DNA from: Arthrobacter globiformis
GTDB lineage: Bacteria > Actinomycetota > Actinomycetes > Actinomycetales > Micrococcaceae
DNA: 64,000 bases
NCBI RefSeq assembly: GCF_003261175.1
Contig: NZ_QLNP01000013.1
Span: 44,487 to 108,486 of the forward strand
Direction of reading: 5' to 3'
Under the pieces are notes generated by a model that saw nothing but the letters and a program-made list of their open reading frames with translations, made no database searches and had not been told where the DNA came from. This document shows, piece by piece, positions 1 to 64,000 of the stretch. The position numbers were made by a program, and so were the translations under genes. Every line of letters starts with the position of its first letter. Position 1 is the stretch's first letter.

Positions 1-381
1 CGGCCGCCAGTGCTGCCGGCCGCCCGGCCAGAGGGTTTCGCCGTTGTGGGTGACAGGCAGGATTTCCGGGTGTTCGGCGGCGAGCCATGGCGGCGGGGAG
101 GCGGTGGCCGTCGCGAGGTCCACGGCGATGCCGTTGGCATGGAGCAGGTCGATGATGTCGTCGAGCCAGGAAAAGTCCCAGGTATCCCGCGTGGGCTGGA
201 GCCGGGCCCAAGAGAAGATGGCGAGGGACACGATGTTGACTCCGGCCTCCTGCATGAGGCGGACGTCCTCGGCCCAGACCTCGCGGGGCCACTGCTCGGG
301 GTTGTAGTCGGCTCCGAAGGCCAGCCGCTTAATGTCCGGGGACGGCCAGCGCAGCCAGCGGGGGTTGGTGGCGAGGGACAT
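1..381 (-). CDS. GH42 beta-galactosidase, N-terminal part (cut by window edge)
   Basis: The first 127 residues of a glycoside hydrolase family 42 beta-galactosidase, which removes terminal galactose from beta-galactosides. The translation carries the family's N-terminal YNPEQWP motif (residues ~26-32), the following EDVRLMQEAGVN helix and the IFSWARLQP strand, all standard for the GH42 TIM barrel. There is no signal peptide, so it is cytoplasmic. ATG at 381 is preceded by AGGAG. The catalytic glutamates lie beyond the window. It is the last visible gene of a minus-strand operon with an ABC sugar importer, which suggests import of galacto-oligosaccharides followed by intracellular cleavage. 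Confidence 0.9.
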   Translation of the reverse strand, partial: MSLATNPRWLRWPSPDIKRLAFGADYNPEQWPREVWAEDVRLMQEAGVNIVSLAIFSWARLQPTRDTWDFSWLDDIIDLLHANGIAVDLATATASPPPWLAAEHPEILPVTHNGETLWPGGRQHWRP

Positions 382-475
382 GGATCTCCTATTTTGGGCA
401 CGGCTTTGCGGCCGCGAAGCTGGATGGCTGTGTGCCGGAATGGCCGTGGGCTTGGTGGCTGTGTGCTGGGATGGC

Positions 476-504
476 GGCGGACGCGCCGGGCTGGCGCGTC
501 CGCC
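476..504 (-). terminator. Intercistronic hairpin between binding-protein gene and GH42 gene
   Basis: A perfect 12-bp inverted repeat (GGCGGACGCGCC / GGCGCGTCCGCC) with a 5-nt loop, 28 bp after the binding-protein stop and ~95 bp before the GH42 start. There is no U-tract on the minus strand, so it is more likely a partial terminator or a 3'-end stabilising hairpin than a complete stop. Confidence 0.6.
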
Positions 505-531
505 GAGGCGGGGCGGTTTACGTGAGGGCTG

Positions 532-1875
532 TTATTCCTTGACGGTGAAGCCCTGATCGGTGCCGTACTTGACCGAGGCTTTCTGCCAGTCGGTCAGGCC
601 GTCCTTGAGCTTGGTGCCGGACACGTAGGCCTGGCCGGCGGTGTCGTTGAAGATGCTGTTGGCGTAGACCTGGAAGGGCAGGTAGGACCAGCCGGCAGGA
701 ACATTCTTCGCTGATTCGGCGAAGATCTGGTTGGCCTTCTGGCCGCCGAAGTACTTGAACTGGGTGTTCTGGAACTTCTCGGACGCGAGGTCCTTCGAAG
801 TGGCGGGGAACGCCCCGCCGTCGATCCGGGTTTGGACGCCTTCCTCCACGTTGGAGTACTTCAGGAAGCCGTAGGCCAGCGCGGCCTGGCTGCTGGCGGC
901 GGGGATGGCCAGGGAGCTGCCGCCGTTTTCAGAGCTGCTGGTGGCACCCTTTTCCCACTGCGGCAGAGGCGCGACCCGCCATTTGCCGGCCCCGTCGGCG
1001 ACGCCGGAGACGAGGTTCCCCGGCATCCAGGCGCCGGTGGACAGGGTGGCGATGGTTCCGTTGCCCAGGCCCTTGTACCACTCGTCGCTCCAGGAGCTGA
1101 TGGGGGCCAGCAGGTCCTCGTCGATGAGCTTCTGCCAGGTCTCGGCGAACTTGGTGGAACCTTCGTCGGAGAAGTTCACGCCGACGTTGGTGCCGTCCAC
1201 CTGGTAGGGCTTGCCGCCGGCCTGCCAGATCATGCTGGTGGTGAACCCGGCGTCCCCGGTGTCGTTGGCGATGTAGGCCTTGGGGTCAGCCTTCTTCAGC
1301 GCGCGTCCGGCCTCGAGGAATTCATCCCACGTGGTGGGGACTGCGATGCCGTGCTTGTCGAACAGCTCCTTGTTGTAGAACAGGGCCATGGGGCCCGAGT
1401 CCATGGGAAGACCGTAGACGCCGCCCTGTGCCCGGACGGAGGACCACGGACCGGCCGTGAAGGTGCCGTCAAGGTCTGCGGCGCCGAACTGGCCAAGGTC
1501 GGCCAGTGATTTGCTGAGGGCAAACTGCGGAAGTGCGTAGTACTCGATCTGCGCGACATCGGGCACGCCGGAGCCTGCGGAGATGGCGTTCTGCAGGGCG
1601 GTGTACTGGTCATTGCCGGTGCCGGCGTTGACGAGGTTGACGTCCACGTTGGGGTACTTGGCCTCGAAGCCTTCGGCGACCTTCTTCAGCGACTGGTCCC
1701 AGGCCCACACCGTCAGCTTGCCGCCCTTCTGGAGGGCTTGCTCGACGGCGTCGCTGCTGACCGTTTGCTGCGGCGCGGCGTTGCCGCCGCCTCCGCAGGC
1801 GGTGAACCCCAGGGCGAGCGCGGCGGCGACGGCGGAGCTCTGCAGCAGGCCGCGGCGGGTCAGGGTCTTGATCAT
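532..1875 (-). CDS. Sugar ABC transporter substrate-binding lipoprotein
   Basis: Extracellular solute-binding protein of the MalE/UgpB type (447 aa), anchored as a lipoprotein. The N-terminus has twin arginines (R7-R8) followed by a hydrophobic stretch and a lipobox ending at C27 (GFTACGGGG). The mature part shows the family pattern KLTVWAWDQSL and the ALYNKELFDKHGI-type segment. It is the third gene of the operon, 43 bp after the MalG-type permease, with AAGGA before ATG 1875. The GH42 gene downstream suggests beta-galactosides as ligand; that is inference. No ATPase is encoded in the visible operon, so a shared MsmX-type ATPase is likely. Confidence 0.88.
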   Translation of the reverse strand: MIKTLTRRGLLQSSAVAAALALGFTACGGGGNAAPQQTVSSDAVEQALQKGGKLTVWAWDQSLKKVAEGFEAKYPNVDVNLVNAGTGNDQYTALQNAISAGSGVPDVAQIEYYALPQFALSKSLADLGQFGAADLDGTFTAGPWSSVRAQGGVYGLPMDSGPMALFYNKELFDKHGIAVPTTWDEFLEAGRALKKADPKAYIANDTGDAGFTTSMIWQAGGKPYQVDGTNVGVNFSDEGSTKFAETWQKLIDEDLLAPISSWSDEWYKGLGNGTIATLSTGAWMPGNLVSGVADGAGKWRVAPLPQWEKGATSSSENGGSSLAIPAASSQAALAYGFLKYSNVEEGVQTRIDGGAFPATSKDLASEKFQNTQFKYFGGQKANQIFAESAKNVPAGWSYLPFQVYANSIFNDTAGQAYVSGTKLKDGLTDWQKASVKYGTDQGFTVKE

Positions 1876-1918
1876 GGTCTTCCTTCTAACTGCGTTGTTG
1901 ATGAGGGTGGACGGAGCG

Positions 1919-2854
1919 TTATTCTTTGACGCTTCCGGCGGAAAGGCCGGACTGCCAGTAGCGCTGGAGCAGCAGGAACGCTGCGATCAGCGGCAGGATG
2001 GTGAGGAGGGAGCCGGTGATGACGAGGTTGAAGATGGCTTCCCCGCCGGCGGTGGCGGCCTGCGCGTTCCAGGCATTCAGGCCCAGGGTGAGGGGATACC
2101 AGTCGGGGTTCTTCAGCATGATCAGCGGCAGGAAGTAGTTGTTCCAGGTGGCCACCATGGTGAACAGCAACACGGTGACGATGCCCGGGGTCAGCAGCGG
2201 CAGGCAGACCTGGAAGAACGTGCGTGCCTCGCTGGCGCCGTCGATCCGGGCGGATTCCATGATCTCGGTGGGGATGGCCTCGGAGGCGAAGGTCCACATG
2301 AGGTACAGGCCGAAGGGCGAGATGAGCGAGGGGATGATCACGGCCCACGGGGTGTTGGTGAGTCCCATCTGGCTGAACATAAGGAACGTGGGGACGGCGA
2401 GGGCCGTGCCGGGAATGGCCACCGCACCGATGACGACGGCGAACACCGCCTTCCGGCCGGGAAAGTCGAACTTCGCCAGCGCGTAGCCGCCGAGGACGGC
2501 CAGGAACGTGGCACCGCCGGCGCCGAGGACGACGTACAGGACCGTGTTGGCGAACCAGCGAAGGAAGATCCCGCCGTCGTACGTTGCAGTCCGGGCGATG
2601 TTGTCCCCGAGGGCAAAATCGGCGTCGAACCACAGGCCGAAGGAGTTGAGGAGTCCGTCCTGGGTTTTGGTGGCGTTGACCAGCAGCCAGAACAGCGGGG
2701 CCAGGCTATAGAGCAGGACAAGGCCCATCAGGAGAGTCAGAGCCACGCTGCGTCGCGAACGCCGTCTTGTCCGTGGGGGCCGCAGCGTGGTGCGGAATCT
2801 TGCCGGGGATGATGCGCCGGCGCTGCCGTGACGGGCGGCTGTCTGAACGCTCAT
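1919..2854 (-). CDS. Carbohydrate ABC transporter permease, MalG type
   Basis: Inner-membrane permease of the CUT1 sugar ABC family (311 aa). It has six predicted membrane spans and the cytoplasmic EAA loop (MESARIDGASEARTF, about residues 195-215) that docks the ATPase. The basic N-terminal ~35 residues precede the first span (SVALTLLMGLVLLY). ATG 2854 has GGAGCG upstream and follows the partner permease stop by 2 bp, so the two are co-translated. It forms the channel with the 2857-3807 product and works with the 532-1875 binding protein. Confidence 0.9.
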   Translation of the reverse strand: MSVQTAARHGSAGASSPARFRTTLRPPRTRRRSRRSVALTLLMGLVLLYSLAPLFWLLVNATKTQDGLLNSFGLWFDADFALGDNIARTATYDGGIFLRWFANTVLYVVLGAGGATFLAVLGGYALAKFDFPGRKAVFAVVIGAVAIPGTALAVPTFLMFSQMGLTNTPWAVIIPSLISPFGLYLMWTFASEAIPTEIMESARIDGASEARTFFQVCLPLLTPGIVTVLLFTMVATWNNYFLPLIMLKNPDWYPLTLGLNAWNAQAATAGGEAIFNLVITGSLLTILPLIAAFLLLQRYWQSGLSAGSVKE

Positions 2855-2856
2855 GG

Positions 2857-3807
2857 TCAGCGCTCCTTTCGCATGCCGCGGACCTGGACGGCATAGGCAA
2901 TGGCCATGGTGATCAGCCCCATGATGATCGCCACCGTGGCGGAGTAGTTGTACTGCTGCCCGGAGAACGACAGGGAGAACGCGTACAGGTTGGGTGTGAA
3001 GTAGGTCGAGATGGTGTTGGGTGAGAGGCTTTTGAGGATGCTGGGCTCGTTGAAGAGCTGGAAGCTGCCGATCACGGAGAAGATGCTGGCCACCACGATG
3101 GCGCCGCGGATGGCCGGCAGCTTGATGGCGGTGATGACCCTCAGCTGGCCGGCGCCGTCGATCTCGGCCGCCTCATAGAGCGACTTGGGGATGACGGTCA
3201 GTGCGGAGTAAAAGATCAGCATGTTGTAGCCGATGAATTCCCAGGTGACGATGTTTCCGATGGAGGCCAGCACGAGTTCCGAGGAGAGCGGGCTGGGCAG
3301 GTTCAGGCCGAAGGCCTGGTTGATGTTTCCCACCAGGCCGAAGCGGGTGCCGTACATGAAGCCCCACATCAACGTGGCGACGACGGCCGGCACGGCATAG
3401 GGGAGGAAGACCGAGATCCGGAAGAACGACCTTCCGTAGAGCCGGCCGCTGTCCAGTGCGAGGGCTACAACGAGGGCGATGAACAGCATGACCGGAACCT
3501 GGACTGCCAGGAACAGGGAAACCCGTCCCAGCGCGGACCAGAACTGCGCGTCGCCCAGGGCCCGGGCGTAGTTGTCCAGGCCCACGAACGCGGTGCCGCC
3601 GATGAGCTGGTTGCGGAAGACGCTCAGGTAGATCGAGTAGACGATCGGGGCGAGGAAAACCAGGGCGAACACGGCCATGAACGGGCCGATGAACCACCAG
3701 CCAGCCCAGGAACGGCGGCTGGCGCGGCGGCTCGTGCGGCGGGTTGTCCGGCCAGCCGGAGTAGCCTCTCCGGTCGGCGCCGCGACTTGCGGGGACGTCA
3801 TTGTCAT
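2857..3807 (-). CDS. Carbohydrate ABC transporter permease, MalF type
   Basis: First gene of the beta-galactoside operon: CUT1 permease (316 aa) with the EAA loop (SLYEAAEIDGAGQL, about residue 210) and six spans. The open frame runs further upstream, across the operators and into the divergent regulator, so I chose ATG 3807 (MTMTSPQ), which has GAGGA 8 bp upstream and follows the operator region. The N-terminal ~35 residues are rich in Thr/Arg and end in RRSWAGWWFIGPF before the first span. Confidence 0.88.
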   Translation of the reverse strand: MTMTSPQVAAPTGEATPAGRTTRRTSRRASRRSWAGWWFIGPFMAVFALVFLAPIVYSIYLSVFRNQLIGGTAFVGLDNYARALGDAQFWSALGRVSLFLAVQVPVMLFIALVVALALDSGRLYGRSFFRISVFLPYAVPAVVATLMWGFMYGTRFGLVGNINQAFGLNLPSPLSSELVLASIGNIVTWEFIGYNMLIFYSALTVIPKSLYEAAEIDGAGQLRVITAIKLPAIRGAIVVASIFSVIGSFQLFNEPSILKSLSPNTISTYFTPNLYAFSLSFSGQQYNYSATVAIIMGLITMAIAYAVQVRGMRKER

Positions 3808-3857
3808 GAAGGGTCCTCTGTAGGGCTGCGTCACCTGGAGGGCGACGGAAGGTGTTC

Positions 3858-3871
3858 TGTTTGCGTAAACA
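3858..3871. promoter_or_regulatory. LacI-type operator 1 (beta-galactoside operon)
   Basis: TGTTTGCGTAAACA is a 14-bp near-perfect palindrome with the central CG typical of LacI/GalR operators. It lies 50 bp upstream of the permease start and shares all but one base with the site at 3892. Probably bound by the divergently encoded LacI protein. Confidence 0.75.
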
Positions 3872-3891
3872 TCCATGTGGGGTTTTGTTAG

Positions 3892-3905
3892 TGTTTGCGC
3901 AAACA
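3892..3905. promoter_or_regulatory. LacI-type operator 2 (beta-galactoside operon)
   Basis: TGTTTGCGCAAACA is a perfect 14-bp palindrome with central CG, 20 bp upstream of the chosen LacI start and 34 bp centre-to-centre from operator 1. That spacing is about three helical turns, so dimers on both sites would lie on the same DNA face. The position suits autorepression as well as repression of the operon. Confidence 0.78.
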
Positions 3906-3924
3906 TGATTGGTACGATGGTGAC

Positions 3925-5007
3925 ATGGAGCACGAACCCGGTCAACCCCCGGTCCACGATTTGCCCGCCACACAGGGTGGCGCAGCCGCCGCGCTGCGGC
4001 GCAAACCCCAGGTGTCCATGGCCGACGTCGCGAAGCTGGCCGGCGTCTCCTCCCAAACGGTTTCCCGGGTGTCCAACGGGAGCCCGGACGTCATCGAAAG
4101 CACGCGGCGCCAGGTCATTGCGGCGATGAACGAGCTGGGATACCGGCCGAACAGCGCGGCCCGTGCGCTTAAACGGGGCAGTTTCCGGACCATCGGCGTG
4201 ATCACGTTCTCGCTATCTTCGCTCGGGAACATGCGCACCCTGGAGGCCATCGCACTGAACGCTGCCCGGCAGGACTTCGCCATCACGCTGATCCCGGTGA
4301 CCGCCCCAACCCAGGCCGGGATCCAGGGCGCGTTCTCCCGCATGGGCGAACTTGCCGTCGACGCGGTGATCGCCATCATGGAGGTCCACCTGCTGGATGC
4401 AGCGACGGTTACACTGCCCCCGGGAGTGAAGGTCGTCGTCGTCGATTCCGACGCCGGCGAGCAGTACAGCGTGGTGGACACCGACCAGGCCGACGGCGCC
4501 CGGAAGGCCGTCAGCCACCTCCTGAAGCTTGGCCACGAGACGGTCTGGCACGTCGCCGGCCCCGAGGAATCCTTCGCCGCCGAACGCCGCGCCGCCGCCT
4601 GGCGCAGCACCCTCACGGCCGCCGGCAAACCAGTGCCGCCGGTGCTCCGCGGCGACTGGTCAGCGGACTCCGGCTACGCAGCGGGGCTCCGGCTCGCCGA
4701 CGAAACAGGCTGCACGGCGGTGTTCGCGGCCAACGACCACATGGCCCTAGGCCTGCTGCGGGCCTTCCGGGAAAAGGGAAAATCGGTTCCCGAGGACATC
4801 AGCCTGGTCGGGTTCGACGACGTCCCCGAAGCCTCCTCCTATGCTCCCCCGCTGACCACGGTCCACCAGAACTTTGCCGACGTCGGCAACCGGTGCGTGG
4901 ACAACGTCCTGCAGCAGATCCGCACCAACAGGACGGAACCCGGCGTCACCCTGGTGCCCACCGAACTCGTGATCCGTGCAAGCACGGCGGCACCGAAGGC
5001 GAAATAG
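3925..5007 (+). CDS. LacI family transcriptional regulator of the beta-galactoside operon
   Basis: LacI/GalR repressor of 360 aa. The helix-turn-helix is at about residues 31-52 (MADVAKLAGVSSQTVSRVSNGS), followed by the hinge region (YRPNSAARALKRG) and a periplasmic-binding-like sensor ending in the family motif EDISLVGFDDVPEASSYAPPLTTV. ATG 3925 was chosen; a TTG at 3895 lies inside operator 2 and has no ribosome site. The recognition helix (SSQTVSRVSN) differs from the two arabinose-locus LacI proteins (SHQTVSRVxN), in line with the different operators. Ligand presumably a galactoside. Confidence 0.88.
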   Translation: MEHEPGQPPVHDLPATQGGAAAALRRKPQVSMADVAKLAGVSSQTVSRVSNGSPDVIESTRRQVIAAMNELGYRPNSAARALKRGSFRTIGVITFSLSSLGNMRTLEAIALNAARQDFAITLIPVTAPTQAGIQGAFSRMGELAVDAVIAIMEVHLLDAATVTLPPGVKVVVVDSDAGEQYSVVDTDQADGARKAVSHLLKLGHETVWHVAGPEESFAAERRAAAWRSTLTAAGKPVPPVLRGDWSADSGYAAGLRLADETGCTAVFAANDHMALGLLRAFREKGKSVPEDISLVGFDDVPEASSYAPPLTTVHQNFADVGNRCVDNVLQQIRTNRTEPGVTLVPTELVIRASTAAPKAK

Positions 5008-5059
5008 CTCACATTCGGCCAGGTACCGGTTGCCTCGCGGGAACGCTTGGAGGATGATG

Positions 5060-5087
5060 GTTAGAGAAGCTAATTAGCGTTGCTAAC
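5060..5087. promoter_or_regulatory. Overlapping palindromes, putative MarR operator
   Basis: GTTAG is followed at 5069-5078 by the perfect palindrome GCTAATTAGC. This overlaps a second repeat TTAGC-GTT-GCTAA at 5074-5086. The cluster ends 35 bp before the marR start, where a MarR dimer would block its own promoter. Confidence 0.6.
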
Positions 5088-5121
5088 TATTTCCCTGACC
5101 AACAGGAGGCGCACTTCCTCG

Positions 5122-5583
5122 ATGCCTGCGACCGGAGCGGCACACCAAGACACGACACAATCCATCAGGCCGGACATCCTGGCGATCGACCTGCGGACCG
5201 CCGTGATGCGGACCTCGCGCCGGCTCCGGGTCGAAGCGACCGGAGACATCATCACGCCTGGCCAGTACACGGTGCTGGCCCAGCTCCACAGCGACGGCCC
5301 GCGCACACCCCGGGAGCTGGCGGCACGGGAGCACGTGCAGGCGCCTTCGATGACCCGCATCGTGAACGCCCTCGCGGAGCAGGGGTTCGTATCCCGGTCA
5401 TCGCACCCGGAGGACGGCCGCCAGATTCAGGTAGGCATCACCCCTGCCGGTGTGGACGTCCTGGAAGAGGCGCGGGAACAGCGGACGGCCTGGCTGGCCC
5501 AGCGGGTCGCCGGCCTGAGCCCCGAGGACCGGCTGACCCTCAGCCGCGCCGCGCAGATCATGCAGGAGATGAGCGGCCGATGA
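5122..5583 (+). CDS. MarR family transcriptional regulator
   Basis: Winged-helix MarR repressor of 153 aa. It has the dimerisation helix (DLRTAVMRTSRRLR), the DNA-binding segment TPRELAAREHVQAPSMTRIVNALAEQGF and the wing SRSSHPEDGRQIQVGITPAG with the conserved D-x-R. ATG 5122 was chosen because AGGAGG lies 12 bp upstream; a TTG at 5080 inside the operator is unlikely. The stop overlaps the next start by 4 bp (ATGA), coupling it to the MFS pump, the usual arrangement for a MarR sensor controlling efflux of its inducer. Confidence 0.9.
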   Translation: MPATGAAHQDTTQSIRPDILAIDLRTAVMRTSRRLRVEATGDIITPGQYTVLAQLHSDGPRTPRELAAREHVQAPSMTRIVNALAEQGFVSRSSHPEDGRQIQVGITPAGVDVLEEAREQRTAWLAQRVAGLSPEDRLTLSRAAQIMQEMSGR

Positions 5584-6881
5584 GCACCACCTTCCGGGCG
5601 CTGCAGAACCGCAACTACCGGCTGTGGGCCGGTGGGGCCCTCATCTCCAACATCGGCACCTGGATGCAGAGGGTCGCACAGGACTGGCTGGTCCTGACCG
5701 TCCTCACGGACCATTCCGGCACCGCCGTCGGCATCACCACGGCCCTGCAGTTCCTTCCCATGCTGCTGCTTGGCCCCTACGCAGGAGTGCTCGCGGACCG
5801 GCACCGCAAACGCGTGATCCTGCTGTGGACGCAGTCGGCAATGGGGCTGTGCGGGCTGGTCGTCGGGCTCCTGGTGGTGACCGGTGTGGCGCAGTTGTGG
5901 CAGGTGTACGCGGCCGCCCTCTTTCTTGGGCTGGCCAGCGCCATTGACGGACCGGCACGCCAGTCCTTCGTCTCCGAACTCGTGGGACAGGACCACATCG
6001 CCAATGCTGTGTCCCTCAACTCCGCCTCCTTCAACACCGCCCGACTCACGGGACCGGCGATCGCAGGCGTGCTCATAGCCTGGGTCGGCACCGGCCCCGT
6101 CTTCCTGCTCAACGCCGCCAGCTTCGCCGCGGTCCTGATCTCGCTGGCCCGGATCCGCGTATCGGAACTGATCCCTGCCGCACCGACCGTCCGCAGCAAA
6201 CACCAGGTTGCCGAGGGACTGGGCTATGTCCGCCGCCGTCCGGATCTGGTGCTGATCCTCGTCCTGGTGGGCATCCTCGGGGCGTTCGGCATGAATTTCC
6301 CCATCACCAACGCCCTGATGGCCACGGCTGAATTCGGCATGGGGCCCGGTGAGTTCGGGCTCCTGGGCTCCATCATGGCTGTCGGGACACTAGCCGGAGC
6401 ACTGCTGGCCGCCCGCAGGTCCCGCCCGCGGCTGCGTTTCCTGCTTGGCGGAGCACTGGGGCTGGGCCTCTTTACCCTGATCGGCAGCGTCTCGCCGTCG
6501 TTCTGGCTGTACGCCGCCATTCTGGTCCCGGTGGGCCTCGCCTCGATTACCTTCCTGAACAGCTGCAATACAAGCATCCAGCTGTCAGTGGAGCCGCAGT
6601 TCCGGGGAAGAGTGCTTGCCCTATATCTGGCAACCCTGCAGGGAGGGACTGCTTTGGGGGCCCCGCTCATGGGCTGGCTTGGCAGCACCTTTGGCGCGCG
6701 CTGGTCGGTGGCCGCCGGCGGCGCCGTCGTCCTGCTGACCGGATTGCTCGCAGTGATCGTGGTGGTCCGGAGCAGCCGGCTGACTCTGCGGCAGCAGCTA
6801 CGCGCCTCCTTCCCGAGGAGGCGCGCGCCTCACGGGAGCGCCGTCGTCAGCCCTTCCCCGGAAGGGGGCACTCCAGGATGA
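5580..6881 (+). CDS. MFS efflux transporter (DHA3 / EntS-like)
   Basis: Major facilitator membrane protein of 433 aa. It opens with the MFS_3 signature FRALQNRNYRLWAGGALISNIGTWMQRVAQDWLVL, has the loop ADRHRKR between spans 2 and 3, and a repeat of that loop type after span 8 (RRSRPRLR). Expected 12 spans, with a basic cytoplasmic tail ending near PRRRAPHGS. It is co-translated with marR and probably exports a small drug-like or siderophore-like compound; the substrate cannot be read from sequence. The last 35 bp overlap the converging GNAT gene. Confidence 0.87.
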   Translation: MSTTFRALQNRNYRLWAGGALISNIGTWMQRVAQDWLVLTVLTDHSGTAVGITTALQFLPMLLLGPYAGVLADRHRKRVILLWTQSAMGLCGLVVGLLVVTGVAQLWQVYAAALFLGLASAIDGPARQSFVSELVGQDHIANAVSLNSASFNTARLTGPAIAGVLIAWVGTGPVFLLNAASFAAVLISLARIRVSELIPAAPTVRSKHQVAEGLGYVRRRPDLVLILVLVGILGAFGMNFPITNALMATAEFGMGPGEFGLLGSIMAVGTLAGALLAARRSRPRLRFLLGGALGLGLFTLIGSVSPSFWLYAAILVPVGLASITFLNSCNTSIQLSVEPQFRGRVLALYLATLQGGTALGAPLMGWLGSTFGARWSVAAGGAVVLLTGLLAVIVVVRSSRLTLRQQLRASFPRRRAPHGSAVVSPSPEGGTPG

Positions 6882-7380
6882 AGTCGCTCTCCACCGAGTC
6901 GCCCAAAGTGAATGACTTCGTCCCCACCTTGGTGAAGCCTGATTTCTCGTAGAAGCGGATGGCCCTGGCGTTCTGGCTGTTGACCCCCAGCCAGACGCTT
7001 GCCGCTTCCCGCTCCGCGGCCCAGTCCAAAGAGGCCTGCATGAGCGTGGAGGCTGCGCCCCGTCCGTGGTGGTCCGAATGCACGTAGCACTTGCTCAGCT
7101 CGACCGATCGCTGTCCACCCAGGGCGCGGAGCACGTCGGGGTCCGTTGACTGACGGTCGACAAGCAGGGTGTATCCGTCAAGCCGTGCGCCCTGCTCAAG
7201 CACCAGGATGGCGATCTTGCTGTCGGCGAGGTACTCGGCGAAGTTGTCCACGCTCAGCGTCCGCTTGAGGTGGAGACGGATGTCCTCCGGCGAGGATCCC
7301 GGAGGGCAAGCGAGCAGGAAGGTGGCCGCCGCCAAGTCAGCCAGGGCAGCGGCGTCGCCGGCAACGGCCTTGCGGATCAT
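6847..7380 (-). CDS. GNAT family N-acetyltransferase
   Basis: 177-aa GCN5-related acetyltransferase. The acetyl-CoA loop is DHHGRGAASTLMQASLDWA (motif A, R/Q-x-x-G-x-G/A) and the closing segment is GVNSQNARAIRFYEKSGFTKVGTKSFTLG, typical of RimI-like small-molecule or protein N-acetyltransferases. Start ATG 7380 (MIRKAVAGDAAALADLA) is the normal family beginning; an upstream in-frame extension looks non-coding. Substrate unknown. Converges on the MFS gene with a 35-bp overlap. Confidence 0.87.
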   Translation of the reverse strand: MIRKAVAGDAAALADLAAATFLLACPPGSSPEDIRLHLKRTLSVDNFAEYLADSKIAILVLEQGARLDGYTLLVDRQSTDPDVLRALGGQRSVELSKCYVHSDHHGRGAASTLMQASLDWAAEREAASVWLGVNSQNARAIRFYEKSGFTKVGTKSFTLGDSVESDFILECPLPGKG

Positions 7381-7496
7381 AGAAACTCCGATGTGTGAGC
7401 GGGCGAAATCACTACAAAGGATTGTAGGCCCGCCTCGGCGCGTACCCCCAGGCACCGCAGAGAGCGGCGCCAACTTTCATTGATGCGCAGAGTATC

Positions 7497-7512
7497 GTCA
7501 ACTAAGGTTGAC
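7497..7512. promoter_or_regulatory. Inverted repeat ahead of small HTH gene
   Basis: GTCAAC-TAAG-GTTGAC is a perfect inverted repeat ending 3 bp before ATG 7516. It may be an autoregulatory operator, or its right arm TTGAC may serve as a -35-like element. Confidence 0.5.
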
Positions 7513-7515
7513 GGT

Positions 7516-7731
7516 ATGGAGGTGAACCGGTTGAAAACATTGGTGGGATCCATGGACGGTGACAACCCGGTGAATGGCCTGCAGGCCGTTGCTGAGCTGC
7601 ATCGCGAAATCGGACGGGCGGAAGCAACCTTGGTCCGGCGGGCGCGCCTGGCGGGTCTGTCCTGGGAGGCGATCGCGAATGCCCTCGGCGTCAGCAAGCA
7701 GGCTGTCCACAAGAAGTACGGCAAGAAATAG
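7516..7731 (+). CDS. Small helix-turn-helix protein
   Basis: 71-aa protein (from ATG 7516; alternatives ATG 7483 or TTG 7480 would run through the inverted repeat). The C-terminal half, RAEATLVRRARLAGLSWEAIANALGVSKQAVHKKYGKK, is a helix-turn-helix of the LuxR/sigma-70 region 4-like class common in actinobacterial stand-alone HTH proteins. No sensor domain is present. It is flanked upstream by a perfect inverted repeat and downstream by a strong terminator, so it is monocistronic. Function beyond DNA binding is unknown. Confidence 0.75.
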   Translation: MEVNRLKTLVGSMDGDNPVNGLQAVAELHREIGRAEATLVRRARLAGLSWEAIANALGVSKQAVHKKYGKK

Positions 7732-7732
7732 A

Positions 7733-7768
7733 CCAAAGGGCTTCGCCGGTACCGGCGAAGCCCTTTGG
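7733..7768. terminator. Bidirectional terminator, 36-bp perfect palindrome
   Basis: An 18-bp arm (CCAAAGGGCTTCGCCGGT) is followed immediately by its exact reverse complement, with no spacer. It starts one base after the stop codon of the HTH gene and ends 20 bp before the stop of the converging GH43 gene, with A and T runs in the outer stem. It should stop transcription both ways. Confidence 0.8.
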
Positions 7769-7788
7769 CTCAGTAATCCAGAACTACA

Positions 7789-10026
7789 TCACGGGTGCGC
7801 GTGCAGCCGTTCCAGCTCCGTCTTGGTGACGGGCAGGACCGTGCCGTGGCGCGGAGCCCGCGGCAGCTCGTAGTTGGTGGAGAGCTTCCAGTTCGGGTTC
7901 TCCAGGCTGGTGCTTTCCAGCGGGATGTAGCCGCGGCCGCCGAATTCATCAACGAACAGGTAGTACTTCTCCTCGGTGTTCGACTTGAAGATGGTGGGCC
8001 CTTCCACCCCGCCCGTTCCGGCCTTCTTGCCGATGCAGTTGGCCATCAGCGTCCAGTTGCGCGGGTTCGTGGTTGGCACGTCGACGGCAAGCAGGTCGCC
8101 CGACTTTTCCTGCATGATGTCCAGGCAGCCCGAGACCTGCCCCTCGTCCTTGGTGAACCGGTAGTAGGTGTCACCCTCCTTGATGACGGTGGAATCGATC
8201 ACCGAGTTGCCGGGGTCGTTCCAAACCCTGGCCTCGGTGAAGGTCCTGAAGTCGCGGGTGGTGGAGTACATCATCTTGTTGTGCGTGCCGCCGGTGTGGT
8301 TGGGGTCGTTGTCGGCGTAGAGCTTGGAGGCCCAGTACACGACGTAGGCGCCGATCTTCTCGTCGTAGTGCGCTTCCGGCGCCCAGGTGTTTCCCGCCGT
8401 GTCCGGCGAAACCTTCACGTGCCGCTGTCCGGACCAGTTCACCAGGTCGGTCGACTCCCAGACCTCGATGTGCTGGCTGCCCTGGCGCTGTGAGGAGTCC
8501 CAGCTGGTGCCGCCGCCGATGGAGAGGTCCGTGGCGATCATGTAGAACTTGTCGCCCTCCGGAGAACGGATGATGAACGGATCGCGCAGGCCCTTGGTGC
8601 CGAGGCCGGACTTGAGGACCGGCTTGCCGCCGTTCAGTTCGTCCCACTTGAGTGCGTCGTTGCCGCGGCTGGCGGCCATGTAGATGTTCTCGCCGGCGAG
8701 GTCGTTGCCGGTGAAGTAGGCGAACGCGTAGCCCTCCTTGGCCTCGGCCTTGGGCAGCGGCAGCACCGTGACGCGGAACTTCTTCCTGTCCTTGGTCTTG
8801 CCGAGGGACACAGTGGCGTGGAGGTTGAGCTTCACCGGGGCACTGCCGTAGGCCGGCCGGGTGACCTCGCCCGTGGCCGCGATCGCCGCGGTATCGCTCG
8901 ACTCCCATGCCACCTTGGTGCCGTACAGCCCCGCCGTCGGCAGGGTAATGTTCCCACGGATCGCATCTGCGTCCCACACGTTCAGGGCTGCGGCGGCCTC
9001 AGCGACCTTCTGGGCGTTGCTGATGTCTTCCGGCACCGTGACGGCAAAGGATTTCGACGCCGATGCCCCGCCTGAGGTGGCCGTGGCGGTCAGCGTCACC
9101 GTCGCATCTCCGGTTCCGTGAGCCGGCCGGGTCACGGCCCCCTGCGCGGACACGATGGCCGGATCCGAGGAGGACCATGTATAGGCCGAGCCGTTCGGCC
9201 CGGTCAGAGGCAGCTTCAGGCTGGCGGTCACGGCGGAGGTGTCCCCCAGCGACAGGTCCTGCAGATCGAGGGCAACGCGCTGCTCCGGGGAAACGTAACC
9301 AAGCTCCCGCACCTCGTCGGCGGAGAGTGCACGGTTGTAGATCCGGAAGTCGCGGACTTGCCCCTTGAGGTACTTGTCGCCGCTGTAGACGGACCGCCCG
9401 AGGTAGTTCGCCGTGGTCGTTCCTCCCCCGATGCTTCCCGGGGTAATGGTGACGCCGGTCTTCCGGGCGACCTCGGTACCGTCCTCGAAGAGGATGGCGG
9501 TGCCGCCGCTGAGGGTGTAGGTGATGGTCTTCCAGGCCCCGCGCGCCAGGTCCCGGTTGGCGCTGAGGGTCTGTTCCGTCGACCAGTTGCCGCTGGCGAT
9601 GGACGTCCGGTACGCGTTGCCGGTGGTGAAGAGGTAGCCGTTACCGGTGCCGTTGGTGGTGTTGCCCATCCCCCAGATGAAGTAAGGGGCGCCCTGGTCG
9701 GCGGCGATCTTCACGTCCGTGGAGACGGTGATGGAGCCGAGCCCGCGCATGACGTCGTTCGGGAGGCGGACGTGGGCATTGGTGCCGCCGAGCTGCAGCC
9801 CTTCGCTGCCCAGCGTGGTGGCGTCACCACTGATCACGCCGTTGCGGCCGTTGCCGGAGCTGTCCGCTGCCACGGTGCCGGAGGTTTCTGTCAGGTTGTA
9901 TTTGAGGACCAAGCCGTCGTCGACGGCGGCATGGGACGGTGCTGCTGCGGCCAGCCCGCCGAGCGCCAGCGCAGCAGCGGCAATCAGCGCCGGGCCCGTC
10001 CGGGCCCGTGAGGAGGTAGGGGACAT
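7789..10026 (-). CDS. Secreted LamG / Ig-like / GH43-type arabinan-degrading enzyme
   Basis: 745-aa secreted multidomain protein. A Sec signal peptide (~residues 1-34, ending SHA) is followed by a LamG/concanavalin-like domain (~40-250: LVLKYNLTETSGTVAADSSGNGRNG to VRDFRIYNRALSADEV), then two atrophied bacterial Ig-like segments (~255-420), then a GH43-like five-blade propeller (~430-745) with GLRDPFIIRSPEGDKFYMIATD and TWAPEAHYDEKIGAYVVYWAS. Probable arabinofuranosidase or endo-arabinanase. ATG 10026 has GAAAGAG upstream. It is separated from the GH51 gene by a terminator, so it has its own promoter, and no clear arabinose operator is visible there. Confidence 0.82.
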   Translation of the reverse strand: MSPTSSRARTGPALIAAAALALGGLAAAAPSHAAVDDGLVLKYNLTETSGTVAADSSGNGRNGVISGDATTLGSEGLQLGGTNAHVRLPNDVMRGLGSITVSTDVKIAADQGAPYFIWGMGNTTNGTGNGYLFTTGNAYRTSIASGNWSTEQTLSANRDLARGAWKTITYTLSGGTAILFEDGTEVARKTGVTITPGSIGGGTTTANYLGRSVYSGDKYLKGQVRDFRIYNRALSADEVRELGYVSPEQRVALDLQDLSLGDTSAVTASLKLPLTGPNGSAYTWSSSDPAIVSAQGAVTRPAHGTGDATVTLTATATSGGASASKSFAVTVPEDISNAQKVAEAAAALNVWDADAIRGNITLPTAGLYGTKVAWESSDTAAIAATGEVTRPAYGSAPVKLNLHATVSLGKTKDRKKFRVTVLPLPKAEAKEGYAFAYFTGNDLAGENIYMAASRGNDALKWDELNGGKPVLKSGLGTKGLRDPFIIRSPEGDKFYMIATDLSIGGGTSWDSSQRQGSQHIEVWESTDLVNWSGQRHVKVSPDTAGNTWAPEAHYDEKIGAYVVYWASKLYADNDPNHTGGTHNKMMYSTTRDFRTFTEARVWNDPGNSVIDSTVIKEGDTYYRFTKDEGQVSGCLDIMQEKSGDLLAVDVPTTNPRNWTLMANCIGKKAGTGGVEGPTIFKSNTEEKYYLFVDEFGGRGYIPLESTSLENPNWKLSTNYELPRAPRHGTVLPVTKTELERLHAHP

Positions 10027-10139
10027 TGAGACTCTTTCATTCGGGTGGCCCGAAGGCCGCTGCTTGGAATGGGAACGCTGTTGAAATGGCGGGAAAGAAG
10101 CAATCGGGAACAAACGACGTCGGACTGGCCGACCTAAAG

Positions 10140-10175
10140 GGGACGGCCCGGCTGTGCATTTAGCCGGGCCGTCCC
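10140..10175 (-). terminator. Terminator after GH51 gene
   Basis: A 14-bp perfect stem (GGGACGGCCCGGCT / AGCCGGGCCGTCCC) with an 8-nt loop, 29 bp downstream of the GH51 stop on the minus strand. It separates the GH51 and GH43 transcription units. Confidence 0.8.
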
Positions 10176-10203
10176 GGTCAAAGCCGTGGCTTTGGCGTGC
10201 TGC

Positions 10204-12741
10204 CTACTTGCGGGCTGCGGCGAGCCGGATGAAGGTCACCGAGTTGGGCTCGAACTGGTAGGTGAAGGCCGCTCCGGCCCCGCTGAAGGTGCTCGACGCC
10301 GGGGCCAGGTTCTGCCCGTCGGCCGTCTGGGTCAGGGTGGTCACCGCGGCAGAGGAGCTGATGTTGGCTGCGCCCGCCACCTTGATGTCCACCGGCGTCT
10401 TTTCGGCCTTCGTGTTCACCACCTTCACGATGGTGTCGCCGGACTTGGCGTCCTTGGTGACCACGGAGTAGACGGGGTCGGCCTGGGTGTCGTCCACTGT
10501 GCCCCACAGGACGTTGTCCAGGTAGAGCTTGGCGGTGCGCCCGGAGACCTCGATCCGGATGTCGTATTCATGCCCGGTCTGGATGGTGGTGTTCTTTTCG
10601 ATGACGTTCGTCTTGCCGCCGTTGACGGCCTTTTCGACGACGGACTTGGAGTTGTTCCAGCCGCCGAGGTTCCACCAGAAGTAGTTTCCGGTGTCCTTGA
10701 CGCCGAAGGAGACCAGGAAGCCTTCCGAACCTGCCAGCTTGGTGGCCTTGGTGTTGAGCGTGTAGTTGCTCCAGTCGGCGTTTCCGGCGGTGACCATCGT
10801 GTTCTGGGCGGTGGTGCTGGACTGGACGTAGCCGCCGTCCTTGATGGACCAGGATCCGGTGCCGTTGCCGGTCCAGGCAGACGCAGTTCCGGAGAAGTCG
10901 TCACTGAACAGGGTGCCGCCGTCCGCCCCGGTGACCTTGACGTCGTCGTAACGGGCGGAGGTGGCCCACGTGGACAGGCCGATCTTGCCGGAAATCGGCA
11001 CCACGGTGGAGGCCGGGTTGTCCTGCGTGCTCGGAACCACCTGGGTTCCCACGTTGTTCATGAACAGCTTCTGGACCTCGTAGTTGGGGGTGGTCCGCAC
11101 GGACGTTCCGTTGAAGAACATCATGTCCGGGCTCCACTGCGTGTTGGCCTCGTTTGCAATCAGCGGCGCGTAGGACGCCATCTTGACCACGTCCGCATTC
11201 CGCTCCAGCCCGGTCATGTAGGAGGCTTCCGCCAGGGCGTTCTCCGGCTTGTTCCCCTGCGACGCGTACTCGCCGAGGAAAACCTTGTAGCTGTTGCGGT
11301 CGTAGGAGTCGTAGCGGTGGTTGTTGTTCAGGAACCACGACGGCGTGTTGTAGTAGTGCTCGTCCACGAGGTCCACGCCGGTGGTGGCATTGAAGCTGGC
11401 GAGGTCCTCGAATTCGGGCCCTTGGCTGAACGGGCCGGTATTTCCGATGATCTTGATCTCGGGGTGGGCCTTCCGGACGGCGTTGTAGAACTGGGTGAAG
11501 TACTGCTTGAACGCCGGCTTGTACTCCTCGTTGCCCAGGCTGATGCGGTCCAGGTTGTAGGGCGCCGGGTGGCCGTAGGCGATGCGCTTGGCGCCCCACT
11601 CGGTGCTGGCGTCGCCGTTGGCGAACTCGATCAGGTCCAGGGTGTCCTGGATGTAGCGGTCAAGCGTTGCCTGGTCCGGGGCCTGGTTGCTGTCCCCGCA
11701 GCCGGTCACACCCACCGGGACCACCGGCACGGGAACGGCCCCCATGTCCTCTGCCCACTGGAAGTACTCCATGTAGCCGAGGCCGTAAGTCTGGTTGTAG
11801 CCCCAGAAGTTCCGGTTGGCCGGGCGCTGCTCCACCGGCCCAATGGTGTCTTTCCACTGGTAGGTGCGGGCCCGAGTGTAGTTGGGGGCCGAGTAGGTGT
11901 CGTAACTGCCGGTGTTGACGATGCAGCCGCCGGGGAAGCGCAGGAATCCGGGGTTCAGGTCATCGATCTTCTCGGCGAGGTCCTTGCGGAGCCCGTTTTC
12001 CCTGCCGTTCCAGGTGTCCTTGGGGAACAGCGAAACCATGTCGAGGCGTACGGTGCCGGTTCCCTGGACGAGGGTGGTGAGCCGGCCGGCGCCCGTGGAG
12101 GACTTGGGCGAGAGAGTGACCTCGTACTTGGCCCAACTGTCGCCCTTGACCTTGACGGTGGCGATGTCCAGCCGGGTGCCCTCCGGGGTCTCCAGGGTCA
12201 CGGCGAGGGTCGATCCGGAGGGGTTGGACGTGCGCGCCCACACCGAATAGTTGTACTTCTTGTGCGCCTCGAGCTTCTGCCCCGCGTTCCAGCCGCTGTT
12301 GCGCACGCCCACTCCGGCGCCGGTTCCCGCGCCGGCGGCGGTGGCGTCGATCTGCAGGTAGTTCCGGTTGTTTCCGTTCAGCCGGTTGCTGTCATTGACG
12401 ACGGCGACTGTTCCGTCGCTGCCCCGCTTCAGGGTTTCCCAGGCGGTCATCGGGGTGTAAGTGCGGTTGTCCCCGGAGTTGAATTCGAAGGACCGGTTCT
12501 GGACAAGTTCCGCGTAGATGCCACCGTCGGCACCCTGGTTGATGTCCTCGTAAAAGGCTCCGTACATGGTCGAATCGATCGAAGGCCCGGAGCCGGCAGC
12601 GTTGATGCTGATGGTCCGGTTCTCGCCCGCTTCAGCCTTGGCGCCCAGGACCGGCGTCATTGACAGCAGCGCGGCCGTCAGGGACCCGGCAAGCACCATG
12701 GTGCAGGTCCGCCTGGCGGGACTTGATGGTTTTGATGGCAT
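10204..12741 (-). CDS. Secreted GH51-type alpha-L-arabinofuranosidase with inserted carbohydrate-binding modules
   Basis: 845-aa exported enzyme releasing terminal L-arabinofuranose from arabinan or arabinoxylan. A signal peptide spans ~1-38. The core shows the GH51 start SIDSTMYGAFYEDINQGADGGIYAELVQNRSFE, a CBM4/9-like insert (~120-215), FRFPGGCIV, and the acid/base motif LGNEEY (E405); E491 in FLGEYASQ is a candidate nucleophile. A LamG/DUF1080-like module (~565-770, DDFSGTASAWTGN...) is inserted before the C-terminal beta-sandwich. ATG 12741 is preceded by GGAGAAAGG. Two copies of the arabinose operator lie in the divergent region upstream, shared with the furanose importer. Confidence 0.88.
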   Translation of the reverse strand: MPSKPSSPARRTCTMVLAGSLTAALLSMTPVLGAKAEAGENRTISINAAGSGPSIDSTMYGAFYEDINQGADGGIYAELVQNRSFEFNSGDNRTYTPMTAWETLKRGSDGTVAVVNDSNRLNGNNRNYLQIDATAAGAGTGAGVGVRNSGWNAGQKLEAHKKYNYSVWARTSNPSGSTLAVTLETPEGTRLDIATVKVKGDSWAKYEVTLSPKSSTGAGRLTTLVQGTGTVRLDMVSLFPKDTWNGRENGLRKDLAEKIDDLNPGFLRFPGGCIVNTGSYDTYSAPNYTRARTYQWKDTIGPVEQRPANRNFWGYNQTYGLGYMEYFQWAEDMGAVPVPVVPVGVTGCGDSNQAPDQATLDRYIQDTLDLIEFANGDASTEWGAKRIAYGHPAPYNLDRISLGNEEYKPAFKQYFTQFYNAVRKAHPEIKIIGNTGPFSQGPEFEDLASFNATTGVDLVDEHYYNTPSWFLNNNHRYDSYDRNSYKVFLGEYASQGNKPENALAEASYMTGLERNADVVKMASYAPLIANEANTQWSPDMMFFNGTSVRTTPNYEVQKLFMNNVGTQVVPSTQDNPASTVVPISGKIGLSTWATSARYDDVKVTGADGGTLFSDDFSGTASAWTGNGTGSWSIKDGGYVQSSTTAQNTMVTAGNADWSNYTLNTKATKLAGSEGFLVSFGVKDTGNYFWWNLGGWNNSKSVVEKAVNGGKTNVIEKNTTIQTGHEYDIRIEVSGRTAKLYLDNVLWGTVDDTQADPVYSVVTKDAKSGDTIVKVVNTKAEKTPVDIKVAGAANISSSAAVTTLTQTADGQNLAPASSTFSGAGAAFTYQFEPNSVTFIRLAAARK

Positions 12742-12816
12742 GGAAGGGAAGGCCTTTCTCCATTGAACGGTTCGCCGGCGCGGGTTTGACCGGGCTGCGG
12801 TGTGGAGCAGCCTCTT

Positions 12817-12832
12817 TTGTGAACGCTAACAA
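12817..12832. promoter_or_regulatory. Arabinose-locus LacI operator, site 1
   Basis: TTGTGAACGCTAACAA, 75 bp upstream of the GH51 start. It is the exact reverse complement of the site at 12951. A further inverted repeat, GTCGA-gtat-TCGAC at 12846-12859, lies next to it and may belong to the GH51 promoter. Confidence 0.75.
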
Positions 12833-12937
12833 ATTGCCGACCGGAGTCGAGTATTCGACATCTTTCGACTCTTGTAAAGGGCATTCCCAAAATCGACAGG
12901 CATTCCACGAGCGCTTCGAAATTGTGACCGAAGCTAC

Positions 12938-12967
12938 TTGACGAGCCAGATTGTTAGCGTTCACAAT
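12938..12967 (+). promoter_or_regulatory. Promoter with arabinose-locus operator, site 2 (12951-12966)
   Basis: -35 TTGACG (12938-12943), 18-bp spacer, -10 CACAAT (12962-12967). The operator TTGTTAGCGTTCACAA fills the spacer and -10, so a bound LacI protein would block RNA polymerase. Identical element order and spacing occur in front of araB (39301-39330). It drives the ytfQ-type importer operon. Confidence 0.72.
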
Positions 12968-13055
12968 AATCCACAGAGCGCATCAGCTCACTTGCAGCAA
13001 CGGCGGTGTTTGAAGTCTCCCGCCTGCATGTAACTAACGCTTCCGGGAGGATGTT

Positions 13056-14036
13056 GTGTTTAAGAAATCCCTGCTTGCGGTGGCCGCCGCATCAATGCTT
13101 ACCCTCACTGCGTGCGGCGGAACCGCCGGCGCCGGCAGTGCTGCCGGCAACTCCGGCGATGACAAGATCACCATGGGCTTTGCCCAGGTCGGCGCCGAAA
13201 GCGGCTGGCGCACCGCCAACACCAAGTCGGTCCAGGATTCGGCAAAGAAGGCCGGAGTGGACCTGAAGTTCTCCGACGCCCAGCAGAAGCAGGAGAACCA
13301 GATCAAGGCCATCCGCTCCTACATCCAGCAGAAGGTGGACGTCATCGCTTTCTCCCCCGTGGTGGAGTCGGGCTGGGACACGGTGCTGAAGGAAGCCAAG
13401 AACGCGAAGATCCCTGTCATCCTGACCGACCGCGCGGTCGACTCCTCGGACAAGACGCTGTATAAGACGTTCCTTGGCTCGGACTTCGTGGAGGAAGGCA
13501 AGAAGGCCGGCGAATGGCTTGTTGAGCAGTCCAAGGCGAGCGAACCTGTCAACATCGTCGAGATCCAGGGCACCACCGGATCCGCGCCGGCGAACGACCG
13601 GAAGGAAGGGTTCGCGGAGGCCATCAAGGCTGACCCGGACCTAAAGATCGTCGCCTCGCAGAGCGGTGACTTCACCCGCAGCGGCGGCAAGCAGGTGATG
13701 GAGGCCTTCCTCAAGAACAACGCCGACATCGACGTCGTGTTCGCCCACAACGACGACGAGGGCCTGGGCGCCATCGAGGCGATCGAAGCCGCGGGCAAGG
13801 TCCCCGGCAAGGACATCAAGATCATCACGATCGACGCCGTGAAGGACGGCATGACCGCCCTGAGCAACGGCAAGATCAACTACATCGTCGAGTGCAGCCC
13901 CATGCTCGGCGACCAGCTCATGGATCTGGCCAAGAAGGTCATCGCCGGCGAGAGCGTGCCCGAGCGCGTGGTCACCGAGGAGACCACCTTCACGCAGGAG
14001 CAGGCCAAGCAGGTTCTTGCCAGCCGCCCCTACTGA
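13056..14036 (+). CDS. ytfQ: Furanose-type sugar ABC binding lipoprotein (YtfQ-like)
   Basis: 326-aa periplasmic-binding-type lipoprotein (lipobox LTAC, C20). The mature sequence matches E. coli YtfQ, the galactofuranose-binding protein, closely in pattern: GFAQVGAESGWRTANTKS, QQKQENQIKAIRS, PVVESGWDTVLKEAKNAKIPVILTDRAVD and SQSGDFTRSGGKQVMEAFL. GTG 13056 follows GGGAGG by 5 bp. First gene of an importer operon divergent from a secreted arabinofuranosidase, so L-arabinofuranose is a likely ligand (inference). Followed by a strong hairpin before the ATPase gene. Confidence 0.87.
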   Translation: MFKKSLLAVAAASMLTLTACGGTAGAGSAAGNSGDDKITMGFAQVGAESGWRTANTKSVQDSAKKAGVDLKFSDAQQKQENQIKAIRSYIQQKVDVIAFSPVVESGWDTVLKEAKNAKIPVILTDRAVDSSDKTLYKTFLGSDFVEEGKKAGEWLVEQSKASEPVNIVEIQGTTGSAPANDRKEGFAEAIKADPDLKIVASQSGDFTRSGGKQVMEAFLKNNADIDVVFAHNDDEGLGAIEAIEAAGKVPGKDIKIITIDAVKDGMTALSNGKINYIVECSPMLGDQLMDLAKKVIAGESVPERVVTEETTFTQEQAKQVLASRPY

Positions 14037-14064
14037 TCCATAGCTGAACCGCGATCTCCTGTTC

Positions 14065-14100
14065 GTCCGTGCGGCGGCGGATCACCGCCGCCGCACGGAC
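14065..14100 (+). terminator. Intercistronic hairpin between binding-protein and ATPase genes
   Basis: A perfect 16-bp stem (GTCCGTGCGGCGGCGG and its reverse complement) with an ATCA loop, 28 bp after the binding-protein stop. No U-tract follows, which points to partial termination or mRNA 3'-end protection, giving more binding protein than transporter. Confidence 0.7.
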
Positions 14101-14151
14101 ACCAAAGCCGCATGGCAGCCAGTTGCATGGCAGACCTCGCACAGAAAAGAC

Positions 14152-15684
14152 ATGAGGATGAACGAAATCGTTCCGGTCGTCGAGATGACCGACATAGCTA
14201 TTGGATTCCCAGGAGTTAAGGCGCTCGACGGCGTCGACTTCCGCCTCTTCCAGGGTGAAGTCCACGCCCTGATGGGCGAGAACGGCGCTGGCAAGTCCAC
14301 GCTGATCAAGGCCCTGACCGGCGTGTACGCCATCGACTCCGGGACCATTACGGTACTCGGCGAACCAAAGCGGTTCTCGACGCCGGGCGAATCCCAGGCG
14401 GCCGGCATCAGCACCGTCTACCAGGAAGTCAACCTCTGCCCCAACCTCACCGTTGAGGAAAACGTCCTGCTGGGCCGCGAACCGCGCCGGCGCGGCTCCA
14501 TCGACTGGAAAGGCGTGCGGACGCGGACCCGTGAAGTCCTCGCCGAACTGCAGCTGGACCACATCGATCCCGGATCGCTGCTGTCCACCCATTCCATCGC
14601 CGTCCAGCAGCTGATCGCCATCGCCCGCTCGGTGGAGATCAACGCCAAGGTCCTCATCCTGGACGAGCCGACGTCGAGCCTGGACGCCGACGAGGTCAGG
14701 CAGCTTTTCCGCGTCATCCGGGACCTGCGCAACCGCCGTGTCGCCATCCTGTTTGTCTCCCACTTCCTGGAGCAGGTCTACGAGATCTCGGACCGGATGA
14801 CCGTCCTGCGCAACGGCAAACTCGTGGGCGAATACCTGACCCGCGACCTGTCCCGGATGAGCCTTATCTCCAAGATGATCGGCAAGGACATGGAAGCTTT
14901 GGCCGAACTGGACCAGGCCCCCGCCCGGACGCGTGCCAGCAATGGCGCCGGCGTAACGCCCTTCATCGAGGCCAAGGGCCTCGGCCGGAAGGGCTCGGTT
15001 TCCAACGTAGACCTGTCCATCTATCCGGGTGAGGTGGTGGGCCTGGCCGGCCTGCTCGGTGCCGGCCGGACAGAGATCGCGCGCCTCTTCTTCGGCGCCG
15101 ACAAGGCCGACGAGGGTTCCATCAAAATCAAGGGCGCGGGCCAGAGGATCCGCTCCCCGCGCACCGCCATCGACAAGCACATCGGCTTCTGCTCGGAGGA
15201 CCGCAAGGAGGAAGGCCTCATCGGCGAGCTCACCGTCCGCGACAACCTGGTCCTGGTCATGCAGGCCAGCAAGGGCTGGGCCCGCCGCATCCCCCGCCGC
15301 GTCCAGGACGAACTCGTGGCCGAATACATCGAGGCCCTCGACATCCGGCCGGCCAACCCCGACGCCCTCATCAAGAACCTCAGCGGCGGAAACCAGCAGA
15401 AGGTGCTCCTGGCCCGCTGGCTGGTGACCCACCCCGAACTCCTGATCCTCGACGAGCCGACCCGCGGCATCGACATCGGGGCCAAGACCCAGATCCAGAA
15501 GCTCGTCAACAAACTCGCGGCCGACGGCATGTCCATCCTCTTCATCTCCTCCGAGCTCGAGGAAGTGCTGCGCGTGAGCGACCGCGTTGCGGTCATCAAG
15601 GACAGGGCACTGGTCGCCGAAATCAACAACGACGACGTCTCCGTGGAAGACGTCATGACGGTCATCGCCGGAGGTGCCCAGTGA
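14152..15684 (+). CDS. ytfR: Sugar ABC transporter ATP-binding protein, duplicated (YtfR-like)
   Basis: 510-aa CUT2-family ATPase with two fused nucleotide-binding domains. Domain 1 has Walker [10 protein letters not shown] and Walker [13 protein letters not shown], with a degenerate signature (HSIAVQQLIAIARSVE). Domain 2 has a degenerate Walker A (GLLGAGRTE), an intact signature LSGGNQQKV and [12 protein letters not shown]. This asymmetry is normal for the family. It energises import with the two permeases that follow; its stop overlaps the next GTG start by 4 bp. Confidence 0.9.
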   Translation: MRMNEIVPVVEMTDIAIGFPGVKALDGVDFRLFQGEVHALMGENGAGKSTLIKALTGVYAIDSGTITVLGEPKRFSTPGESQAAGISTVYQEVNLCPNLTVEENVLLGREPRRRGSIDWKGVRTRTREVLAELQLDHIDPGSLLSTHSIAVQQLIAIARSVEINAKVLILDEPTSSLDADEVRQLFRVIRDLRNRRVAILFVSHFLEQVYEISDRMTVLRNGKLVGEYLTRDLSRMSLISKMIGKDMEALAELDQAPARTRASNGAGVTPFIEAKGLGRKGSVSNVDLSIYPGEVVGLAGLLGAGRTEIARLFFGADKADEGSIKIKGAGQRIRSPRTAIDKHIGFCSEDRKEEGLIGELTVRDNLVLVMQASKGWARRIPRRVQDELVAEYIEALDIRPANPDALIKNLSGGNQQKVLLARWLVTHPELLILDEPTRGIDIGAKTQIQKLVNKLAADGMSILFISSELEEVLRVSDRVAVIKDRALVAEINNDDVSVEDVMTVIAGGAQ

Positions 15685-16724
15685 AATCCCTTTTGAAACA
15701 CCGCCTGGCGTGGCCGGTGATTGCCCTCGCAGCGCTGCTGCTGCTGAACCAGGTCTTCAAACCTGACTTCATGAGCCTTCGGATGCAGGACGGGCACCTC
15801 TATGGCAGCCTGATCGACATCATGCGCAACGGCGCACCAACCATCCTCATCGCCCTCGGCATGACACTCGTCATCGCCACCCGCGGCATCGACCTTTCGG
15901 TCGGCGCGGTGGTGGCGATCGCCGGCGCAGCATCGTGCGCCTACATCGCCGCTTCCCCCGAGCCCGGATCCCCGGTGACGGCCGCAACGGCGGTCCTTAT
16001 CGCCGTCGTCGCCGCTCTTGCCCTGGGAGTCTGGAACGGCTTCCTGGTGTCCACCATCGGCGTGCAGCCAATCATCGCCACCCTGGTGCTCATGACGGCC
16101 GGCCGCGGCGTGGCCCAGCTCATCACCGGCGGGCAGATCGTCTCCGTGTCGAACGACTCCTACAAGTCGATCGGCGCCGGATACCTGTTCACCCTTCCGG
16201 TCTCCATCCTGATCACCGCGGCAGTGTTCGCCCTGGCGGCCGTCCTCACCCGGCGCACGGCGCTGGGAACCCTGATCGAGGCGGTCGGCATCAATCCCGT
16301 CGCCAGCCGCCTGGCCGGGCTCCGCGCGCGGAACATCATCTGGATCGTCTACGTCTTCAGCGCAGTCTGTGCCGCCATCGCCGGCCTGATGATCAGCTCC
16401 AACGTCACGGCAGCCGACGCCAACAACGCCGGCCTGTACATCGAAATGGACGCGATCCTGGCCGTGGTCATCGGCGGCACGTCGCTGGCAGGCGGGCGGT
16501 ACACCCTGGTGGGGACCGTCGTCGGCGCCTTCATTATCCAGACCCTGACCACCACCGTCTACACCCTGGGCATTCCGCCGGAAGTGACGCTGGTGTTCAA
16601 GGCACTCGTGGTCATCACCGTGTGCCTGCTGCAGGCGCCGAAGGCGCGGAACCTGCTCAGCCGCCTCAAGGCGGCACCCAAGCCCGCCGCTCAGGAAGCC
16701 GCAAAGGAAAAGGTCGCCATCTGA
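15681..16724 (+). CDS. ytfT: Sugar ABC transporter permease (YtfT-like)
   Basis: 347-aa CUT2 permease with the family hallmark TRGIDLSVGAVVAIAGA (~residues 72-88) and the second conserved block GLYIEMDAILAVVIGGTSLAGGRYTLVGTVVGAFI. About 8-10 spans. GTG 15681 overlaps the ATPase stop. The C-terminal ~20 residues are Ala/Lys rich and cytoplasmic. Forms a heterodimeric channel with the 16724-17740 product. Confidence 0.9.
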   Translation: MKSLLKHRLAWPVIALAALLLLNQVFKPDFMSLRMQDGHLYGSLIDIMRNGAPTILIALGMTLVIATRGIDLSVGAVVAIAGAASCAYIAASPEPGSPVTAATAVLIAVVAALALGVWNGFLVSTIGVQPIIATLVLMTAGRGVAQLITGGQIVSVSNDSYKSIGAGYLFTLPVSILITAAVFALAAVLTRRTALGTLIEAVGINPVASRLAGLRARNIIWIVYVFSAVCAAIAGLMISSNVTAADANNAGLYIEMDAILAVVIGGTSLAGGRYTLVGTVVGAFIIQTLTTTVYTLGIPPEVTLVFKALVVITVCLLQAPKARNLLSRLKAAPKPAAQEAAKEKVAI

Positions 16725-17740
16725 TGTCCCCTCTGTCCACGCTTACGCCCCTGACCGTCAAAAAGTCCTCACCGGCGCGCAACCGCCTCCGCGGGGGTGC
16801 ACGCTATGCGCCGACGCTTGCCACCGTGGGCCTGTTCATCGCCATGTTCGCCGTGGGTGCGGGAATGTACCCAAGCTTCCTCTCCGGCCAGGTCTTCCTG
16901 AACCTGTTCATCGACAACACCTTCCTGATCGTGCTCGCCGTCGGGATGACCTTCGTGATCCTCACCGGCGGCATCGACCTTTCGGTGGGGGCCGTCGTCG
17001 CGCTGTCCATGATGGTGAGCGCCACGCTCCTGCAGCAGGGCTGGAACCCGGGGGCCGTCATCGTCCTGGTGCTGCTCATCGGCGGCGGACTGGGGCTCCT
17101 GATGGGGCTGGTCATCCAGTACTTCGATATCCAGCCCTTCATCGTGACCCTGGCCGGCATGTTCCTGGCCCGCGGCCTCTGCTACGTCATCAGCCTGGAT
17201 TCCATTCCGGTCACCGAAGGGTTCTTCACCGGCATGGCGCAGGCGCAGATCCCGCTGCCCGGGGACCTTTTCGTCTCCCCGGGCGTATTGCTGGCCCTCG
17301 GAATCGTGACCGTGGCCTTCTTTGTCCTGCACCACACGCGCTTCGGCCGCACGGTCTACGCGATCGGCGGCAACGAACACTCCGCGATGCTGATGGGCCT
17401 GCCGGTTAAGGCCACCAAGATCCTGGTCTATGCCCTGAGCGGCCTGTGCTCGGCGATTGCCGGCATCCTGTTCTCCTTCTATAGCCTCTCCGGCTACAGC
17501 CTCGCGGCCCAGGGCATGGAGCTCGACGCCATCGCGGCCGTGGTCATCGGCGGCACCCTGCTCACCGGCGGCACCGGCTACGTCCTGGGATCCGTCGTCG
17601 GCGTCCTGGTCCTGGGGATCGTCCAGACCTTCATCGCCTACGACGGCACCCTCAGCTCCTGGTGGACGAAGATCGTCATCGGCGGCCTGCTCCTCGTCTT
17701 CATCCTGCTCCAGCGGCTCTTCGCCCGGAAAGCCGGCTGA
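16724..17740 (+). CDS. yjfF: Sugar ABC transporter permease (YjfF-like)
   Basis: 338-aa CUT2 permease. ATG 16724 overlaps the ytfT stop by one base (TGATG). It has LTGGIDLSVGAVVALSMMVSA and MELDAIAAVVIGGTLLTGGTGYVLGSVVGVLVLG, the two conserved CUT2 blocks. The presence of two different permeases, rather than a homodimer, is the arrangement of the E. coli ytfQRT-yjfF galactofuranose importer and supports that family assignment. Confidence 0.9.
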   Translation: MSPLSTLTPLTVKKSSPARNRLRGGARYAPTLATVGLFIAMFAVGAGMYPSFLSGQVFLNLFIDNTFLIVLAVGMTFVILTGGIDLSVGAVVALSMMVSATLLQQGWNPGAVIVLVLLIGGGLGLLMGLVIQYFDIQPFIVTLAGMFLARGLCYVISLDSIPVTEGFFTGMAQAQIPLPGDLFVSPGVLLALGIVTVAFFVLHHTRFGRTVYAIGGNEHSAMLMGLPVKATKILVYALSGLCSAIAGILFSFYSLSGYSLAAQGMELDAIAAVVIGGTLLTGGTGYVLGSVVGVLVLGIVQTFIAYDGTLSSWWTKIVIGGLLLVFILLQRLFARKAG

Positions 17741-17762
17741 CTGCCTGACCCTTCCCGCCCCA

Positions 17763-17798
17763 CCCGCACGTCGATCCCGCACGTCCCTCCCGCACGTC
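17763..17798. repeat. Three tandem 13-bp repeats
   Basis: The 10-mer CCCGCACGTC occurs at 17763, 17776 and 17789, an exact 13-bp period with variable 3-nt linkers (GAT, CCT). It fills the gap between the importer operon and the Tat-exported GH43 gene, ending 15 bp before its ATG. Confidence 0.7.
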
Positions 17799-17812
17799 GA
17801 AAGGTCTTAAGC

Positions 17813-19270
17813 ATGAATGATTCCGTCAACCGCCAGTTCTCCCGCAGGCTCTTGCTCGGCTCCGGAACCGCGGCAGCAGCCGCCTTCGCTGTCGCGGGTG
17901 CCGGAGGCGGGGCCCTGGTGGCTGCGTCCCCTGCCGCCGCAGCTCCTGCCGGCTCGGCTCCGCTGATCAACCCGCTGGTGCCGCAGCGGGCGGACCCGTG
18001 GCTCATGAAGCACACGGACGGCAAGTACTACTTCACCGGCTCCGTGCCCGAGTACAACCGGATCGTCGTGCGCTCCTCCCCCACCATCGCCGGCCTTGGC
18101 AGTGCTTCCGAAGCGGTGGTGTGGACGCGGCCCGCGGCCGGAACGATGGGCGGCCACATCTGGGCCCCCGAGCTGCACCACTTCGACGGTAAGTGGCACA
18201 TCTACTTCGCCGCCGGCGACAGCAACGACGTGTTCCGGGTGCGGATTTACGTGATTTCCACAGACGCGGCGGACCCGACCAACGCCGTCTGGGGAGCACC
18301 GGTCCGCGTCTACACGCACGCCGACACGTTCTCGCTGGATGCCACCACCTTCGAGCACGCCGGCACGCGCTATCTGCTCTGGGCGCAGAGCGACACCGGC
18401 GTGAACTCCAGCCTGTACATCGCCGCCATGTCGTCGCCGTCGACGCTCGCCAGCACCCCGGTCCGCATTGCCGTGCCGACGCTGGACTGGGAGACCCGCG
18501 GCTACAAGGTCAACGAAGGCGCCGCGGTGATCAAGCGGAACGGCCGCATCTTCGTCACCTTCTCCGCCAGCGCCACGGACGCCAACTACTGCATGGGCCT
18601 GCTGACGGCCGACGCCGGCGCCGACCTGCTCAACGCAGCATCCTGGACGAAGACACCCACTCCGGTGTTCACCACCAATGAGGGCTCGAAGCAGTACGGC
18701 CCGGGCCACAACTCCTTCACCGTCGATGAGGCCGGCAACGACGTGCTCGTGTACCACGCGCGCTCCTACCGGAACATCGTGGGCGACCCGCTCTACGACC
18801 CCAATCGGCACGCCCGGGTCCAGCGGCTGTACTGGAACGCGGACGGTACGCCGAACTTCGGCGTACCGGTGGGCGACGGCGAACTGCCGGTCCGCTTGGA
18901 ACCCGCCTCTGGTTCGGGTACTTTCCTGGCGCACGACGGCGTCGCCGTCACCGCCGCTTCCTCCCCCGCGCTGGGAGCGTCCCAGTTCCGGCTCGCGCCG
19001 GGGTACGCCAAGAAGAACTCGGTGGTCATCGAACCAATCCTGACCAAGGGCCGTTATCTCCGCGTGCAGGGGTCAGTGGTTTCGATCGCTACTACGGAGG
19101 GGTCGTCGTCGGCCTTCCTGCAGCGGGGCGGCCTCTCCGATGCTGCCGGCGCCTCGTTCGAGTCGGTCGACGTGCCGGGTTCCTATCTGGTGCTTCGGAA
19201 CGGGGCCCTCGTTTTGGCGAAGGTGGGGAAGAATGAGCGGGCTGCGGCCACGTTCTTCCTGCGCTCCTAA
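17813..19270 (+). CDS. Tat-exported GH43 arabinofuranosidase/arabinanase with C-terminal AbfB-like domain
   Basis: 485-aa secreted glycosidase. A Tat signal (SRRLLLG, ~residues 9-15, cleavage near residue 44 after AAA) leads into a GH43 propeller. The three GH43 acidic residues are visible in context: RADPW (base), FSLDATTFEH (pKa modulator) and KVNEGAAVI (acid), plus WAPELHHFDGKWHIYFA. From ~360 a beta-trefoil-like tail (TFLAHDGVAV, RYLRVQGSVVSI, SYLVLRNGALVL) resembles the arabinofuranose-binding AbfB/CBM42 fold. It follows the importer by 72 bp on the same strand, so may be co-transcribed. Likely releases arabinose from arabinan outside the cell. Confidence 0.87.
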   Translation: MNDSVNRQFSRRLLLGSGTAAAAAFAVAGAGGGALVAASPAAAAPAGSAPLINPLVPQRADPWLMKHTDGKYYFTGSVPEYNRIVVRSSPTIAGLGSASEAVVWTRPAAGTMGGHIWAPELHHFDGKWHIYFAAGDSNDVFRVRIYVISTDAADPTNAVWGAPVRVYTHADTFSLDATTFEHAGTRYLLWAQSDTGVNSSLYIAAMSSPSTLASTPVRIAVPTLDWETRGYKVNEGAAVIKRNGRIFVTFSASATDANYCMGLLTADAGADLLNAASWTKTPTPVFTTNEGSKQYGPGHNSFTVDEAGNDVLVYHARSYRNIVGDPLYDPNRHARVQRLYWNADGTPNFGVPVGDGELPVRLEPASGSGTFLAHDGVAVTAASSPALGASQFRLAPGYAKKNSVVIEPILTKGRYLRVQGSVVSIATTEGSSSAFLQRGGLSDAAGASFESVDVPGSYLVLRNGALVLAKVGKNERAAATFFLRS

Positions 19271-19372
19271 GGCTGCGCTCCTAGAGACTCCGGCACGCTC
19301 CGGCTTCGGGGCGCGTTGGTGAGTGTAACTCGCTGGTGATGTGGTGATTGCCTGGTGCAGGTTGCGATGAAG

Positions 19373-19403
19373 GCAGGGCCGGCGGTTGATCCGCCGGCCC
19401 TGC
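19373..19403 (+). terminator. Rho-independent terminator after GH43 gene
   Basis: A 13-bp perfect stem (GCAGGGCCGGCGG / CCGCCGGCCCTGC), TTGAT loop, followed by ACTTTTGTGT. It closes the left arabinan block. Confidence 0.82.
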
Positions 19404-19485
19404 ACTTTTGTGTCTGCATGCAGGAACCGCCCGGTCCGGACGCATATTCTGGGGACCAGCAGTACCCCGATCCTGAAGGAAGCTC

Positions 19486-20532
19486 ATGCCCGACACCTCA
19501 CGCCCCGTACGCAAGCTTGGATTCCTGACCATCGGCCTGTTCGATCCGGCGGATCCCGCCGCGGGCCACCAATCCACTTTGCAGATCATCGAACTCGGTG
19601 AGCAGCTTGGATTCGACAGCGCCTGGTTGCGCCACCGCCACCTGCAGTTCGGAATCTCCTCCCCCATTGCGATGATGGCGGCCGCCAGCCAGCGCACCTC
19701 CCGGATCGAGCTTGGAACCGCTGTAACGCCGCTGGGCTGGGAAAACCCCTTGCGCCTGGCCGAGGACCTTGCCACCGTGGATTTGCTCGCCGGGGGACGA
19801 ATCAATCCGGGACTGAGCGTGGGCGAACCGATGCACTACGACACCGTGAAGCACGAGCTGTATCCGGATTCCTCCGAGCTCGAGGACTTCGGCTATGCCC
19901 GCCTGGATCGGCTTGCACGTCTGATTTCAGGGGAACCGGTGCGGGACTTTTCCGGCAAGCAAGGCGTGGTCGAGGAATTCTCCAACCGCGTCGAGCCGCA
20001 CTCCCCCGGGCTGCGGGATCGCCTTTGGTATGGGGCGGCCAGCAGGAAGTCGGCAGTCTGGGCCGGTTCAAACGGTTTCAATCTACTCTCCAGCAGTGTC
20101 GTCTTTCCTGAAGCCAATCAGGAACCCGACTTTGCCCGCATTCAGCAATTGCAGATCCGGGCCTTCCGTGACGCCGCCGCAACGTCAGCCCAAGCGAATG
20201 CACCGGCCCGGGTCTCGCAGGGCCTGGTAGTGATCCCGACCGATTCGGCGTCGCCGGGCCAGCGGGAAAAGTACCAGCGGTACGTCGATGAACGGACTCC
20301 CCGCACCCGGGCACCGCAGGGGCCAAAGGGAATGCTGTTCGCCCCGGACCTGATCGGCACCAGCGATGAAATCGCCGAGCAGCTGTACGCACATGCTGGA
20401 TTCCAGGAAGTCGACGAGGTGGCCTTCGCACTGCCCTTCAGCTTCGACCATGAGGACTACGTCCAGATCCTTACAGACATCGCCGGCAAACTGGGACCGG
20501 CCTTGGGATGGACACCGCACGGCTGTTCATAG
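19486..20532 (+). CDS. LLM class flavin-dependent oxidoreductase
   Basis: 348-aa luciferase-like TIM-barrel protein that would use reduced FMN or F420. Family features: LGFLTIGLFDPADP start, EQLGFDSAWLRHRHLQFGISSPIAMMAAASQRTSRIELGTAVTPLGWENPLRLAEDLATVDLLAGGRINPGLS, and a C-terminal GTSDEIAEQLYAHAGFQEVDEVAFALP. ATG 19486 has AAGGA upstream. It stands alone between a terminator and unrelated genes, so the substrate is unknown. It differs from the three flavoproteins at 52851-57477 and is closest in style to stand-alone CE1758-type members. Confidence 0.8.
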   Translation: MPDTSRPVRKLGFLTIGLFDPADPAAGHQSTLQIIELGEQLGFDSAWLRHRHLQFGISSPIAMMAAASQRTSRIELGTAVTPLGWENPLRLAEDLATVDLLAGGRINPGLSVGEPMHYDTVKHELYPDSSELEDFGYARLDRLARLISGEPVRDFSGKQGVVEEFSNRVEPHSPGLRDRLWYGAASRKSAVWAGSNGFNLLSSSVVFPEANQEPDFARIQQLQIRAFRDAAATSAQANAPARVSQGLVVIPTDSASPGQREKYQRYVDERTPRTRAPQGPKGMLFAPDLIGTSDEIAEQLYAHAGFQEVDEVAFALPFSFDHEDYVQILTDIAGKLGPALGWTPHGCS

Positions 20533-20584
20533 GCGTGTACAGGCTCTAGGCTTTTGGCCCACCCACCTGCTCTAGGAGGCCCTT

Positions 20585-21043
20585 GTGCGCAGCGCTCATC
20601 AAACGGACCGAGAGGTTCAGATCCGTCATCTCCAGGAAACCCTCCTCGGGCGCGTGGCCAGGGGTAGGGAGTGGGCTACCCCCGGCGTCGAAGCGGCCCT
20701 TCGTCAGGCTTTGGCTGGAATTGAGACCGGACTGGAAGCAGCTTCACCACGCTTGCAGGCGAGCCTGCGGACCCTAGCCGATGAGCTGGCCGGGAAAGTG
20801 GAAGCAGCTGCGCCGCGGCTTCATCAGCGGATACCGAGGCTGATCCCCGAGGGTGAGCTCCGGCCGCAAACGACTCCGACAGGAAAGCAGTCCAGGACGA
20901 TCTGGTGGCTTACAGCAGCGATTGTGGCCATTGCCGGAGGCGTCGTCCTGTGGCGGGCAGTGCGCCCGGTTCCCGAGCCGAAAGTCGCACCTGAGGGTGA
21001 AACGGCCGGGGACCAGCCGCCGGACGTCCAACCTGTCGTATAA
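20585..21043 (+). CDS. Small single-span membrane protein, unknown function
   Basis: 152 aa from GTG 20585 (TAGGAGG 4 bp upstream). The first ~105 residues are amphipathic helix with recurring ASPRLQASL / AAPRLHQRI segments, likely coiled or membrane-lying. One span follows (WWLTAAIVAIAGGVVLW, ~109-125), then an acidic proline-rich tail. This resembles DUF-type actinobacterial proteins with apolipoprotein-like helices near the membrane, but I do not recognise a named family. Confidence 0.7.
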   Translation: MRSAHQTDREVQIRHLQETLLGRVARGREWATPGVEAALRQALAGIETGLEAASPRLQASLRTLADELAGKVEAAAPRLHQRIPRLIPEGELRPQTTPTGKQSRTIWWLTAAIVAIAGGVVLWRAVRPVPEPKVAPEGETAGDQPPDVQPVV

Positions 21044-21159
21044 GCCAACTTAGCTTTGCCCCCGGCACATGAGAATCCCGCCGTCGAACCCATTGCCGCG
21101 GAGTCAGGAAGGGTCCAGCATGGTTGCACCCGCCATTAACATCATCCGGAGGAGCACCT

Positions 21160-21456
21160 ATGGACGCTACGGCATACGGAATTGTGCATTTCTTTGCACA
21201 GGGGACTAAGGAGCAGTACGAGGCCTCTATTGCCGCTGTCCATCCAGGGGAAGGGCGCTTGCCGGCGGGGCAGATCTTTCATGCCGCCGGTCCTTCGACG
21301 GGCGGCTGGACAATCCTGGCTGTCCACGATTCGAAGGCGAGTTGGGAACAGTTCCGGGACAATACGCTTCTTCCTCGTCTTCAGCAGGGTATTGAGGGCG
21401 GTTTTACATCCATGCCTGAGGAGACTGTCATCGACGTATACAAAATCATGCCCTAG
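21160..21456 (+). CDS. Small protein, dimeric alpha/beta-barrel-like
   Basis: 98 aa from ATG 21160 (GGAGGAGC upstream; an in-frame GTG-type extension to 21124 is unlikely). Sequence pattern (IVHFFAQGTKEQYEASIAAVHPGEGRLPAGQIFHAAGPSTGGWTILAVHDSKASWEQFRDNTLLPRL) is that of small ferredoxin-like stress-responsive or antibiotic-biosynthesis-monooxygenase relatives that form dimeric barrels. No catalytic residue can be named. Neighbour of a TetR gene downstream, possible functional link. Confidence 0.72.
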   Translation: MDATAYGIVHFFAQGTKEQYEASIAAVHPGEGRLPAGQIFHAAGPSTGGWTILAVHDSKASWEQFRDNTLLPRLQQGIEGGFTSMPEETVIDVYKIMP

Positions 21457-21533
21457 AGACAGGCGGCCGGCAGGACCGGCGGTCACCCTCCCGGCTGACC
21501 TTCCGGTCTCGCCGAAGAGTAGACTGTCCCCTC

Positions 21534-22184
21534 ATGGGAGCAGGCGAAGATCCGCACGGCATTTCGCTTCCGGGCCCGCCCTCGGGGGCCACGGGTGGTA
21601 CCGAGGATCGTATCCTCAGTACCGCCTACGATTTGTTCTCCCGGCGGGGCCTCCGGGACGTCGGCGTCAACGAATTGATCGAGTCATCAGGGGTTGCCAA
21701 GTCGACGTTCTACCGTCACTTCCCATCCAAGGACGATCTGGTCTTGGCCGTTCTGGCTCGCCGGGACCAGATCTGGTTCGCGGAGGTCGTGGCTGAAGCT
21801 CAGAGCCGCAGTGCGACCCCGGAGGAAGAGCTGCTTATCATCTTTGATGTGTTCGCCGACTGGCTCGGGGACGGCGGATACGAGTCCAACGTGTTTATCA
21901 AGATCCTTATGGAAATGGGGCCGGACCATCCCTTAGGCAGGGCTTGCGTGGGCTACATGGCAAGGATCCGGGGACACGCGCAGACCTTGGCCGAGGAAGC
22001 CGGGCTGGAGCGCTCCGTGGATTTCGCGCGGGCGTGGCACCTCCTGCTGAAGGGCACCGTCGTGACCGCCATGGAAGGCGACCCGCAGGCGGCCGAACTG
22101 GCCCAGTCGATGGCCAGGTCCCTCATCGAGCGGCACCGCCACCGTGCCGCCGTTTCGCTTCCGACGTTGCCGCCTCAATCCTAA
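21534..22184 (+). CDS. TetR family transcriptional regulator
   Basis: 216-aa TetR/AcrR repressor. The N-terminal DNA-binding domain is clear (~residues 23-68): DRILSTAYDLFSRRGLRDVGVNELIESSGVAKSTFYRHFPSKDDLVLAVL. The C-terminal ligand domain is the TetR_C-like all-helical type. It follows the small alpha/beta-barrel gene by 77 bp on the same strand; target and ligand are unknown. Confidence 0.87.
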   Translation: MGAGEDPHGISLPGPPSGATGGTEDRILSTAYDLFSRRGLRDVGVNELIESSGVAKSTFYRHFPSKDDLVLAVLARRDQIWFAEVVAEAQSRSATPEEELLIIFDVFADWLGDGGYESNVFIKILMEMGPDHPLGRACVGYMARIRGHAQTLAEEAGLERSVDFARAWHLLLKGTVVTAMEGDPQAAELAQSMARSLIERHRHRAAVSLPTLPPQS

Positions 22185-22341
22185 AGCCCGCTGCGAACGG
22201 CCGCCGCCGGAGAGCACTGCTGTGGCACCCGGCCAACCTTACTCGCGGGTAGGGCTTATGTTCGCGGGACGCAGGGACTAACCTTTCGATGGTGTCCCGG
22301 GGCAACGATCTTCGGGAGGAAGCTTGCAAAGGTCTGAATTT

Positions 22342-22638
22342 ATGGCAACGGCAGTGAGATTTTCCGTGACGGCTATGCCTAAGAGCGGTGCCCAGGGCAG
22401 CTTCCGCAACTCCGTGTTGAGCCTACGAACGGATGACCTGCAGGATTGCATCCTGTACGCGTTCCATACCAGCGACTCGTACGCCTTATTCAGCGGCGAA
22501 GCCCTTCCTGCCCCGCACACCACCAGCAACGCCGCGCTCCGGGCGTACCTGCTGGGCCGGCTCGCGGGAGACGACACCGGCTTGGACTTCGAGGTAAAAA
22601 TCGCTCCCGTTTCGGAATCCGCCCGCTCTTTTTCGTGA
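22342..22638 (+). CDS. Hypothetical protein
   Basis: 98 aa from ATG 22342, or 104 aa from TTG 22324, which lies 4 bp after GGGAGGA; the start is not settled. Sequence MATAVRFSVTAMPKSGAQGSFRNSVLSLR... has no recognisable domain, no signal and no span. Composition and codon use match the neighbours. I do not recognise it. Confidence 0.5.
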   Translation: MATAVRFSVTAMPKSGAQGSFRNSVLSLRTDDLQDCILYAFHTSDSYALFSGEALPAPHTTSNAALRAYLLGRLAGDDTGLDFEVKIAPVSESARSFS

Positions 22639-22741
22639 TCGAAACTACCGACGTTGCGTCGGGAAGATGCGGTTCGGGGGGCGGAGCGTGACGCGGTGAA
22701 AGTCAGCGAGCCGGCAGGGCACGCCGACATGCCGACGCACA

Positions 22742-22770
22742 AAAGGGTGCACCGATGCGGCGCACCCTTT
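22742..22770 (-). terminator. Terminator after csbD-like gene
   Basis: A 9-bp perfect stem AAAGGGTGC / GCACCCTTT around an 11-nt loop. On the minus strand it ends in a T-run (TTT on a T-rich flank). It lies 14 bp downstream of the CsbD stop. Confidence 0.72.
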
Positions 22771-22784
22771 CGCTTGCGTTCGGG

Positions 22785-22961
22785 TCAGTCCTTCTTGAAG
22801 GCGTCCTTGACCTTCTCGCCGGCCTGCTTCAAATCACCCTTGGCCTGATCGGCCTGGCCTTCGGTGCGCAGGCTTTCATCGCCGGATGCGGCACCTGCCG
22901 CTTCCTTGCCCTTGCCGCCGGCCTTCTCAGCAGCGTTCTCGATCTTGTCGCCTAGTCCCAT
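22785..22961 (-). CDS. CsbD family general-stress protein
   Basis: 58 aa: begins MGLGDKIENAAEKAGGKGKE and continues with the CsbD repeat pattern (DESLRTEGQADQAKGDLKQAGEKVKDAFKKD). The family is small, charged, Ala/Lys/Gly rich and induced by general stress in many bacteria; its mechanism is not known. ATG 22961 has a near-perfect ribosome site (AGAGGAGGAAAC). Closed by its own terminator. A 12-bp palindrome lies ~50 bp upstream. Confidence 0.88.
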   Translation of the reverse strand: MGLGDKIENAAEKAGGKGKEAAGAASGDESLRTEGQADQAKGDLKQAGEKVKDAFKKD

Positions 22962-23012
22962 GGTGTTTCCTCCTCTGGTTGGCGGCCGTTCGATTCGGCC
23001 ATACGAACAACA

Positions 23013-23024
23013 TAAGCATGCTTA
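23013..23024. promoter_or_regulatory. 12-bp palindrome upstream of csbD-like gene
   Basis: TAAGCATGCTTA is perfectly palindromic in an otherwise AT-poor region, 52 bp before the csbD start. Possible operator; no regulator identified. Confidence 0.35.
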
Positions 23025-23193
23025 GCATTGCATTTCAAACTTTGAGGCGTACTAGTGGCACGAAGATGGAGCCCGCCGTTGCCTGCACATTCGCTGAAGG
23101 GATCGGATTGGGAGCCGGCGCATCCCGGTCACGCGTGCGCGCCTGTGGTGGTGCTACTGGCTCGACGATGTAGATGGGCCATAAGCTGGCTGA

Positions 23194-23535
23194 ATGGCGC
23201 GAACGGCGAGAGAACGCATCGATGGTGACCCAATCTCATCCGAGGTCTATGAGGCGCTGGCTACCGAGATTTCGGCGCTCGACGGGTGTGAACTTCAGGA
23301 GAAAGCCTCTTCGTTCCACGTCGCACACGGACGTGCGTTCCTTGGCATCCATCCCCGCCGCGGCGGCCTCCTGATCAACATCGTTCTCGACAGACAACTG
23401 GAGTCAGCACGCGTGCACCGTGCGGAGCGTGTCTCCGCAAACCGGTGGCACAACGAGATCATGCTGCATGGCCGAAGAGAGATCGATACCGAACTTCGGA
23501 CATGGATTAACGAGGCGTATGCCCATACCGCCTGA
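23194..23535 (+). CDS. DUF5655 domain protein
   Basis: 113 aa. Translation contains the DUF5655-like pattern: YEALATEISALDGCELQEKASSFHVAHGRAFLGIHPRRGGLLINIVLDRQL, then RVHRAERVSANRWHNEIMLHGRREIDTELRTWINEAYAHT. In other proteins this domain is found alone or fused to nuclease-like or DUF4287 modules; its activity is not known. ATG 23194 has only a weak ribosome site. No operon partner. Confidence 0.75.
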   Translation: MARTARERIDGDPISSEVYEALATEISALDGCELQEKASSFHVAHGRAFLGIHPRRGGLLINIVLDRQLESARVHRAERVSANRWHNEIMLHGRREIDTELRTWINEAYAHTA

Positions 23536-23754
23536 GCGCCGGGCCCTGGATCTCCCTGCTCGAGCACCTGGCCAGCGACGCCGCCGGTTGAACGCCAGCG
23601 GTCCCCAGCTCCGTCGTCGGTCCCTTACTCTCGTCGCCTTTACAAACGAGTTCGGCTGCTTCCACGGGCCGGTGCGGGTCAGATAACCGGGAGTATTTCA
23701 AGCACTGAACTGCTGGCGGATTGTTTGTGTGTCAGTCCGTCCGCTCCGGCAGCT

Positions 23755-24000
23755 TCAGGACTCTAGAAGTCCGGTAGTTCCATACTGCTTCCAGGTTGGT
23801 TCCCGCCCTGGGATGTTGCGGCTGAGCAGGTCCAACAGTTCGCCCTGGTTCAGGCCTGTCACCTCGCTGACCTCGGCCAGGGTTGCTTCCCCGTTGCGCA
23901 GCAGTGCTGCGGCGCATTCCCAGAGCGTCGCGTATGTGGTGTCCAAAGCGGCTTCGGCCGTGGCAATGACAAACCCCTCACGGCCGGGGAATCGATCCAA
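23755..24000 (-). CDS. Small hypothetical protein or gene remnant
   Basis: 81 codons from TTG 24000. Residues LRNGEATLAEVSEVTGLNQGELLDLLSR look like a winged-helix or HTH fragment, preceded by TAEAALDTTYATLWECAAAL. There is no convincing ribosome site and the reading frame stays open only a few codons upstream (to a TAG), so this may be the surviving C-terminal part of a larger regulator. The 23536-23754 gap before it contains nothing I can identify. Confidence 0.4.
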   Translation of the reverse strand: MDRFPGREGFVIATAEAALDTTYATLWECAAALLRNGEATLAEVSEVTGLNQGELLDLLSRNIPGREPTWKQYGTTGLLES

Positions 24001-24030
24001 AAAATCTACCGCATCGGGACGCTAAAAGAC

Positions 24031-24081
24031 TTGCAGGCGGCAACTCGCAGTGCTATTAAATCTATGTCAGCGGATATAGAT
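24031..24081 (+). promoter_or_regulatory. Probable hsp20 promoter and inverted repeat
   Basis: TTGCAG (24031-24036), 17-bp spacer, TATTAA (24054-24059) form a good housekeeping-type promoter. It is followed by ATCTAT (24060-24065) and ATAGAT (24076-24081), an inverted repeat around the expected start site that could bind a heat-shock repressor. It does not match the HspR HAIR or HrcA CIRCE consensus. Confidence 0.5.
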
Positions 24082-24110
24082 CCGATCGAAGGCGATCAAG
24101 GAGGTATGTG

Positions 24111-24533
24111 ATGTTGATGCTCGATCCGTTCCGTCACCTGGACCGCCTCGCCGAGCAGGTTTTGGGCACGGTGGCCCACCCGGCGGCGATGCCAATGGAC
24201 GCTTGGCGGGAAGGCGATAATTACGTCATCGCGCTTGACCTGCCTGGCATGGACAGCGGCGCGATCGATCTGGGCGTGGAGAAGAACGTGCTGACCGTGC
24301 GCGCCGAACGGATGGCCCCTTACGGTGAGGACACCGAGCTCGTGGCCGCCGAGCGGCCCCGCGGCGTCTTCAGCCGCCAGATCATTCTCGGTGACGCCAT
24401 GGAGGCAGACAAGGTCACGGCAAGCTACGACGCTGGGGTGCTGACGTTGCAGATCCCGCTCGCGGCCCAGGCCGCCCCGCGCAAGATTGAAATCGAAACC
24501 AAGGGAGGTCAGCAACAAATCAATGCAGCCTAA
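24111..24533 (+). CDS. Hsp20 / alpha-crystallin family small heat-shock protein
   Basis: 140-aa ATP-independent chaperone that holds unfolding proteins. The alpha-crystallin domain spans ~30-130: PMDAWREGDNYVIALDLPGMDSGAIDLGVEKNVLTVRAER, then RGVFSRQIILGDAMEADKVTASYDAGVLTLQIPLAAQAAPRKIEIE, which holds the conserved G-V-L-T-L motif. Short N-terminal arm MLMLDPFRHLDRLAEQVLG. ATG 24111 sits 6 bp after AAGGAGG. Own promoter upstream. Confidence 0.92.
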   Translation: MLMLDPFRHLDRLAEQVLGTVAHPAAMPMDAWREGDNYVIALDLPGMDSGAIDLGVEKNVLTVRAERMAPYGEDTELVAAERPRGVFSRQIILGDAMEADKVTASYDAGVLTLQIPLAAQAAPRKIEIETKGGQQQINAA

Positions 24534-24653
24534 TAGACCGGGACGGGATGCCCGTTACACGCAAACGCTGCCTCTTCGGGCGTCAGGCATTCACAGAACG
24601 CCACCGCGCCTTGTAGCGCACATGCAGCCGCCGCGCACGGCCGTCCCTCGCGG

Positions 24654-24683
24654 CGGTCCCCGGCCATAGACGGCCGGGGACCG
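24654..24683. terminator. GC-rich hairpin downstream of hsp20
   Basis: A 12-bp perfect stem CGGTCCCCGGCC / GGCCGGGGACCG around ATAGAC, 120 bp after the hsp20 stop. No T-tract. The rest of the 24534-24830 gap shows no gene I can support. Confidence 0.55.
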
Positions 24684-24830
24684 TCCCACATCCAGCCGAG
24701 AGCCGCTAACCCGTGGCGGCTGGTTCCTTGGTGTACCGTGCGTCCGGAGCGGTGGATTTTGACCGGGAACGCGCGGATGGCCGCGTCCATGAACAGTCCT
24801 GTGCGTTGGTGTCTTATAGGGGGTGGTGCA

Positions 24831-25142
24831 GTGAACGATGAGGGCCGGCCCGTTGCCTACACAGCATTGGTAAAGGGGACGCCGGTGGTGTCCGGGTCCG
24901 GGTCAAGGTTTGGAACACTGGAGCGGGTGCTGGACGACCATGGGGATATCCTGCACGGAATCACTGTCTCGACAGCTGCCGGCCTGCGCTTTATCGCCAG
25001 GGACAACATCGACCGGATGACAACCACTCAGATCCGCTGTTCCTTCACCGACGAGCAAATCAAGGAACTGCCCCCGGCCCCGTCCGCACTGCAGCTGCGG
25101 ACCAGGCCGTGGTTCACCCGCTCGCGGGGCAAGGCACGCTAA
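24831..25142 (+). CDS. PRC-barrel-like small protein, unknown function
   Basis: 103 aa from GTG 24831 (a longer frame to 24738 looks non-coding). Sequence AYTALVKGTPVVSGSGSRFGTLERVLDDHGDILHGITVSTAAGLRFIARDNIDRMTTTQIRCSFTDEQIKELPPAP has the beta-rich layout of PRC-barrel or DUF2171-like proteins: property, interval with L-D-D-H, then arginine. No signal or span. Lies between hsp20 and a broken htrA gene, a stress neighbourhood. Confidence 0.68.
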   Translation: MNDEGRPVAYTALVKGTPVVSGSGSRFGTLERVLDDHGDILHGITVSTAAGLRFIARDNIDRMTTTQIRCSFTDEQIKELPPAPSALQLRTRPWFTRSRGKAR

Positions 25143-25179
25143 CCCTTGCAGTCATCCTGCAGGGGCTACGGAACAGGGG

Positions 25180-25873
25180 ATTAGCGGGCGCCGGCTGTCT
25201 GCGCTCCCCCTTTCACGTCCATGCCACGGCTACCGCCGGGCCACGGCGTTGACGGCCGTCCTCGTCTTTGCATTGACCGGGTGCACGGAGAACCAGCAAC
25301 CCCCGGCCGGATCTTCCGGCACCGACTCCCCCACCGTACCGGACAGCCAGAACACCCCAACGCAGAGCACCCAAAGCGCCCGACCGCCCGAGGCCGCAGC
25401 CGATATACCCGCGGTGGGGCGCGGTTGTAAACTCCCGCGGTGAGATCGTCGGCATCAGCGAAGCCTACATTCCACCCCAGTCCGGCGCTGTGGCCCTGGG
25501 CTTCGCCATTCCGGCAGCCACAGCTGTTCAAGTGGCAGAACAGTTACTCAAAGACGGCAAAGCGGACCACTCCTTCATCGGCCTGTCCCCCGCCGATATC
25601 ACTTCGCAAATCGCCGAACAGCTTCACCTGCCCGACACCGAGGGCGTCCTGGTCCTTTCAGTGGTGAGGAACGGTCCCGCTGACCGTGCAGGGCTCAGAC
25701 CCGAGGACGTGCTGCTGTCCCTCGAAGGTCCAAAACTCAACGCACCCGAGGACCTGTTGGCTGCGCTCCGAAGCAAGGCCCCAGGGCAGGCCGTGAGCGT
25801 GCAGTATCGCAGGGGCGCAGACGTCGGGGACACCAAAGTGACGCTGTCAGAGCGGCCAACCGCAGAAGGCTAA
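25180..25873 (+). pseudogene. HtrA/DegP-type serine protease gene with catalytic core deleted
   Basis: The 5' part reads as a lipoprotein start (YRRATALTAVLVFALTGCTENQQ) in the frame of 25249 and ends ..AAADIPAV, the point where HtrA proteins enter the trypsin domain. The 3' part, in another frame, resumes at GAVVNSRGEIVGISEAYIPPQSGAVALGFAIPA and runs through a full PDZ domain (SFIGLSPADI... GVLVLSVVRNGPADRAGLRPEDVLLSLEG) to TAA 25873. His, Asp and the nucleophile Ser (normally GNSGGAL) are missing, so roughly 200 residues were deleted with a frameshift near 25400-25425. Non-functional as a protease; the PDZ part might still be translated from GTG 25490. Confidence 0.8.
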
Positions 25874-25921
25874 GCGGAGGCCGCCGACCCGGAAACGGGT
25901 GGCAGCAATGCCTTGGCCCAG

Positions 25922-26824
25922 CTATGGCCGGGCAGGCTCGCGGGGCGTCAGGACGAACAGACTCCCGAGCACCATAACGACGCCGAGCCACCCGAGCGCC
26001 GGCAACCGCTCCCCCACGACCACGACCGCCAGCACGGCGGCGACGACCGTCTCCATGAGGGAAAGGCCCGTTGCCGTGCTGGCACGGACGCGGGCCAATC
26101 CCCAGCCGAACAAGACGTACCCTGCGAACATCGGGACAAGCGCCATATACGCCCCGACGGCGAAATTGGTCCACGATTCAAGGAGCGGCCGGCCGGTCAT
26201 GGCGAGCACGGGCATCAGCAGCAGTCCGCCCAGCCCGAACACAGCACCCATGACGGCCCGGGACGGCACTCCCCCGCTGATCAGGCGGTGAGCGGCCCAC
26301 GAATACAGGGCGTAGGTCACGCCCGCCACCAGCCCCAAAGCGATTCCCGCGGGCACCGCCCAGGAGCCGGCAAGGGCGCCGGGACGTTCCGGACTGTCAC
26401 CGGCAAAACTCAGGAGTCCGGCGCCTGCCACCCCGATCAGCGCACCGAGCATCCAGCGCCGGGTCAGCACCTTCTTCTCCGCCAACCGCTCGATGACCGC
26501 CGACGCCAGAGGAGCCGAGCCGATCGAGACCACCGTTCCGAGCGCCACGCCAGCAAGGCGCATGGAACTGTAAAAGGCGAGGGGGTACACCGCGACGGCG
26601 GCCGCCCCCGTTGCGACGAGCAGCCACCGGCCGCGGAGGCTGACCCAGTGGCTCGCTATCGGCCGCACCGCGCACAGCGCCTGGAGCAGCCCGCCCACAC
26701 CCATGGCCACCGCACCGACGGCAAGCGGACTCACGGACGGCGCGAACGTGGCAGCCGTTCCTGTCGTCCCCCAAAGCGCCGATGCACCCACAACAAAAAT
26801 GGCGCCCAGAAGGGGCCCGTTCAT
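25922..26824 (-). CDS. EamA family drug/metabolite exporter
   Basis: 300-aa, ten-span DMT-family transporter made of two EamA repeats (LLGAIFVVGASALWGTTGTAATF at ~4-26; second repeat starting PAGIALGLVAGVTYALYSWAAHRLI). ATG 26824 chosen; GTG codons at 26836 or 26845 are possible, the latter overlapping the TetR stop. It lies 17 bp downstream of a TetR gene on the same strand, so the TetR protein very likely controls this exporter. Substrate unknown. Confidence 0.85.
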   Translation of the reverse strand: MNGPLLGAIFVVGASALWGTTGTAATFAPSVSPLAVGAVAMGVGGLLQALCAVRPIASHWVSLRGRWLLVATGAAAVAVYPLAFYSSMRLAGVALGTVVSIGSAPLASAVIERLAEKKVLTRRWMLGALIGVAGAGLLSFAGDSPERPGALAGSWAVPAGIALGLVAGVTYALYSWAAHRLISGGVPSRAVMGAVFGLGGLLLMPVLAMTGRPLLESWTNFAVGAYMALVPMFAGYVLFGWGLARVRASTATGLSLMETVVAAVLAVVVVGERLPALGWLGVVMVLGSLFVLTPREPARP

Positions 26825-26841
26825 ACGGCCAAGCACCGCCC

Positions 26842-27441
26842 TCACAGCTCCTCCAGCATCTGAGCAGCTATCATCCTGGCCTCCTGCAGGCAACCGTCTT
26901 CACCTTCAAGGCCCGCCCTGGCCATGGAACCCTCCAGCAGGAAGGCCAGGTGCCGGGCCACTCTGGCCGCCGTCTCGTCCCGCCCAAGCAGCAGCTCCGC
27001 GACGTGCTTGAGCAGGAGGCCCTCGACTTCCTCCTTGTGCTGCCGCACGGCCTGCCGTCCCGGAGCGCCCGCGGGAAGTTCCGCGGCGGCATTCAGCAGG
27101 CCGCAGCCCCTGAAGCCGTGTTCGTAGGCGAAGTTCGCGTGGTCAATGTAGGCGTCGAACACTGCCAGAACCCGTTCCCTGGGACTTGTCGCCACCGCAA
27201 CCCGCCCCCGGTAGAGAGTTAGCCATTCCTCATGGCGGGCAGCGAGGTAGGCTGCCACCAAATCCGCCTTGGAAGTGAAGTTGTTGTAGAGGCTTTTCTT
27301 GGCCACACCGGCCGCCGCGGTGATGGAGTCGATACCCGTGGCGGAAACCCCGTCGGCATAGAAGAGGCGCGCCGCAGCCTTGAGGAGCGATGCGCGGGCC
27401 GGCGGCCGCTTCGTTGCTGACTGGCCTTCAGATGAAGCCAC
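26842..27441 (-). CDS. TetR family regulator of the EamA exporter
   Basis: 199-aa TetR repressor from GTG 27441 (GGAGG, 6-bp spacing). DNA-binding domain ~14-60: ARASLLKAAARLFYADGVSATGIDSITAAAGVAKKSLYNNFTSKADLVAAYLAARHEEW, the AcrR/YcdC-like type. Its own promoter region carries a long perfect palindrome at 27465-27488, probably the operator. First gene of a two-gene operon with the EamA exporter. Confidence 0.88.
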   Translation of the reverse strand: MASSEGQSATKRPPARASLLKAAARLFYADGVSATGIDSITAAAGVAKKSLYNNFTSKADLVAAYLAARHEEWLTLYRGRVAVATSPRERVLAVFDAYIDHANFAYEHGFRGCGLLNAAAELPAGAPGRQAVRQHKEEVEGLLLKHVAELLLGRDETAARVARHLAFLLEGSMARAGLEGEDGCLQEARMIAAQMLEEL

Positions 27442-27464
27442 GCGATACCTCCAACAGTCAGATG

Positions 27465-27488
27465 AGTAGGTAGACCAGTCTACCTACT
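27465..27488. promoter_or_regulatory. TetR operator palindrome
   Basis: Half-site AGTAGGTAGAC, a CA centre, then its exact reverse complement: an 11-bp arm on each side. The core AGACCAGTCT is a form common to TetR operators. It ends 24 bp upstream of the TetR start on the minus strand. Confidence 0.82.
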
Positions 27489-27594
27489 AGCCTTCCGCGC
27501 CAGCAAGAAGCAAGGGAACGGCGCGAGACCCGCCGCCGTCGTCACCAATTTGTGTCTTGCTTCACAGCGCCACCACGGATAATATTGTCCAAGA

Positions 27595-27610
27595 TTGTTA
27601 GCGCTAACAG
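27595..27610 (+). promoter_or_regulatory. Arabinose-locus LacI operator, site 3
   Basis: TTGTTAGCGCTAACAG, matching the other three sites in 14-15 of 16 positions. A TTGTCC at 27585-27590 with 18-bp spacing to AGGAAT (27609-27614) could be the promoter, though its -10 is poor. It lies 171 bp upstream of the chvE-type gene; the rest of that leader shows no gene. Confidence 0.72.
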
Positions 27611-27780
27611 GAATGTTGGAGCAGCCGGGGTCTATGCTCCGGTAACGACAGCCCTCCGGTGCCGGTCCTGCGGAACGGCCTCGGTACGCCGGGCACGAGT
27701 GGCCGGCAACGGCGGAAAGTACATACGCTTTCCGCTCAAGCACCGATTCGCGGCCCAACCAGCCGCGGAAGGAGAATAAC

Positions 27781-28905
27781 GTGAGAATCAAGAAACTGCT
27801 GGGCGCCGTCGCCGTCGTTCTGGCTGTTACGGTGGGGGCCACCGGCTGCGGCAGCCGCCCCGGGGCCACCACCGGAACCAGCAGCGCTGACGCTGCCGGA
27901 GCCCTGGTGGGAATCTCCATGCCGACGCAGACGTCGGAGCGGTGGATCGCTGACGGCAAGAACGTCTCGGACTCCCTGGCCAAGCTCGGCTACAAGACGG
28001 ACCTACAGTACGCCAATGACGACATCCCCACCCAGGTTTCTCAGATTGAGAACATGTTGACCAAGGGTGCGAAGTCCCTGATCGTCGCGGCCATCGACGG
28101 CACCACGCTGACGGACGTCCTGGCCAAGGCCAAGGAACAGAACGTCAAGGTCATCGCCTACGACCGGCTGATCAACGGCACTCCGAACGTTGATTTCTAC
28201 ACCACCTTCGACAACTACGAGGTGGGCGTCCAGCAGGCAACGTCCCTGCTGACTGGCCTGGGCCTGGTGGATGCCTCCGGCAAGAAGGTCGAGGGCAAGG
28301 GCCCGTTCAACGTGGAGCTCTTCGCTGGCAGCCCGGACGACAACAACGCCAACTTCTTCTGGACCGGCGCCATGGACACGCTGAAGCCGTACCTGGATGC
28401 CGGCACGCTCAAGGTTCCCAGCGGCCAGACCAAGTTTGAGCAGGCCGCCATCCTGCGCTGGCAGGCCGCAACCGCCCAGAAGCGGATGGAAGACATCCTC
28501 ACCGCCGCTTACGGCTCGGGCAAGAAGCTCGACGGCGTGCTGTCACCGTACGACGGCCTTTCCATCGGCATCATCTCGGCACTGACCAGCACCGGCGGCT
28601 ACTCCAAGGGCGCCCTGCCGGTAGTGACCGGCCAGGACGCGGAAAAGGGCTCGGTGAAGTCCATCGTGGCCGGCGAGCAGTACTCCACGATCTTCAAGGA
28701 CACCCGCAAGCTCGGCGAGCAGGCCGTGAAGATGGTGGACGCCGTCCTGAAGGGCCAGGAGCCGGAGACCAATGACACCAAGACCTACAACAACAAGGTC
28801 AAGGTTGTCCCGGCGTACCTGCTGAAGTCCGTCATTGTCACCAAGGACAACTACAAGCAGGAACTGATCGACTCCGGTTACTACACCGACGCCGACATCA
28901 AGTAG
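27781..28905 (+). CDS. chvE: Multiple-monosaccharide ABC binding lipoprotein (ChvE-like)
   Basis: 374-aa periplasmic-binding-type lipoprotein (lipobox GATGC, C23). The body matches the ChvE/multiple-sugar binding family: [89 protein letters not shown]. Members bind L-arabinose, galactose, xylose and glucose. GTG 27781 follows GAAGGAG. Controlled by operator site 3 and followed by a hairpin, then its ATPase and permease. Confidence 0.87.
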
Positions 28906-28924
28906 CAGCACCGCACCAAGCACG

Positions 28925-28956
28925 GCGGGGGCGTCTGCGGCCGCAGGCGCCCCCGC
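28925..28956 (+). terminator. Intercistronic hairpin between binding-protein and ATPase genes
   Basis: GCGGGGGCG, a one-base mismatch, CTGCGG directly followed by CCGCAG, mismatch, CGCCCCCGC: a 32-nt near-perfect hairpin starting 20 bp after the binding-protein stop. No U-tract, so read-through is expected. Same position as the hairpin at 14065 in the other importer operon. Confidence 0.65.
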
Positions 28957-29020
28957 ACCCCCAACCGATCGACCCACCGAAACAGATCAGCTCATCGAAC
29001 AGAGCAGCGGGAAATAACCA

Positions 29021-30550
29021 ATGAACGTACCCATTCTTCAGATGCGCGGGATCACGAAGACCTTCCCCGGCGTCAAGGCCCTCCAGGATGTCACCCTGGA
29101 TGTGAACCGCGGCGAGGTCCACGCGATCTGCGGCGAAAACGGGGCAGGCAAGTCCACCCTGATGAAGGTGCTCTCCGGCGTCTACGCCCACAACACCTTC
29201 GAAGGGGACATCCTCTTCGAGAACGAACCGTGCGACTTCGCGTCCATCAGCGACAGCGAGAAGCGCGGCATCGTGATCATCCACCAGGAGCTGGCACTGA
29301 GCCCGTACCTGTCCATCGCGGAAAACATCTTCCTGGGCAACGAACTGGCCTCCCGCGGCTGGGTGGATTGGCGCAAGACCAATCTGGAAGCAGCCAAGCT
29401 GCTGGCCCGGGTTGGCCTGAGCGAAAACCCGGTCACCCCCATCCAGCACATCAGCGTGGGCAAGCAGCAGCTCGTCGAAATCGCCAAGGCACTGTCCAAG
29501 GAAGTGAAGCTGCTGATCCTGGACGAGCCCACCGCAGCCCTGAACGACGAGGACTCCGACCACCTGCTGGACCTGATCCTGCACCTGAAGGGCCAGGGCG
29601 TCACCAGCATCATCATCAGCCACAAACTCAACGAGATCCGCAAGGTAGCGGACGCCGTCACCATCATTCGCGACGGCAAGTCCATTGAGACCCTGCGCGT
29701 GGACCAGGGCGGGATCACCCAGGAGCGCATCATCCGCGGCATGGTGGGCCGGGACCTGGACAGCCTCTACCCCGAACGTGAACCGCAGATCGGCGAGGAA
29801 GTCCTGCGCATCCAAGACTGGACGGTCCAGCACCCGCAGGACCACACCCGCACCGTGGTCCACAACGCCAGCCTCAACGTCCGCAAGGGCGAAGTGGTGG
29901 GACTCGCCGGCCTCATGGGCGCCGGCCGCACTGAACTGGCCATGAGCGTCTTTGGCAGGACGTACGGACGTGCTGTCTCCGGAAAGGTGTTCAAGCACGG
30001 CAAGGAAATCAACACCTCCACCGTCCCCGAGGCCATCCGCCACGGCATCGCCTACGCCACCGAGGACCGCAAGCACTACGGCCTGAACCTCATTGAGGAC
30101 ATCAAGCGCAACATCTCCATGGCGGCCCTGCCAAAGCTATCCAAACGTGGCTGGGTGGACGGCAACCAGGAAACCACGGTGGCCAACAGCTACCGGAAGA
30201 GCATGAACATCAAGGCCCCGTCCGTCGCGGCCATCACCGGCAAGCTCTCGGGCGGCAACCAGCAAAAAGTGGTCCTGAGCAAATGGATGTTCTCCGACCC
30301 CGACGTGCTGATCCTGGACGAGCCCACCCGCGGCATCGACGTCGGCGCCAAGTTCGAGATCTACACGATCATCGCCGAGCTCGCCGCGCAGGGCAAAGCC
30401 GTCATTGTGATCTCCTCCGAACTCCCCGAGCTCCTGGGCATCTGCGACCGGATCTACACCCTGTCCGCCGGCCACGTCACCGGCGAAGTCCCCATCGCCG
30501 CGGCCTCCCAGGAAACCCTTATGCACTACATGACAAAAGAGAAGGAATAA
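29021..30550 (+). CDS. gguA: Multiple-monosaccharide ABC ATPase (GguA/MmsA-like)
   Basis: 509-aa CUT2 ATPase with two nucleotide-binding halves. Half 1: [12 protein letters not shown], signature [27 protein letters not shown]. Half 2: degenerate Walker [37 protein letters not shown]. The [11 protein letters not shown] loop is typical of the family. It powers the ChvE/GguB system. ATG 29021 has GGGAA upstream; the next gene begins 5 bp after its stop. Confidence 0.9.
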
Positions 30551-30555
30551 CGGAC

Positions 30556-31869
30556 ATGTCCGCCCTACGAGAATCCCTCGGCTTCCTGGCAAGCCGCCTC
30601 CGCCAGGTCGGCATCTTCGTCGCCCTGATCCTGATCGTCCTGCTGTTCCAGGTCCTCACCGACGGGATCCTGCTCCAGCCGCAGAATGTCAGCAACCTCG
30701 TTGTCCAGAACAGCTACATCCTCATCCTGGCCATCGGCATGGTCATGGTCATCATCGCCGGGCACATCGACCTCTCCGTCGGTTCCATCGCCGGTTTCAT
30801 CGGCGCCGTCGCCGGCGTCATGATCGTCCACTGGGGCTGGGCCTGGTGGGCAGCGATCCCGGCTTGCCTCCTCGTCGGCGCCCTCGTCGGTGCCTGGCAG
30901 GGGTACTGGATCGCCTACGTCGGCATCCCCGCGTTCATCGTCACCCTGGCCGGTATGCTGATCTTCCGCGGCCTGACCCTGATCACCCTGAAGAACCAGC
31001 AGATCACCCCCTTCCCGGACGAACTCCGCGCCCTCGGCGGCGGCTTCCTCCCGGACATCTCCGGCGGCACCTCCGTGCTCGAATGGCTCACCGTGATCCT
31101 CGGCGTCGGCGGCACCGCAGCCCTGCTGTTCCAGTCCATCAAGGAACGCCGCGTCCGCCGCAAGTTCAACCTGGAAAACGAACCTATGGCCTGGTTCGCC
31201 ACGAAGACCGCGTTCATCGCCGTGCTGATGCTCGTTATCACGTTCCTGTTGGCCAGCTACCGCGGCACCCCGATCGTGCTGCTCGTCCTTGCCGCCCTGG
31301 TCATTGCCTACTCCGCGCTGATGAACAACAGCATCTTCGGCCGCCACACCTACGCCATCGGCGGGAACCTGCACGCCGCCGAGCTCTCCGGCATCAAGAC
31401 CAAGGCTGTGACCTTCCGGCTCTTCGTGAACATGGGCGTCCTCGCCGCCCTGGCCGGCCTGATCTTCACGGCACGCCTGAACTCGGCGCAGCCCGCCGGC
31501 GGCACCGGCTTCGAACTGGACTCCATCGCGGCCGCCTTCATCGGCGGCGCGGCGGTCCAGGGCGGGATCGGAACCGTGGCCGGGGCAATGATCGGCGGCC
31601 TCATCATGGGCGTCCTGAACAACGGCATGTCCATCCTCGGCCTCGGCACCGACTACCAGCAGCTCATCAAGGGCCTGGTGCTCCTGCTCGCCGTCGGCTT
31701 CGACATCTTCAACAAGAACCGCGCCGGCGGCGGATCGTCCATCGCCAAGCGCTTCAAGCTCCGGACCACCCCGCCCGCAACCGAAACCAAGACACCGGCA
31801 GCAACCACGGCACCGGCCAAACCGGCCACGCCGGTGGCAGCCGGCAGCCGCGAATCCGAGAACGCCTAA
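30556..31869 (+). CDS. gguB: Multiple-monosaccharide ABC permease (GguB/MmsB-like)
   Basis: 437-aa permease, longer than usual CUT2 permeases because of a central loop (~195-235, SIKERRVRRKFNLENEPMAWF), a feature of the GguB subfamily. Hallmarks: IIAGHIDLSVGSIAGFIGAVAGV and GFELDSIAAAFIGGAAVQGGIGTVAGAMIGGLIMGVL. ATG 30556 was chosen over an upstream frame that overlaps the ATPase. The C-terminal ~40 residues are Ala/Thr/Pro rich and cytoplasmic. Confidence 0.9.
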   Translation: MSALRESLGFLASRLRQVGIFVALILIVLLFQVLTDGILLQPQNVSNLVVQNSYILILAIGMVMVIIAGHIDLSVGSIAGFIGAVAGVMIVHWGWAWWAAIPACLLVGALVGAWQGYWIAYVGIPAFIVTLAGMLIFRGLTLITLKNQQITPFPDELRALGGGFLPDISGGTSVLEWLTVILGVGGTAALLFQSIKERRVRRKFNLENEPMAWFATKTAFIAVLMLVITFLLASYRGTPIVLLVLAALVIAYSALMNNSIFGRHTYAIGGNLHAAELSGIKTKAVTFRLFVNMGVLAALAGLIFTARLNSAQPAGGTGFELDSIAAAFIGGAAVQGGIGTVAGAMIGGLIMGVLNNGMSILGLGTDYQQLIKGLVLLLAVGFDIFNKNRAGGGSSIAKRFKLRTTPPATETKTPAATTAPAKPATPVAAGSRESENA

Positions 31870-31902
31870 CGACCGGCCATCGGCCAGCAGAAAGGACGAG
31901 CC

Positions 31903-32112
31903 ATGACCGCCTTCCTTGATTCCATCGACATCCGCGTCACGAGCCGGCACGCCCTGGACGAGCACCTCGAAGCAGCCGTCAAGGACCTCCAGGACCTGGC
32001 GATGCTCACGGGCACGCACGGCATCCTGGTCACGCGCCACCGGCCCGGAAACTACACGGCCGCGCTTTCCGACCAGGTCCCGTTCGGCATGACGCGCGAA
32101 GTCGTCCACTGA
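31903..32112 (+). CDS. Small conserved-looking hypothetical protein
   Basis: 69 aa (MTAFLDSIDIRVTSRHALDEHLEAAVKDLQDLAMLTGTHGILVTRHRPGNYTAALSDQVPFGMTREVVH), no signal or span, predicted alpha/beta. ATG 31903 follows AAAGGACG. It is the last gene before a strong terminator and 33 bp after the permease, so it is transcribed with the importer. I do not recognise a family; its steady codon use suggests it is real. Confidence 0.72.
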   Translation: MTAFLDSIDIRVTSRHALDEHLEAAVKDLQDLAMLTGTHGILVTRHRPGNYTAALSDQVPFGMTREVVH

Positions 32113-32127
32113 CGGGTAAACAAAGCA

Positions 32128-32167
32128 GCCGAGTCCCTCCCCGCATCACCGCTGGGAGGGACTCGGC
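32128..32167. terminator. Bidirectional terminator closing the chvE-gguAB operon
   Basis: A perfect 14-bp stem GCCGAGTCCCTCCC / GGGAGGGACTCGGC, 12-nt loop, followed by ATTT. Lies between converging genes and can serve both. Confidence 0.85.
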
Positions 32168-32198
32168 ATTTAAGCGGCAGTGCGAGTGCGACGGCGGT

Positions 32199-33191
32199 TC
32201 AGCCTGCCATAACGCCCAGCGGACGGGCGACGGGGAGCCGGCCGTGTTCGATGAGCCAGTTCACGGATTCGAGCACGGCCTGTTCAGGCTCGTACCGGGG
32301 TGCATAGCCGAGGAGGGACTTGGCCTTCTCGATGGTGAAGCATTGGCTGCGATGGAGGTGGCCCCAGCTCGACTCGGCATACTCTGCAGTGGTGGACCGG
32401 CGGAATTCGTCCCAGGTGACTGTCTCCAGCGTCGCGGTCTGCCCGAACCAGGCGGCGGCGATCTCGGCATAGCCGCGGACGCTGAGCGCGGTGGGCGCGA
32501 CGATGTTGAAGTCCTCGCCGGCGGCCGCGTCCCGGTGCCCGATGGCCTTCTCGAACGCCTGGGCGACGTCGTCGGCGTGCACGTGGTGCATCATCTCGGC
32601 ACCGCTTCCCGGAACCCGCAACGGCTCGCCGGCTGAAAGGGTGTGCCAGACGGCCGGGTCGAGGCTCCCGAGCGGACCCGTGGGGTGCCAGCCTGGACCG
32701 ACGATATGGCCGGGGTGCAGCGACGTGGTGACCAGCCCGCCGTCGGCCGTCTCTTCCTTCAACATTCGCGCGATCCGGTCCTTCTGGATGCCGTACTCGT
32801 CGAACGGTGCTGCGGCTGAATCGGAACCCTCGGCGATGGGCAGCTTGAAGCTCCTGCCGTAACGCCAGATGGAGCCGCAGTGCAGCAAATGCCCGATCTC
32901 GCCGCGGAGGCGGCCGACCAGCGAGGTCGCAGACTCGAGCGTAAAGCAGACCAGATCGATGACGACGTCGGCCTGGAGTCCCGCTACCCGGTCACCAAAA
33001 GTGCCGTCCCGGTCTTCCTGTTGCCGGTCGGCAACGACCTGGCGGACCTGCTGCCACTCGGGCGCGTCGGCATATGTTTTGGAGGTACCGCGGCTGATGT
33101 TGATGACCTCGTGGCCGGAGCGGACCAGCCGGGGGACGAGGAAAGTGCCAATGTGGCCGCTGCCGCCGATGACGATGACTTTTAGACTCAT
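32199..33191 (-). CDS. NAD-dependent epimerase/dehydratase family protein
   Basis: 330-aa extended-SDR Rossmann protein. Dinucleotide loop VIGGSGHIGTFLVPRL near the start; the usual YxxxK catalytic pair appears as YGIQKDRIARML. LHPGHIVGPGWHPTGPLG matches the substrate-binding segment of sugar-nucleotide epimerases. ATG 33191 (MSLKVIVIGG) chosen, though the ribosome site is weak. It lies next to the ara operon, so a role on free or activated pentose is possible, but the substrate is not determined. Confidence 0.82.
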   Translation of the reverse strand: MSLKVIVIGGSGHIGTFLVPRLVRSGHEVINISRGTSKTYADAPEWQQVRQVVADRQQEDRDGTFGDRVAGLQADVVIDLVCFTLESATSLVGRLRGEIGHLLHCGSIWRYGRSFKLPIAEGSDSAAAPFDEYGIQKDRIARMLKEETADGGLVTTSLHPGHIVGPGWHPTGPLGSLDPAVWHTLSAGEPLRVPGSGAEMMHHVHADDVAQAFEKAIGHRDAAAGEDFNIVAPTALSVRGYAEIAAAWFGQTATLETVTWDEFRRSTTAEYAESSWGHLHRSQCFTIEKAKSLLGYAPRYEPEQAVLESVNWLIEHGRLPVARPLGVMAG

Positions 33192-33267
33192 ACCGTCCAC
33201 CGTAGTGGCCGGACAGGCGCCTGCGGGAGGCCCGGCCGGGGCCACCCACGCAGGGCCTCCCGCAGCG

Positions 33268-34287
33268 TCAGTCAGCCGGCGGCGGCGCCGTGGAGCCCCG
33301 CACCACGAGCCTGGGGTTGAGGACCGAAGCCGCTGCCGAGGGGCCGTGGGCCATGTCGGACAGCAGCATCCGGATGCAGCGCGCGCCGAGTTCCTTGAAG
33401 CCCTGGTTCACCGTGGTCAGCGGCGGAACGAAATAGGCGGCCTCCGGCTGGTCGTCGAACCCCACCACGCTGATGTCCTCCGGCACGCGCAGGCCTGCCT
33501 CGCTGAACGCGCGCAGTGCCCCCAAGGCCATCTGGTCGTTCGCGGCGAACAGGGCGGTGACGTTGCCTGCCGCCGCCAGTTCCAGTCCGGCGCGGTACCC
33601 GCTTTCGGCGCTCCAGTCCCCCTGGATCAGCACGCCCTCCGGCAGTCCGGCCTGCTCCAGCGTGCGCCGCCAGCCCTCGGTCCGGGCCGCGGCGTCAATC
33701 CAGTCTTGCGGCCCCGAAACGTGGGCGACCGCGGTGTGGCCTAGGTTCACCAGGTGCTGCACGGCGAGGGCTGCACCAACGCGCTGGTTCACGGCCGCGA
33801 CCGTCAGGTGCTCATCCGCGCCGAACCCCACGGCTACCAGCGGGACGGACAGTGCGATGGTGTGCAGCGATTTCAGCATCGTCTCGTGCGGAACGATCAC
33901 CACGATTCCGTCCACGGACTGCAGCAGAAAGTGTTCGAGGGCGTCGTGGATGCCGGCGGTGGTCACCTCGCTGAGGCTGGCCATGCTGACGGCATAGCCC
34001 TCGTTCCGGGCTGCCTGCTGGACCCCCAGCAGCGTGTTGGCCGGGCCGTAGTGGGCCGTGCCGGCGCCCAGGACGCCGATGGCCTGCGAACGCCGGGTGA
34101 CCAGGCTGCGGGCCGCCGTGTTGCGGCGGTATCCCAGTTCGGCGATGGCGCGTTCCACGCGCCGGCGGGTCTGGGCACTGACATTCGGATGGGTGTTGAG
34201 CACCCGCGACACGGTCTGGTGGGACACGCCCGCGAGGCGCGCCACGTCCTCCATGACGGGAGGACGCGGCGTTGCCTGGGCGCTCAC
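33268..34287 (-). CDS. LacI family regulator B (arabinose locus)
   Basis: 339-aa LacI/GalR repressor. Helix-turn-helix: PPVMEDVARLAGVSHQTVSRVLNTHPNV (~8-36), then sensor domain ending EDISVVGFDDQPEAAYFVPPLTTVNQGF. GTG 34287 overlaps the upstream epimerase stop by 4 bp, making it the last gene of the araBDA-epimerase unit. Its DNA-binding domain is almost the same as that of the 39362 regulator (both VSHQTVSRV), so both should read the TTGTKARCGCTAACAA operator. Confidence 0.9.
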   Translation of the reverse strand: MSAQATPRPPVMEDVARLAGVSHQTVSRVLNTHPNVSAQTRRRVERAIAELGYRRNTAARSLVTRRSQAIGVLGAGTAHYGPANTLLGVQQAARNEGYAVSMASLSEVTTAGIHDALEHFLLQSVDGIVVIVPHETMLKSLHTIALSVPLVAVGFGADEHLTVAAVNQRVGAALAVQHLVNLGHTAVAHVSGPQDWIDAAARTEGWRRTLEQAGLPEGVLIQGDWSAESGYRAGLELAAAGNVTALFAANDQMALGALRAFSEAGLRVPEDISVVGFDDQPEAAYFVPPLTTVNQGFKELGARCIRMLLSDMAHGPSAAASVLNPRLVVRGSTAPPPAD

Positions 34288-35210
34288 GTGGCGAAGATGC
34301 TCCAGGACGCCTCGTGCGTGGCGCCCGGCTCCAGCCGGATCAGGTCCACGCCGCTGTTGAAGGCATCAGGAGGGCAGGTCATGGGTTCGACGGCGAGGCC
34401 CAGCCGGTTGGGGGCCGGCGGCTGCTTGTCCGCCGTGTGGATCTGGAGCCACTGGCAGGTGCGGTCCCAGGCCATTCCGACCCCGGTCCCGCCCGGGTCC
34501 CGGACCAGCACGCGGGCCTGCCCTCCGCCGGACGTACCTTCGTCGAACGCTATGTCGGTGAAGGCGTGGTCGATCTCGGTGGCGCCGATGGCGCGCGGCG
34601 TGCGGAAGTCGAACTCATGCCCCTCCACGGAGCGCGTTTCCTTCGGCAGCAGCCGGTCCGGCGTGACTTCCAGGAACCGCCCGGCGGGGATTTCGAGGGT
34701 CCACTCATCGAGGGGCGCCGGACCCGCCACCAAATACGGGTGGGGGCAAACACCGTAGGGCGCCGCGCTACCGCCGAGGTTCCACGCCGTGACGCGGCTG
34801 TGCAGGCCGTCTTCGGCAAGCCGGTACTCGACGACAATGCGCACCTCGTGCGGGTATCCCGCTCTCGGCTGCGGCGTGCAGGACAGCGTCACCGACGACT
34901 CGTCTCGCGACTCCAGGTCCCAGTCCAGGGGGAACGCAAGCCCGTGCAGGGCGCAGCCGCGGTCGGTTTCGTTGACCGGAACCTCGTACTCGGAGCCGTC
35001 GAACGTGTACCGTCCGTCGGCGATCCTGTTAGGCCAGGGCGCCGCGACGATGCCCCGGTAGTCGGGTATGGGCCCGCCCTCCGGGAACGGAACGATGAGG
35101 TCCCGCCCCCGGTGCCGCAGCTCCCGCAGCGCACCTGCCTGTGCCGTGACAACGGCGGTGTACTCCCCTGCCCGGATTTTGAATTCGCTCACAGACCTAT
35201 TTTCGGTCAC
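34284..35210 (-). CDS. Aldose 1-epimerase (mutarotase) family protein
   Basis: 308-aa cytoplasmic GalM-type enzyme interconverting sugar anomers. Family motifs: [32 protein letters not shown] (His in NxxxxxxHG), CPHPYL (catalytic His) and [14 protein letters not shown] (catalytic Glu). GTG 35210 overlaps the araA stop (GTGA). An in-frame GTG at 35192 is an alternative. Its place in the operon suggests it supplies the right L-arabinose anomer or converts furanose forms produced by the importers. Confidence 0.87.
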
Positions 35211-36727
35211 AGCCTGCCGGCCAGCCGGTAGTACGCGGCGTTCCAGGCCAGCTCCTTCTTGAACTGCTTGAGGGTGGTGCCTTCGTCGATGGTGAGCAGC
35301 TCGGTCTGCGCGATCTCGGCAAAGTCCTCGAACACCTCCACGCCCACCTGGGTGGAGAGGACGGTGTGGTGCGCGGCCCCGGCCGTCAGCCACGCCGCGG
35401 CGGAGGTGGCGAAGTCGGGCTTCGGTTCCCAAAGGGCACGGGCGACCGGGAGGTTGGGCAGCGGCTCGTCGAGGTCGACGACGTCGACGGCGTTCGCCAC
35501 GAGGCGGAACCGGTCGCGCATGTCGGACAGGGCGACGACGACGCCCGGGCCGGCGTCGGTGTCGAAGACCATGCGGACCGGGTCTTCCTTGCCGCCGATG
35601 CCCAGCGGGTGGATTTCGACGCGCGGCTTGACGGTGGTCAGGGAGGGGCACACCTCGAGCATGTGCGCGCCGAGGATCTTCTCCTGGCCGGGCACCAGGT
35701 GGTACGTGTAGTCCTCCATGAGCGAGGCGCCGCCGGGCAGCCCGGCGCCCATGACCTTGGCCGCGCGGATCAGGATGGCGGTCTTCCAGTCGCCCTCGGC
35801 GCCGAAGCCGTAGCCGTCGGCCATGAGTCGCTGGACGGCCATGCCCGGCAGCTGCCGCAGTTCGCCGAGGTCCTCGAAGGACGTGGTGAAGGCGGCGGAG
35901 CCGTTGGCTTCGAGGAAGCTGCGCAGTCCGAGCTCGATGCGGGCGCTGTAGCGGAGGGACTCATGGCGCGCTCCGTCGGAGCGGAGCTCCGGCGCCACGT
36001 CGTAAAGCCGCTCGTACTCAGCAACCAAAGTGTCGACGTCGGACTCCCCGGCGCCGTGCACGGCGTCGGCGAGTTCGTTGACGGACCAGGTGTTGACCGA
36101 GACGCCGAAGCGCAGCTCCGCCTCGGTCTTGTCGCCTTCGGTGACGGCGACGTTGCGCATGTTGTCCCCGAAGCGGGTTAGCTTCAGGTTCCGGACGGCG
36201 GCCCAGCCGGCAGAGGCGCGCTGCCAGACACCCACCTGGCGGGCGACCTCCGGGTTGGAGACGTGGCCCACGACGGTCTTGCGCGGCACGCCCAGCCGGG
36301 ACTGGATGTAGCCGAACTCGCGGTCGCCGTGCGCGGCCTGGTTCAGGTTCATGAAGTCGAAGTCGATGTCCGCCCACGGCAGTTCCACGTTGGCCTGGGT
36401 GTGCAGGTGCAGGAGGGGCTTGCGGAGCAGGTCGAGGCCCTGGATCCACATCTTGGCCGGGGAGAACGTGTGCATCCACGCCGTCACGCCGATCACGGAA
36501 TCGTCCGAGTTGGCTTCCAGCGCGGTCCGGCGGATCGCGTCCGAATCCGTCAGCACGGGCTTCCAGACGATCTTGACCGGGACGTCCGAGGATTCGTTCA
36601 GGGCGGCAGCGATCTCTTGCGACTGGGCCGCCACCTGCTTCAGGACGTCCTCGCCGTAGAGGTGCTGGCTGCCGGTGAGGAACCAGACCTCGTAGTGCTC
36701 GAGGGACGTGTTGTTGGCGCTGGGCAT
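35207..36727 (-). CDS. araA: L-arabinose isomerase
   Basis: 506-aa enzyme converting L-arabinose to L-ribulose, first step of the pathway. Characteristic AraA segments: [87 protein letters not shown], and metal-site region [26 protein letters not shown]. Full length for the family. AAGGAG precedes ATG 36727. 69-bp gap to araD. Confidence 0.97.
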
Positions 36728-36796
36728 TGGTGTCTCCTTTTGAAAAGTCTTGAGTGTGCGGGGGCCGCGGTGCGCGTGGCCTCAGTGTGGGCCGGA

Positions 36797-37507
36797 CTAG
36801 CGGCCGTAAACGTTCTGGTAGCGGTCGTAGAGCGACTCGATCTGGGCCGGATCGATGGCCAGCGGTTCACCGAGCTGCCGGGAGACGTGGACCGTACGGG
36901 CCACCTCCTCGCACATGACGGCGGCCTTGACTGCCGACCGGGCGTCCTTCCCGATGGTGAACGGGCCGTGGTTCTGCATGAGCACCGCCGGGGAGTTGGA
37001 TCCGCGCAATGTTTCCACGATGCCGCGGCCGATCGAATCGTCGCCGATGAGCGCGAACGGGCCCACGGGGATGGGGCCGCCGAATTCATCGCCCATCATG
37101 GTCAGCACGCACGGGATCTCCTCGCCGCGCGCTGCCCAGGCCGTGGCGTAGGTCGAGTGGGTGTGCACCACGCCGCCGACGTCGGGCATGTTCCGGTAGA
37201 CGTAGGCGTGCGCGGCCGTATCGGACGACGGCGTGAGGTCCGGGTTGTCCCACTGGGCCGGAACGCCGTCGGCATCGGCGCTCAGGCTGCTGACCGGTGT
37301 GCCGTAGAGGTCGGTGACCACCATGAGTTCCGGGGTCAGGTCGTCATAGGAGACGCCCGAGGGCTTAATGACCATGAGGTCGTAGCCGGGGATCCGGCCG
37401 GACACGTTCCCGGCCGTCCAGACCACCAGGTCGTACCGGGTCAGCTCGGCGTGCAGTTCGCAGACCTCGCTGCGGATACGGGCAATGGTTTCCAGCAGTG
37501 CGCTCAT
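36797..37507 (-). CDS. araD: L-ribulose-5-phosphate 4-epimerase
   Basis: 236-aa class II aldolase-fold, zinc-dependent epimerase making D-xylulose-5-phosphate. Visible motifs: WTAGNVSGRIPGYDLMVIKPSGVSYDDLTPE (phosphate loop), VVHTHSTYATAWAARGEEIPC (HxH zinc ligands), and VLMQNHGPFTIGKDARSAV. ATG 37507 sits inside the araB stop (ATGA) with GAGGAGG upstream. Confidence 0.96.
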   Translation of the reverse strand: MSALLETIARIRSEVCELHAELTRYDLVVWTAGNVSGRIPGYDLMVIKPSGVSYDDLTPELMVVTDLYGTPVSSLSADADGVPAQWDNPDLTPSSDTAAHAYVYRNMPDVGGVVHTHSTYATAWAARGEEIPCVLTMMGDEFGGPIPVGPFALIGDDSIGRGIVETLRGSNSPAVLMQNHGPFTIGKDARSAVKAAVMCEEVARTVHVSRQLGEPLAIDPAQIESLYDRYQNVYGR

Positions 37508-39258
37508 GCCGAAACCTCCTCAGCGGTCAGGGACTTGGCGGTCAGTGTGTCAGCGTGCAGGGACTGTGTTGCGTTGCGCTGGATGGCCTTGAGCCGGTGC
37601 ATGACCTCGTTGGTTCCCCTGCCGAAGTAGTCGTGCAGAGTCCGGTACTCGCGGAACAGTTCGTCGTACGCCGCGACGTTCTCCGGGATGGGTGTGTAGA
37701 CGGCGCCAGGTTCGGCACCCATCGCCTCGGAGGCGGCCCTGACATCGGCGTACTTCCCGGCGGCAACGGCCGCGTGGATGGCCGAGCCCAGGGCCGGCCC
37801 CTGCGTGGAGCCGATGGTGGAGAGCTGGAGGCCGGTCACGTCGGAGTAGATCTGCATGAGGAGCCGGTTTTTCAGCAGGCCGCCGGCCACGATGAATTCC
37901 TTCACCGGAACGCCGGAATCCCGGAAGGCGTCCACGATGGTGCGGGTGCCGAAGGCGGTGGCTTCGAGCAGCGCCCGGTAGATGTCCTCGGGACGCGTGG
38001 CCAGGGTCTGGCCGACAACTACGCCGGAGAGCTCGTGGTCCACCAGCACGGAGCGGTTGCCCGAGTGCCAGTCGAGGGCGATCAGGCCGTGCGCACCGAT
38101 CGCCTGCCCGGAGGCCAGGTCCGTCAGGTATTCGTGGATGCCCTGCCCCGCCTCGGCCGCGGCCTGGTGGTATTCCGGCGGGACGCCGTACTTGGTGAAC
38201 CAGCCAAAGATGTCGCCCACGCCGGACTGGCCGGCCTCGTAGCCCCAGAGCCCGTCGACGATGCCGCCGTCCACCACACCGCACATGCCCGGCACCTCAT
38301 GGAGCTCGGCGCCGTTCATGACGTGGCAGGTGGAGGTGCCCATGATGGCCACGAGCTGGCCCGGCTCCACGGCCTTCGCTGCCGGGGCGGTGACGTGCGC
38401 GTCCACGTTGCCGACGGCCACGGCGATGCCCTCCGGAAGTCCGGTCCAGGCGGCGGCCTCGGCGGTCAGATAGCCCGCGGCGTCGCCCAGGCGGCCGATG
38501 GTGTGGTCCAGCTTGGCGCTGACGAAGTCCTTGAACTGCGGGTTCAGGGCGGCGAGAAAGTCATCGGACGGGTAGCGCCCGTCCTGGTAGATGCCCTTGT
38601 AGCCGGCGGTGCAGGCGTTGCGGACGTAGTTGCCGCAGAGCTGCCACACGATCCAGTCGGCGGCTTCAACCCAGTGGTCCATTTCGGCGTAGGCCTCGGG
38701 GTCCTCCTCCAGCAGCTGCAGACCCTTGGCGAACTCCCACTCGGAGGAGATCAGCCCGCCGTACCGCGGGAGCCAGGATTCGCCCAGCTCGGCGGCGAGC
38801 GCGTTGATCCGGTCGGCCTGGCCCTGAGCGGCGTGATGTCGCCAGAGCTTGACGTAGGCGTGGGGCCGGTTGGCGTACGCCGGCAGTTCGTTGAGCGGGG
38901 TGCCGTCGGCTTTGACGGGAACCATGGTGCAGGCGGTGAAGTCCGTGGCAATTCCGACGACGGCGGCCGGGTCGATCCCGGCGTCAGCGATCGCTTCGGG
39001 AACAGCGTGCCGCAACACGTCCCGGTAGTCGTTGGGCACCTGCAGCGCCCATTCCCCGGGAAGGCGGGCGCCTGTTCCCTCTGCTGCTCCCGCCACATCC
39101 GCCGGGAGCGCGCCCGTCACTACCGCGTGCGGGTAGTCGAACACGCCGCTGCCGAGTTCCTTGCCGTCCCGGACCCGCACAACCACGGCCCGGCCGGACA
39201 GGGTGCCATAGTCCACCCCGATGACATAGTTTTCGCTGCCGTCTGCTGTGACGTCCAT
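37504..39258 (-). CDS. araB: Ribulokinase
   Basis: 584-aa FGGY-family kinase phosphorylating L-ribulose with ATP. Family marks: YVIGVDYGTLSGRAVVVRVRDG at the N-terminus, IATDFTACTMVPVKADGTPL, MGTSTCHVMNGAELHEVPGMCGVVDGGI and GLIALDWHSGNRSVLVDHELSGVVVGQTL, with FGGY-type ATP site IVAGGLLKNRLLMQIYSDVTG. ATG 39258 follows GGAGG. First gene of araB-araD-araA-epimerase-lacI, driven by the operator-covered promoter at 39301-39330. Confidence 0.96.
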   Translation of the reverse strand: MDVTADGSENYVIGVDYGTLSGRAVVVRVRDGKELGSGVFDYPHAVVTGALPADVAGAAEGTGARLPGEWALQVPNDYRDVLRHAVPEAIADAGIDPAAVVGIATDFTACTMVPVKADGTPLNELPAYANRPHAYVKLWRHHAAQGQADRINALAAELGESWLPRYGGLISSEWEFAKGLQLLEEDPEAYAEMDHWVEAADWIVWQLCGNYVRNACTAGYKGIYQDGRYPSDDFLAALNPQFKDFVSAKLDHTIGRLGDAAGYLTAEAAAWTGLPEGIAVAVGNVDAHVTAPAAKAVEPGQLVAIMGTSTCHVMNGAELHEVPGMCGVVDGGIVDGLWGYEAGQSGVGDIFGWFTKYGVPPEYHQAAAEAGQGIHEYLTDLASGQAIGAHGLIALDWHSGNRSVLVDHELSGVVVGQTLATRPEDIYRALLEATAFGTRTIVDAFRDSGVPVKEFIVAGGLLKNRLLMQIYSDVTGLQLSTIGSTQGPALGSAIHAAVAAGKYADVRAASEAMGAEPGAVYTPIPENVAAYDELFREYRTLHDYFGRGTNEVMHRLKAIQRNATQSLHADTLTAKSLTAEEVSA

Positions 39259-39300
39259 GAATCCTCCAGATAAAGGCCCGATGCTTTCCGGACTGAAACT

Positions 39301-39330
39301 ATTGTGAGCGCTAACAACTTAGTCCGTCAA
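39301..39330 (-). promoter_or_regulatory. araB promoter with LacI operator, site 4 (39302-39317)
   Basis: On the minus strand: -35 TTGACG (39330-39325), 18-bp spacer, -10 CACAAT (39306-39301), with operator TTGTTAGCGCTCACAA lying over the spacer and -10. Spacing and both promoter hexamers are identical to the promoter at 12938-12967. Sits in the 103-bp gap between the regulator A gene and araB. Confidence 0.78.
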
Positions 39331-39361
39331 GTACCCTCCTTGATTTCGGGAGGGCTCCGGA

Positions 39362-40372
39362 TCAGGCGGGGGCGGAGGTACTCCCGCGGACCACGAGTTC
39401 AGGCTCCACCACGGTGGTGCTGACCGTGTCCCCCTTCTCGATGGCGCTCAGCATCAGATCCATGCAGCGCCGGCCGAGCTCCTCGAAGTCCTGCCGCACG
39501 GTGGTGAGGGGCGGCGTGAAATAGCCCGACTCCGGCTGGTCGTCGAAGCCCACCACCGAGACGTCCTCGGGCACGCGGACGCCCGCCTCGCTGAAGGCGC
39601 GAAGCAAGCCCAGGGACATCTGGTCATTGCCCACGAACAGCGCCGTCGCGGTCCGCTCCGCAGCCAGCTTCCGCCCGATCTCGTAGCCGCTGCCGGCGCT
39701 CCAGTCGCCCTCGACCACAAGGTTGTCATCCAGTCCTGCCGCGCGCAGGGCCGCGCTCCAGCCCTCCGCGCGCGCCACGGCGTCGATCCAGTCCTGCGGG
39801 CCGGCGATGTGGCCGATCCGGCGGTGGCCCTGCTCAATCAAATGCCCGACGGCGAGCTCGGCGCCCCGCTTCTGGTCCACCATGGCGCCGCTCACCGACT
39901 CGCTGCCCAGCGATCCCACGGCCACCACGGGCACCCCGGGTTTCAGTTCCTCAAGGGCAAGGAGCGTCTCGGAATGCGGCACGATCACCACGATGCCGTC
40001 CACCGACTGGTCCAGGAAGTGCCGGATGGCATCGAAGATCGCCTCGCGGCTCACCGCTCGCAGGGCCGCGATGCTGACGAAGTAGCCGGCATCGCGCGCG
40101 GCGTGCTCAACGCCCAGCAAGGTGTTGGCCGGACCGTACTGGGACAGCTCGCTGCCGAGCACTCCAATAGTCTGCGACTTCCGGGTCACCAGGCTCCGCG
40201 CCGCGGTGTTGCGCCGGTAACCCAGCTCGGCAATGGCCGCCTCGACGCGCTCACGCGTGGCCTTGCTGACGTTGGGGTGGTTGTTGATCACCCGGGACAC
40301 GGTCTGGTGCGAGACTCCCGCGCGCTCCGCCACATCCTCAAGCCGGGGCATCCGGGCACTGGTTTTTGCCAT
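39362..40372 (-). CDS. LacI family regulator A (probable arabinose repressor)
   Basis: 336-aa LacI/GalR protein. Helix-turn-helix RLEDVAERAGVSHQTVSRVINNHPNV, hinge YRRNTAARSLVTRKSQTIGVLG, sensor domain ending EDVSVVGFDDQPESGYFTPPLTTVRQDFEELGRRCMDLML. It resembles regulator B along its whole length, so they are paralogs. It is immediately upstream of araB on the same strand. ATG 40372 chosen; no good ribosome site is visible, so ATG 40351 is possible. Confidence 0.88.
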   Translation of the reverse strand: MAKTSARMPRLEDVAERAGVSHQTVSRVINNHPNVSKATRERVEAAIAELGYRRNTAARSLVTRKSQTIGVLGSELSQYGPANTLLGVEHAARDAGYFVSIAALRAVSREAIFDAIRHFLDQSVDGIVVIVPHSETLLALEELKPGVPVVAVGSLGSESVSGAMVDQKRGAELAVGHLIEQGHRRIGHIAGPQDWIDAVARAEGWSAALRAAGLDDNLVVEGDWSAGSGYEIGRKLAAERTATALFVGNDQMSLGLLRAFSEAGVRVPEDVSVVGFDDQPESGYFTPPLTTVRQDFEELGRRCMDLMLSAIEKGDTVSTTVVEPELVVRGSTSAPA

Positions 40373-40454
40373 GGGGTAATTGTGCGCGACCTGAGCCGGA
40401 AGCACGAATAGACGCGGCGGGACGTAAAATGGTGGGAGCAAAGGAGCGCTGGCG

Positions 40455-42068
40455 ATGGACGGAAAAGTTCATCATTCTGGGGCCGGATCTTCCGCACGGC
40501 ACATGCTGACGGGCCTCCTGCTCCTGCTCGCTTTCCTCCTTGGATACCTGCCCGGCGCCGCTCCCGCGCGCGCCGTTTCACTTAACGGCCATGACATCTC
40601 CTGGCCCCAGTGCACGACGGCGGTAGGCGGCTTTGGCCTGCCCCTCCCGCCGGCGTCGTCCCGGTTCGTGGTGATCGGCCTGACGAAGGGACTGCCGTTC
40701 ACGGAGAACCCGTGCCTGGCCAGCCAGGTCGCCTGGGCGTCCAGCAACCGGAAGCCCGCCCAGGCCTACACCATGTCCGCCTTCCCCACGGCCGCCCAGC
40801 TCACCACCTACCGGGCACAGGGACCGTGGTCGGCGGCCACCCGGGCAGGGCAGCTTTCCAACGTCGGCTACGCGGAAGCGCGGTTCGCGGTTGCAAGCCT
40901 GGCGCGCGTCCGGTTCGCGCCGCGCGTGGTGTGGATCGACGTCGAACCCCGCCCGGCCCAGCCTTGGCCCACCGCGAGCCCGGCGCAGCAGCGCGATAAC
41001 CGGTACATCATCGAGGGCCTCATGCGCGGGCTGCGGGATTCCGGCTATTCCTATGGCCTGTACTCGTTCGCTTCGGGCTGGGCCAGCATCACCGGCTCCT
41101 GGCGGCTCTCCGGCGTTCCGGTGTGGGCCACCGCCGGCCGGCTCGATTTCCCCGCCGAAGCCTTGAATCTTTGCCGCTCACCCAGCTTCTCCGGCGGCCA
41201 CGTGTACCTCTCGCAATGGTACGACGACGTCCGGGACTACGACCTGACCTGCGACCCCTATGCCTTCACTCCCCTGCCGGTTCCTGCCTCCACCCTGTCC
41301 CGCTCGACGGCCGACTTCAACGGCGACTGGAACACGGACATCCTGGCCCGGGTCACGGCGACGGCCGAACTGCGGCTGTACCGCGGGAACGGCCACGGCA
41401 CTCCGCTCCCCGGCGTGCGGATCGGTAACGGCTGGCGGGGCTATAGCCTCCTTGAGACGCCAGGCGACTTCAACGGCGACGGCCCGCTGGACGTCCTCGC
41501 CCGGGAGGACGCCACCGGCATCCTCTGGCTGTACCGCGGCAACGGCACCGGCGGGTTCCTTCCCCGGACCAGGATCGGCGCCGGCTGGAACGCCATCAGC
41601 GCCATCATCGGTCCGGGTGATTTCAACGGTGACAAGCGCGTGGACGTCCTTGCCCGGGAGTCTGCCACCGGCTTCCTCTGGCTGTACCGCGGCAACGGCA
41701 CCGGCGGGTTCCTGCCGCGGATCCGCGTGGGCTCGGGCTGGAACGCCTTCAACGCCCTGGTGGGCCCGGGCGATATGAACGGCGACGGCCACGTCGACGT
41801 CCTGGCCCGCGAGCGAGCCACCGGCGTCCTGTGGCTCTACCGCGGCAGCGGCACGGGCGGCTGGCTCCCCCGCATCCGGGTGGGGGCCGGCTGGAACGTC
41901 ATGACCGCCGTCGTAAGTCCCGGAGACTTCAACGGCGACCGCAACCCGGACGTCCTGGCGCGCGACGCCGCCGGCGTCCTGTGGCTCTACCCCGGGCTCG
42001 GCACTGGTCAGTTCGCCTCCCGGGTGCGCATCAGCGCCGGGTGGAACGGGCTCGCCCCGCTGTTCTAG
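40455..42068 (+). CDS. Secreted DUF1906-like (GH25-fold) protein with FG-GAP repeats
   Basis: 537-aa exported protein. Signal peptide ~15-41 (LTGLLLLLAFLLGYLPGAAPARA). Residues ~45-280 resemble the DUF1906/glycoside-hydrolase-like TIM barrel: GHDISWPQC, FVVIGLTKGLPFTENPCLASQV, VVWIDVEPRPAQPW and YSYGLYSFASGWASITG, which in relatives act on or bind cell wall. From ~287 come five ~51-residue repeats of the FG-GAP/VCBS type (DFNGDxxxDVLARxxATGxLWLYRGNG) folding into a beta-propeller. AAAGGAG precedes ATG 40455. Likely wall-associated; substrate unknown. Confidence 0.83.
   Translation: MDGKVHHSGAGSSARHMLTGLLLLLAFLLGYLPGAAPARAVSLNGHDISWPQCTTAVGGFGLPLPPASSRFVVIGLTKGLPFTENPCLASQVAWASSNRKPAQAYTMSAFPTAAQLTTYRAQGPWSAATRAGQLSNVGYAEARFAVASLARVRFAPRVVWIDVEPRPAQPWPTASPAQQRDNRYIIEGLMRGLRDSGYSYGLYSFASGWASITGSWRLSGVPVWATAGRLDFPAEALNLCRSPSFSGGHVYLSQWYDDVRDYDLTCDPYAFTPLPVPASTLSRSTADFNGDWNTDILARVTATAELRLYRGNGHGTPLPGVRIGNGWRGYSLLETPGDFNGDGPLDVLAREDATGILWLYRGNGTGGFLPRTRIGAGWNAISAIIGPGDFNGDKRVDVLARESATGFLWLYRGNGTGGFLPRIRVGSGWNAFNALVGPGDMNGDGHVDVLARERATGVLWLYRGSGTGGWLPRIRVGAGWNVMTAVVSPGDFNGDRNPDVLARDAAGVLWLYPGLGTGQFASRVRISAGWNGLAPLF
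41314..42065 (+). repeat. Five in-gene FG-GAP repeats, 153-bp period
   Basis: The block starting DFNGD recurs at about 41314, 41464, 41617, 41770 and 41923. Repeats 2-4 are closely similar at DNA level (e.g. CTCTGGCTGTACCGCGGCAA in two of them), pointing to recent internal duplication; repeat 1 is divergent and repeat 5 shortened. Confidence 0.75.
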
Positions 42069-42155
42069 CGCGGGCTTCTGGTTCATCGTTTCACCAGCGC
42101 CCCCGCTTTTCCGGCCCGTTCCCTTCGTTTACTCGGCCGTAGCCTTGGAACGGCC

Positions 42156-42185
42156 ACCCCCTTATACCCGTCTCATTGAGGGGGT
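42156..42185. promoter_or_regulatory. Inverted repeat upstream of multicopper oxidase
   Basis: ACCCCCT (42156-42162) and AGGGGGT (42179-42185), 16 bp apart, the second extended to GGGGGTATG. C/G-run inverted repeats of this kind are seen at CsoR-type metal-sensor sites, but the spacing is wider than usual. The remaining 42069-42380 gap holds the leader of the oxidase gene only. Confidence 0.35.
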
Positions 42186-42380
42186 ATGCACCGCATTCGT
42201 CCAATGTTTTCCCAAGCCCCGGCCCGCACAGTAGTTGCGCGGGGCAACGACAAGCGCAGCCGTCTTCCGCAAGGCCAGGATTTTCCGGTGATGAAACCGC
42301 CGGAAAGGCTCCTGAGACAGCTCGAACATACCGGGGCCGGCAGGCCATTCTTTTTTGCCCCGTTAAGGAGGCGCGTACCC

Positions 42381-44603
42381 ATGTCCGAAGAATCCGCAAC
42401 CACCAACGAAGTGCCGACAAACACAGTGTCCCGCCGCAATATCCTGCGGCTGAGTGCGGCCGGAGGTGCCGGCGCGGCCCTCGTCGCCGCGCAGGGCTGG
42501 GCAGGCCCCCTGCTCGCACAGAAAGGACTCCTTTCGCCCGACGGCGCCTTCGCCGCTTCATCCACCGCCCTCGGGGATCTGCTGTTCTACATTGAGGCCT
42601 TCCCTACCAGCCCACTGATCCTTGAGCCGTTCAAGGATCAGCTGCCCGTTCCCAAGGCTTTGGCCCCCACGCCGGCCGTGGGCGACGGCTCCATCAAGGG
42701 TTACACCGAGTGGAACGACCCGCCCGGCCCCGGCCAGGGCCAGCAGAGTTCCTTCAAGAATGAGCGGCACCAGATCTGGCCAAACACGATCGGTTCTCCC
42801 GATCCCCTGGTGTACAAGATCGACCTGCTCCTGCGACAGCACGCGTTCACCACATCGCAGGTCCTGCCCATCGATGCGAACGGCCGGCCAACAATATCCT
42901 TCGACGAGAAGCAGAAGACGTACCCGGCCGGGACCAAGCGCACGCTGCCGCTGAGCACCATCTATGGATTTAACGGGACCTTTCCCGGCCCGATGATCAA
43001 CGCTGAATACGGCAAGCCCGCGCTGGTCCGGTTCGAGAACCACCTGGACGAGAACCCGCTGAACCTGGACCGGCAGGACTTCGGTTCGCCGGACTGGTCC
43101 TTCCTGACCCACCTGCACAACGGCCATACAGCGCCGGAGAGCGACGGCAACCCGCACTACACCATGGTGAGCGGCCCGAAGTACGAGGGCTACATGCCGC
43201 AGACCTTTTGCGACAACCTCTACCTGAACTGGCCGGCGGGCAACGACGACCGCGAAAAGCAGAGCTTCTTTTGGTTCCACGACCACCGGATGGACCACAC
43301 CGGCTCCAACGTCTACAAGGGAATGGTGGGCCTCTACCCCATCTATGACCCGAAAGGCGGCATGGACATGGGCGATGAGCGCCGGGGCCTGCGACTCCCC
43401 GGCGTCCGCAAGGACAACCCGGACGGGTCCTTTGACGTCGACTACGACATTCCGCTGGCCTTCTACGACTGCCGACTGGATGACGGCGTCACCATGCACA
43501 AGGACATCCACGACGTGCAGAAGGAGTTCCCGGCCGCCAAGAACCCGGCCAAGCACCCCGAATGGTGGGGCAAGACGTTCTACAAGCACTTCCCCAACCA
43601 CGGCTTCGTGGGCGACATCTTCACCGTGAACGGAACGGCCAACCCCGTCATGGAGGTGAAACGGCGCAAGTACCGCTTCCGCTTTCTCGACGCGTCCATA
43701 GCCCGCATCTACGAGTTCAAGCTCATGAGCTCCACCAAGGGCCCCAAGTCAGCCGCATCCCTGGGCTACAAGGGCGACGAACTTGAGGGCCAGTACCGGA
43801 TCCCGGACGCCCAGCAGTGCATGCAGTTCACGCAGATCGCGTCCGACGGCGGACTGCTGCCGTTCCCGATCAAACGCGACTCCTTTGAGCTGTGGCCGGC
43901 CAAGCGACGCGAAGTGGTGGTGGACTTCAGCCGGTACCAGGACGGTACGCCCACCACCAAGGGCGACGTCATCTACCTCACCAATGTCATGAAGATGCCC
44001 AACGGCCGGATGTGGAGCAACTCGTCCCGGTTCTCGCCGGACCCGAACTACAAGGTGCCGATGATCAAAATCGTGATCGGCGACGATGCTCCCGACGACA
44101 GCCAGATCCCCGTGAAGATGCGCGACCTGCCGCCGCTGCCCAGCAACTGGCAGACCATGCTGGACAACCGGCTGATCTTCGAAGTGGAGCGCGGCGCCGG
44201 CGGCGGCGAAACGGAATGGCTCATCAACGGCAAGCCTTTTACCCCGAACACCGTGGCGACGAGCCTGAAGAACCGCGCCGGACGTTCGCCGTTGGCCCAG
44301 CAAAAGAAGGGCAGCTACAACCTCTGGGAGATCCGCAACGGCGGCGGTGGCTGGGTCCATCCGTTCCACCTGCACATGGAGGAACACCGGACAGTCATGC
44401 GGAACAACAGGGACGTGACCCGCGGCGGCGACAAGGGCCATCCCGATGACGTGTCACGCGAGGATCTGGTGGCCCTGGATCCCGGCGAGTCGGTGATCAT
44501 CTACCGCGGGTTCAGGGACTTTGTGGGACCGTACGTGGCGCACTGCCACAACCTGGCGCATGAGGACCATGCCATGATGTTCGGCTGGGAGATTACGCCA
44601 TGA
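42381..44603 (+). CDS. Tat-exported multicopper oxidase
   Basis: 740-aa secreted multicopper oxidase, coupling one-electron oxidation of a substrate to O2 reduction to water. Tat signal SRRNILRLSAAGGAGAALVAA (~17-37). All four copper motifs are intact: THLHNGH (H244, H246), FHDHRMDH (H300, H302), HPFHLH (H660, H663, H665) and HCHNLAHEDHAMM (H721, C722, H723, H727, M732). It is longer than bacterial CueO/CotA types; the segment between motifs 2 and 3 is large. ATG 42381 has AAGGAGG 9 bp upstream. Stop overlaps the next start. Substrate (metal or phenolic) not predictable. Confidence 0.9.
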   Translation: MSEESATTNEVPTNTVSRRNILRLSAAGGAGAALVAAQGWAGPLLAQKGLLSPDGAFAASSTALGDLLFYIEAFPTSPLILEPFKDQLPVPKALAPTPAVGDGSIKGYTEWNDPPGPGQGQQSSFKNERHQIWPNTIGSPDPLVYKIDLLLRQHAFTTSQVLPIDANGRPTISFDEKQKTYPAGTKRTLPLSTIYGFNGTFPGPMINAEYGKPALVRFENHLDENPLNLDRQDFGSPDWSFLTHLHNGHTAPESDGNPHYTMVSGPKYEGYMPQTFCDNLYLNWPAGNDDREKQSFFWFHDHRMDHTGSNVYKGMVGLYPIYDPKGGMDMGDERRGLRLPGVRKDNPDGSFDVDYDIPLAFYDCRLDDGVTMHKDIHDVQKEFPAAKNPAKHPEWWGKTFYKHFPNHGFVGDIFTVNGTANPVMEVKRRKYRFRFLDASIARIYEFKLMSSTKGPKSAASLGYKGDELEGQYRIPDAQQCMQFTQIASDGGLLPFPIKRDSFELWPAKRREVVVDFSRYQDGTPTTKGDVIYLTNVMKMPNGRMWSNSSRFSPDPNYKVPMIKIVIGDDAPDDSQIPVKMRDLPPLPSNWQTMLDNRLIFEVERGAGGGETEWLINGKPFTPNTVATSLKNRAGRSPLAQQKKGSYNLWEIRNGGGGWVHPFHLHMEEHRTVMRNNRDVTRGGDKGHPDDVSREDLVALDPGESVIIYRGFRDFVGPYVAHCHNLAHEDHAMMFGWEITP

Positions 44604-45781
44604 CAGCGGCACCCGCGGGCACCGCCCACTGGAGCAGCAGCGGGACCGGCGCTTCGGCGCCGGCCCGCCCCGCGGTCCCGTGGCTTACGGTCATCCCGCT
44701 GGCGGCGATGATGGCCTACGCCGACGGGTTCTGGATCGTGTCGCTGCGGGGCGCCGTGGGCGCTATCGAGCGCACCCAGGAGCCCTTTGCGAGCTGGCTT
44801 CGGGAGTCAACCGTGCTGCTGCCGGCGTTTGTCCTGGCGGTCATCGCCGCCGTGACGCTGGCGCTGCGCTGGTTCGGGCCGGTACTGGCCGGCAAGAAAG
44901 CCTTCCTGACGACCGCCCTGCTGGTTGCCGCCGCCGGCACAGTGGCCGGGACCGTCATACTGGCCGCCAGTGAAGCGTGGGACTACGCCCTGCAGCACGA
45001 CCTCATGGGCTCCCTCCACCACGCGTCCTCCGTCCAGTCCGTGGAACAGCTGGACCAGGCATCCTTGGGGCTGCAGCTGGCCGCCTTTGGCTATGGCGTC
45101 GGCCTGCTCCTGCTCACCAACCTCGTGGTGACCGGGTGGACGGTGGCGATCCGGGGCGGGCGGCTGGACGTCAGCCGGCGGCAGAAGGGGCGGCGGAAGG
45201 ATGTTCTGCGCCCCGGTTGGACAAGCGGCTGGGTCCGCGGCCGGACGGGCGCCACGGACCTCAGGCAGACGATCGCAGCGGTTGCCCTGTTCGGTTGCGC
45301 CGCCATCCATCTGGCGGTCATACCGGACCACGTCAATCACTGGGTGGTGGCCAGCGTCTTCTTCCTTGCCCTGGCGCTGGCGGAGGTGGCCGGCGGCGTC
45401 CTGCTGCTGGGCCGGCCGGGCCTGAACGTCCTCGTTGCCGTCGGGGTTACCTCCGTGGTGCCGCTGGTTTTGTGGGTGTGGTCGCGCACGTCGGGGCTCC
45501 CCTTCGGCCCCAACTCCAATGTGGCCGAGCCTGCCGGCCTCGCGGATGTGGCCGCCTGCCTCCTCGAGCTGGGCACTCTGGTGACCGCCGTCGTCCTGCT
45601 CCGCGCCAGGCGCGGGGGAACCGGCGGGACGGAGAGGCATACGGCGGCGTCGGCCCACCTCCGTGCACTGGCTGTGGTGGGGGTGATGGCCCTTGGATCT
45701 TTGGGCGTGGCCGGAGCAGTTCCCGGCTGGCTGGGCGACCTGGATACCTCAGGGAACAGCAACCACAGCGCCACGCATTAG
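44600..45781 (+). CDS. Multi-span membrane protein coupled to the multicopper oxidase
   Basis: 393 aa, about nine hydrophobic spans (e.g. AVPWLTVIPLAAMMAYADGFWI, FLTTALLVAAAGTVAGTVIL, LLLLTNLVVTGWTV, FLALALAEVAGGVLLL, and the last near 345-370). A basic cytoplasmic loop (~190-215, RRQKGRRKDVLR) and the conserved-looking segment AAIHLAVIPDHVNHW, which has two histidines near a membrane edge. ATG 44600 overlaps the oxidase stop (ATGA). I do not recognise a named family; the tight coupling suggests it serves electron transfer or metal supply to the oxidase. Confidence 0.8.
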   Translation: MTAAPAGTAHWSSSGTGASAPARPAVPWLTVIPLAAMMAYADGFWIVSLRGAVGAIERTQEPFASWLRESTVLLPAFVLAVIAAVTLALRWFGPVLAGKKAFLTTALLVAAAGTVAGTVILAASEAWDYALQHDLMGSLHHASSVQSVEQLDQASLGLQLAAFGYGVGLLLLTNLVVTGWTVAIRGGRLDVSRRQKGRRKDVLRPGWTSGWVRGRTGATDLRQTIAAVALFGCAAIHLAVIPDHVNHWVVASVFFLALALAEVAGGVLLLGRPGLNVLVAVGVTSVVPLVLWVWSRTSGLPFGPNSNVAEPAGLADVAACLLELGTLVTAVVLLRARRGGTGGTERHTAASAHLRALAVVGVMALGSLGVAGAVPGWLGDLDTSGNSNHSATH

Positions 45782-45818
45782 GGGCCCGCCGCCGTCGTCG
45801 TGGTGCCAGTCAACGGTG

Positions 45819-45845
45819 GTGACAAGCAATTTACTTACCTGAAAC
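45819..45845 (+). promoter_or_regulatory. GlnR-like half-box upstream of amt
   Basis: GTGAC - 6 bp - TTTAC - 6 bp - GAAAC gives regular 11-bp spacing, as in actinobacterial GlnR boxes (GTnAC-n6-GaAAC), with two mismatched positions. Lies 95 bp before the amt start. Confidence 0.3.
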
Positions 45846-45939
45846 CCACCACGGATGGCGGAGTTCTATGTTGTGGGGACAACGGCATTCGTCCGGTCTC
45901 AGCAATATGCCACACACCGATTTCCTGAGTGGAGTACCC

Positions 45940-47229
45940 ATGAACGCTGGAGATGTTGCCTGGATCCTCGCAAGTTCTGCACTGGTGTGCATGATGATTC
46001 CCGCCCTGGCCCTCTTCTACGGAGGCATGGTGGGGTCGCGCCGGATCCTGAACATGATGATGATGTGCTTCGGCGGGGCCAGCCTGGTGGCCGTGCTGTG
46101 GGCGCTGTTCGGATACTCGATGGCCTTTGGCAATTCCGTGAACGGCCTGGGCCTGATCGGGGACGTCACGCAGTACGCAGGCCTCGAGCCGGTGCTGACG
46201 GACAACCCTGACGCCGCCCTGCCGGCAGCGCTTTTCACGGCCTTCCAGTTGTTTTTCGCCTGCGTCACCACCGCGCTGGTTGCCGGCGCGGCCGCAGGGC
46301 GGATGAAGTTTGGTGCCTGGATGGTGTTCGCCGGTGTGTGGGCCACGCTGGTCTACTTCCCCATCGCGCACTGGGTCTTCGCATTCAACTCCGCGGACGG
46401 CTCGGTGACGGGCGGCTGGATCGCCAACGGCATCAAGGCCATCGACTTCGCCGGCGGAACGGCCGTGCACATGAACGCCGGTGCCGCCGCCCTCGCCCTG
46501 GCACTGGTCCTGGGCCGCAGCTCCGGCTGGCCCAAGATGGAGCATTCGAAGCCCCACAGCCGCCCCCTGGTGCTGGTGGGCGCGGGCCTGCTCTGGGTGG
46601 GCTGGTTCGGGTTCAATGCCGGATCCGCGCTGACCGCCGGGCACTCGGCGTCGGTCGTCTTCCTCAACACGGCCGTGGCAGCGGCGGCGGGCCTGCTCGC
46701 CTGGGCGCTGGTGGAGCGCATGCGGCACGGCGCCACCACCAGCATGGGTGCCGCCTCGGGCCTGGTTTCCGCCCTCGTGGCCATCACCCCCGCCTGCGGT
46801 GCTGTCAGCCCGCTCGGCGCGGTGGCCATCGGCGCGATCGCCGGCGCCGTCTGCTCGCTGGCGATCGAATGGAAGTTCCGCCTCGGCTTCGATGACTCAC
46901 TGGACGTGGTGGGCGTGCACCTTGTGGGCGGCATCATCGGCACGCTGCTGATTGGCATCTTCGCCACTGACAGCGCGCCCAATGGAGTCAGCGGACTGCT
47001 GTACGGCGGCGGGCTGCAGCAGCTGGGCATCCAGACGCTCGCCACCGTTGCCGTGCTGGCCTACTCGTTCGGCCTGACCTGGGTGATCGCCAAGGTGGTG
47101 GACGTGGCCATGGGCCTGCGCATCCACGAACAAGACGAACTCCGCGGCATCGACCTCGCCGCGCACTCCGAGTTCGCCTACCTGACAGACGAAGACCCCG
47201 TGAACCTGGGCTCCTCGCCCAGGACCTGA
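45940..47229 (+). CDS. amt: Ammonium transporter
   Basis: 429-aa Amt/MEP channel protein with eleven expected spans. Family features: MMIPALALFYGGMVGSRRILNMMMM, AVLWALFGYSMAFGN, and the pore histidines in DFAGGTAVHMNAGAAALALAL and GVHLVGGIIGTLLIG. ATG 45940 (MNAGDVAWILASSALV) has TGGAG 10 bp upstream; an upstream frame to 45868 lacks hydrophobic character. No glnK follows. The final 52 bp overlap the converging flavoprotein gene, so the C-terminal tail is encoded on both strands. Confidence 0.94.
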   Translation: MNAGDVAWILASSALVCMMIPALALFYGGMVGSRRILNMMMMCFGGASLVAVLWALFGYSMAFGNSVNGLGLIGDVTQYAGLEPVLTDNPDAALPAALFTAFQLFFACVTTALVAGAAAGRMKFGAWMVFAGVWATLVYFPIAHWVFAFNSADGSVTGGWIANGIKAIDFAGGTAVHMNAGAAALALALVLGRSSGWPKMEHSKPHSRPLVLVGAGLLWVGWFGFNAGSALTAGHSASVVFLNTAVAAAAGLLAWALVERMRHGATTSMGAASGLVSALVAITPACGAVSPLGAVAIGAIAGAVCSLAIEWKFRLGFDDSLDVVGVHLVGGIIGTLLIGIFATDSAPNGVSGLLYGGGLQQLGIQTLATVAVLAYSFGLTWVIAKVVDVAMGLRIHEQDELRGIDLAAHSEFAYLTDEDPVNLGSSPRT

Positions 47230-49664
47230 GCCGGGTCGCCTCCAGGGAGAAAAGGTCCGCACAGGTCCTTCGTGAACGCCAGCGGCCCAATGGTCTCGGG
47301 GTCGGCGGCGAGGTCGAACTGCGCCGTGTACCCGGTGTTCAGGTACAGGTGCCTGGCCTCCGGCTGGCGCGGGCCCGTGGTGAGGTAGACGCTGCGGTAC
47401 CCGCGCCCGGCCGCCAGCCGCTCCAGTTCCGTCAGGACCCGCCGGGCCAGGCCGCGACGGCGGTGGGCCGAGTGTGTCCAGATCCGCTTGAACTCGGCGG
47501 TTTCCGCGTCGTAGCGGCGGAAGGCTCCGCCGGCCACGGACTGGCCGTTCTCCTGGAGGATCAGCAGCGCGCCGCCCGGCGCCTCGAATTCCTCGGCCGG
47601 GTATCTGTTCAGTTCCTCCGCGGCGGCGCCCCGGCCGAACAGGTCGCCGTAGCGGGAGTCGTACTCCGCGGCGAGCTCGTCCAGAAGGGGCCGGACCCGG
47701 GGATCGTGCATGGGCAGTTCGAGGACGGTGAGCGGAGAGCGTGACACTGCAGTGAGGATCCTTCGCGCCAGGGCGTCGTTCTCCCGGAACGGCGCCGCGT
47801 TGGTACCGGGCCGGGCAAACGCGCCCGCACCCCAGCCGGAGGTCCCGGGGCCGATTCCGAACAGACGGCTCCGGGTATCGCCGTCGCGGCCCACGATCTC
47901 GTGGCCAGGGGTGACCAGGAGCCGGCCAGTGGAATGCGCGCCGTCGGCGGTGAGCAGGTGCTGCTCAGCACCCAGGCCCTGGCCGTGCAGCGAACGGAGC
48001 AGCGGGTTGGCGGAGCGGGCCACGGCGGGACCGGGAAGCCTGGCCTCGATGAAGGCCTTCGCCCGGACGCTCACCGGTGACTGCGCGGACGTCGCCACGA
48101 ACTCGCCGGAGGCGTCGTCCGCGGCGACGGCAAGGCCCGGTCCCAGGAACTGCAGCAGTCCGGCACGGTGGACGGCCAGCATTTCGCGCAGCCGCTGCGG
48201 CGGCGGGCCGGAATCCACAAAGCTGAAGAACCCGTGCCACCAGCCGTGCACGTCCTCCTGCGAGCGCGCGCTCAGCCGCTCGGGCGGGACGATCCTGCCC
48301 AACTCCATGTACACCTTCAGCAGGGCCATGAACAGCGCCAGCGTTTCCGGGTGGTCGGGTCCCGTCCTAAGTTCGAGGTCATGCTCGATGTGGGCGGCCA
48401 CCGCCGCCTGGACATCATCGTGGCCGGCAAAGAGCCGCCCGCCGAACGGCTTGTCCAGCCGTTCGAGGTCCAGGTGCAGGTCTGCGTCCGGCACGGCCGC
48501 GGCGACGAGTTCGTGGCGCGCGCTGCTGTACCAGTCCAGCGCGGCAAACCGCTCCGCAAACCCGTCCCAGCCCAGCGCCACCCGCTCCGGGCTGCCCGTG
48601 AACAGCTCGCGGTAGTAGCCGTAGCCGGCGTCCTTCGCTATCAGGGGCCAGAGGTGGGTGCGGAAGTCCAGTTCGGCGTGCGCCGCCAGGAGCGCGCCCA
48701 CGGCATCGGCGGTGAAGAACCTCGGCGCCGCCGCCGGTTCACCGCGCAGGGCCACGGAGATCTTGGAGTGGAACGGCACACCGCGCCGCGACCCGGCCCA
48801 CAGCCTTGGCTCGGCTCCGGACGGAAGGTAGCGCAGCCCGCCGTCGGGCGTCTCCTCGAAACGGCCGCCGCGGCCCTCGGTGAGCAGCACCAGCAGATCC
48901 ACGAAGGCCAGGCCCATGCCGGAGACAATGATGTCCTGGCCGGGGGCGATCGCGGAATAGTCGACGTCGGTGGTGTAGCTGGGTGCCGCATGGAACCCGC
49001 CGTTCCTGGCAGCGAATGCGGACCAGCCGGCGGAGCGGGCATCCGGCTCGGCGTCGGTGTGCCCCACCGCGGTAACCACGGCGTCGGCGTGCAGCGTGCC
49101 GCCGCCGGCCAGCCGCACGCTGTACCCGCCGTCGTCGGGCTGCTGTTCGCCGCGCTCACCCTTCCGCGGTTCGCCCAGCGGTTCGATGCCGACGGCGGTG
49201 TCGCGGTGGACGGTGACCCGGACGTCGCTGCCGAGGGCGCGGACGGCGCGGCGGAAGAACCACTCAAGGTACTTGCTCTGCAGCTGGCGGGTGGCAAAGG
49301 AACCGTCCTTCAGGGAGCGCAGCTGTTCCTGCAGGTGCGGCGGCAGGGCCGGTGCGTCGGTGATGGAACCGTCCAGGATCCCGGCTGCCCAGGCAGCGAG
49401 CCCCGGCCCGTCGATGGCCGGCCCGTCGCAGACCACCGAGGAGTCGGTGAACATGGTGACGTCCGCCGCCGCGGAATTCATCATGAGGCCGGGCTCCTGG
49501 TCATAGCGCCAGATCCTGCCGGAACCGGGTTCATGCGGCTCCACGACGTGGATCTGCAGTGGCCCGACGGCCAGCCCGGGCCGGTTGGCGGCCAGCCGCT
49601 CGAGGATGCCGGCCGTGCGCGGGCCACCGCCAATGAAAACCACGGATGGGTGCTGCGCTGGCAT
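47178..49664 (-). CDS. FAD/NAD(P)-binding protein fused to a GNAT acetyltransferase
   Basis: 828-aa two-part protein. Residues 1-~640: FAD/NAD(P)-binding family (NAD_binding_9 type) with SVVFIGGGPRTAGILERLAA (Rossmann GxGxxG-like), HVVEPHEPGSGRIWRYDQEPGLMMNSAAADVTMF and DIIVSGMGLAFVDLLVLLTEGRGG. Residues ~665-815: GNAT domain with IWTHSAHRRRGLARRVLTELERLAAGRGYRSVYLTTGPRQPEARHLYLNTGYTA (acetyl-CoA loop R-R-x-G-L-A). ATG 49664 has AGGAG 8 bp upstream. Divergent from the amino-acid importer/flavoprotein operon. Such a fusion suggests an acetyl-transfer step linked to a redox step on one substrate. Confidence 0.83.
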   Translation of the reverse strand: MPAQHPSVVFIGGGPRTAGILERLAANRPGLAVGPLQIHVVEPHEPGSGRIWRYDQEPGLMMNSAAADVTMFTDSSVVCDGPAIDGPGLAAWAAGILDGSITDAPALPPHLQEQLRSLKDGSFATRQLQSKYLEWFFRRAVRALGSDVRVTVHRDTAVGIEPLGEPRKGERGEQQPDDGGYSVRLAGGGTLHADAVVTAVGHTDAEPDARSAGWSAFAARNGGFHAAPSYTTDVDYSAIAPGQDIIVSGMGLAFVDLLVLLTEGRGGRFEETPDGGLRYLPSGAEPRLWAGSRRGVPFHSKISVALRGEPAAAPRFFTADAVGALLAAHAELDFRTHLWPLIAKDAGYGYYRELFTGSPERVALGWDGFAERFAALDWYSSARHELVAAAVPDADLHLDLERLDKPFGGRLFAGHDDVQAAVAAHIEHDLELRTGPDHPETLALFMALLKVYMELGRIVPPERLSARSQEDVHGWWHGFFSFVDSGPPPQRLREMLAVHRAGLLQFLGPGLAVAADDASGEFVATSAQSPVSVRAKAFIEARLPGPAVARSANPLLRSLHGQGLGAEQHLLTADGAHSTGRLLVTPGHEIVGRDGDTRSRLFGIGPGTSGWGAGAFARPGTNAAPFRENDALARRILTAVSRSPLTVLELPMHDPRVRPLLDELAAEYDSRYGDLFGRGAAAEELNRYPAEEFEAPGGALLILQENGQSVAGGAFRRYDAETAEFKRIWTHSAHRRRGLARRVLTELERLAAGRGYRSVYLTTGPRQPEARHLYLNTGYTAQFDLAADPETIGPLAFTKDLCGPFLPGGDPAQVLGEEPRFTGSSSVR

Positions 49665-49924
49665 CGGAAACTCCTGGTGAGAAAGGGCCACGTGAAAACG
49701 GATTGGGCCCTCAATCTAGGGTCTGGACAAACCGCCGGTCGAGGGCCCTGTCACGGCCGTTCACCCCGCGTAACGCCGCGTAAATTCACGCAAGAATTCG
49801 ACTCATGACGCCCCGCTAAGCCACGTGAACGATTGCAACGGACCGCTTTGCCGGACCTGCCGGGCGCGCCTAGATTTGCAGCCAACTACCCCCGAAGCAC
49901 CAGCCGGAAGAAGCGAGATGGCGC
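49665..49924. other. Divergent intergenic region with direct repeat
   Basis: 260 bp without a gene between divergent units. It contains CCGCGTAA twice, at 49766-49773 and 49776-49783, a 10-bp-spaced direct repeat (one helical turn) in an AT-richer patch. Could bind a LysR- or Crp-type regulator for both units; no regulator is encoded nearby. Confidence 0.4.
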
Positions 49925-50980
49925 ATGAGTTCAGCAGCAACCAGGACGGCCCAGTCCGCCACTGAGACACCGTCTCCCACTGAGGCGCAGGCCCCGGAGA
50001 CCCAGGCCCCGGCTGTGCCCGCCGGCCCCGCGGACCTTCGTGCCGCCGTCGACTACGCCGACTACCGCCTGGTTCCTGCACGCCGTCCGTGGCGCTGGGT
50101 GGGCACGGTGCTGGTGGCGCTCGGAGTAGCGGCGGTGGCGTGGTCCCTGGCCACGAACCCGCGCTGGGAGTGGGGCGTGGTGGCCCAGTGGTTCACCGCC
50201 AAGTCCGTGGTGAACGGCCTGGTGGAAACCCTCAAGCTCACGGCCATCTCCGGAGTGCTCGGCTTCGTCCTGGGCTTCATCCTCGCCCTCATGCGGCTTT
50301 CCGCTTCACCGCTGCTGGTCTCCGTGTCCTGGACGTTCTCGTGGATCTTCCGCTCCACGCCACTGCTGGTCCAGATGCTCCTCTGGTACAACCTGGGCTA
50401 CCTCTACGAGAAGATCAGCCTGGGCATTCCGTTCACGGACATCCGCTTCTTCGAGGCGCAGACCACCACCCTGATCAGCCAGTTCGCTGCCGCCGTGCTC
50501 GGCCTGACACTGAACCAGGCCGCCTACTCGGCCGAGATCATCCGCGGCGGCATCCTGTCCGTGGACCAGGGCCAGCTCGAGGCAGCAGCCGCGTTGGGTA
50601 TTCCCGCCTGGCGCAGGTCCACCCGGATAGTGCTGCCCCAGGCCATGCGTGCCATCCTGCCCACGGCCTTCAACGAGATCATCGGCCTGGTGAAGGGCAC
50701 CTCCATCGTATACGTCCTGGCCTACTCGGAGCTCTTCTACACGGTCCAGGTGATTTACAACCGCACGCAGCAGGTCCTGCCGCTGCTGCTCGTGGCCACG
50801 CTCTGGTACGTGGTGATCACCTCCGTGCTCAGCGTGTTCCAGTACTACATCGAACGCCACTACTCCAAGGGAGCGCTGCGCACCCTGCCCCTCACACCGC
50901 TGCAGAAGGCCCGGAAGTTCTTCGCCACCCACGCCCCGGCCAGCACCACCGGACCCGCCAGCACCACCGGAAGGAAATGA
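49925..50980 (+). CDS. Polar amino-acid ABC transporter permease
   Basis: 351-aa HisMQ/GlnP-type permease. Long N-terminal cytoplasmic/linker part (~1-60), then spans from WVGTVLVALGVAAVAW. Family block: NGLVETLKLTAISGVLGFVLGFILALMRLS and EAAAALGIPAWRRSTRIVLPQAMRAILPTAFNEIIGLVKGTSIVYVLAYSELFY (EAA loop). A single permease gene suggests a homodimer. First gene of the operon; the ATPase begins 5 bp after its stop. Confidence 0.9.
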   Translation: MSSAATRTAQSATETPSPTEAQAPETQAPAVPAGPADLRAAVDYADYRLVPARRPWRWVGTVLVALGVAAVAWSLATNPRWEWGVVAQWFTAKSVVNGLVETLKLTAISGVLGFVLGFILALMRLSASPLLVSVSWTFSWIFRSTPLLVQMLLWYNLGYLYEKISLGIPFTDIRFFEAQTTTLISQFAAAVLGLTLNQAAYSAEIIRGGILSVDQGQLEAAAALGIPAWRRSTRIVLPQAMRAILPTAFNEIIGLVKGTSIVYVLAYSELFYTVQVIYNRTQQVLPLLLVATLWYVVITSVLSVFQYYIERHYSKGALRTLPLTPLQKARKFFATHAPASTTGPASTTGRK

Positions 50981-50985
50981 TTCCG

Positions 50986-51795
50986 ATGAGCACAACTCTT
51001 GAAGCCCCCGCCTCCACCCGCGGACTGGTGGAAATCACCAAGGTCCGGAAGTCCTTTGGCGCCACCGAGGTCCTGAAGGGCATCTCCCTGACGGTGGAGC
51101 CCGGCGGCGTGGCCGTCATCGTCGGCCCGTCCGGATCCGGAAAGTCCACACTGCTGCGGACCATCAACCATCTGGAAAAGGTGGATGCCGGGTTCATCGC
51201 CATCGACGGCCAGCTGGTGGGCTACCGGGTCAAGGGCAACAAGCTGCATGAGCTGCCGGAGCGCGACATCCTGAAGCAGCGCACCGAAATCGGCATGGTG
51301 TTCCAGAACTTCAACCTGTTCCCACACTTGACCGCGCTGGAGAACGTGACCGAGGCACCCGTCGTCGCGCAGGGACGGTCCCAGGCGGAGGCCCGCGAAC
51401 GGGCCCTGGAACTCCTGGACCGGGTGGGCCTGCTGGACCGCGCCGGTGCCTACCCCCGCCAGCTCTCCGGCGGCCAGCAGCAACGCGTCGCCATCGCCCG
51501 AGCGCTGGCCCTTGACCCCAAGATACTGCTCTTCGACGAGCCCACCTCCGCCCTCGACCCCGAACTGGTCAACGAAGTGCTGGACGTGATCCGCGAGCTG
51601 GCCAAGTCCGGCACCACCCTGATCATCGTCACCCATGAGATGGGTTTTGCCCGCGACGTGGCGGACACCGTGGTGTTCATGGACCAGGGCCAGATCGTCG
51701 AACAGGGCAAACCGCAGGACATTTTCACGAACCCGCGCGAAGTTCGCACCCGGAGTTTCTTCTCCAAGGTGATCGAACCGGCGTTCAACATCTAA
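50986..51795 (+). CDS. Polar amino-acid ABC transporter ATP-binding protein
   Basis: 269-aa GlnQ/HisP-type ATPase. Walker [10 protein letters not shown], signature [15 protein letters not shown], Walker [18 protein letters not shown]-loop [10 protein letters not shown] 50986 chosen (AAGGA 10 bp upstream); ATG 50977 is too close to the ribosome site. The segment [32 protein letters not shown] is the usual structurally diverse region. Stop is 9 bp before the binding-protein start. Confidence 0.93.
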
Positions 51796-51804
51796 GGATC
51801 CCCC

Positions 51805-52854
51805 ATGGCACTCTTCTCCAGCCAGCGCCGCAGCGGCGCGCTGCCCGCCGTCGTGCTTCTCGGCACGCTGCTTAGCACCGTGGCCCTGTCCGCCTGCTCC
51901 GATCCCGGCGCCGCCGCCTCCGGCGGTTCAACGGGCGGTTCCGCATCAGGTGCGACGACGGCGGCCCGCAACGGCGTCGTCTACAACACCTCCCCCGACC
52001 AGCAGCGGATCCGCGCCGGAAAGGACGCCGCGCTGGCCGCGAAGGTGCCTGCGCTGATCGGCAAGGACGGCAAGCTCACCGTGGCCACCACCGCCGGTTC
52101 CATCCCGCTGTCCTTCCACGCCACGGACGACAAGACGCCCATCGGCTCCGAGCTGGACATCGCCCAGCTCGTGGCGGACAAACTGGGCCTGGAGCTGGAC
52201 ATCCAGGTGACGTCCTGGGAGAACTGGCCCCTGAAGACCCAGTCGGGCGACTTCGAGGCCGTGTTCTCCAACGTGGGCATCAACAAGGACCGGGTGAAGC
52301 TGTTCGACTTCGCCAGCTACCGCGCCGCGTACATGGGCTTCGAGGCAAAAAAGTCCTCGTCCTACACCATCCAGGGGGCCGACGACATCTCCGGCCTCAA
52401 GGTCTCCGTCGGCTCCGGCACCAACCAGGAGAAGATCCTGCTGGCCTGGAACAAGGAGCTCGAAGCCAAGGGCAAGGATCCGGCAGTGCTCCAGTACTAC
52501 TCGTCCGACGCCGACACCATCCTTGCGCTGTCCTCCGGCCGGACCGATCTTAACATCGCGCCGTACCCCTCCACGGTGTACCGGGAGAACACCCGGGATG
52601 ACCTGAAGATCGTCGGCAAGGTCAACGCCGGATGGCCGTCCGAGACCCTGGTGGCCGCCACCTCGCTCAAGGGCAACGGACTGGCGCCGGTGATCACCGA
52701 GGCACTGAACTCCGCCATCAAGGACGGCTCCTACGCCAAGGTGCTGGACCGCTGGGGACTGTCCGAAGAGGCCCTGCCGGAATCCAAGACGGTGACCGAG
52801 GCCAACTTTGCTTCGACCCAGACGGGTTCTTCACAGACTGGCTCGTCAAAGTGA
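51805..52854 (+). CDS. Amino-acid-type ABC binding lipoprotein
   Basis: 349-aa family 3 (SBP_bac_3) lipoprotein. Lipobox LSAC (C31), Gly/Ser-rich linker, then KLTVATTAGSIPLSFHATDDKTPIGSELDIAQLVADKLGLELDIQVTSWENWPLKTQSGDFEAVFSNVGINKDRVKLFDFASYRAAYMGF, a classical polar-amino-acid binding pattern. The usual ligand-carboxylate Arg site around VGINKDR is present. Stop overlaps the next GTG (GTGA), so flavoprotein 1 is coupled to it. Confidence 0.9.
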   Translation: MALFSSQRRSGALPAVVLLGTLLSTVALSACSDPGAAASGGSTGGSASGATTAARNGVVYNTSPDQQRIRAGKDAALAAKVPALIGKDGKLTVATTAGSIPLSFHATDDKTPIGSELDIAQLVADKLGLELDIQVTSWENWPLKTQSGDFEAVFSNVGINKDRVKLFDFASYRAAYMGFEAKKSSSYTIQGADDISGLKVSVGSGTNQEKILLAWNKELEAKGKDPAVLQYYSSDADTILALSSGRTDLNIAPYPSTVYRENTRDDLKIVGKVNAGWPSETLVAATSLKGNGLAPVITEALNSAIKDGSYAKVLDRWGLSEEALPESKTVTEANFASTQTGSSQTGSSK

Positions 52855-54017
52855 AGTTCCAGATCCTGGACATCATTCCGCACCTGAAGAATCCGGTCAC
52901 CGGAGAAATCGTCTCTACCGCCGACCGGCTGAACCAGGTGGTCCAGACCGCACAGCTCGCCGAGAAGCTGGGCTACGACAGCTTCTCCGTGGGCGAGCGG
53001 CATGCCGGGGAGTTCATCTCCTCTTCCCCCACCACGGTGCTCGCCGCCATCGCGGCAGTCACCTCCCGGATAAGGCTGCAGAGCGGCGTCACCGTCCTCG
53101 CCGTCCTGGACCCCGTGCGCGTGGCCGAAGACTATGCCACGATCGACCAGCTCAGCCGGGGGCGGCTGGAACTGGTGATCGGTAAGGGCAACGAAGTGCT
53201 GCAGTACCCGCTCTTCGGGCTGGACCTGGCGGGCCAGTGGGACCTGCTGGAGGAGAAATACGCACTGCTGCGCCGGCTCTGGCGCGAGGAGGACATCACC
53301 TGGTCCGGCCGCTTCCGGCCGGCGCTCACCGAACCCACTACAACGACGCCACGCCCCTTCGCCGGGTCTCCCCGGATTTGGCACGGGTCGGCTACAACAC
53401 TGACGTCGGCGGCACTTGCGGCGCGCTGGGGCGACCCACTGTTCACCGCGAACGCCATCCAGCCGCGGGAGAACTACAAGGTGCTCATCGATCATTACGT
53501 GGCGGAGTACGAGCGGCACGGCCACGACCCGCGGCACCGCTACCTGGGCTCGGGCAGCGGGGCCGGCGGGGTGTTTATCGCTGATACCACGCAGCAGGCC
53601 AAGCGCCAGTACGGCCCGGTCTACGAGGCCCTCACGGCTGCACGCAACGTCCCCGGCAACAACTCGCCGTTCCGGGACATCGACCACGCGGTGGCAGAGG
53701 GTCCGGCACTCGTCGGCAGCCCGGAACAGGTGATCGACAAGATCCTCAGCTACCACGCGCTGTACGGGCATGACCTGCTGTCGATCTCGCTGCCCACCAC
53801 CCTGCCCTTCGAACAGCAGCTGGAGATCCTTGAGCGGTTCGCGCTCGAGGTGATCCCGGCCGTGCGCGCTGCAGCCCCCACCACACTCTGGGAATCCGCG
53901 GATCCATTCGGCGGCCGTCCCGGCTTTGCGGGAGCCGCCGAACCGGACGCCGCCTCCGCCGTCAGCACCGACCACGACACCTACAGGAGCGACCATGCCC
54001 ACGTCTACGCACACTGA
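52851..54017 (+). CDS. LLM class flavin-dependent oxidoreductase 1
   Basis: 388-aa luciferase-like monooxygenase. Features: LAEKLGYDSFSVGERHAGEFISSSPTTVLAAIAAVTSRIRLQSGVTVLAVLDPVRVAEDYATIDQLSRGRLELVIGKGNE, DLLEEKYALLRRLWRE, and ENYKVLIDHYVAEYERHGHD. Starts at GTG 52851 overlapping the binding-protein stop, so it is translationally coupled to import. Would need reduced FMN from a separate reductase, not present in the operon. C-terminal ~25 residues overlap the DUF1684 gene start. Confidence 0.88.
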   Translation: MKFQILDIIPHLKNPVTGEIVSTADRLNQVVQTAQLAEKLGYDSFSVGERHAGEFISSSPTTVLAAIAAVTSRIRLQSGVTVLAVLDPVRVAEDYATIDQLSRGRLELVIGKGNEVLQYPLFGLDLAGQWDLLEEKYALLRRLWREEDITWSGRFRPALTEPTTTTPRPFAGSPRIWHGSATTLTSAALAARWGDPLFTANAIQPRENYKVLIDHYVAEYERHGHDPRHRYLGSGSGAGGVFIADTTQQAKRQYGPVYEALTAARNVPGNNSPFRDIDHAVAEGPALVGSPEQVIDKILSYHALYGHDLLSISLPTTLPFEQQLEILERFALEVIPAVRAAAPTTLWESADPFGGRPGFAGAAEPDAASAVSTDHDTYRSDHAHVYAH

Positions 54018-54864
54018 AACGGATGCCCGCTGGTCGGGCACCACCGCCTTCGCGGCCGAGTGGGAGCAGTGGCACGCCGCGCATGAGCGCCGCCGCGCCG
54101 ATCCGCACGGCTTCCTCGCCGTCACCCACCTCCACTGGCTGGGTGCGGAACCCTCCCGGCTCGAGGGCGTTCCGGGCCTCTGGAGCGTGCAGGATGACGC
54201 CGTCACGGTGGTTTTGGAGGCCGGTGAAAGCCTGCTGCGGGACGGCCGGGAGCTGAACGACAACTCCGTTAAGGACGGAGGTACGGCCGTCGTCTTCGAT
54301 CCGATCGCCGAGCGGGAGGGCATCAACCTCACGGCGGGTCCCGCCGTCGTCGAACTCGCCAAGCGCGGCGGTGAATACATCGTTCGGCCCCGGCACCCGG
54401 AGAACCCTCTGCTCAACGAGTACCGCGGCACGCCGGCCTACGCCCCGGACCCGCGCTACGCCGTCGACGGCGAATACGTGGCCTTCGAGTCGCCCCGGCC
54501 GACGACCGTCGGGGCCGCCGTCGAGGGCATCGTGCACGTGTACGAGGCACCCGGCGAGATCCGGTTCACGCTGGAAGGCGAGGACCTCATGCTCACGGCC
54601 TTCAACGGCCACGCACCGGGCACGTTGTCTGTGCTGTTCACGGACGCAACGTCTGGCAAGACCACCTACGCAGCGAACCGCACGCTCACGGTGGGCCCAC
54701 CGGACGCCGACGGCCGCGTAAACCTGGACTTCAACCGCGCGGTGAACCTGCCGTGCGCCTACACCGACCTCGCCACCTGCCCGCTGCCGCCGGCCGAAAA
54801 CCGCCTGACTGTGGCCATCGAAGCGGGCGAACAGAACCCCCACGAAAGGCAGGCTGAACAGTGA
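53995..54864 (+). CDS. DUF1684 domain protein
   Basis: 289-aa cytoplasmic protein of the DUF1684 family. The signature near the C-terminus, NLDFNRAVNLPCAYTDLATCPLPPAENRLTVAIEAGE, and the N-terminal FLAVTHLHWLGAEPSRLEGVPGLWSV match the family. No enzymatic activity is established for it. ATG 53995 has CAGGAG 6 bp upstream and lies 23 bp inside flavoprotein 1. Consistent co-location with flavin monooxygenases suggests it acts on their product or supplies a cofactor (inference). Confidence 0.85.
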   Translation: MPTSTHTETDARWSGTTAFAAEWEQWHAAHERRRADPHGFLAVTHLHWLGAEPSRLEGVPGLWSVQDDAVTVVLEAGESLLRDGRELNDNSVKDGGTAVVFDPIAEREGINLTAGPAVVELAKRGGEYIVRPRHPENPLLNEYRGTPAYAPDPRYAVDGEYVAFESPRPTTVGAAVEGIVHVYEAPGEIRFTLEGEDLMLTAFNGHAPGTLSVLFTDATSGKTTYAANRTLTVGPPDADGRVNLDFNRAVNLPCAYTDLATCPLPPAENRLTVAIEAGEQNPHERQAEQ

Positions 54865-56036
54865 GCACTGCAGCCCAGGGTTTCCTCGCCCTCGAACTGG
54901 ACGGCGACGGAGCGCACCCCGCCGCCTGGCGCAAGGCGCGGCACACTCCAGCCGAACTGCTCGACGGAACGCGCGTCCGTGCCACGGTGCTGGCCACGGA
55001 ATCGGCCGGGTTCCACGTGGCCACGTTCGCGGACGGACCGCTGACGCCCGCGTCTTCCGATCCCGGCGGCCGGGACATCCCTGGCGGGCTGAACGCCCTG
55101 CAGCGTGCCGCCTTTGCCGGGCCTGTTACAGGCTCCATCGTGCTGGTCCCCGAGGTGGACACCGTGTATACGGAGCCGTTCCACATCTCCACGCAGCTGG
55201 CCAGCCTGGACTACGTGTCCGGCGGCCGCGCCGGGTGGCTGGTGGCGGCGTCGGACCGGGCGGCGGATGCTGCCGCCGTCGGACGTTCTGTTGTCGCCTC
55301 TGACGCCGTGGGCCGGGAAGCCGCCGATTCCATCGAGGTCAGCCGCCGGCTCTGGGACTCCTGGGAGGACGACGCCGTGGTCCGCGACGTCGCCACCGGC
55401 CGGTACATCGATGTCGACAAGCTGCATTACGTCGATTTCGAGAGCACGGTCGAGTCCGGCGGTGCCGGCTACTCGGTCAAGGGCCCGTCCATCATTCCCC
55501 GGCCGCTGCAGGGCCAGCTGCCGGTCCTCGCGCCGGCCGGCCTGCTGGGCGCGGACCAGCTGTCCGCAGGGGCGGTCGACGCCGTGCTCGTCTCCGCGCC
55601 CACGCCCGAGCTCCTGGCCGGTGAGATCGCCGAGGCCCGCGCCGCCGCTCCCGCGGCGGCCATCATCGCCGAGCTCGACGTCGTTCTCGACGCCCGCGGG
55701 CAAAGCGCCGCCGGGCGCCTCGCCGAGCTGGATGGGCACACTCCCTGGCAGAGCAGCCGTGCCCGTTTCGTCGGCACCGCTGCGGAGCTCACCGGGCTAC
55801 TGGCCTCCATTTTGGAAACTGCCGACGGCGTTCGCCTCCACCCGGCGGTCCTGGACGTGGACCTGGAGGAGCTGGCCCAGCTGGTGCTTCCCGCCCTCCG
55901 GCGCCGGGGCGTGCTCGCCCCGCAGCAGACGGGTTCCACCTTCCGACACCTGCTGGGCCTGCAGCGTCCGGCCAGCCGGTATGCCGCCGTATCCGTGCCG
56001 TCCGCGGCCTCCGCGGCCTCCGCGGCCGAGAACTAG
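54861..56036 (+). CDS. LLM class flavin-dependent oxidoreductase 2 (divergent NtaA-like)
   Basis: 391-aa luciferase-fold protein starting at GTG 54861 (GTGA overlap). NtaA-like segments remain (FHISTQLASLDYVSGGRAGWLVAAS, SIEVSRRLWDSWEDDAVVRDVATGRYIDVDKLHYVDFESTVESGGAGYSVKGPSIIPRPLQGQLPVLAPAG) but the N-terminal ~90 residues are shorter and much altered, and the NxxT-type flavin segment of flavoprotein 3 is replaced by SDRAADAAAVG. It may be a non-catalytic partner of flavoprotein 3 or act on a different substrate. Confidence 0.78.
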   Translation: MSTAAQGFLALELDGDGAHPAAWRKARHTPAELLDGTRVRATVLATESAGFHVATFADGPLTPASSDPGGRDIPGGLNALQRAAFAGPVTGSIVLVPEVDTVYTEPFHISTQLASLDYVSGGRAGWLVAASDRAADAAAVGRSVVASDAVGREAADSIEVSRRLWDSWEDDAVVRDVATGRYIDVDKLHYVDFESTVESGGAGYSVKGPSIIPRPLQGQLPVLAPAGLLGADQLSAGAVDAVLVSAPTPELLAGEIAEARAAAPAAAIIAELDVVLDARGQSAAGRLAELDGHTPWQSSRARFVGTAAELTGLLASILETADGVRLHPAVLDVDLEELAQLVLPALRRRGVLAPQQTGSTFRHLLGLQRPASRYAAVSVPSAASAASAAEN

Positions 56037-56046
56037 GGAGAGACCC

Positions 56047-57477
56047 ATGACAGACACCCACATCGGCAACGGCTTCGTGCCCTCCGGCCAGCTTCAGCTC
56101 GGCATCTTCTTCCAGGGCGTGAACTCGGGCACGGTCTGGAAGTCGCCGGAATCCGGGTCGCAAACGGACTTCGAGTCCTTCCGCCGGATCGCCCAGACCG
56201 CTGAACGGGGCCTGTTCGCCGCGTTCTTCCTCGGTGAGGGGCTGCGTCTCCGCGAGCACCTCGGCCGCCCGCACGCGCTGGACGTCGTCGGCCGGCCGGA
56301 CGCGCAGACCATGCTGGCCGCGTTGGCGTCCGTGACCAGCCGCATCGGGCTGGTGGCCACGCAGAACACCACGTACAACGACCCCGCCGACCTGGCACAC
56401 CGGCTGTCCAGCCTGGACCTGCTCTCCGGCGGCCGAGCTGCCTGGAACGTGGTCACCACGGACAATGCCTGGACCGGGGCGAACTTCCGCCGCGGCGGCT
56501 ACCTGGATCACGCCGACCGGTACGTCCACGCCGAAGCGTTCGTCAGTACGGCCAAGCGGATCTGGGATTCCTGGGAGGACGGCGCCATCGCTTCGAGCCC
56601 CGGCGCCTCCGCCTGGGCCGCGCCCGGTTCGGCCCGGCCCGTGCGCCACGAGGGCAAGCACTACACGGTGGACTACGTGCCCCGGCTGCCGCGCAGTGCC
56701 CAGTACCGGCCGGTGCTGTTCCAGGCCGGCGACTCGCCGGAGGGACGCGACTTCGCTGCCCGGCAGGCCGACGTCATCTTCTCCGCCCACCCTAAGCTCG
56801 ACGACGCCCTCGACTTCCGCCGCGACATCGTCGAGCGCGCGGTCAGGGCCGGGCGCAGCGCGAACGACCTCAAGATCATGCCCGCCAGCGAGTTCATTCT
56901 CGCGGCCACCCCGCAGGAAGCCCTCGAGAAGAAGAACTGGGTGCGGAGCCTGCAGATCGGCCCCGAGCAGGCCATCGCCTACCTCGAACAGTTCTGGGGC
57001 CGCGAGCTCCAGGGCTTCGATCCGGACGGGCCGGTGCCGGACATCGACCCCGTGGTGGAGGAAACCTCCGAGACACGCGGCAGCGGTTTCCACGGCGCCA
57101 AGGCGAAGCAGCTGGCGGATCAGTGGCGCGCCGAAGCCAAAGACAAGGGCCTCAGCATCCGGCAGTTTGTCTCCGCCCGGACCAGCCGCGGGGATTCCAG
57201 CTTCACGGGTTCCTACGCCGAGGTGGCCGACCGGCTGGCCGAATACGCCCGCACCGGTGCAGTGGACGGCTTCAACATCTCGCCGTGGCTGATCCCCACC
57301 GGCCTGGACGACATCGTCAACCACCTCGTCCCGGCACTGCAGGAGCGCGCTGTCTACCCCACGGAGTACGCCGGATCCACTCTGCGCGAGAACCTCGGCC
57401 TCGCGACGCCGGTCCGGCAAGAAGCCGGCGCCGGGAACACCGCCGTCGGGAACACCGCCGTCGAACTGGAAGTCTGA
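56047..57477 (+). CDS. NtaA/DmoA family FMN-dependent monooxygenase (flavoprotein 3)
   Basis: 476-aa two-component monooxygenase of the NtaA/SnaA/DszA/DmoA type. Diagnostic motifs: LGIFFQGVNSGTVWK, LATQNTTYNDPADLAHRLSSLDLLSGGRAAWNVVTTDNAWTGANFRRGGYLDHADRYVHAEAFVSTAKRIWDSWEDGA, and HYTVDYVPRLPRSAQYRPVLFQAGDSPEGRDFAARQADVIFS. ATG 56047 has GGGAGAG upstream. Family members cleave C-S or C-N bonds using FMNH2. The C-terminal GNTAVGNTAVELEV shows a small duplication. Confidence 0.92.
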   Translation: MTDTHIGNGFVPSGQLQLGIFFQGVNSGTVWKSPESGSQTDFESFRRIAQTAERGLFAAFFLGEGLRLREHLGRPHALDVVGRPDAQTMLAALASVTSRIGLVATQNTTYNDPADLAHRLSSLDLLSGGRAAWNVVTTDNAWTGANFRRGGYLDHADRYVHAEAFVSTAKRIWDSWEDGAIASSPGASAWAAPGSARPVRHEGKHYTVDYVPRLPRSAQYRPVLFQAGDSPEGRDFAARQADVIFSAHPKLDDALDFRRDIVERAVRAGRSANDLKIMPASEFILAATPQEALEKKNWVRSLQIGPEQAIAYLEQFWGRELQGFDPDGPVPDIDPVVEETSETRGSGFHGAKAKQLADQWRAEAKDKGLSIRQFVSARTSRGDSSFTGSYAEVADRLAEYARTGAVDGFNISPWLIPTGLDDIVNHLVPALQERAVYPTEYAGSTLRENLGLATPVRQEAGAGNTAVGNTAVELEV

Positions 57478-57481
57478 GTAC

Positions 57482-57586
57482 ATGGCTGACGACGGCGGCC
57501 GGGACGACCGCGAGGGGAACGCTGAGGCTGCCGCCGCTGCCGATACCATCCGGCTCCAGCTGACCGTCCGGGAGCTGCTCCTCTAG
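57482..57586 (+). CDS. Putative 34-residue ORF at operon end
   Basis: MADDGGRDDREGNAEAAAAA then DTIRLQLTVRELLL. Acidic, low complexity. It begins 4 bp after flavoprotein 3, suggesting co-translation, but there is no domain and it may be noise. Confidence 0.35.
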   Translation: MADDGGRDDREGNAEAAAAADTIRLQLTVRELLL

Positions 57587-57595
57587 AAAACCCCA

Positions 57596-58396
57596 TCAGT
57601 GCGCGGCTCCGGCGGGTACCGCAAGAGCCAGGAAGTCCTCGATCCAGGTCTGCACCCGGGCGTCGTCCAGGTGCAGACCATGCCGGCCGCCGTCGACCTG
57701 GATCAGCCGCGAGTCCGGAATCCGCTCCGCCATCATGACGGCGTTGGCAACGGGCGAAAGGGCATCTTCATTGCCGTGGATGATCAACGCCGGGGCCTGG
57801 ATGGACGGAAGGACGTCCCAGGCATCGTGCAGCCGGCTCGCCCGGAAGTGCCGGCTCTTGACCGTCGCAGACGCCTGCACCCGGAAAAACGCGGCAACGG
57901 CCGCGGGATTCTCCCGCGCCCAGGCGGGGCTGAAAAACAAGGGCGCCATCCGGGCAGGGTCCGTGCTGATGAGGGCGGCGGTGGCGGAAGGATCGCGCCC
58001 CACTCCCCCGGCCTCGCCGGCACTCGTCGCGGCCAGGACCAGCGACGCCACCCGGACAGGGAAGTCCACCGCCATCCTCTGTGCGACGCGGCCGCCCATC
58101 GAATGCCCATAGATGTGCGCCTTGGCGACGCCGGCGGCATCAAGAACCGCAACCGCGTCCGCTGCGAAAGCCCGCGTGGTGTAGTTTTCCGGGCGGCCTT
58201 CCGTACTCGCGCCGATGCCGCGGTGGTCGAAGCGGATGACCCGGAATGAAGGGGCCAGGCCGGGCACCACCGGATCCCAGCCGGATATTCCCGTAGCCTG
58301 GCCCGCCACCAGCAGCAGCGGTTCGCCCTGGCCTTCCTCTGTCCAGGCGAGCTCCGCTCCGTCGGAGGCGACCGCCTTTTTCAACGTCAAGGTCAC
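57596..58396 (-). CDS. Alpha/beta hydrolase
   Basis: 266-aa cytoplasmic hydrolase. Oxyanion strand WTEEGQGEPLLLVAGQATGISGWDPVVPGLAPSFRVIRFDHRGIGAS, nucleophile elbow GHSMGG (S99), acid HGNED (D211) and base GGRHGLH (H239) form a complete triad. GTG 58396 with a weak GCAGG site. Converges on the flavoprotein operon. Substrate unknown; similar to esterases and 3-oxoadipate enol-lactonase relatives. Confidence 0.87.
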   Translation of the reverse strand: MTLTLKKAVASDGAELAWTEEGQGEPLLLVAGQATGISGWDPVVPGLAPSFRVIRFDHRGIGASTEGRPENYTTRAFAADAVAVLDAAGVAKAHIYGHSMGGRVAQRMAVDFPVRVASLVLAATSAGEAGGVGRDPSATAALISTDPARMAPLFFSPAWARENPAAVAAFFRVQASATVKSRHFRASRLHDAWDVLPSIQAPALIIHGNEDALSPVANAVMMAERIPDSRLIQVDGGRHGLHLDDARVQTWIEDFLALAVPAGAAH

Positions 58397-58443
58397 CTGT
58401 TCAATTTACCTGCAGGGAATGCAAGACGTTTCAGACAAGAAAA

Positions 58444-58508
58444 AGCGCGAACGTACAGTTATGGCCCCAATCCCGAGGGAAAAGGGACCACAACTGTACG
58501 TTCGCGCT
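58444..58508. repeat. 25-bp inverted repeat / hairpin between genes
   Basis: Left arm 58444-58468 and right arm 58484-58508 are reverse complements with only two mismatches, around a 15-nt loop. The arms share AGCGCGAACGTACAGTT. It lies between the divergent-facing hydrolase start and the end of the folate gene, so it can serve as terminator for the purU operon. Its AT/GC mix and perfect 17-bp core look like an intergenic palindromic repeat family rather than a plain terminator. Confidence 0.75.
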
Positions 58509-58526
58509 CTGGTTACGGGGTTGGGC

Positions 58527-59336
58527 TCAGGAAGCCTTCGCGTCTGCTCCGTCGCTCCAGGTCATCGCCGGCTGGGTTTCGACGTTGTTGAACGTGTAGA
58601 GGTGGATGCCCGCAGGCGCAGGATCGATTGCGGCCAGTTCGGACACCAGGGACCGGGATGAGTAGCTGCCGGCATTCAGGAGCCCGCGGGCGAGGGGCCC
58701 CTTGCGGTTCAGGAACTTCAACGATGGGCCTACCCCGATCTTGGTGGCCAGCGCGATCAGTTTGGCCCTCGGGACGGCCCCGGCAACGCCCGCCCAGATG
58801 GGAAGGTCGACGCCCTCGCGGCGCAGCAGTTCGGCATACCAGCCGATCCTGGGCGCCGAGAAGCACATCTGGGTCACCACGTTCGAGGCCAGATGCTGTT
58901 TCTCCAGCAATGCGTCGAGCATCTGCAGCTCGTTGCACTTCGGGTGGCCTTCCGGGTATCCGGCGACGCCGATGGCCATGGTCCCGCCGGTCAGGTCGGC
59001 GATGTCCTCAATGAGCCGGCCGCTGCTGCCGTAGGGACCTGCAGCCTCCGGAGCGTCCCCTCCGATCGCGAAAACCTCCGTGATCCCTGCAGCTTCGCAG
59101 TCACGGAGCATGCGCGCCAGCTGGGCGCGGCTCTCGATGCTTCGCGCGGCAAGATGGGGAATCACCTTGTAGCCGAGCCGGCCAAGCTGGACCGAGGCCC
59201 GCACGGTGGTCTCGACCCCGTGGTGCGGGAGGCAGGTCACGGTCAGCGTTGACTTGGCGGAAACGTACGTCTGGACTTTGGCAACAATGCCGTCGGTGGG
59301 AATGATCTCCAGGCGCACAGGCAATTGGTTCGTCAT
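58527..59336 (-). CDS. Methylenetetrahydrofolate reductase family protein
   Basis: 269-aa TIM-barrel protein of the MTHFR family, interconverting 5,10-methylene- and 5-methyl-tetrahydrofolate. Visible: LTVTCLPHHGVETTVRASVQLGRLGYKVIPHLAARSIESRAQLARMLRDCEAAGITEVFAIGGDAPEAAGPYGSS and TQMCFSAPRIGWYAELLRREGVDLPIWAGVAGAV. Short for MetF but complete for this subclass. ATG 59336 with CTGGAG. Last gene of permease-purU-MTHFR; with purU and gcvP nearby it probably serves methyl-folate flow in glycine or methylamine-type catabolism rather than methionine synthesis. Confidence 0.85.
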   Translation of the reverse strand: MTNQLPVRLEIIPTDGIVAKVQTYVSAKSTLTVTCLPHHGVETTVRASVQLGRLGYKVIPHLAARSIESRAQLARMLRDCEAAGITEVFAIGGDAPEAAGPYGSSGRLIEDIADLTGGTMAIGVAGYPEGHPKCNELQMLDALLEKQHLASNVVTQMCFSAPRIGWYAELLRREGVDLPIWAGVAGAVPRAKLIALATKIGVGPSLKFLNRKGPLARGLLNAGSYSSRSLVSELAAIDPAPAGIHLYTFNNVETQPAMTWSDGADAKAS

Positions 59337-59367
59337 GAGCAACTCCAGGTCTGGTTGGATTGGCTTG

Positions 59368-60303
59368 TCAGCGGAGGATGACCGTGCGGTTCCCGGACAA
59401 AATGATTCTTCCTTCGGCGTGCCAGCGAACAGCGTTCGTCAGGGCCTTGCACTCCGCGTCCTTGCCCACAGACACCAGATCCGCGGGGGTGTAGGTGTGG
59501 TCGACCTCAATCACCTGCTGCGCGATGATCGGCCCCTCATCAAGCTCTGAATTTACGTAGTGGGCCGTGGCGCCGACCGTCTTAACTCCGCGCTCATGCG
59601 CCTGGTGGTACGGTTTGGCGCCCTTGAAGCTGGGCAGGAAGGAGTGGTGGATGTTGATGGCCCTGCCGGCGAGCCGTGCGGTGGCCGAGTCGCTGAGAAC
59701 CTGCATGTAGCGGGCCAGTACCACCAGTTCAACGTCATAGTCATCCACCAGTCCAAGAAGCTTGGCCTCCGCCTCGGCCTTGGTCTCCGGCGTCACGGGG
59801 ATGTGGTGGAACGGGACCCCGTGCCAGGCCGCGAGCCCTTCGAGGTCCGCGTGGTTGGACACCACCGCCGCGATCTCGACCGGCAGTTCGCCATTACGGG
59901 CGCGCACCAGCAGGTCGTTGAGGCAGTGATCGTACTTGGACACCATCACCAGGATCCGCTGCTTGCGGTCGTGGCGCTCCAGCCGCCAGTCCATGCTCCA
60001 TTGACCTGCCAGCGGTGCGAAGCTGTCCCGGAGCTGTTCGACGGCGGCGGTGCCTCCGGTCGAGGCGAAGTGGACCCTCATGAAGAAGTGCCCGGCGGTG
60101 CGGTCGCCGAACTGCTTGAGGTCAACGATGTAGCACTCCTGCCTGAGCAGGAAATCCGCGACCGACTGGACGATTCCCAGCGAGTCCGGACAGTGGAAGG
60201 TGAGCACGAACTCCCCGCCGCCAGCGGGATCCTGGGGCCCGCTTTCCCGCCCCTCCGCCGTCGCCCGGCCCTCCGCCGTCGGCCTTTCCTCTGTCCTGAT
60301 CAT
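59368..60303 (-). CDS. purU: Formyltetrahydrofolate deformylase
   Basis: 311-aa enzyme hydrolysing 10-formyl-THF to formate and THF. N-terminal ACT-like regulatory domain (~30-115: FVLTFHCPDSLGIVQSVADFLLRQECYIVDLKQF) and a formyltransferase-fold catalytic domain with VVLARYMQVLS and INIHHSFLPSFKGAKPYHQAHERGVKTVGATAHYV (catalytic Asn-His region) and a later Asp. ATG 60303 overlaps the permease stop (TGATG); a GTG at 60306 is possible. Residues 8-25 are a repetitive TAEGRATAEGRES tract. Confidence 0.93.
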   Translation of the reverse strand: MIRTEERPTAEGRATAEGRESGPQDPAGGGEFVLTFHCPDSLGIVQSVADFLLRQECYIVDLKQFGDRTAGHFFMRVHFASTGGTAAVEQLRDSFAPLAGQWSMDWRLERHDRKQRILVMVSKYDHCLNDLLVRARNGELPVEIAAVVSNHADLEGLAAWHGVPFHHIPVTPETKAEAEAKLLGLVDDYDVELVVLARYMQVLSDSATARLAGRAINIHHSFLPSFKGAKPYHQAHERGVKTVGATAHYVNSELDEGPIIAQQVIEVDHTYTPADLVSVGKDAECKALTNAVRWHAEGRIILSGNRTVILR

Positions 60304-61790
60304 CACTTGACGCTTTCCTTCTCCTCGAGACGCCGGCTCGCATGCTCGCGGGCGGCGGTTTCCTCAGCCTGGAGTTCATCCTGGAAGGCTGCGTAGCGGG
60401 CCAGGTGCGCGGGCCGGCGGCGCAGAACCAGCCAGGCCGCACCGAGCAGGACGAACCAGACGGGGGTGACCAGCAGGGCGGTCAGGGTGTCGGGCTGGGT
60501 GGTCAGGGTCCACAACACGAAGGCGAAGAACGCGAAGACCACCCACACCATGGGGATGCCGCCGGGCATCTTGAACTTGGAGGCCGTGTGGAGGTGCGGG
60601 CGGCGGCGCCGGAAGGCGATGTAACTGGCGAGGATGATCGACCAGACGAAGACGAAGCAGACGGCGGAAACGGTGGTGACCATGTCGAACGCCTTGCCGA
60701 CGTCCTGGCCGGCGTACATGAGCACTACGCCGGAGAGCAGCAGCACACAGGACAGGAACAGGGCGTTGTTGGGTACCTTCCGGCGGGACAGGTTGCCGAA
60801 GGCGGCAGGTGCGTCGCCTTCCTGGGCCAGGCCGTAGACCATGCGGGAGGTGGAGTAGATTCCGGAGTTGGCCGAGGACATCGCCGAGGTGAGCACCACG
60901 AGGTTGACCACCGTGGCGGCGGCTCCGAGCCCAGCCAGCGAGAACATCGCAATGAACGGGCTGTGGCCTGCGGCGAACTGGGTCCAGGGCGTGACGGACA
61001 TCAGGATGATGAGGGCGCCCACGTAGAAGAGCAGCACACGGATCGGAATGGAGTTGATGGCCTTGGGAAGGTTCTTCTCCGGGTTCTTGGCCTCCGCGGC
61101 CGTGGTGCCCACTAGTTCAATGCCCACAAAAGCGAACACGGCGATCTGGAAGCCGGCCACAAAACCCATGAATTCATTGGGGAAGAAGCCTCCATGGCTC
61201 CACAGGTTGGCGAAGCTTGCCTGTCCGGCGTCGCTCTGGAAGCCACTGAAGATCATGAACATGCCCACAATGATCAGGGCGGCGATGGCGATGATTTTGA
61301 TGAGGGCGAACCAGAATTCGGTTTCACCGAACGCCTTGACCGTGGCGAGGTTCAGCACCAGCAGGATGGCCACGGTGGCCAGGCCCGGGATCCACAGCGG
61401 CAGTCCGGGCCAGAGCTCGCGGGAGTACCCGGCGATGGCGATAACGTCCGCGATCCCGGTAATCACCCAGCAGAACCAGTAGGTCCATCCGGTGAAGAAC
61501 CCCGCCCACGGCCCCAGCAGGTCGGCGGCGAAATCGCTGAAAGACTTGTAGTTCAGGTTGCTCAACAGCAGCTCACCCATGGCCCGCATGACGAAGAAGA
61601 GCATGAAGCCGATGATCATGTACACGAAGATCACGGACGGCCCGGCCGCGGAAATGGTCTTGCCGGAGCCCATGAACAGGCCCGTGCCAATGGCACCGCC
61701 GATGGCGATCAATTGGATGTGCCGGTTGCTCAGCTGCCGCTCCAGGCGGGGAGCCTCACCGGCTGGGGAGGCGGGGGGATGAATCGTCAT
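60303..61790 (-). CDS. APC-family amino-acid permease (CycA-like)
   Basis: 495-aa, 12-span amino-acid permease. Family features: RHIQLIAIGGAIGTGLFMGSGKTISAAGPSVIFVYMIIGFMLFFVMRAMGELLL (span 1 with GAIGTGLF), FAFVGIELVGTTAAEAKNPEKNLPKAINSIP and SANSGIYSTSRMVYGLA. CycA-type members carry glycine, D-serine and D-alanine. ATG 61790 chosen (GGAG 7 bp upstream). It lies directly downstream of a tandem glycine riboswitch, supporting glycine as a substrate. First gene of permease-purU-MTHFR. Confidence 0.9.
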   Translation of the reverse strand: MTIHPPASPAGEAPRLERQLSNRHIQLIAIGGAIGTGLFMGSGKTISAAGPSVIFVYMIIGFMLFFVMRAMGELLLSNLNYKSFSDFAADLLGPWAGFFTGWTYWFCWVITGIADVIAIAGYSRELWPGLPLWIPGLATVAILLVLNLATVKAFGETEFWFALIKIIAIAALIIVGMFMIFSGFQSDAGQASFANLWSHGGFFPNEFMGFVAGFQIAVFAFVGIELVGTTAAEAKNPEKNLPKAINSIPIRVLLFYVGALIILMSVTPWTQFAAGHSPFIAMFSLAGLGAAATVVNLVVLTSAMSSANSGIYSTSRMVYGLAQEGDAPAAFGNLSRRKVPNNALFLSCVLLLSGVVLMYAGQDVGKAFDMVTTVSAVCFVFVWSIILASYIAFRRRRPHLHTASKFKMPGGIPMVWVVFAFFAFVLWTLTTQPDTLTALLVTPVWFVLLGAAWLVLRRRPAHLARYAAFQDELQAEETAAREHASRRLEEKESVK

Positions 61791-61832
61791 GAGGAACTCC
61801 ATCGTTCGGTGGCCATAGCCACACTGATTCGG

Positions 61833-62022
61833 TTCCTCCCCGCTCTGTCTTGGACCTGAGAGATTCCGCGGACATGGTCTTCCGCTTGCACCGTCGGTGA
61901 GGCAGGACGTGCCTGCCTGCTTTCCAGAGTTGCCTCGCCGCGGCGGTACGTGGGCCTGAGAGTTTCCTGGGGAGGGTTTGCTCCTACGGCGCCTGCTGAA
62001 CGTACCGGCAGGGCTCTCCCGC
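61833..62022 (-). ncRNA. Tandem glycine riboswitch ahead of the permease-purU operon
   Basis: Read on the minus strand: GGGAGAGCC start, then GCCGTAGGAGCAAACC and CCCAGGAAACTCTCAGGCCC (aptamer 1), a short linker, then CCGACGGTGCAAGCGG and GCGGAATCTCTCAGGTCC (aptamer 2) ending GGGGAGGAACC. The doubled CTCTCAGG/G-x-AAGCGG pattern is diagnostic of the cooperative glycine riboswitch. Start codon of the permease follows after ~42 nt. Glycine should turn the operon on. Confidence 0.92.
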
Positions 62023-62244
62023 CGCAGATCATAAGCATTTTCAGTTGTATCGAGAAAAAATTATGCGACCCGGCGGCGGCTGTCTTTCCGGCCCGTGCCG
62101 GTCAGCGCGGCCCCGCTGGCCACCGGATCAGTGTGGTCTTGGTCACGAAGAAATGTCAAACGGGCCTCCAATTTGGCCTGGGCTGAATTGTCCCGTAATC
62201 TGTGAGCCGAATCACCCCACATCTTCATAGCCTTTCGAACCGTG

Positions 62245-62436
62245 GCGGGAGAGTCCTCCCAGTCATTCACCGGGCAGGCGCCGTAGGAGCAAATCCTCCC
62301 CAGGAATCTCTCAGGCCCCCGTACCGCCGCGGCTAGGCAACTCTGGAAAGCAGTTCGGGTAACCGGGCTCACCGACGGTGCAAGCGGAGAACCATGTCCG
62401 CGGAATCTCTCAGGTCCAATACAGAGCGGGGAGGAA
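62245..62436 (+). ncRNA. Tandem glycine riboswitch ahead of gcvP
   Basis: On the plus strand: GGGAGAGTCC start, GCGCCGTAGGAGCAAATCC, CCCAGGAATCTCTCAGGCCC (aptamer 1), then CACCGACGGTGCAAGCGG and GCGGAATCTCTCAGGTCC (aptamer 2), ending GGGGAGGAACC. It matches the minus-strand riboswitch at nearly every position of the conserved cores. The gcvP start lies 48 nt downstream. Confidence 0.93.
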
Positions 62437-62484
62437 CCCAAACCATGCCGTGCCACACGTGGCCGGCCAAACCTGGAGTTCCTC

Positions 62485-64000
62485 ATGACGATTCAATCTC
62501 TTCCTTCAACGTTTGCCGACCGGCATATCGGCGCCCGGCGCCAGGCCGATATCGACACCATGCTCAAGAACATCGGCTATGACACTGTCGATGGCCTCGT
62601 GGATACCGCCGTTCCGGCGTCCATCCGCCAGGAGGACCCCCTCCGGCTCACCGCTGCCCTGGGCGAAGTTGAGGTTCTCTCCGAGCTTCGCCGCCTGGCC
62701 GCCAAGAACAAGACCGCCGTGCAGATGATCGGCCAGGGCTACTACGACACCGTGACGCCGCCGGTGATCCGGCGGAACGTCCTCGAAGCCCCTGCCTGGT
62801 ACACCGCGTACACCCCGTACCAGCCGGAGATTTCCCAGGGCCGGCTCGAGGCGCTGCTGAACTTCCAGACCATGGTCCAGGACCTGACCGCGTTACCGGT
62901 CGCCAACGCCTCCCTGCTGGATGAGGCGACGGCGGTGGCTGAGGCCGTACTGCTGATGCGCCGGGCGAACAAGGACATGCAGGCCAAGGACGGCAAGACG
63001 GTCCTGGACGCCGACTGCCTCCCCCAGACCATCGCCGTCGTGCTTGGCCGCGCCGAGGCCCTCGGCTTCGAGGTTGAGGTGGCGGACCTGTCCAAGGGAC
63101 TGCCCGACGGCGACATCAACGGCATCGTCCTCCAGCAGCCCGGCGTTTCGGGCCGGGTCTGGGACCAGACCGGCGTCATCGCCGCGGCCAAGGAGCGCGG
63201 CGCGCTGGTGACCGTGGCCGCCGACCTGCTGGCCCTGACCCTGATCACGCCTCCGGGCGAGCAGGGCGCCGACATCGCCGTCGGAACCGCCCAGCGCCTC
63301 GGGGTGCCGCTGTTCTTCGGCGGCCCGCACGCGGCCTACATGGCAGTGCGCACCGGCATGGAGCGCACGCTCCCCGGCCGCATCGTCGGCGTCTCCAAGG
63401 ACAACGCCGGCGCTCCGGCCTACCGCCTCGCCCTGCAGACCCGCGAGCAGCACATCCGCCGGGAGAAGGCGACCTCCAACATCTGCACGGCCCAGGCGCT
63501 GCTGGCCATCGTCTCCTCCTTTTACGCGGTCTACCACGGCCCCGACGGCCTGAAGGCAATCGCCGAAACCGTCCACAGCAACGCCCGCGTCCTCGCCACC
63601 GCGCTCAGGACGGCAGGCCGCGAACTGGTCAGCGACTCCTTCTTCGACACCCTCACTGTGCGCGTGCCCGGCAAGGCCACCAAGGTCATCACCGCGGCGG
63701 AAGCCCGCGGGATCAACCTGCGCCTCATCGACGCGGACACCGTGGGCGTTTCCATTGATGAGACGACGACGGCGGAGGTGCTTTCCGCGGTGGCCGTCGC
63801 CTTCGGCGCCGGTCCCGTGGGTGACGCTGTGGGCTTTGAACTGCCCGAGGCAGTCCTGCGCTCGTCCGCCTACCTGCAGCACCCGGTGTTCAACACGCAC
63901 CGGTCCGAAACCCAGCTGCTGCGTTACATCCGCAAGCTCTCGGACCGTGACCTGGCGCTGGACCGCACCATGATCCCGCTGGGCTCCTGCACCATGAAGC
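62485..64000 (+). CDS. gcvP: Glycine dehydrogenase (decarboxylating), P-protein, N-terminal part (cut by window end)
   Basis: First ~505 residues of the PLP-dependent P-protein that decarboxylates glycine and passes aminomethyl to the H-protein. Visible: [136 protein letters not shown], and the region ending IPLGSCTMK at the window edge. This is the single-chain long type; the catalytic lysine is beyond the window. ATG 62485 has GGAG upstream. Confidence 0.96.

Follow-up and report, generated by a model that had tools for sequence, protein, structure and literature searches.

The ytmI–ytnM locus of Bacillus subtilis comprises genes for a cystine-type importer, a GNAT acetyltransferase and YtnJ. 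In the cmo pathway encoded by this locus, acetylation is followed by sulfoxidation by CmoO and C–S bond cleavage by CmoJ (YtnJ), as described in PMC10863075. The scm (yxe) pathway for S-(2-succino)cysteine in the same organism follows an acetylate-then-cleave strategy and features an ABC importer, an acetyltransferase and an FMN monooxygenase, according to two reports (PMC9706529, PMC12757645). The use of amino acid-bound sulfur by soil actinobacteria is little described in the literature searched.

In the window analysed here, a 64,000-nucleotide stretch of the Arthrobacter globiformis genome, a sequence-only reading had pointed to a salvage system resembling Bacillus ytm–ytn. Our analysis found every gene that it named in place, and an importer, a GNAT domain and a YtnJ-like luciferase-like monooxygenase (LLM) are indeed among their products. 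This gene set was not seen among the open-licence literature listed on DUF1684, S-substituted cysteines, Corynebacterium seu/ssu and N-hydroxylases, which is no proof of absence.

Gene content and recurrence of the locus

Domains of the locus proteins were assigned from Pfam and NCBIfam matches with family cut-offs. Positions 49925–57477 form a tight plus-strand operon, in which neighbouring genes overlap or lie no more than 11 bases apart, divergent from a fusion gene on the minus strand (47178–49664); the coupling and divergence described earlier are thus borne out. The operon begins with a polar amino acid (cystine-type) ABC permease (49925–50980), whose best NCBIfam match, the cystine permease PRK15100, scores 136.4 bits, below the cut-off of 300. 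It is followed by an amino acid-type ABC ATPase (50977–51795; EhuA, 330.8 bits, and TcyN, 319.1 bits, both below cut-off), a solute-binding protein (51805–52854; SBP_bac_3) and LLM1 (about 52851–54017, start approximate), which is closest to the CE1758 family (254 bits, below the cut-off of 479.1). The remaining genes encode a DUF1684 protein (53995–54864; Pfam/NCBIfam, 155.9 bits), LLM2 (54861–56036), with a weak match to the NtaA/DmoA family (159.7 bits, below the cut-off of 279.7), and LLM3 (56047–57477), an FMN monooxygenase that exceeds the cut-off of the same family (377.9 bits). The divergent gene fuses a FAD/NAD(P) class B monooxygenase-like domain (residues 1–640; NAD_binding_9, 119.6 bits) to a GNAT acetyltransferase (about residues 641–828; Acetyltransf_1, 49.9 bits).

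Most of 134 (of 149) matches correspond to a FAD paralogue at 30–38%, which was set aside; the three paralogue loci looked at (L064–L066) have other neighbours. The counts below cover 105 loci and exclude duplicates, one locus that was too short (L161), a near copy of L056 (L057) and the Streptomyces-type homologues L086–L088 (33–35%), which had no partners within 15–20 kb. The Streptomyces-type locus L080 was also left outside these counts, without good reason; its inclusion would have favoured the link to sulfur.

A genome-neighbourhood search, which the sequence-only reading had proposed, showed that the gene set recurs in Micrococcaceae, Streptomyces and others. Because the same gene order is found in many named genomes, the arrangement is more than chance. 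Permease and ATPase genes are present in 87 of the 105 loci. These 87 importer loci contain GNAT in 78 cases, LLM2 in 67, LLM3 in 68 and both LLM2 and LLM3 in 66 (adjacent and on one strand in 63), with LLM1 as a variable part (39/87), a fourth luciferase-like gene, LLM4, in 18, and DUF1684 in 42, of which 41 also have LLM3. The absence of GNAT from 9 of the 87 counts against the explanation preferred below, as do seven Amycolatopsis loci that carry the FAD gene without partners and the occurrence of LLM2 and LLM3 without the FAD gene. The FAD–GNAT fusion was found in 5 of 105 other loci. A scan for LLM3 in 394 genomes of the class returned three matches at a threshold of 1e-170, which is too strict to inform.

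Sulfur genes were identified in 21 of 98 system loci and in 1 of 20 control regions (recounted by hand), a count that is favoured because the query proteins came for the most part from these same loci. Consistent with the earlier reading, but counting against the explanation preferred below, no deacetylase was found linked to the system: relatives of the two M20D deacetylases of this genome, which sit on other contigs, were found in 0 of 105 loci (tblastn, E 1e-10). The hydrolase at 57596–58396, put forward as a possible replacement, was rejected as part of the system, since it was likewise found in none of the 105 loci at E 1e-10.

A putative operator common to sulfur assimilation genes

Between the divergent genes, we identified an exact match (49750–49781) to a conserved pattern, GTMAC-N5-TTCAC-N5-GTMAC-N5-GT, with half-sites spaced by 10 bp. 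The only two occurrences of CCTAGATT in the window lie on either side of it, as candidate -10 elements directed towards the fusion gene (49713–49720, minus strand) and the importer operon (49869–49876, plus strand). At up to three mismatches, the pattern is present in 48 of 56 intergenic regions, where shuffled sequences would give 0.1; this count is favoured, as 23 of these regions had served to derive the pattern. A palindrome search for the operator gave nothing useful.

Across the whole genome, the pattern had five matches at up to two mismatches, and the reversed control had none. Of the other four, one precedes a cysG homologue by about 44 bp and one lies just before ssuA in a cluster that also contains CysH, CysD and CysN. 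Another separates a divergent third gene from a gene for an NMT1-type binding protein, which has a TauD-like gene after it, and the last is behind an O-succinylhomoserine sulfhydrylase gene. A shorter pattern added one genomic place (C53:49273), with no recognised sulfur gene. In 12 relatives there were 28 matches, of which 12 were at the system itself (nine genomes) and 16 elsewhere; three of the 12 had no match at two mismatches. Nine of the 16 lie before CysG, SsuA or TauA-like homologues and one beside a cysteine/cystathionine-synthase-like gene, with six unassigned. Against these 16, the reversed control hit the relatives 12 times, so the support rests on where the hits are located and not on their number.

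These matches support a putative operator common to sulfate and sulfonate assimilation genes (cys, ssu and TauD-type). Based on the recurrence of the gene set, the position of this operator before cysG, ssuA and the TauD-type cluster, and the sulfur genes near some loci, the link of the operon to sulfur is well supported, in keeping with the organosulfur salvage role first suggested for it.

Flavoenzymes and the DUF1684 protein

The fused redox module of the earlier reading could be refined to a class B monooxygenase within the aspartate N-hydroxylase family. The FAD domain is homologous over its whole length to L-aspartate N-hydroxylase (PDB 8CP2; profile search, E 1.1e-143). The flavin-site residues W51 and N62 are kept in 100 (5 gaps) and 101 (4 gaps) of 105 loci, respectively, as are the aspartate contacts R577 (105/105) and R13 (84/105, 19 gaps) and the outer residue R593 (99/105). 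The other three of the five aspartate contacts, R276, N413 and R416, are replaced, judging from the six commonest residues listed per site in the 105 loci. Among further sulfate-binding residues, the position of R266 is a lysine in all 105 loci, R409 is kept in 13 and R412 is mostly tyrosine (81). The GNAT domain showed weak similarity to solved structures (best 1yx0, 2.6e-6).

Three luciferase-like genes are present, as had been noted, but they are not equal. LLM3 has YtnJ/MoxC (CmoJ) as its nearest solved structure, with 35.4% identity against 34.2% for both 3SDO (named nitrilotriacetate monooxygenase) and BdsA, a margin that does not fix the subfamily. LLM2 is a degenerate relative of LLM3 and has lost residues that are invariant in active relatives, and it was rejected as an active third monooxygenase; it is probably a non-catalytic partner subunit of LLM3. 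With LLM1 in only 39 of the 87 importer loci, CmoO-type sulfoxidation is tentatively assigned to the FAD enzyme.

In the DUF1684 protein, C254 and C262 form a Cx7C pair that is invariant in 23 of 23 sequences. Cx7C is named as a thiol-relay motif in PMC9426492. The pair points to thiol redox, and the suggestion that DUF1684 replaces the Bacillus amidohydrolase as a deacetylase was rejected. We therefore regard this protein as a candidate thiol redox partner.

Proposed pathway, alternatives and comparison with known systems

On balance, we favour a sulfur-starvation operon that salvages S-substituted amino acids, among which S-substituted cysteines are the likeliest substrates. The substrate would be imported by the cystine-type ABC system and N-acetylated by the GNAT, after which the FAD/NADPH enzyme, with its changed substrate site, would S-oxygenate the thioether in place of CmoO. 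LLM3 (FMN) and its partner LLM2 would then cleave the C–S bond, in a CmoJ-like manner, to an aldehyde and N-acetylcysteine sulfenate. The Cx7C pair of DUF1684 may reduce the sulfenate, and an unlinked M20 enzyme may remove the acetyl group. That the only solved relative of the FAD enzyme is an N-hydroxylase, not an S-oxygenase, counts against this reading, as do the retention of R13, R577 and R593 and the narrow margin by which LLM3 is nearest YtnJ. Only tentatively do we propose the finer picture of an N-hydroxylase scaffold turned S-oxygenase (GNAT-fused in some Arthrobacter), feeding a heteromeric luciferase-like C–S lyase with a non-catalytic subunit, and of DUF1684 as a sulfenate reductase. 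If true, this would add a third route for cysteine recovery and give DUF1684 its first role in a pathway. The locus offers a defined gene set with a putative operator common to sulfate and sulfonate assimilation. It also suggests roles that can be tested for three proteins so far unassigned, namely the N-hydroxylase-family branch, DUF1684 and the degenerate luciferase-like subunit.

We consider it rather unlikely that the substrate belongs to another organosulfur class, either methionine-related (methionine sulfone, S-methylmethionine) or amino-sulfonate (cysteate), whose sulfur would be released as sulfite or methanethiol and not as cysteine. Such substrates would suit the MetE, O-acetylhomoserine sulfhydrylase or cystathionine gamma-synthase genes adjoining some loci, the SsuD-like LLM4 (below the SsuD cut-off) and the SfnG, SsuA and sulfite-dehydrogenase-like neighbours of L080. 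However, the permease most resembles cystine permeases (below cut-off), LLM4 is missing from 63 of the 68 LLM3 loci, and an acidic side chain, as in cysteate, is made less likely by the loss of R276, N413 and R416.

An N-oxidative route, in which the FAD enzyme hydroxylates an amine, the GNAT acetylates the hydroxylamine (hydroxamate-type) and the LLM enzymes degrade the product, draws on the homology to an amino acid N-hydroxylase, with W51, N62, R13 and R577 kept, and on the fusion or adjacency of the FAD gene to GNAT; the putative sulfur operator and the loss of three aspartate contacts make it improbable. Nitrilotriacetate had been named as a competing substrate class, and LLM3 does belong to the NtaA/DmoA family with its identity to 3SDO, while an ammonium transporter gene adjoins the locus in the window. 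Only 4 of the 105 loci carry that transporter, which was rejected as part of the system, and the putative operator sits at cys, ssu and TauD-type genes, not in a chelator or nitrogen setting. It is very improbable that the system breaks down nitrilotriacetate, EDTA or a different aminopolycarboxylate as a nitrogen source.

Returning to the salvage of S-substituted cysteines, the FAD domain has whole-length homology and shared flavin and aspartate residues with the L-aspartate N-hydroxylase family (FzmM, CreE and the Streptomyces sp. V2 enzyme, PDB 8CP2), whereas its replacements of R276, N413, R416 and R412, the lysine at R266, its putatively sulfur-regulated setting and its GNAT partner set it apart. 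Among the C–S cleaving luciferase-like enzymes DszA/BdsA, SsuD and SfnG, BdsA is 34.2% identical to LLM3 and SsuD resembles the LLM4 of some loci, but here an amino acid importer and GNAT take the place of sulfonate transport. With the scm (yxe) pathway, the locus would share the acetylate-then-cleave strategy, with an ABC importer, acetyltransferase and FMN monooxygenase; it differs in lacking a linked deacetylase and in the additional FAD enzyme, LLM2 and DUF1684. The cmo (ytm–ytn) system is matched by the importer, for which cystine-type is the nearest named family (below cut-off), the GNAT and an NtaA-family LLM nearest YtnJ by a small margin, whereas the Arthrobacter locus has a class B FAD/NADPH enzyme replacing or beside CmoO, a degenerate partner LLM2 and DUF1684, and no linked M20 deacetylase.

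Gene content and recurrence of the locus

In the window (G000:C75:44487-108486), gene prediction and family matches identified a rightward operon (49925–57477, +) encoding a permease, an ATPase, a solute-binding protein (SBP), DUF1684 and the luciferase-like monooxygenases LLM1, LLM2 and LLM3, and a divergent fusion gene on the opposite strand (47178–49664, −), which joins a FAD/NAD(P) domain (the FAD enzyme) to a GNAT domain. The source genome contains two DUF1684 genes besides the operon copy. The fusion gene and an ammonium transporter gene (45868–47229) overlap at their 3′ ends; the transporter was present at only 4 of 105 loci. The minus-strand genes at 58527–61802 (MTHFR-like, formyl-transferase-like and amino-acid permease) are perhaps a one-carbon operon.

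The fused protein matched 134 of the 149 genomes of the family at 1e-20, mostly through a paralogue of ∼30–38% identity, and 31 at 1e-90 or better. This paralogue is seemingly carried by most matched genomes; at three such loci (L064–L066, the last being G000:C2:38501-58500 of the source genome) it has neighbours common to all three and unlike those of this system. Among the matches listed, a profile scan of named genomes returned Arthrobacter, Pseudarthrobacter, Paenarthrobacter, Sinomonas, Paeniglutamicibacter, Streptomyces, Kitasatospora, Amycolatopsis, Cryobacterium and others. Seven Amycolatopsis loci (L128–L130, L147, L152, L156, L160) encode FAD enzyme homologues at 46–48% identity, and within ∼10 kb of these no partner gene reached our thresholds.

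Partner genes were counted, at bit-score thresholds of our choosing, in 105 loci (79 of the best 80 named-genome loci and 26 others) that include kin and are thus not all independent events; because the FAD gene was the query, its presence proves nothing. The gene set, read from the sequence alone as an actinobacterial salvage locus, proved to be conserved in other actinobacteria, with permease and ATPase at 87/105 loci and GNAT at 78 of these 87. The FAD-GNAT fusion, regarded in that reading as an extra module, is present in the window but exceptional elsewhere, since GNAT relatives occur at 83/105 loci and are fused in only 5 of them. Among the 87 importer loci, SBP was found in 80 (two or more in 25), LLM1 in 39, LLM2 in 67 and LLM3 in 68; LLM2 and LLM3 occurred together in 66 and were same-strand neighbours in 63 of those. 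DUF1684 was found in 42, and LLM3 accompanies it in 41; at the remaining locus (L084) the LLM3 match is short. The SsuD-like enzyme LLM4, absent from the window's operon, was present in 18. As LLM3 or LLM4 occurred in 81 of the 87 (both in 5, neither in 6), a front end of importer, FAD enzyme and mostly GNAT is as a rule paired with one of two cleavage modules.

Operator sites and sulfur genes

Alignment of 23 loci revealed a series of half-sites with 10-bp spacing between the divergent genes (GTMAC-N5-TTCAC-N5-GTMAC-N5-GT; 49750–49781). The pattern matched 48 of 56 intergenic regions at ≤3 mismatches (0.1 expected from mononucleotide shuffles), which reflects conservation and not an independent test, since it was derived from 23 of these related regions. 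In the 64-kb window it matched once, exactly. CCTAGATT occurs only twice in the 64 kb, on either side of the operator and in divergent orientation; two or more copies arose in 4 of 100 shuffles.

The rest of the source genome provided an independent test. At ≤2 mismatches the whole genome contained five matches, compared with none for the reversed pattern. Besides the locus itself, one lay ∼44 bp upstream of a cysG homologue (which passed the uroporphyrinogen methyltransferase model) and one directly upstream of ssuA, in a cluster shared with CysH, CysD and CysN; SsuA and these three each exceeded a cut-off. Another was 109 bp upstream of a gene for an NMT1-type binding protein, with a TauD-like gene next in line (213.9 bits, below the cut-off of 313) and, on the far side of the match, a divergent gene that is not sulfur-like. 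The last lay behind metZ, away from any obvious promoter. A shorter pattern with one mismatch recovered three of the four non-locus sites and one more (C53:49273), where no sulfur gene was recognised. By eye, the half-sites at the cysG and ssuA promoters lie upstream of a candidate −10 element near the start codon, a position that suits an activator.

In 12 relatives we found 28 matches, spread over nine genomes, G085, G100 and G116 having none. Twelve were at the system, some overlapping one another, five upstream of CysG, three of SsuA and one of a TauA-like gene; one fell in the gap between a gene resembling cysteine/cystathionine synthases, below cut-offs, and a transporter gene divergent from it, and six were without gene assignment. 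The reversed pattern gave 12 matches in these relatives, to be set against the 16 away from the system, so the weight lies on the positions of the matches and not on their number. Sites with two mismatches and identical letters occur at L205, L215 and L216 in three related genomes, G047, G019 and G091, where no sulfur gene was recognised.

Seventeen sulfur or flavin-reductase queries gave raw matches at 34/98 system loci. After removal of the flavin reductase matches and of SfnG matches below 200 bits (the latter being LLM4 cross-hits), a hand count left 21/98, compared with 1 of 20 control regions drawn from five genomes; because most queries had been drawn from the very loci being counted, the comparison is no more than supporting evidence. 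Examples include SfnG (559.6 bits, cut-off 383) and SsuA (202.2, 163.5) at L080, cystathionine gamma-synthase at L040 (593.2, 513), MsuE at L144 (257, 212.5), SsuA at L149 (202.3, 163.5) and MetE at L041 (1003, 541). TauD at L158 (297.2) fell just under its cut-off of 313, a sulfite-dehydrogenase-like gene at L080 (200.3) below 420 and a DszC/SfnB-like gene at L167 far below. In the reverse test, the LLM2 query gave matches exceeding 150 bits with no FAD gene close by in genomes G016 and G001. In both, LLM2/LLM3 share 20 kb with a cystathionine gamma-synthase relative, and G001 has an O-acetylhomoserine sulfhydrylase relative there in addition. A second LLM2/LLM3 pair of G137 is likewise set among sulfur genes, in a second island of organosulfur type (L241, G137:C1:1822001-1842000). 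Its LLM2 and LLM3 show 57% and 67% identity, and it also encodes an LLM4-like enzyme, a permease resembling MetI, a protein that by eye looks like a rhodanese, and a peptide-type ABC importer whose SBP is TIGR04028-like (below cut-off); the operator pattern lies next to its cysteine/cystathionine-synthase-like gene.

The operator at cysG and ssuA and the sulfur neighbours support the organosulfur role within the S-substituted-cysteine salvage proposed by the sequence-only reading, and an organosulfur operon under sulfur regulation is highly probable; the substrate is one that we infer.

Proposed cleavage, reduction and deacetylation

The three luciferase-like proteins of the earlier reading are all present but not equivalent. 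The closest solved structure to LLM3 is YtnJ/MoxC (1.6e-68; YtnJ is CmoJ of the B. subtilis cmo pathway for S-alkylcysteine salvage), with 35.4% identity to YtnJ compared with 34.2% to 3SDO and 34.2% to BdsA, and LLM3 retains the residues common to these three proteins. LLM2 has lost most of them, such as N134, T137, N146, R158, Q226 and S230, residues of a kind that we take to form the flavin site; its DxxS-G-GR and C-terminal R-x-x-L-G-L motifs are kept in most of 70 sequences. The structure 7E36 contains two different chains, of which A is better matched by LLM2 and B by LLM3, and may be a precedent for an LLM2/LLM3 hetero-pair. LLM1 is missing from the closest relative (L034/L089) and is therefore accessory.

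The predicted DUF1684 model (mean pLDDT 86.2) matches homologous uncharacterised haloarchaeal proteins, one with mercury bound, and C254 and C262 are invariant in 23/23 sequences. HVO_1043 of Haloferax is assigned in PMC9426492 to a thiol-relay group for its Cx7C motif. DUF1684 may act in sulfenate reduction.

The source genome encodes two M20D enzymes above cut-off on other contigs, besides five weaker matches. A deacetylase is the missing piece, in agreement with the amidohydrolase gap of the earlier reading: none of the 105 loci contained a relative of these two enzymes, in a search that other deacetylase kinds would escape. The thiol used by actinobacteria is mycothiol, and its S-conjugates leave as N-acetyl-cysteine conjugates, which could make GNAT dispensable in some species.

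FAD enzyme and proposed substrate

The FAD enzyme profile identified a single relative among solved structures, 8CP2/8CP5 (E 1.1e-143; single sequence 5.5e-81, residues 7–638), in which Streptomyces sp. V2 L-aspartate N-hydroxylase was solved (PMC10404684). We mapped residues named in that source onto the homologues at 105 loci; the alignment is less certain in the helical domain than elsewhere. W51, which sandwiches the flavin, and N62, positioned over C4a (PMC10404684), are kept. Two of the five aspartate contacts remain (R13 and R577) and three are replaced (R276, N413 and R416), which suggests an amino-acid-like substrate with a side chain different from that of aspartate. At the sulfate-binding positions, lysine replaces R266 in 105/105, tyrosine mostly replaces R412, and R409 is retained in 13. 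R593, located where the tunnel opens, is conserved in 99.

Overall, we consider an S-substituted cysteine as substrate, with the proposed reaction order, somewhat more likely than not. The FAD enzyme would then perform S- rather than N-oxygenation, since N-acetylation would block the amine and since the cmo chemistry, as set out in PMC10863075, requires a sulfoxide.
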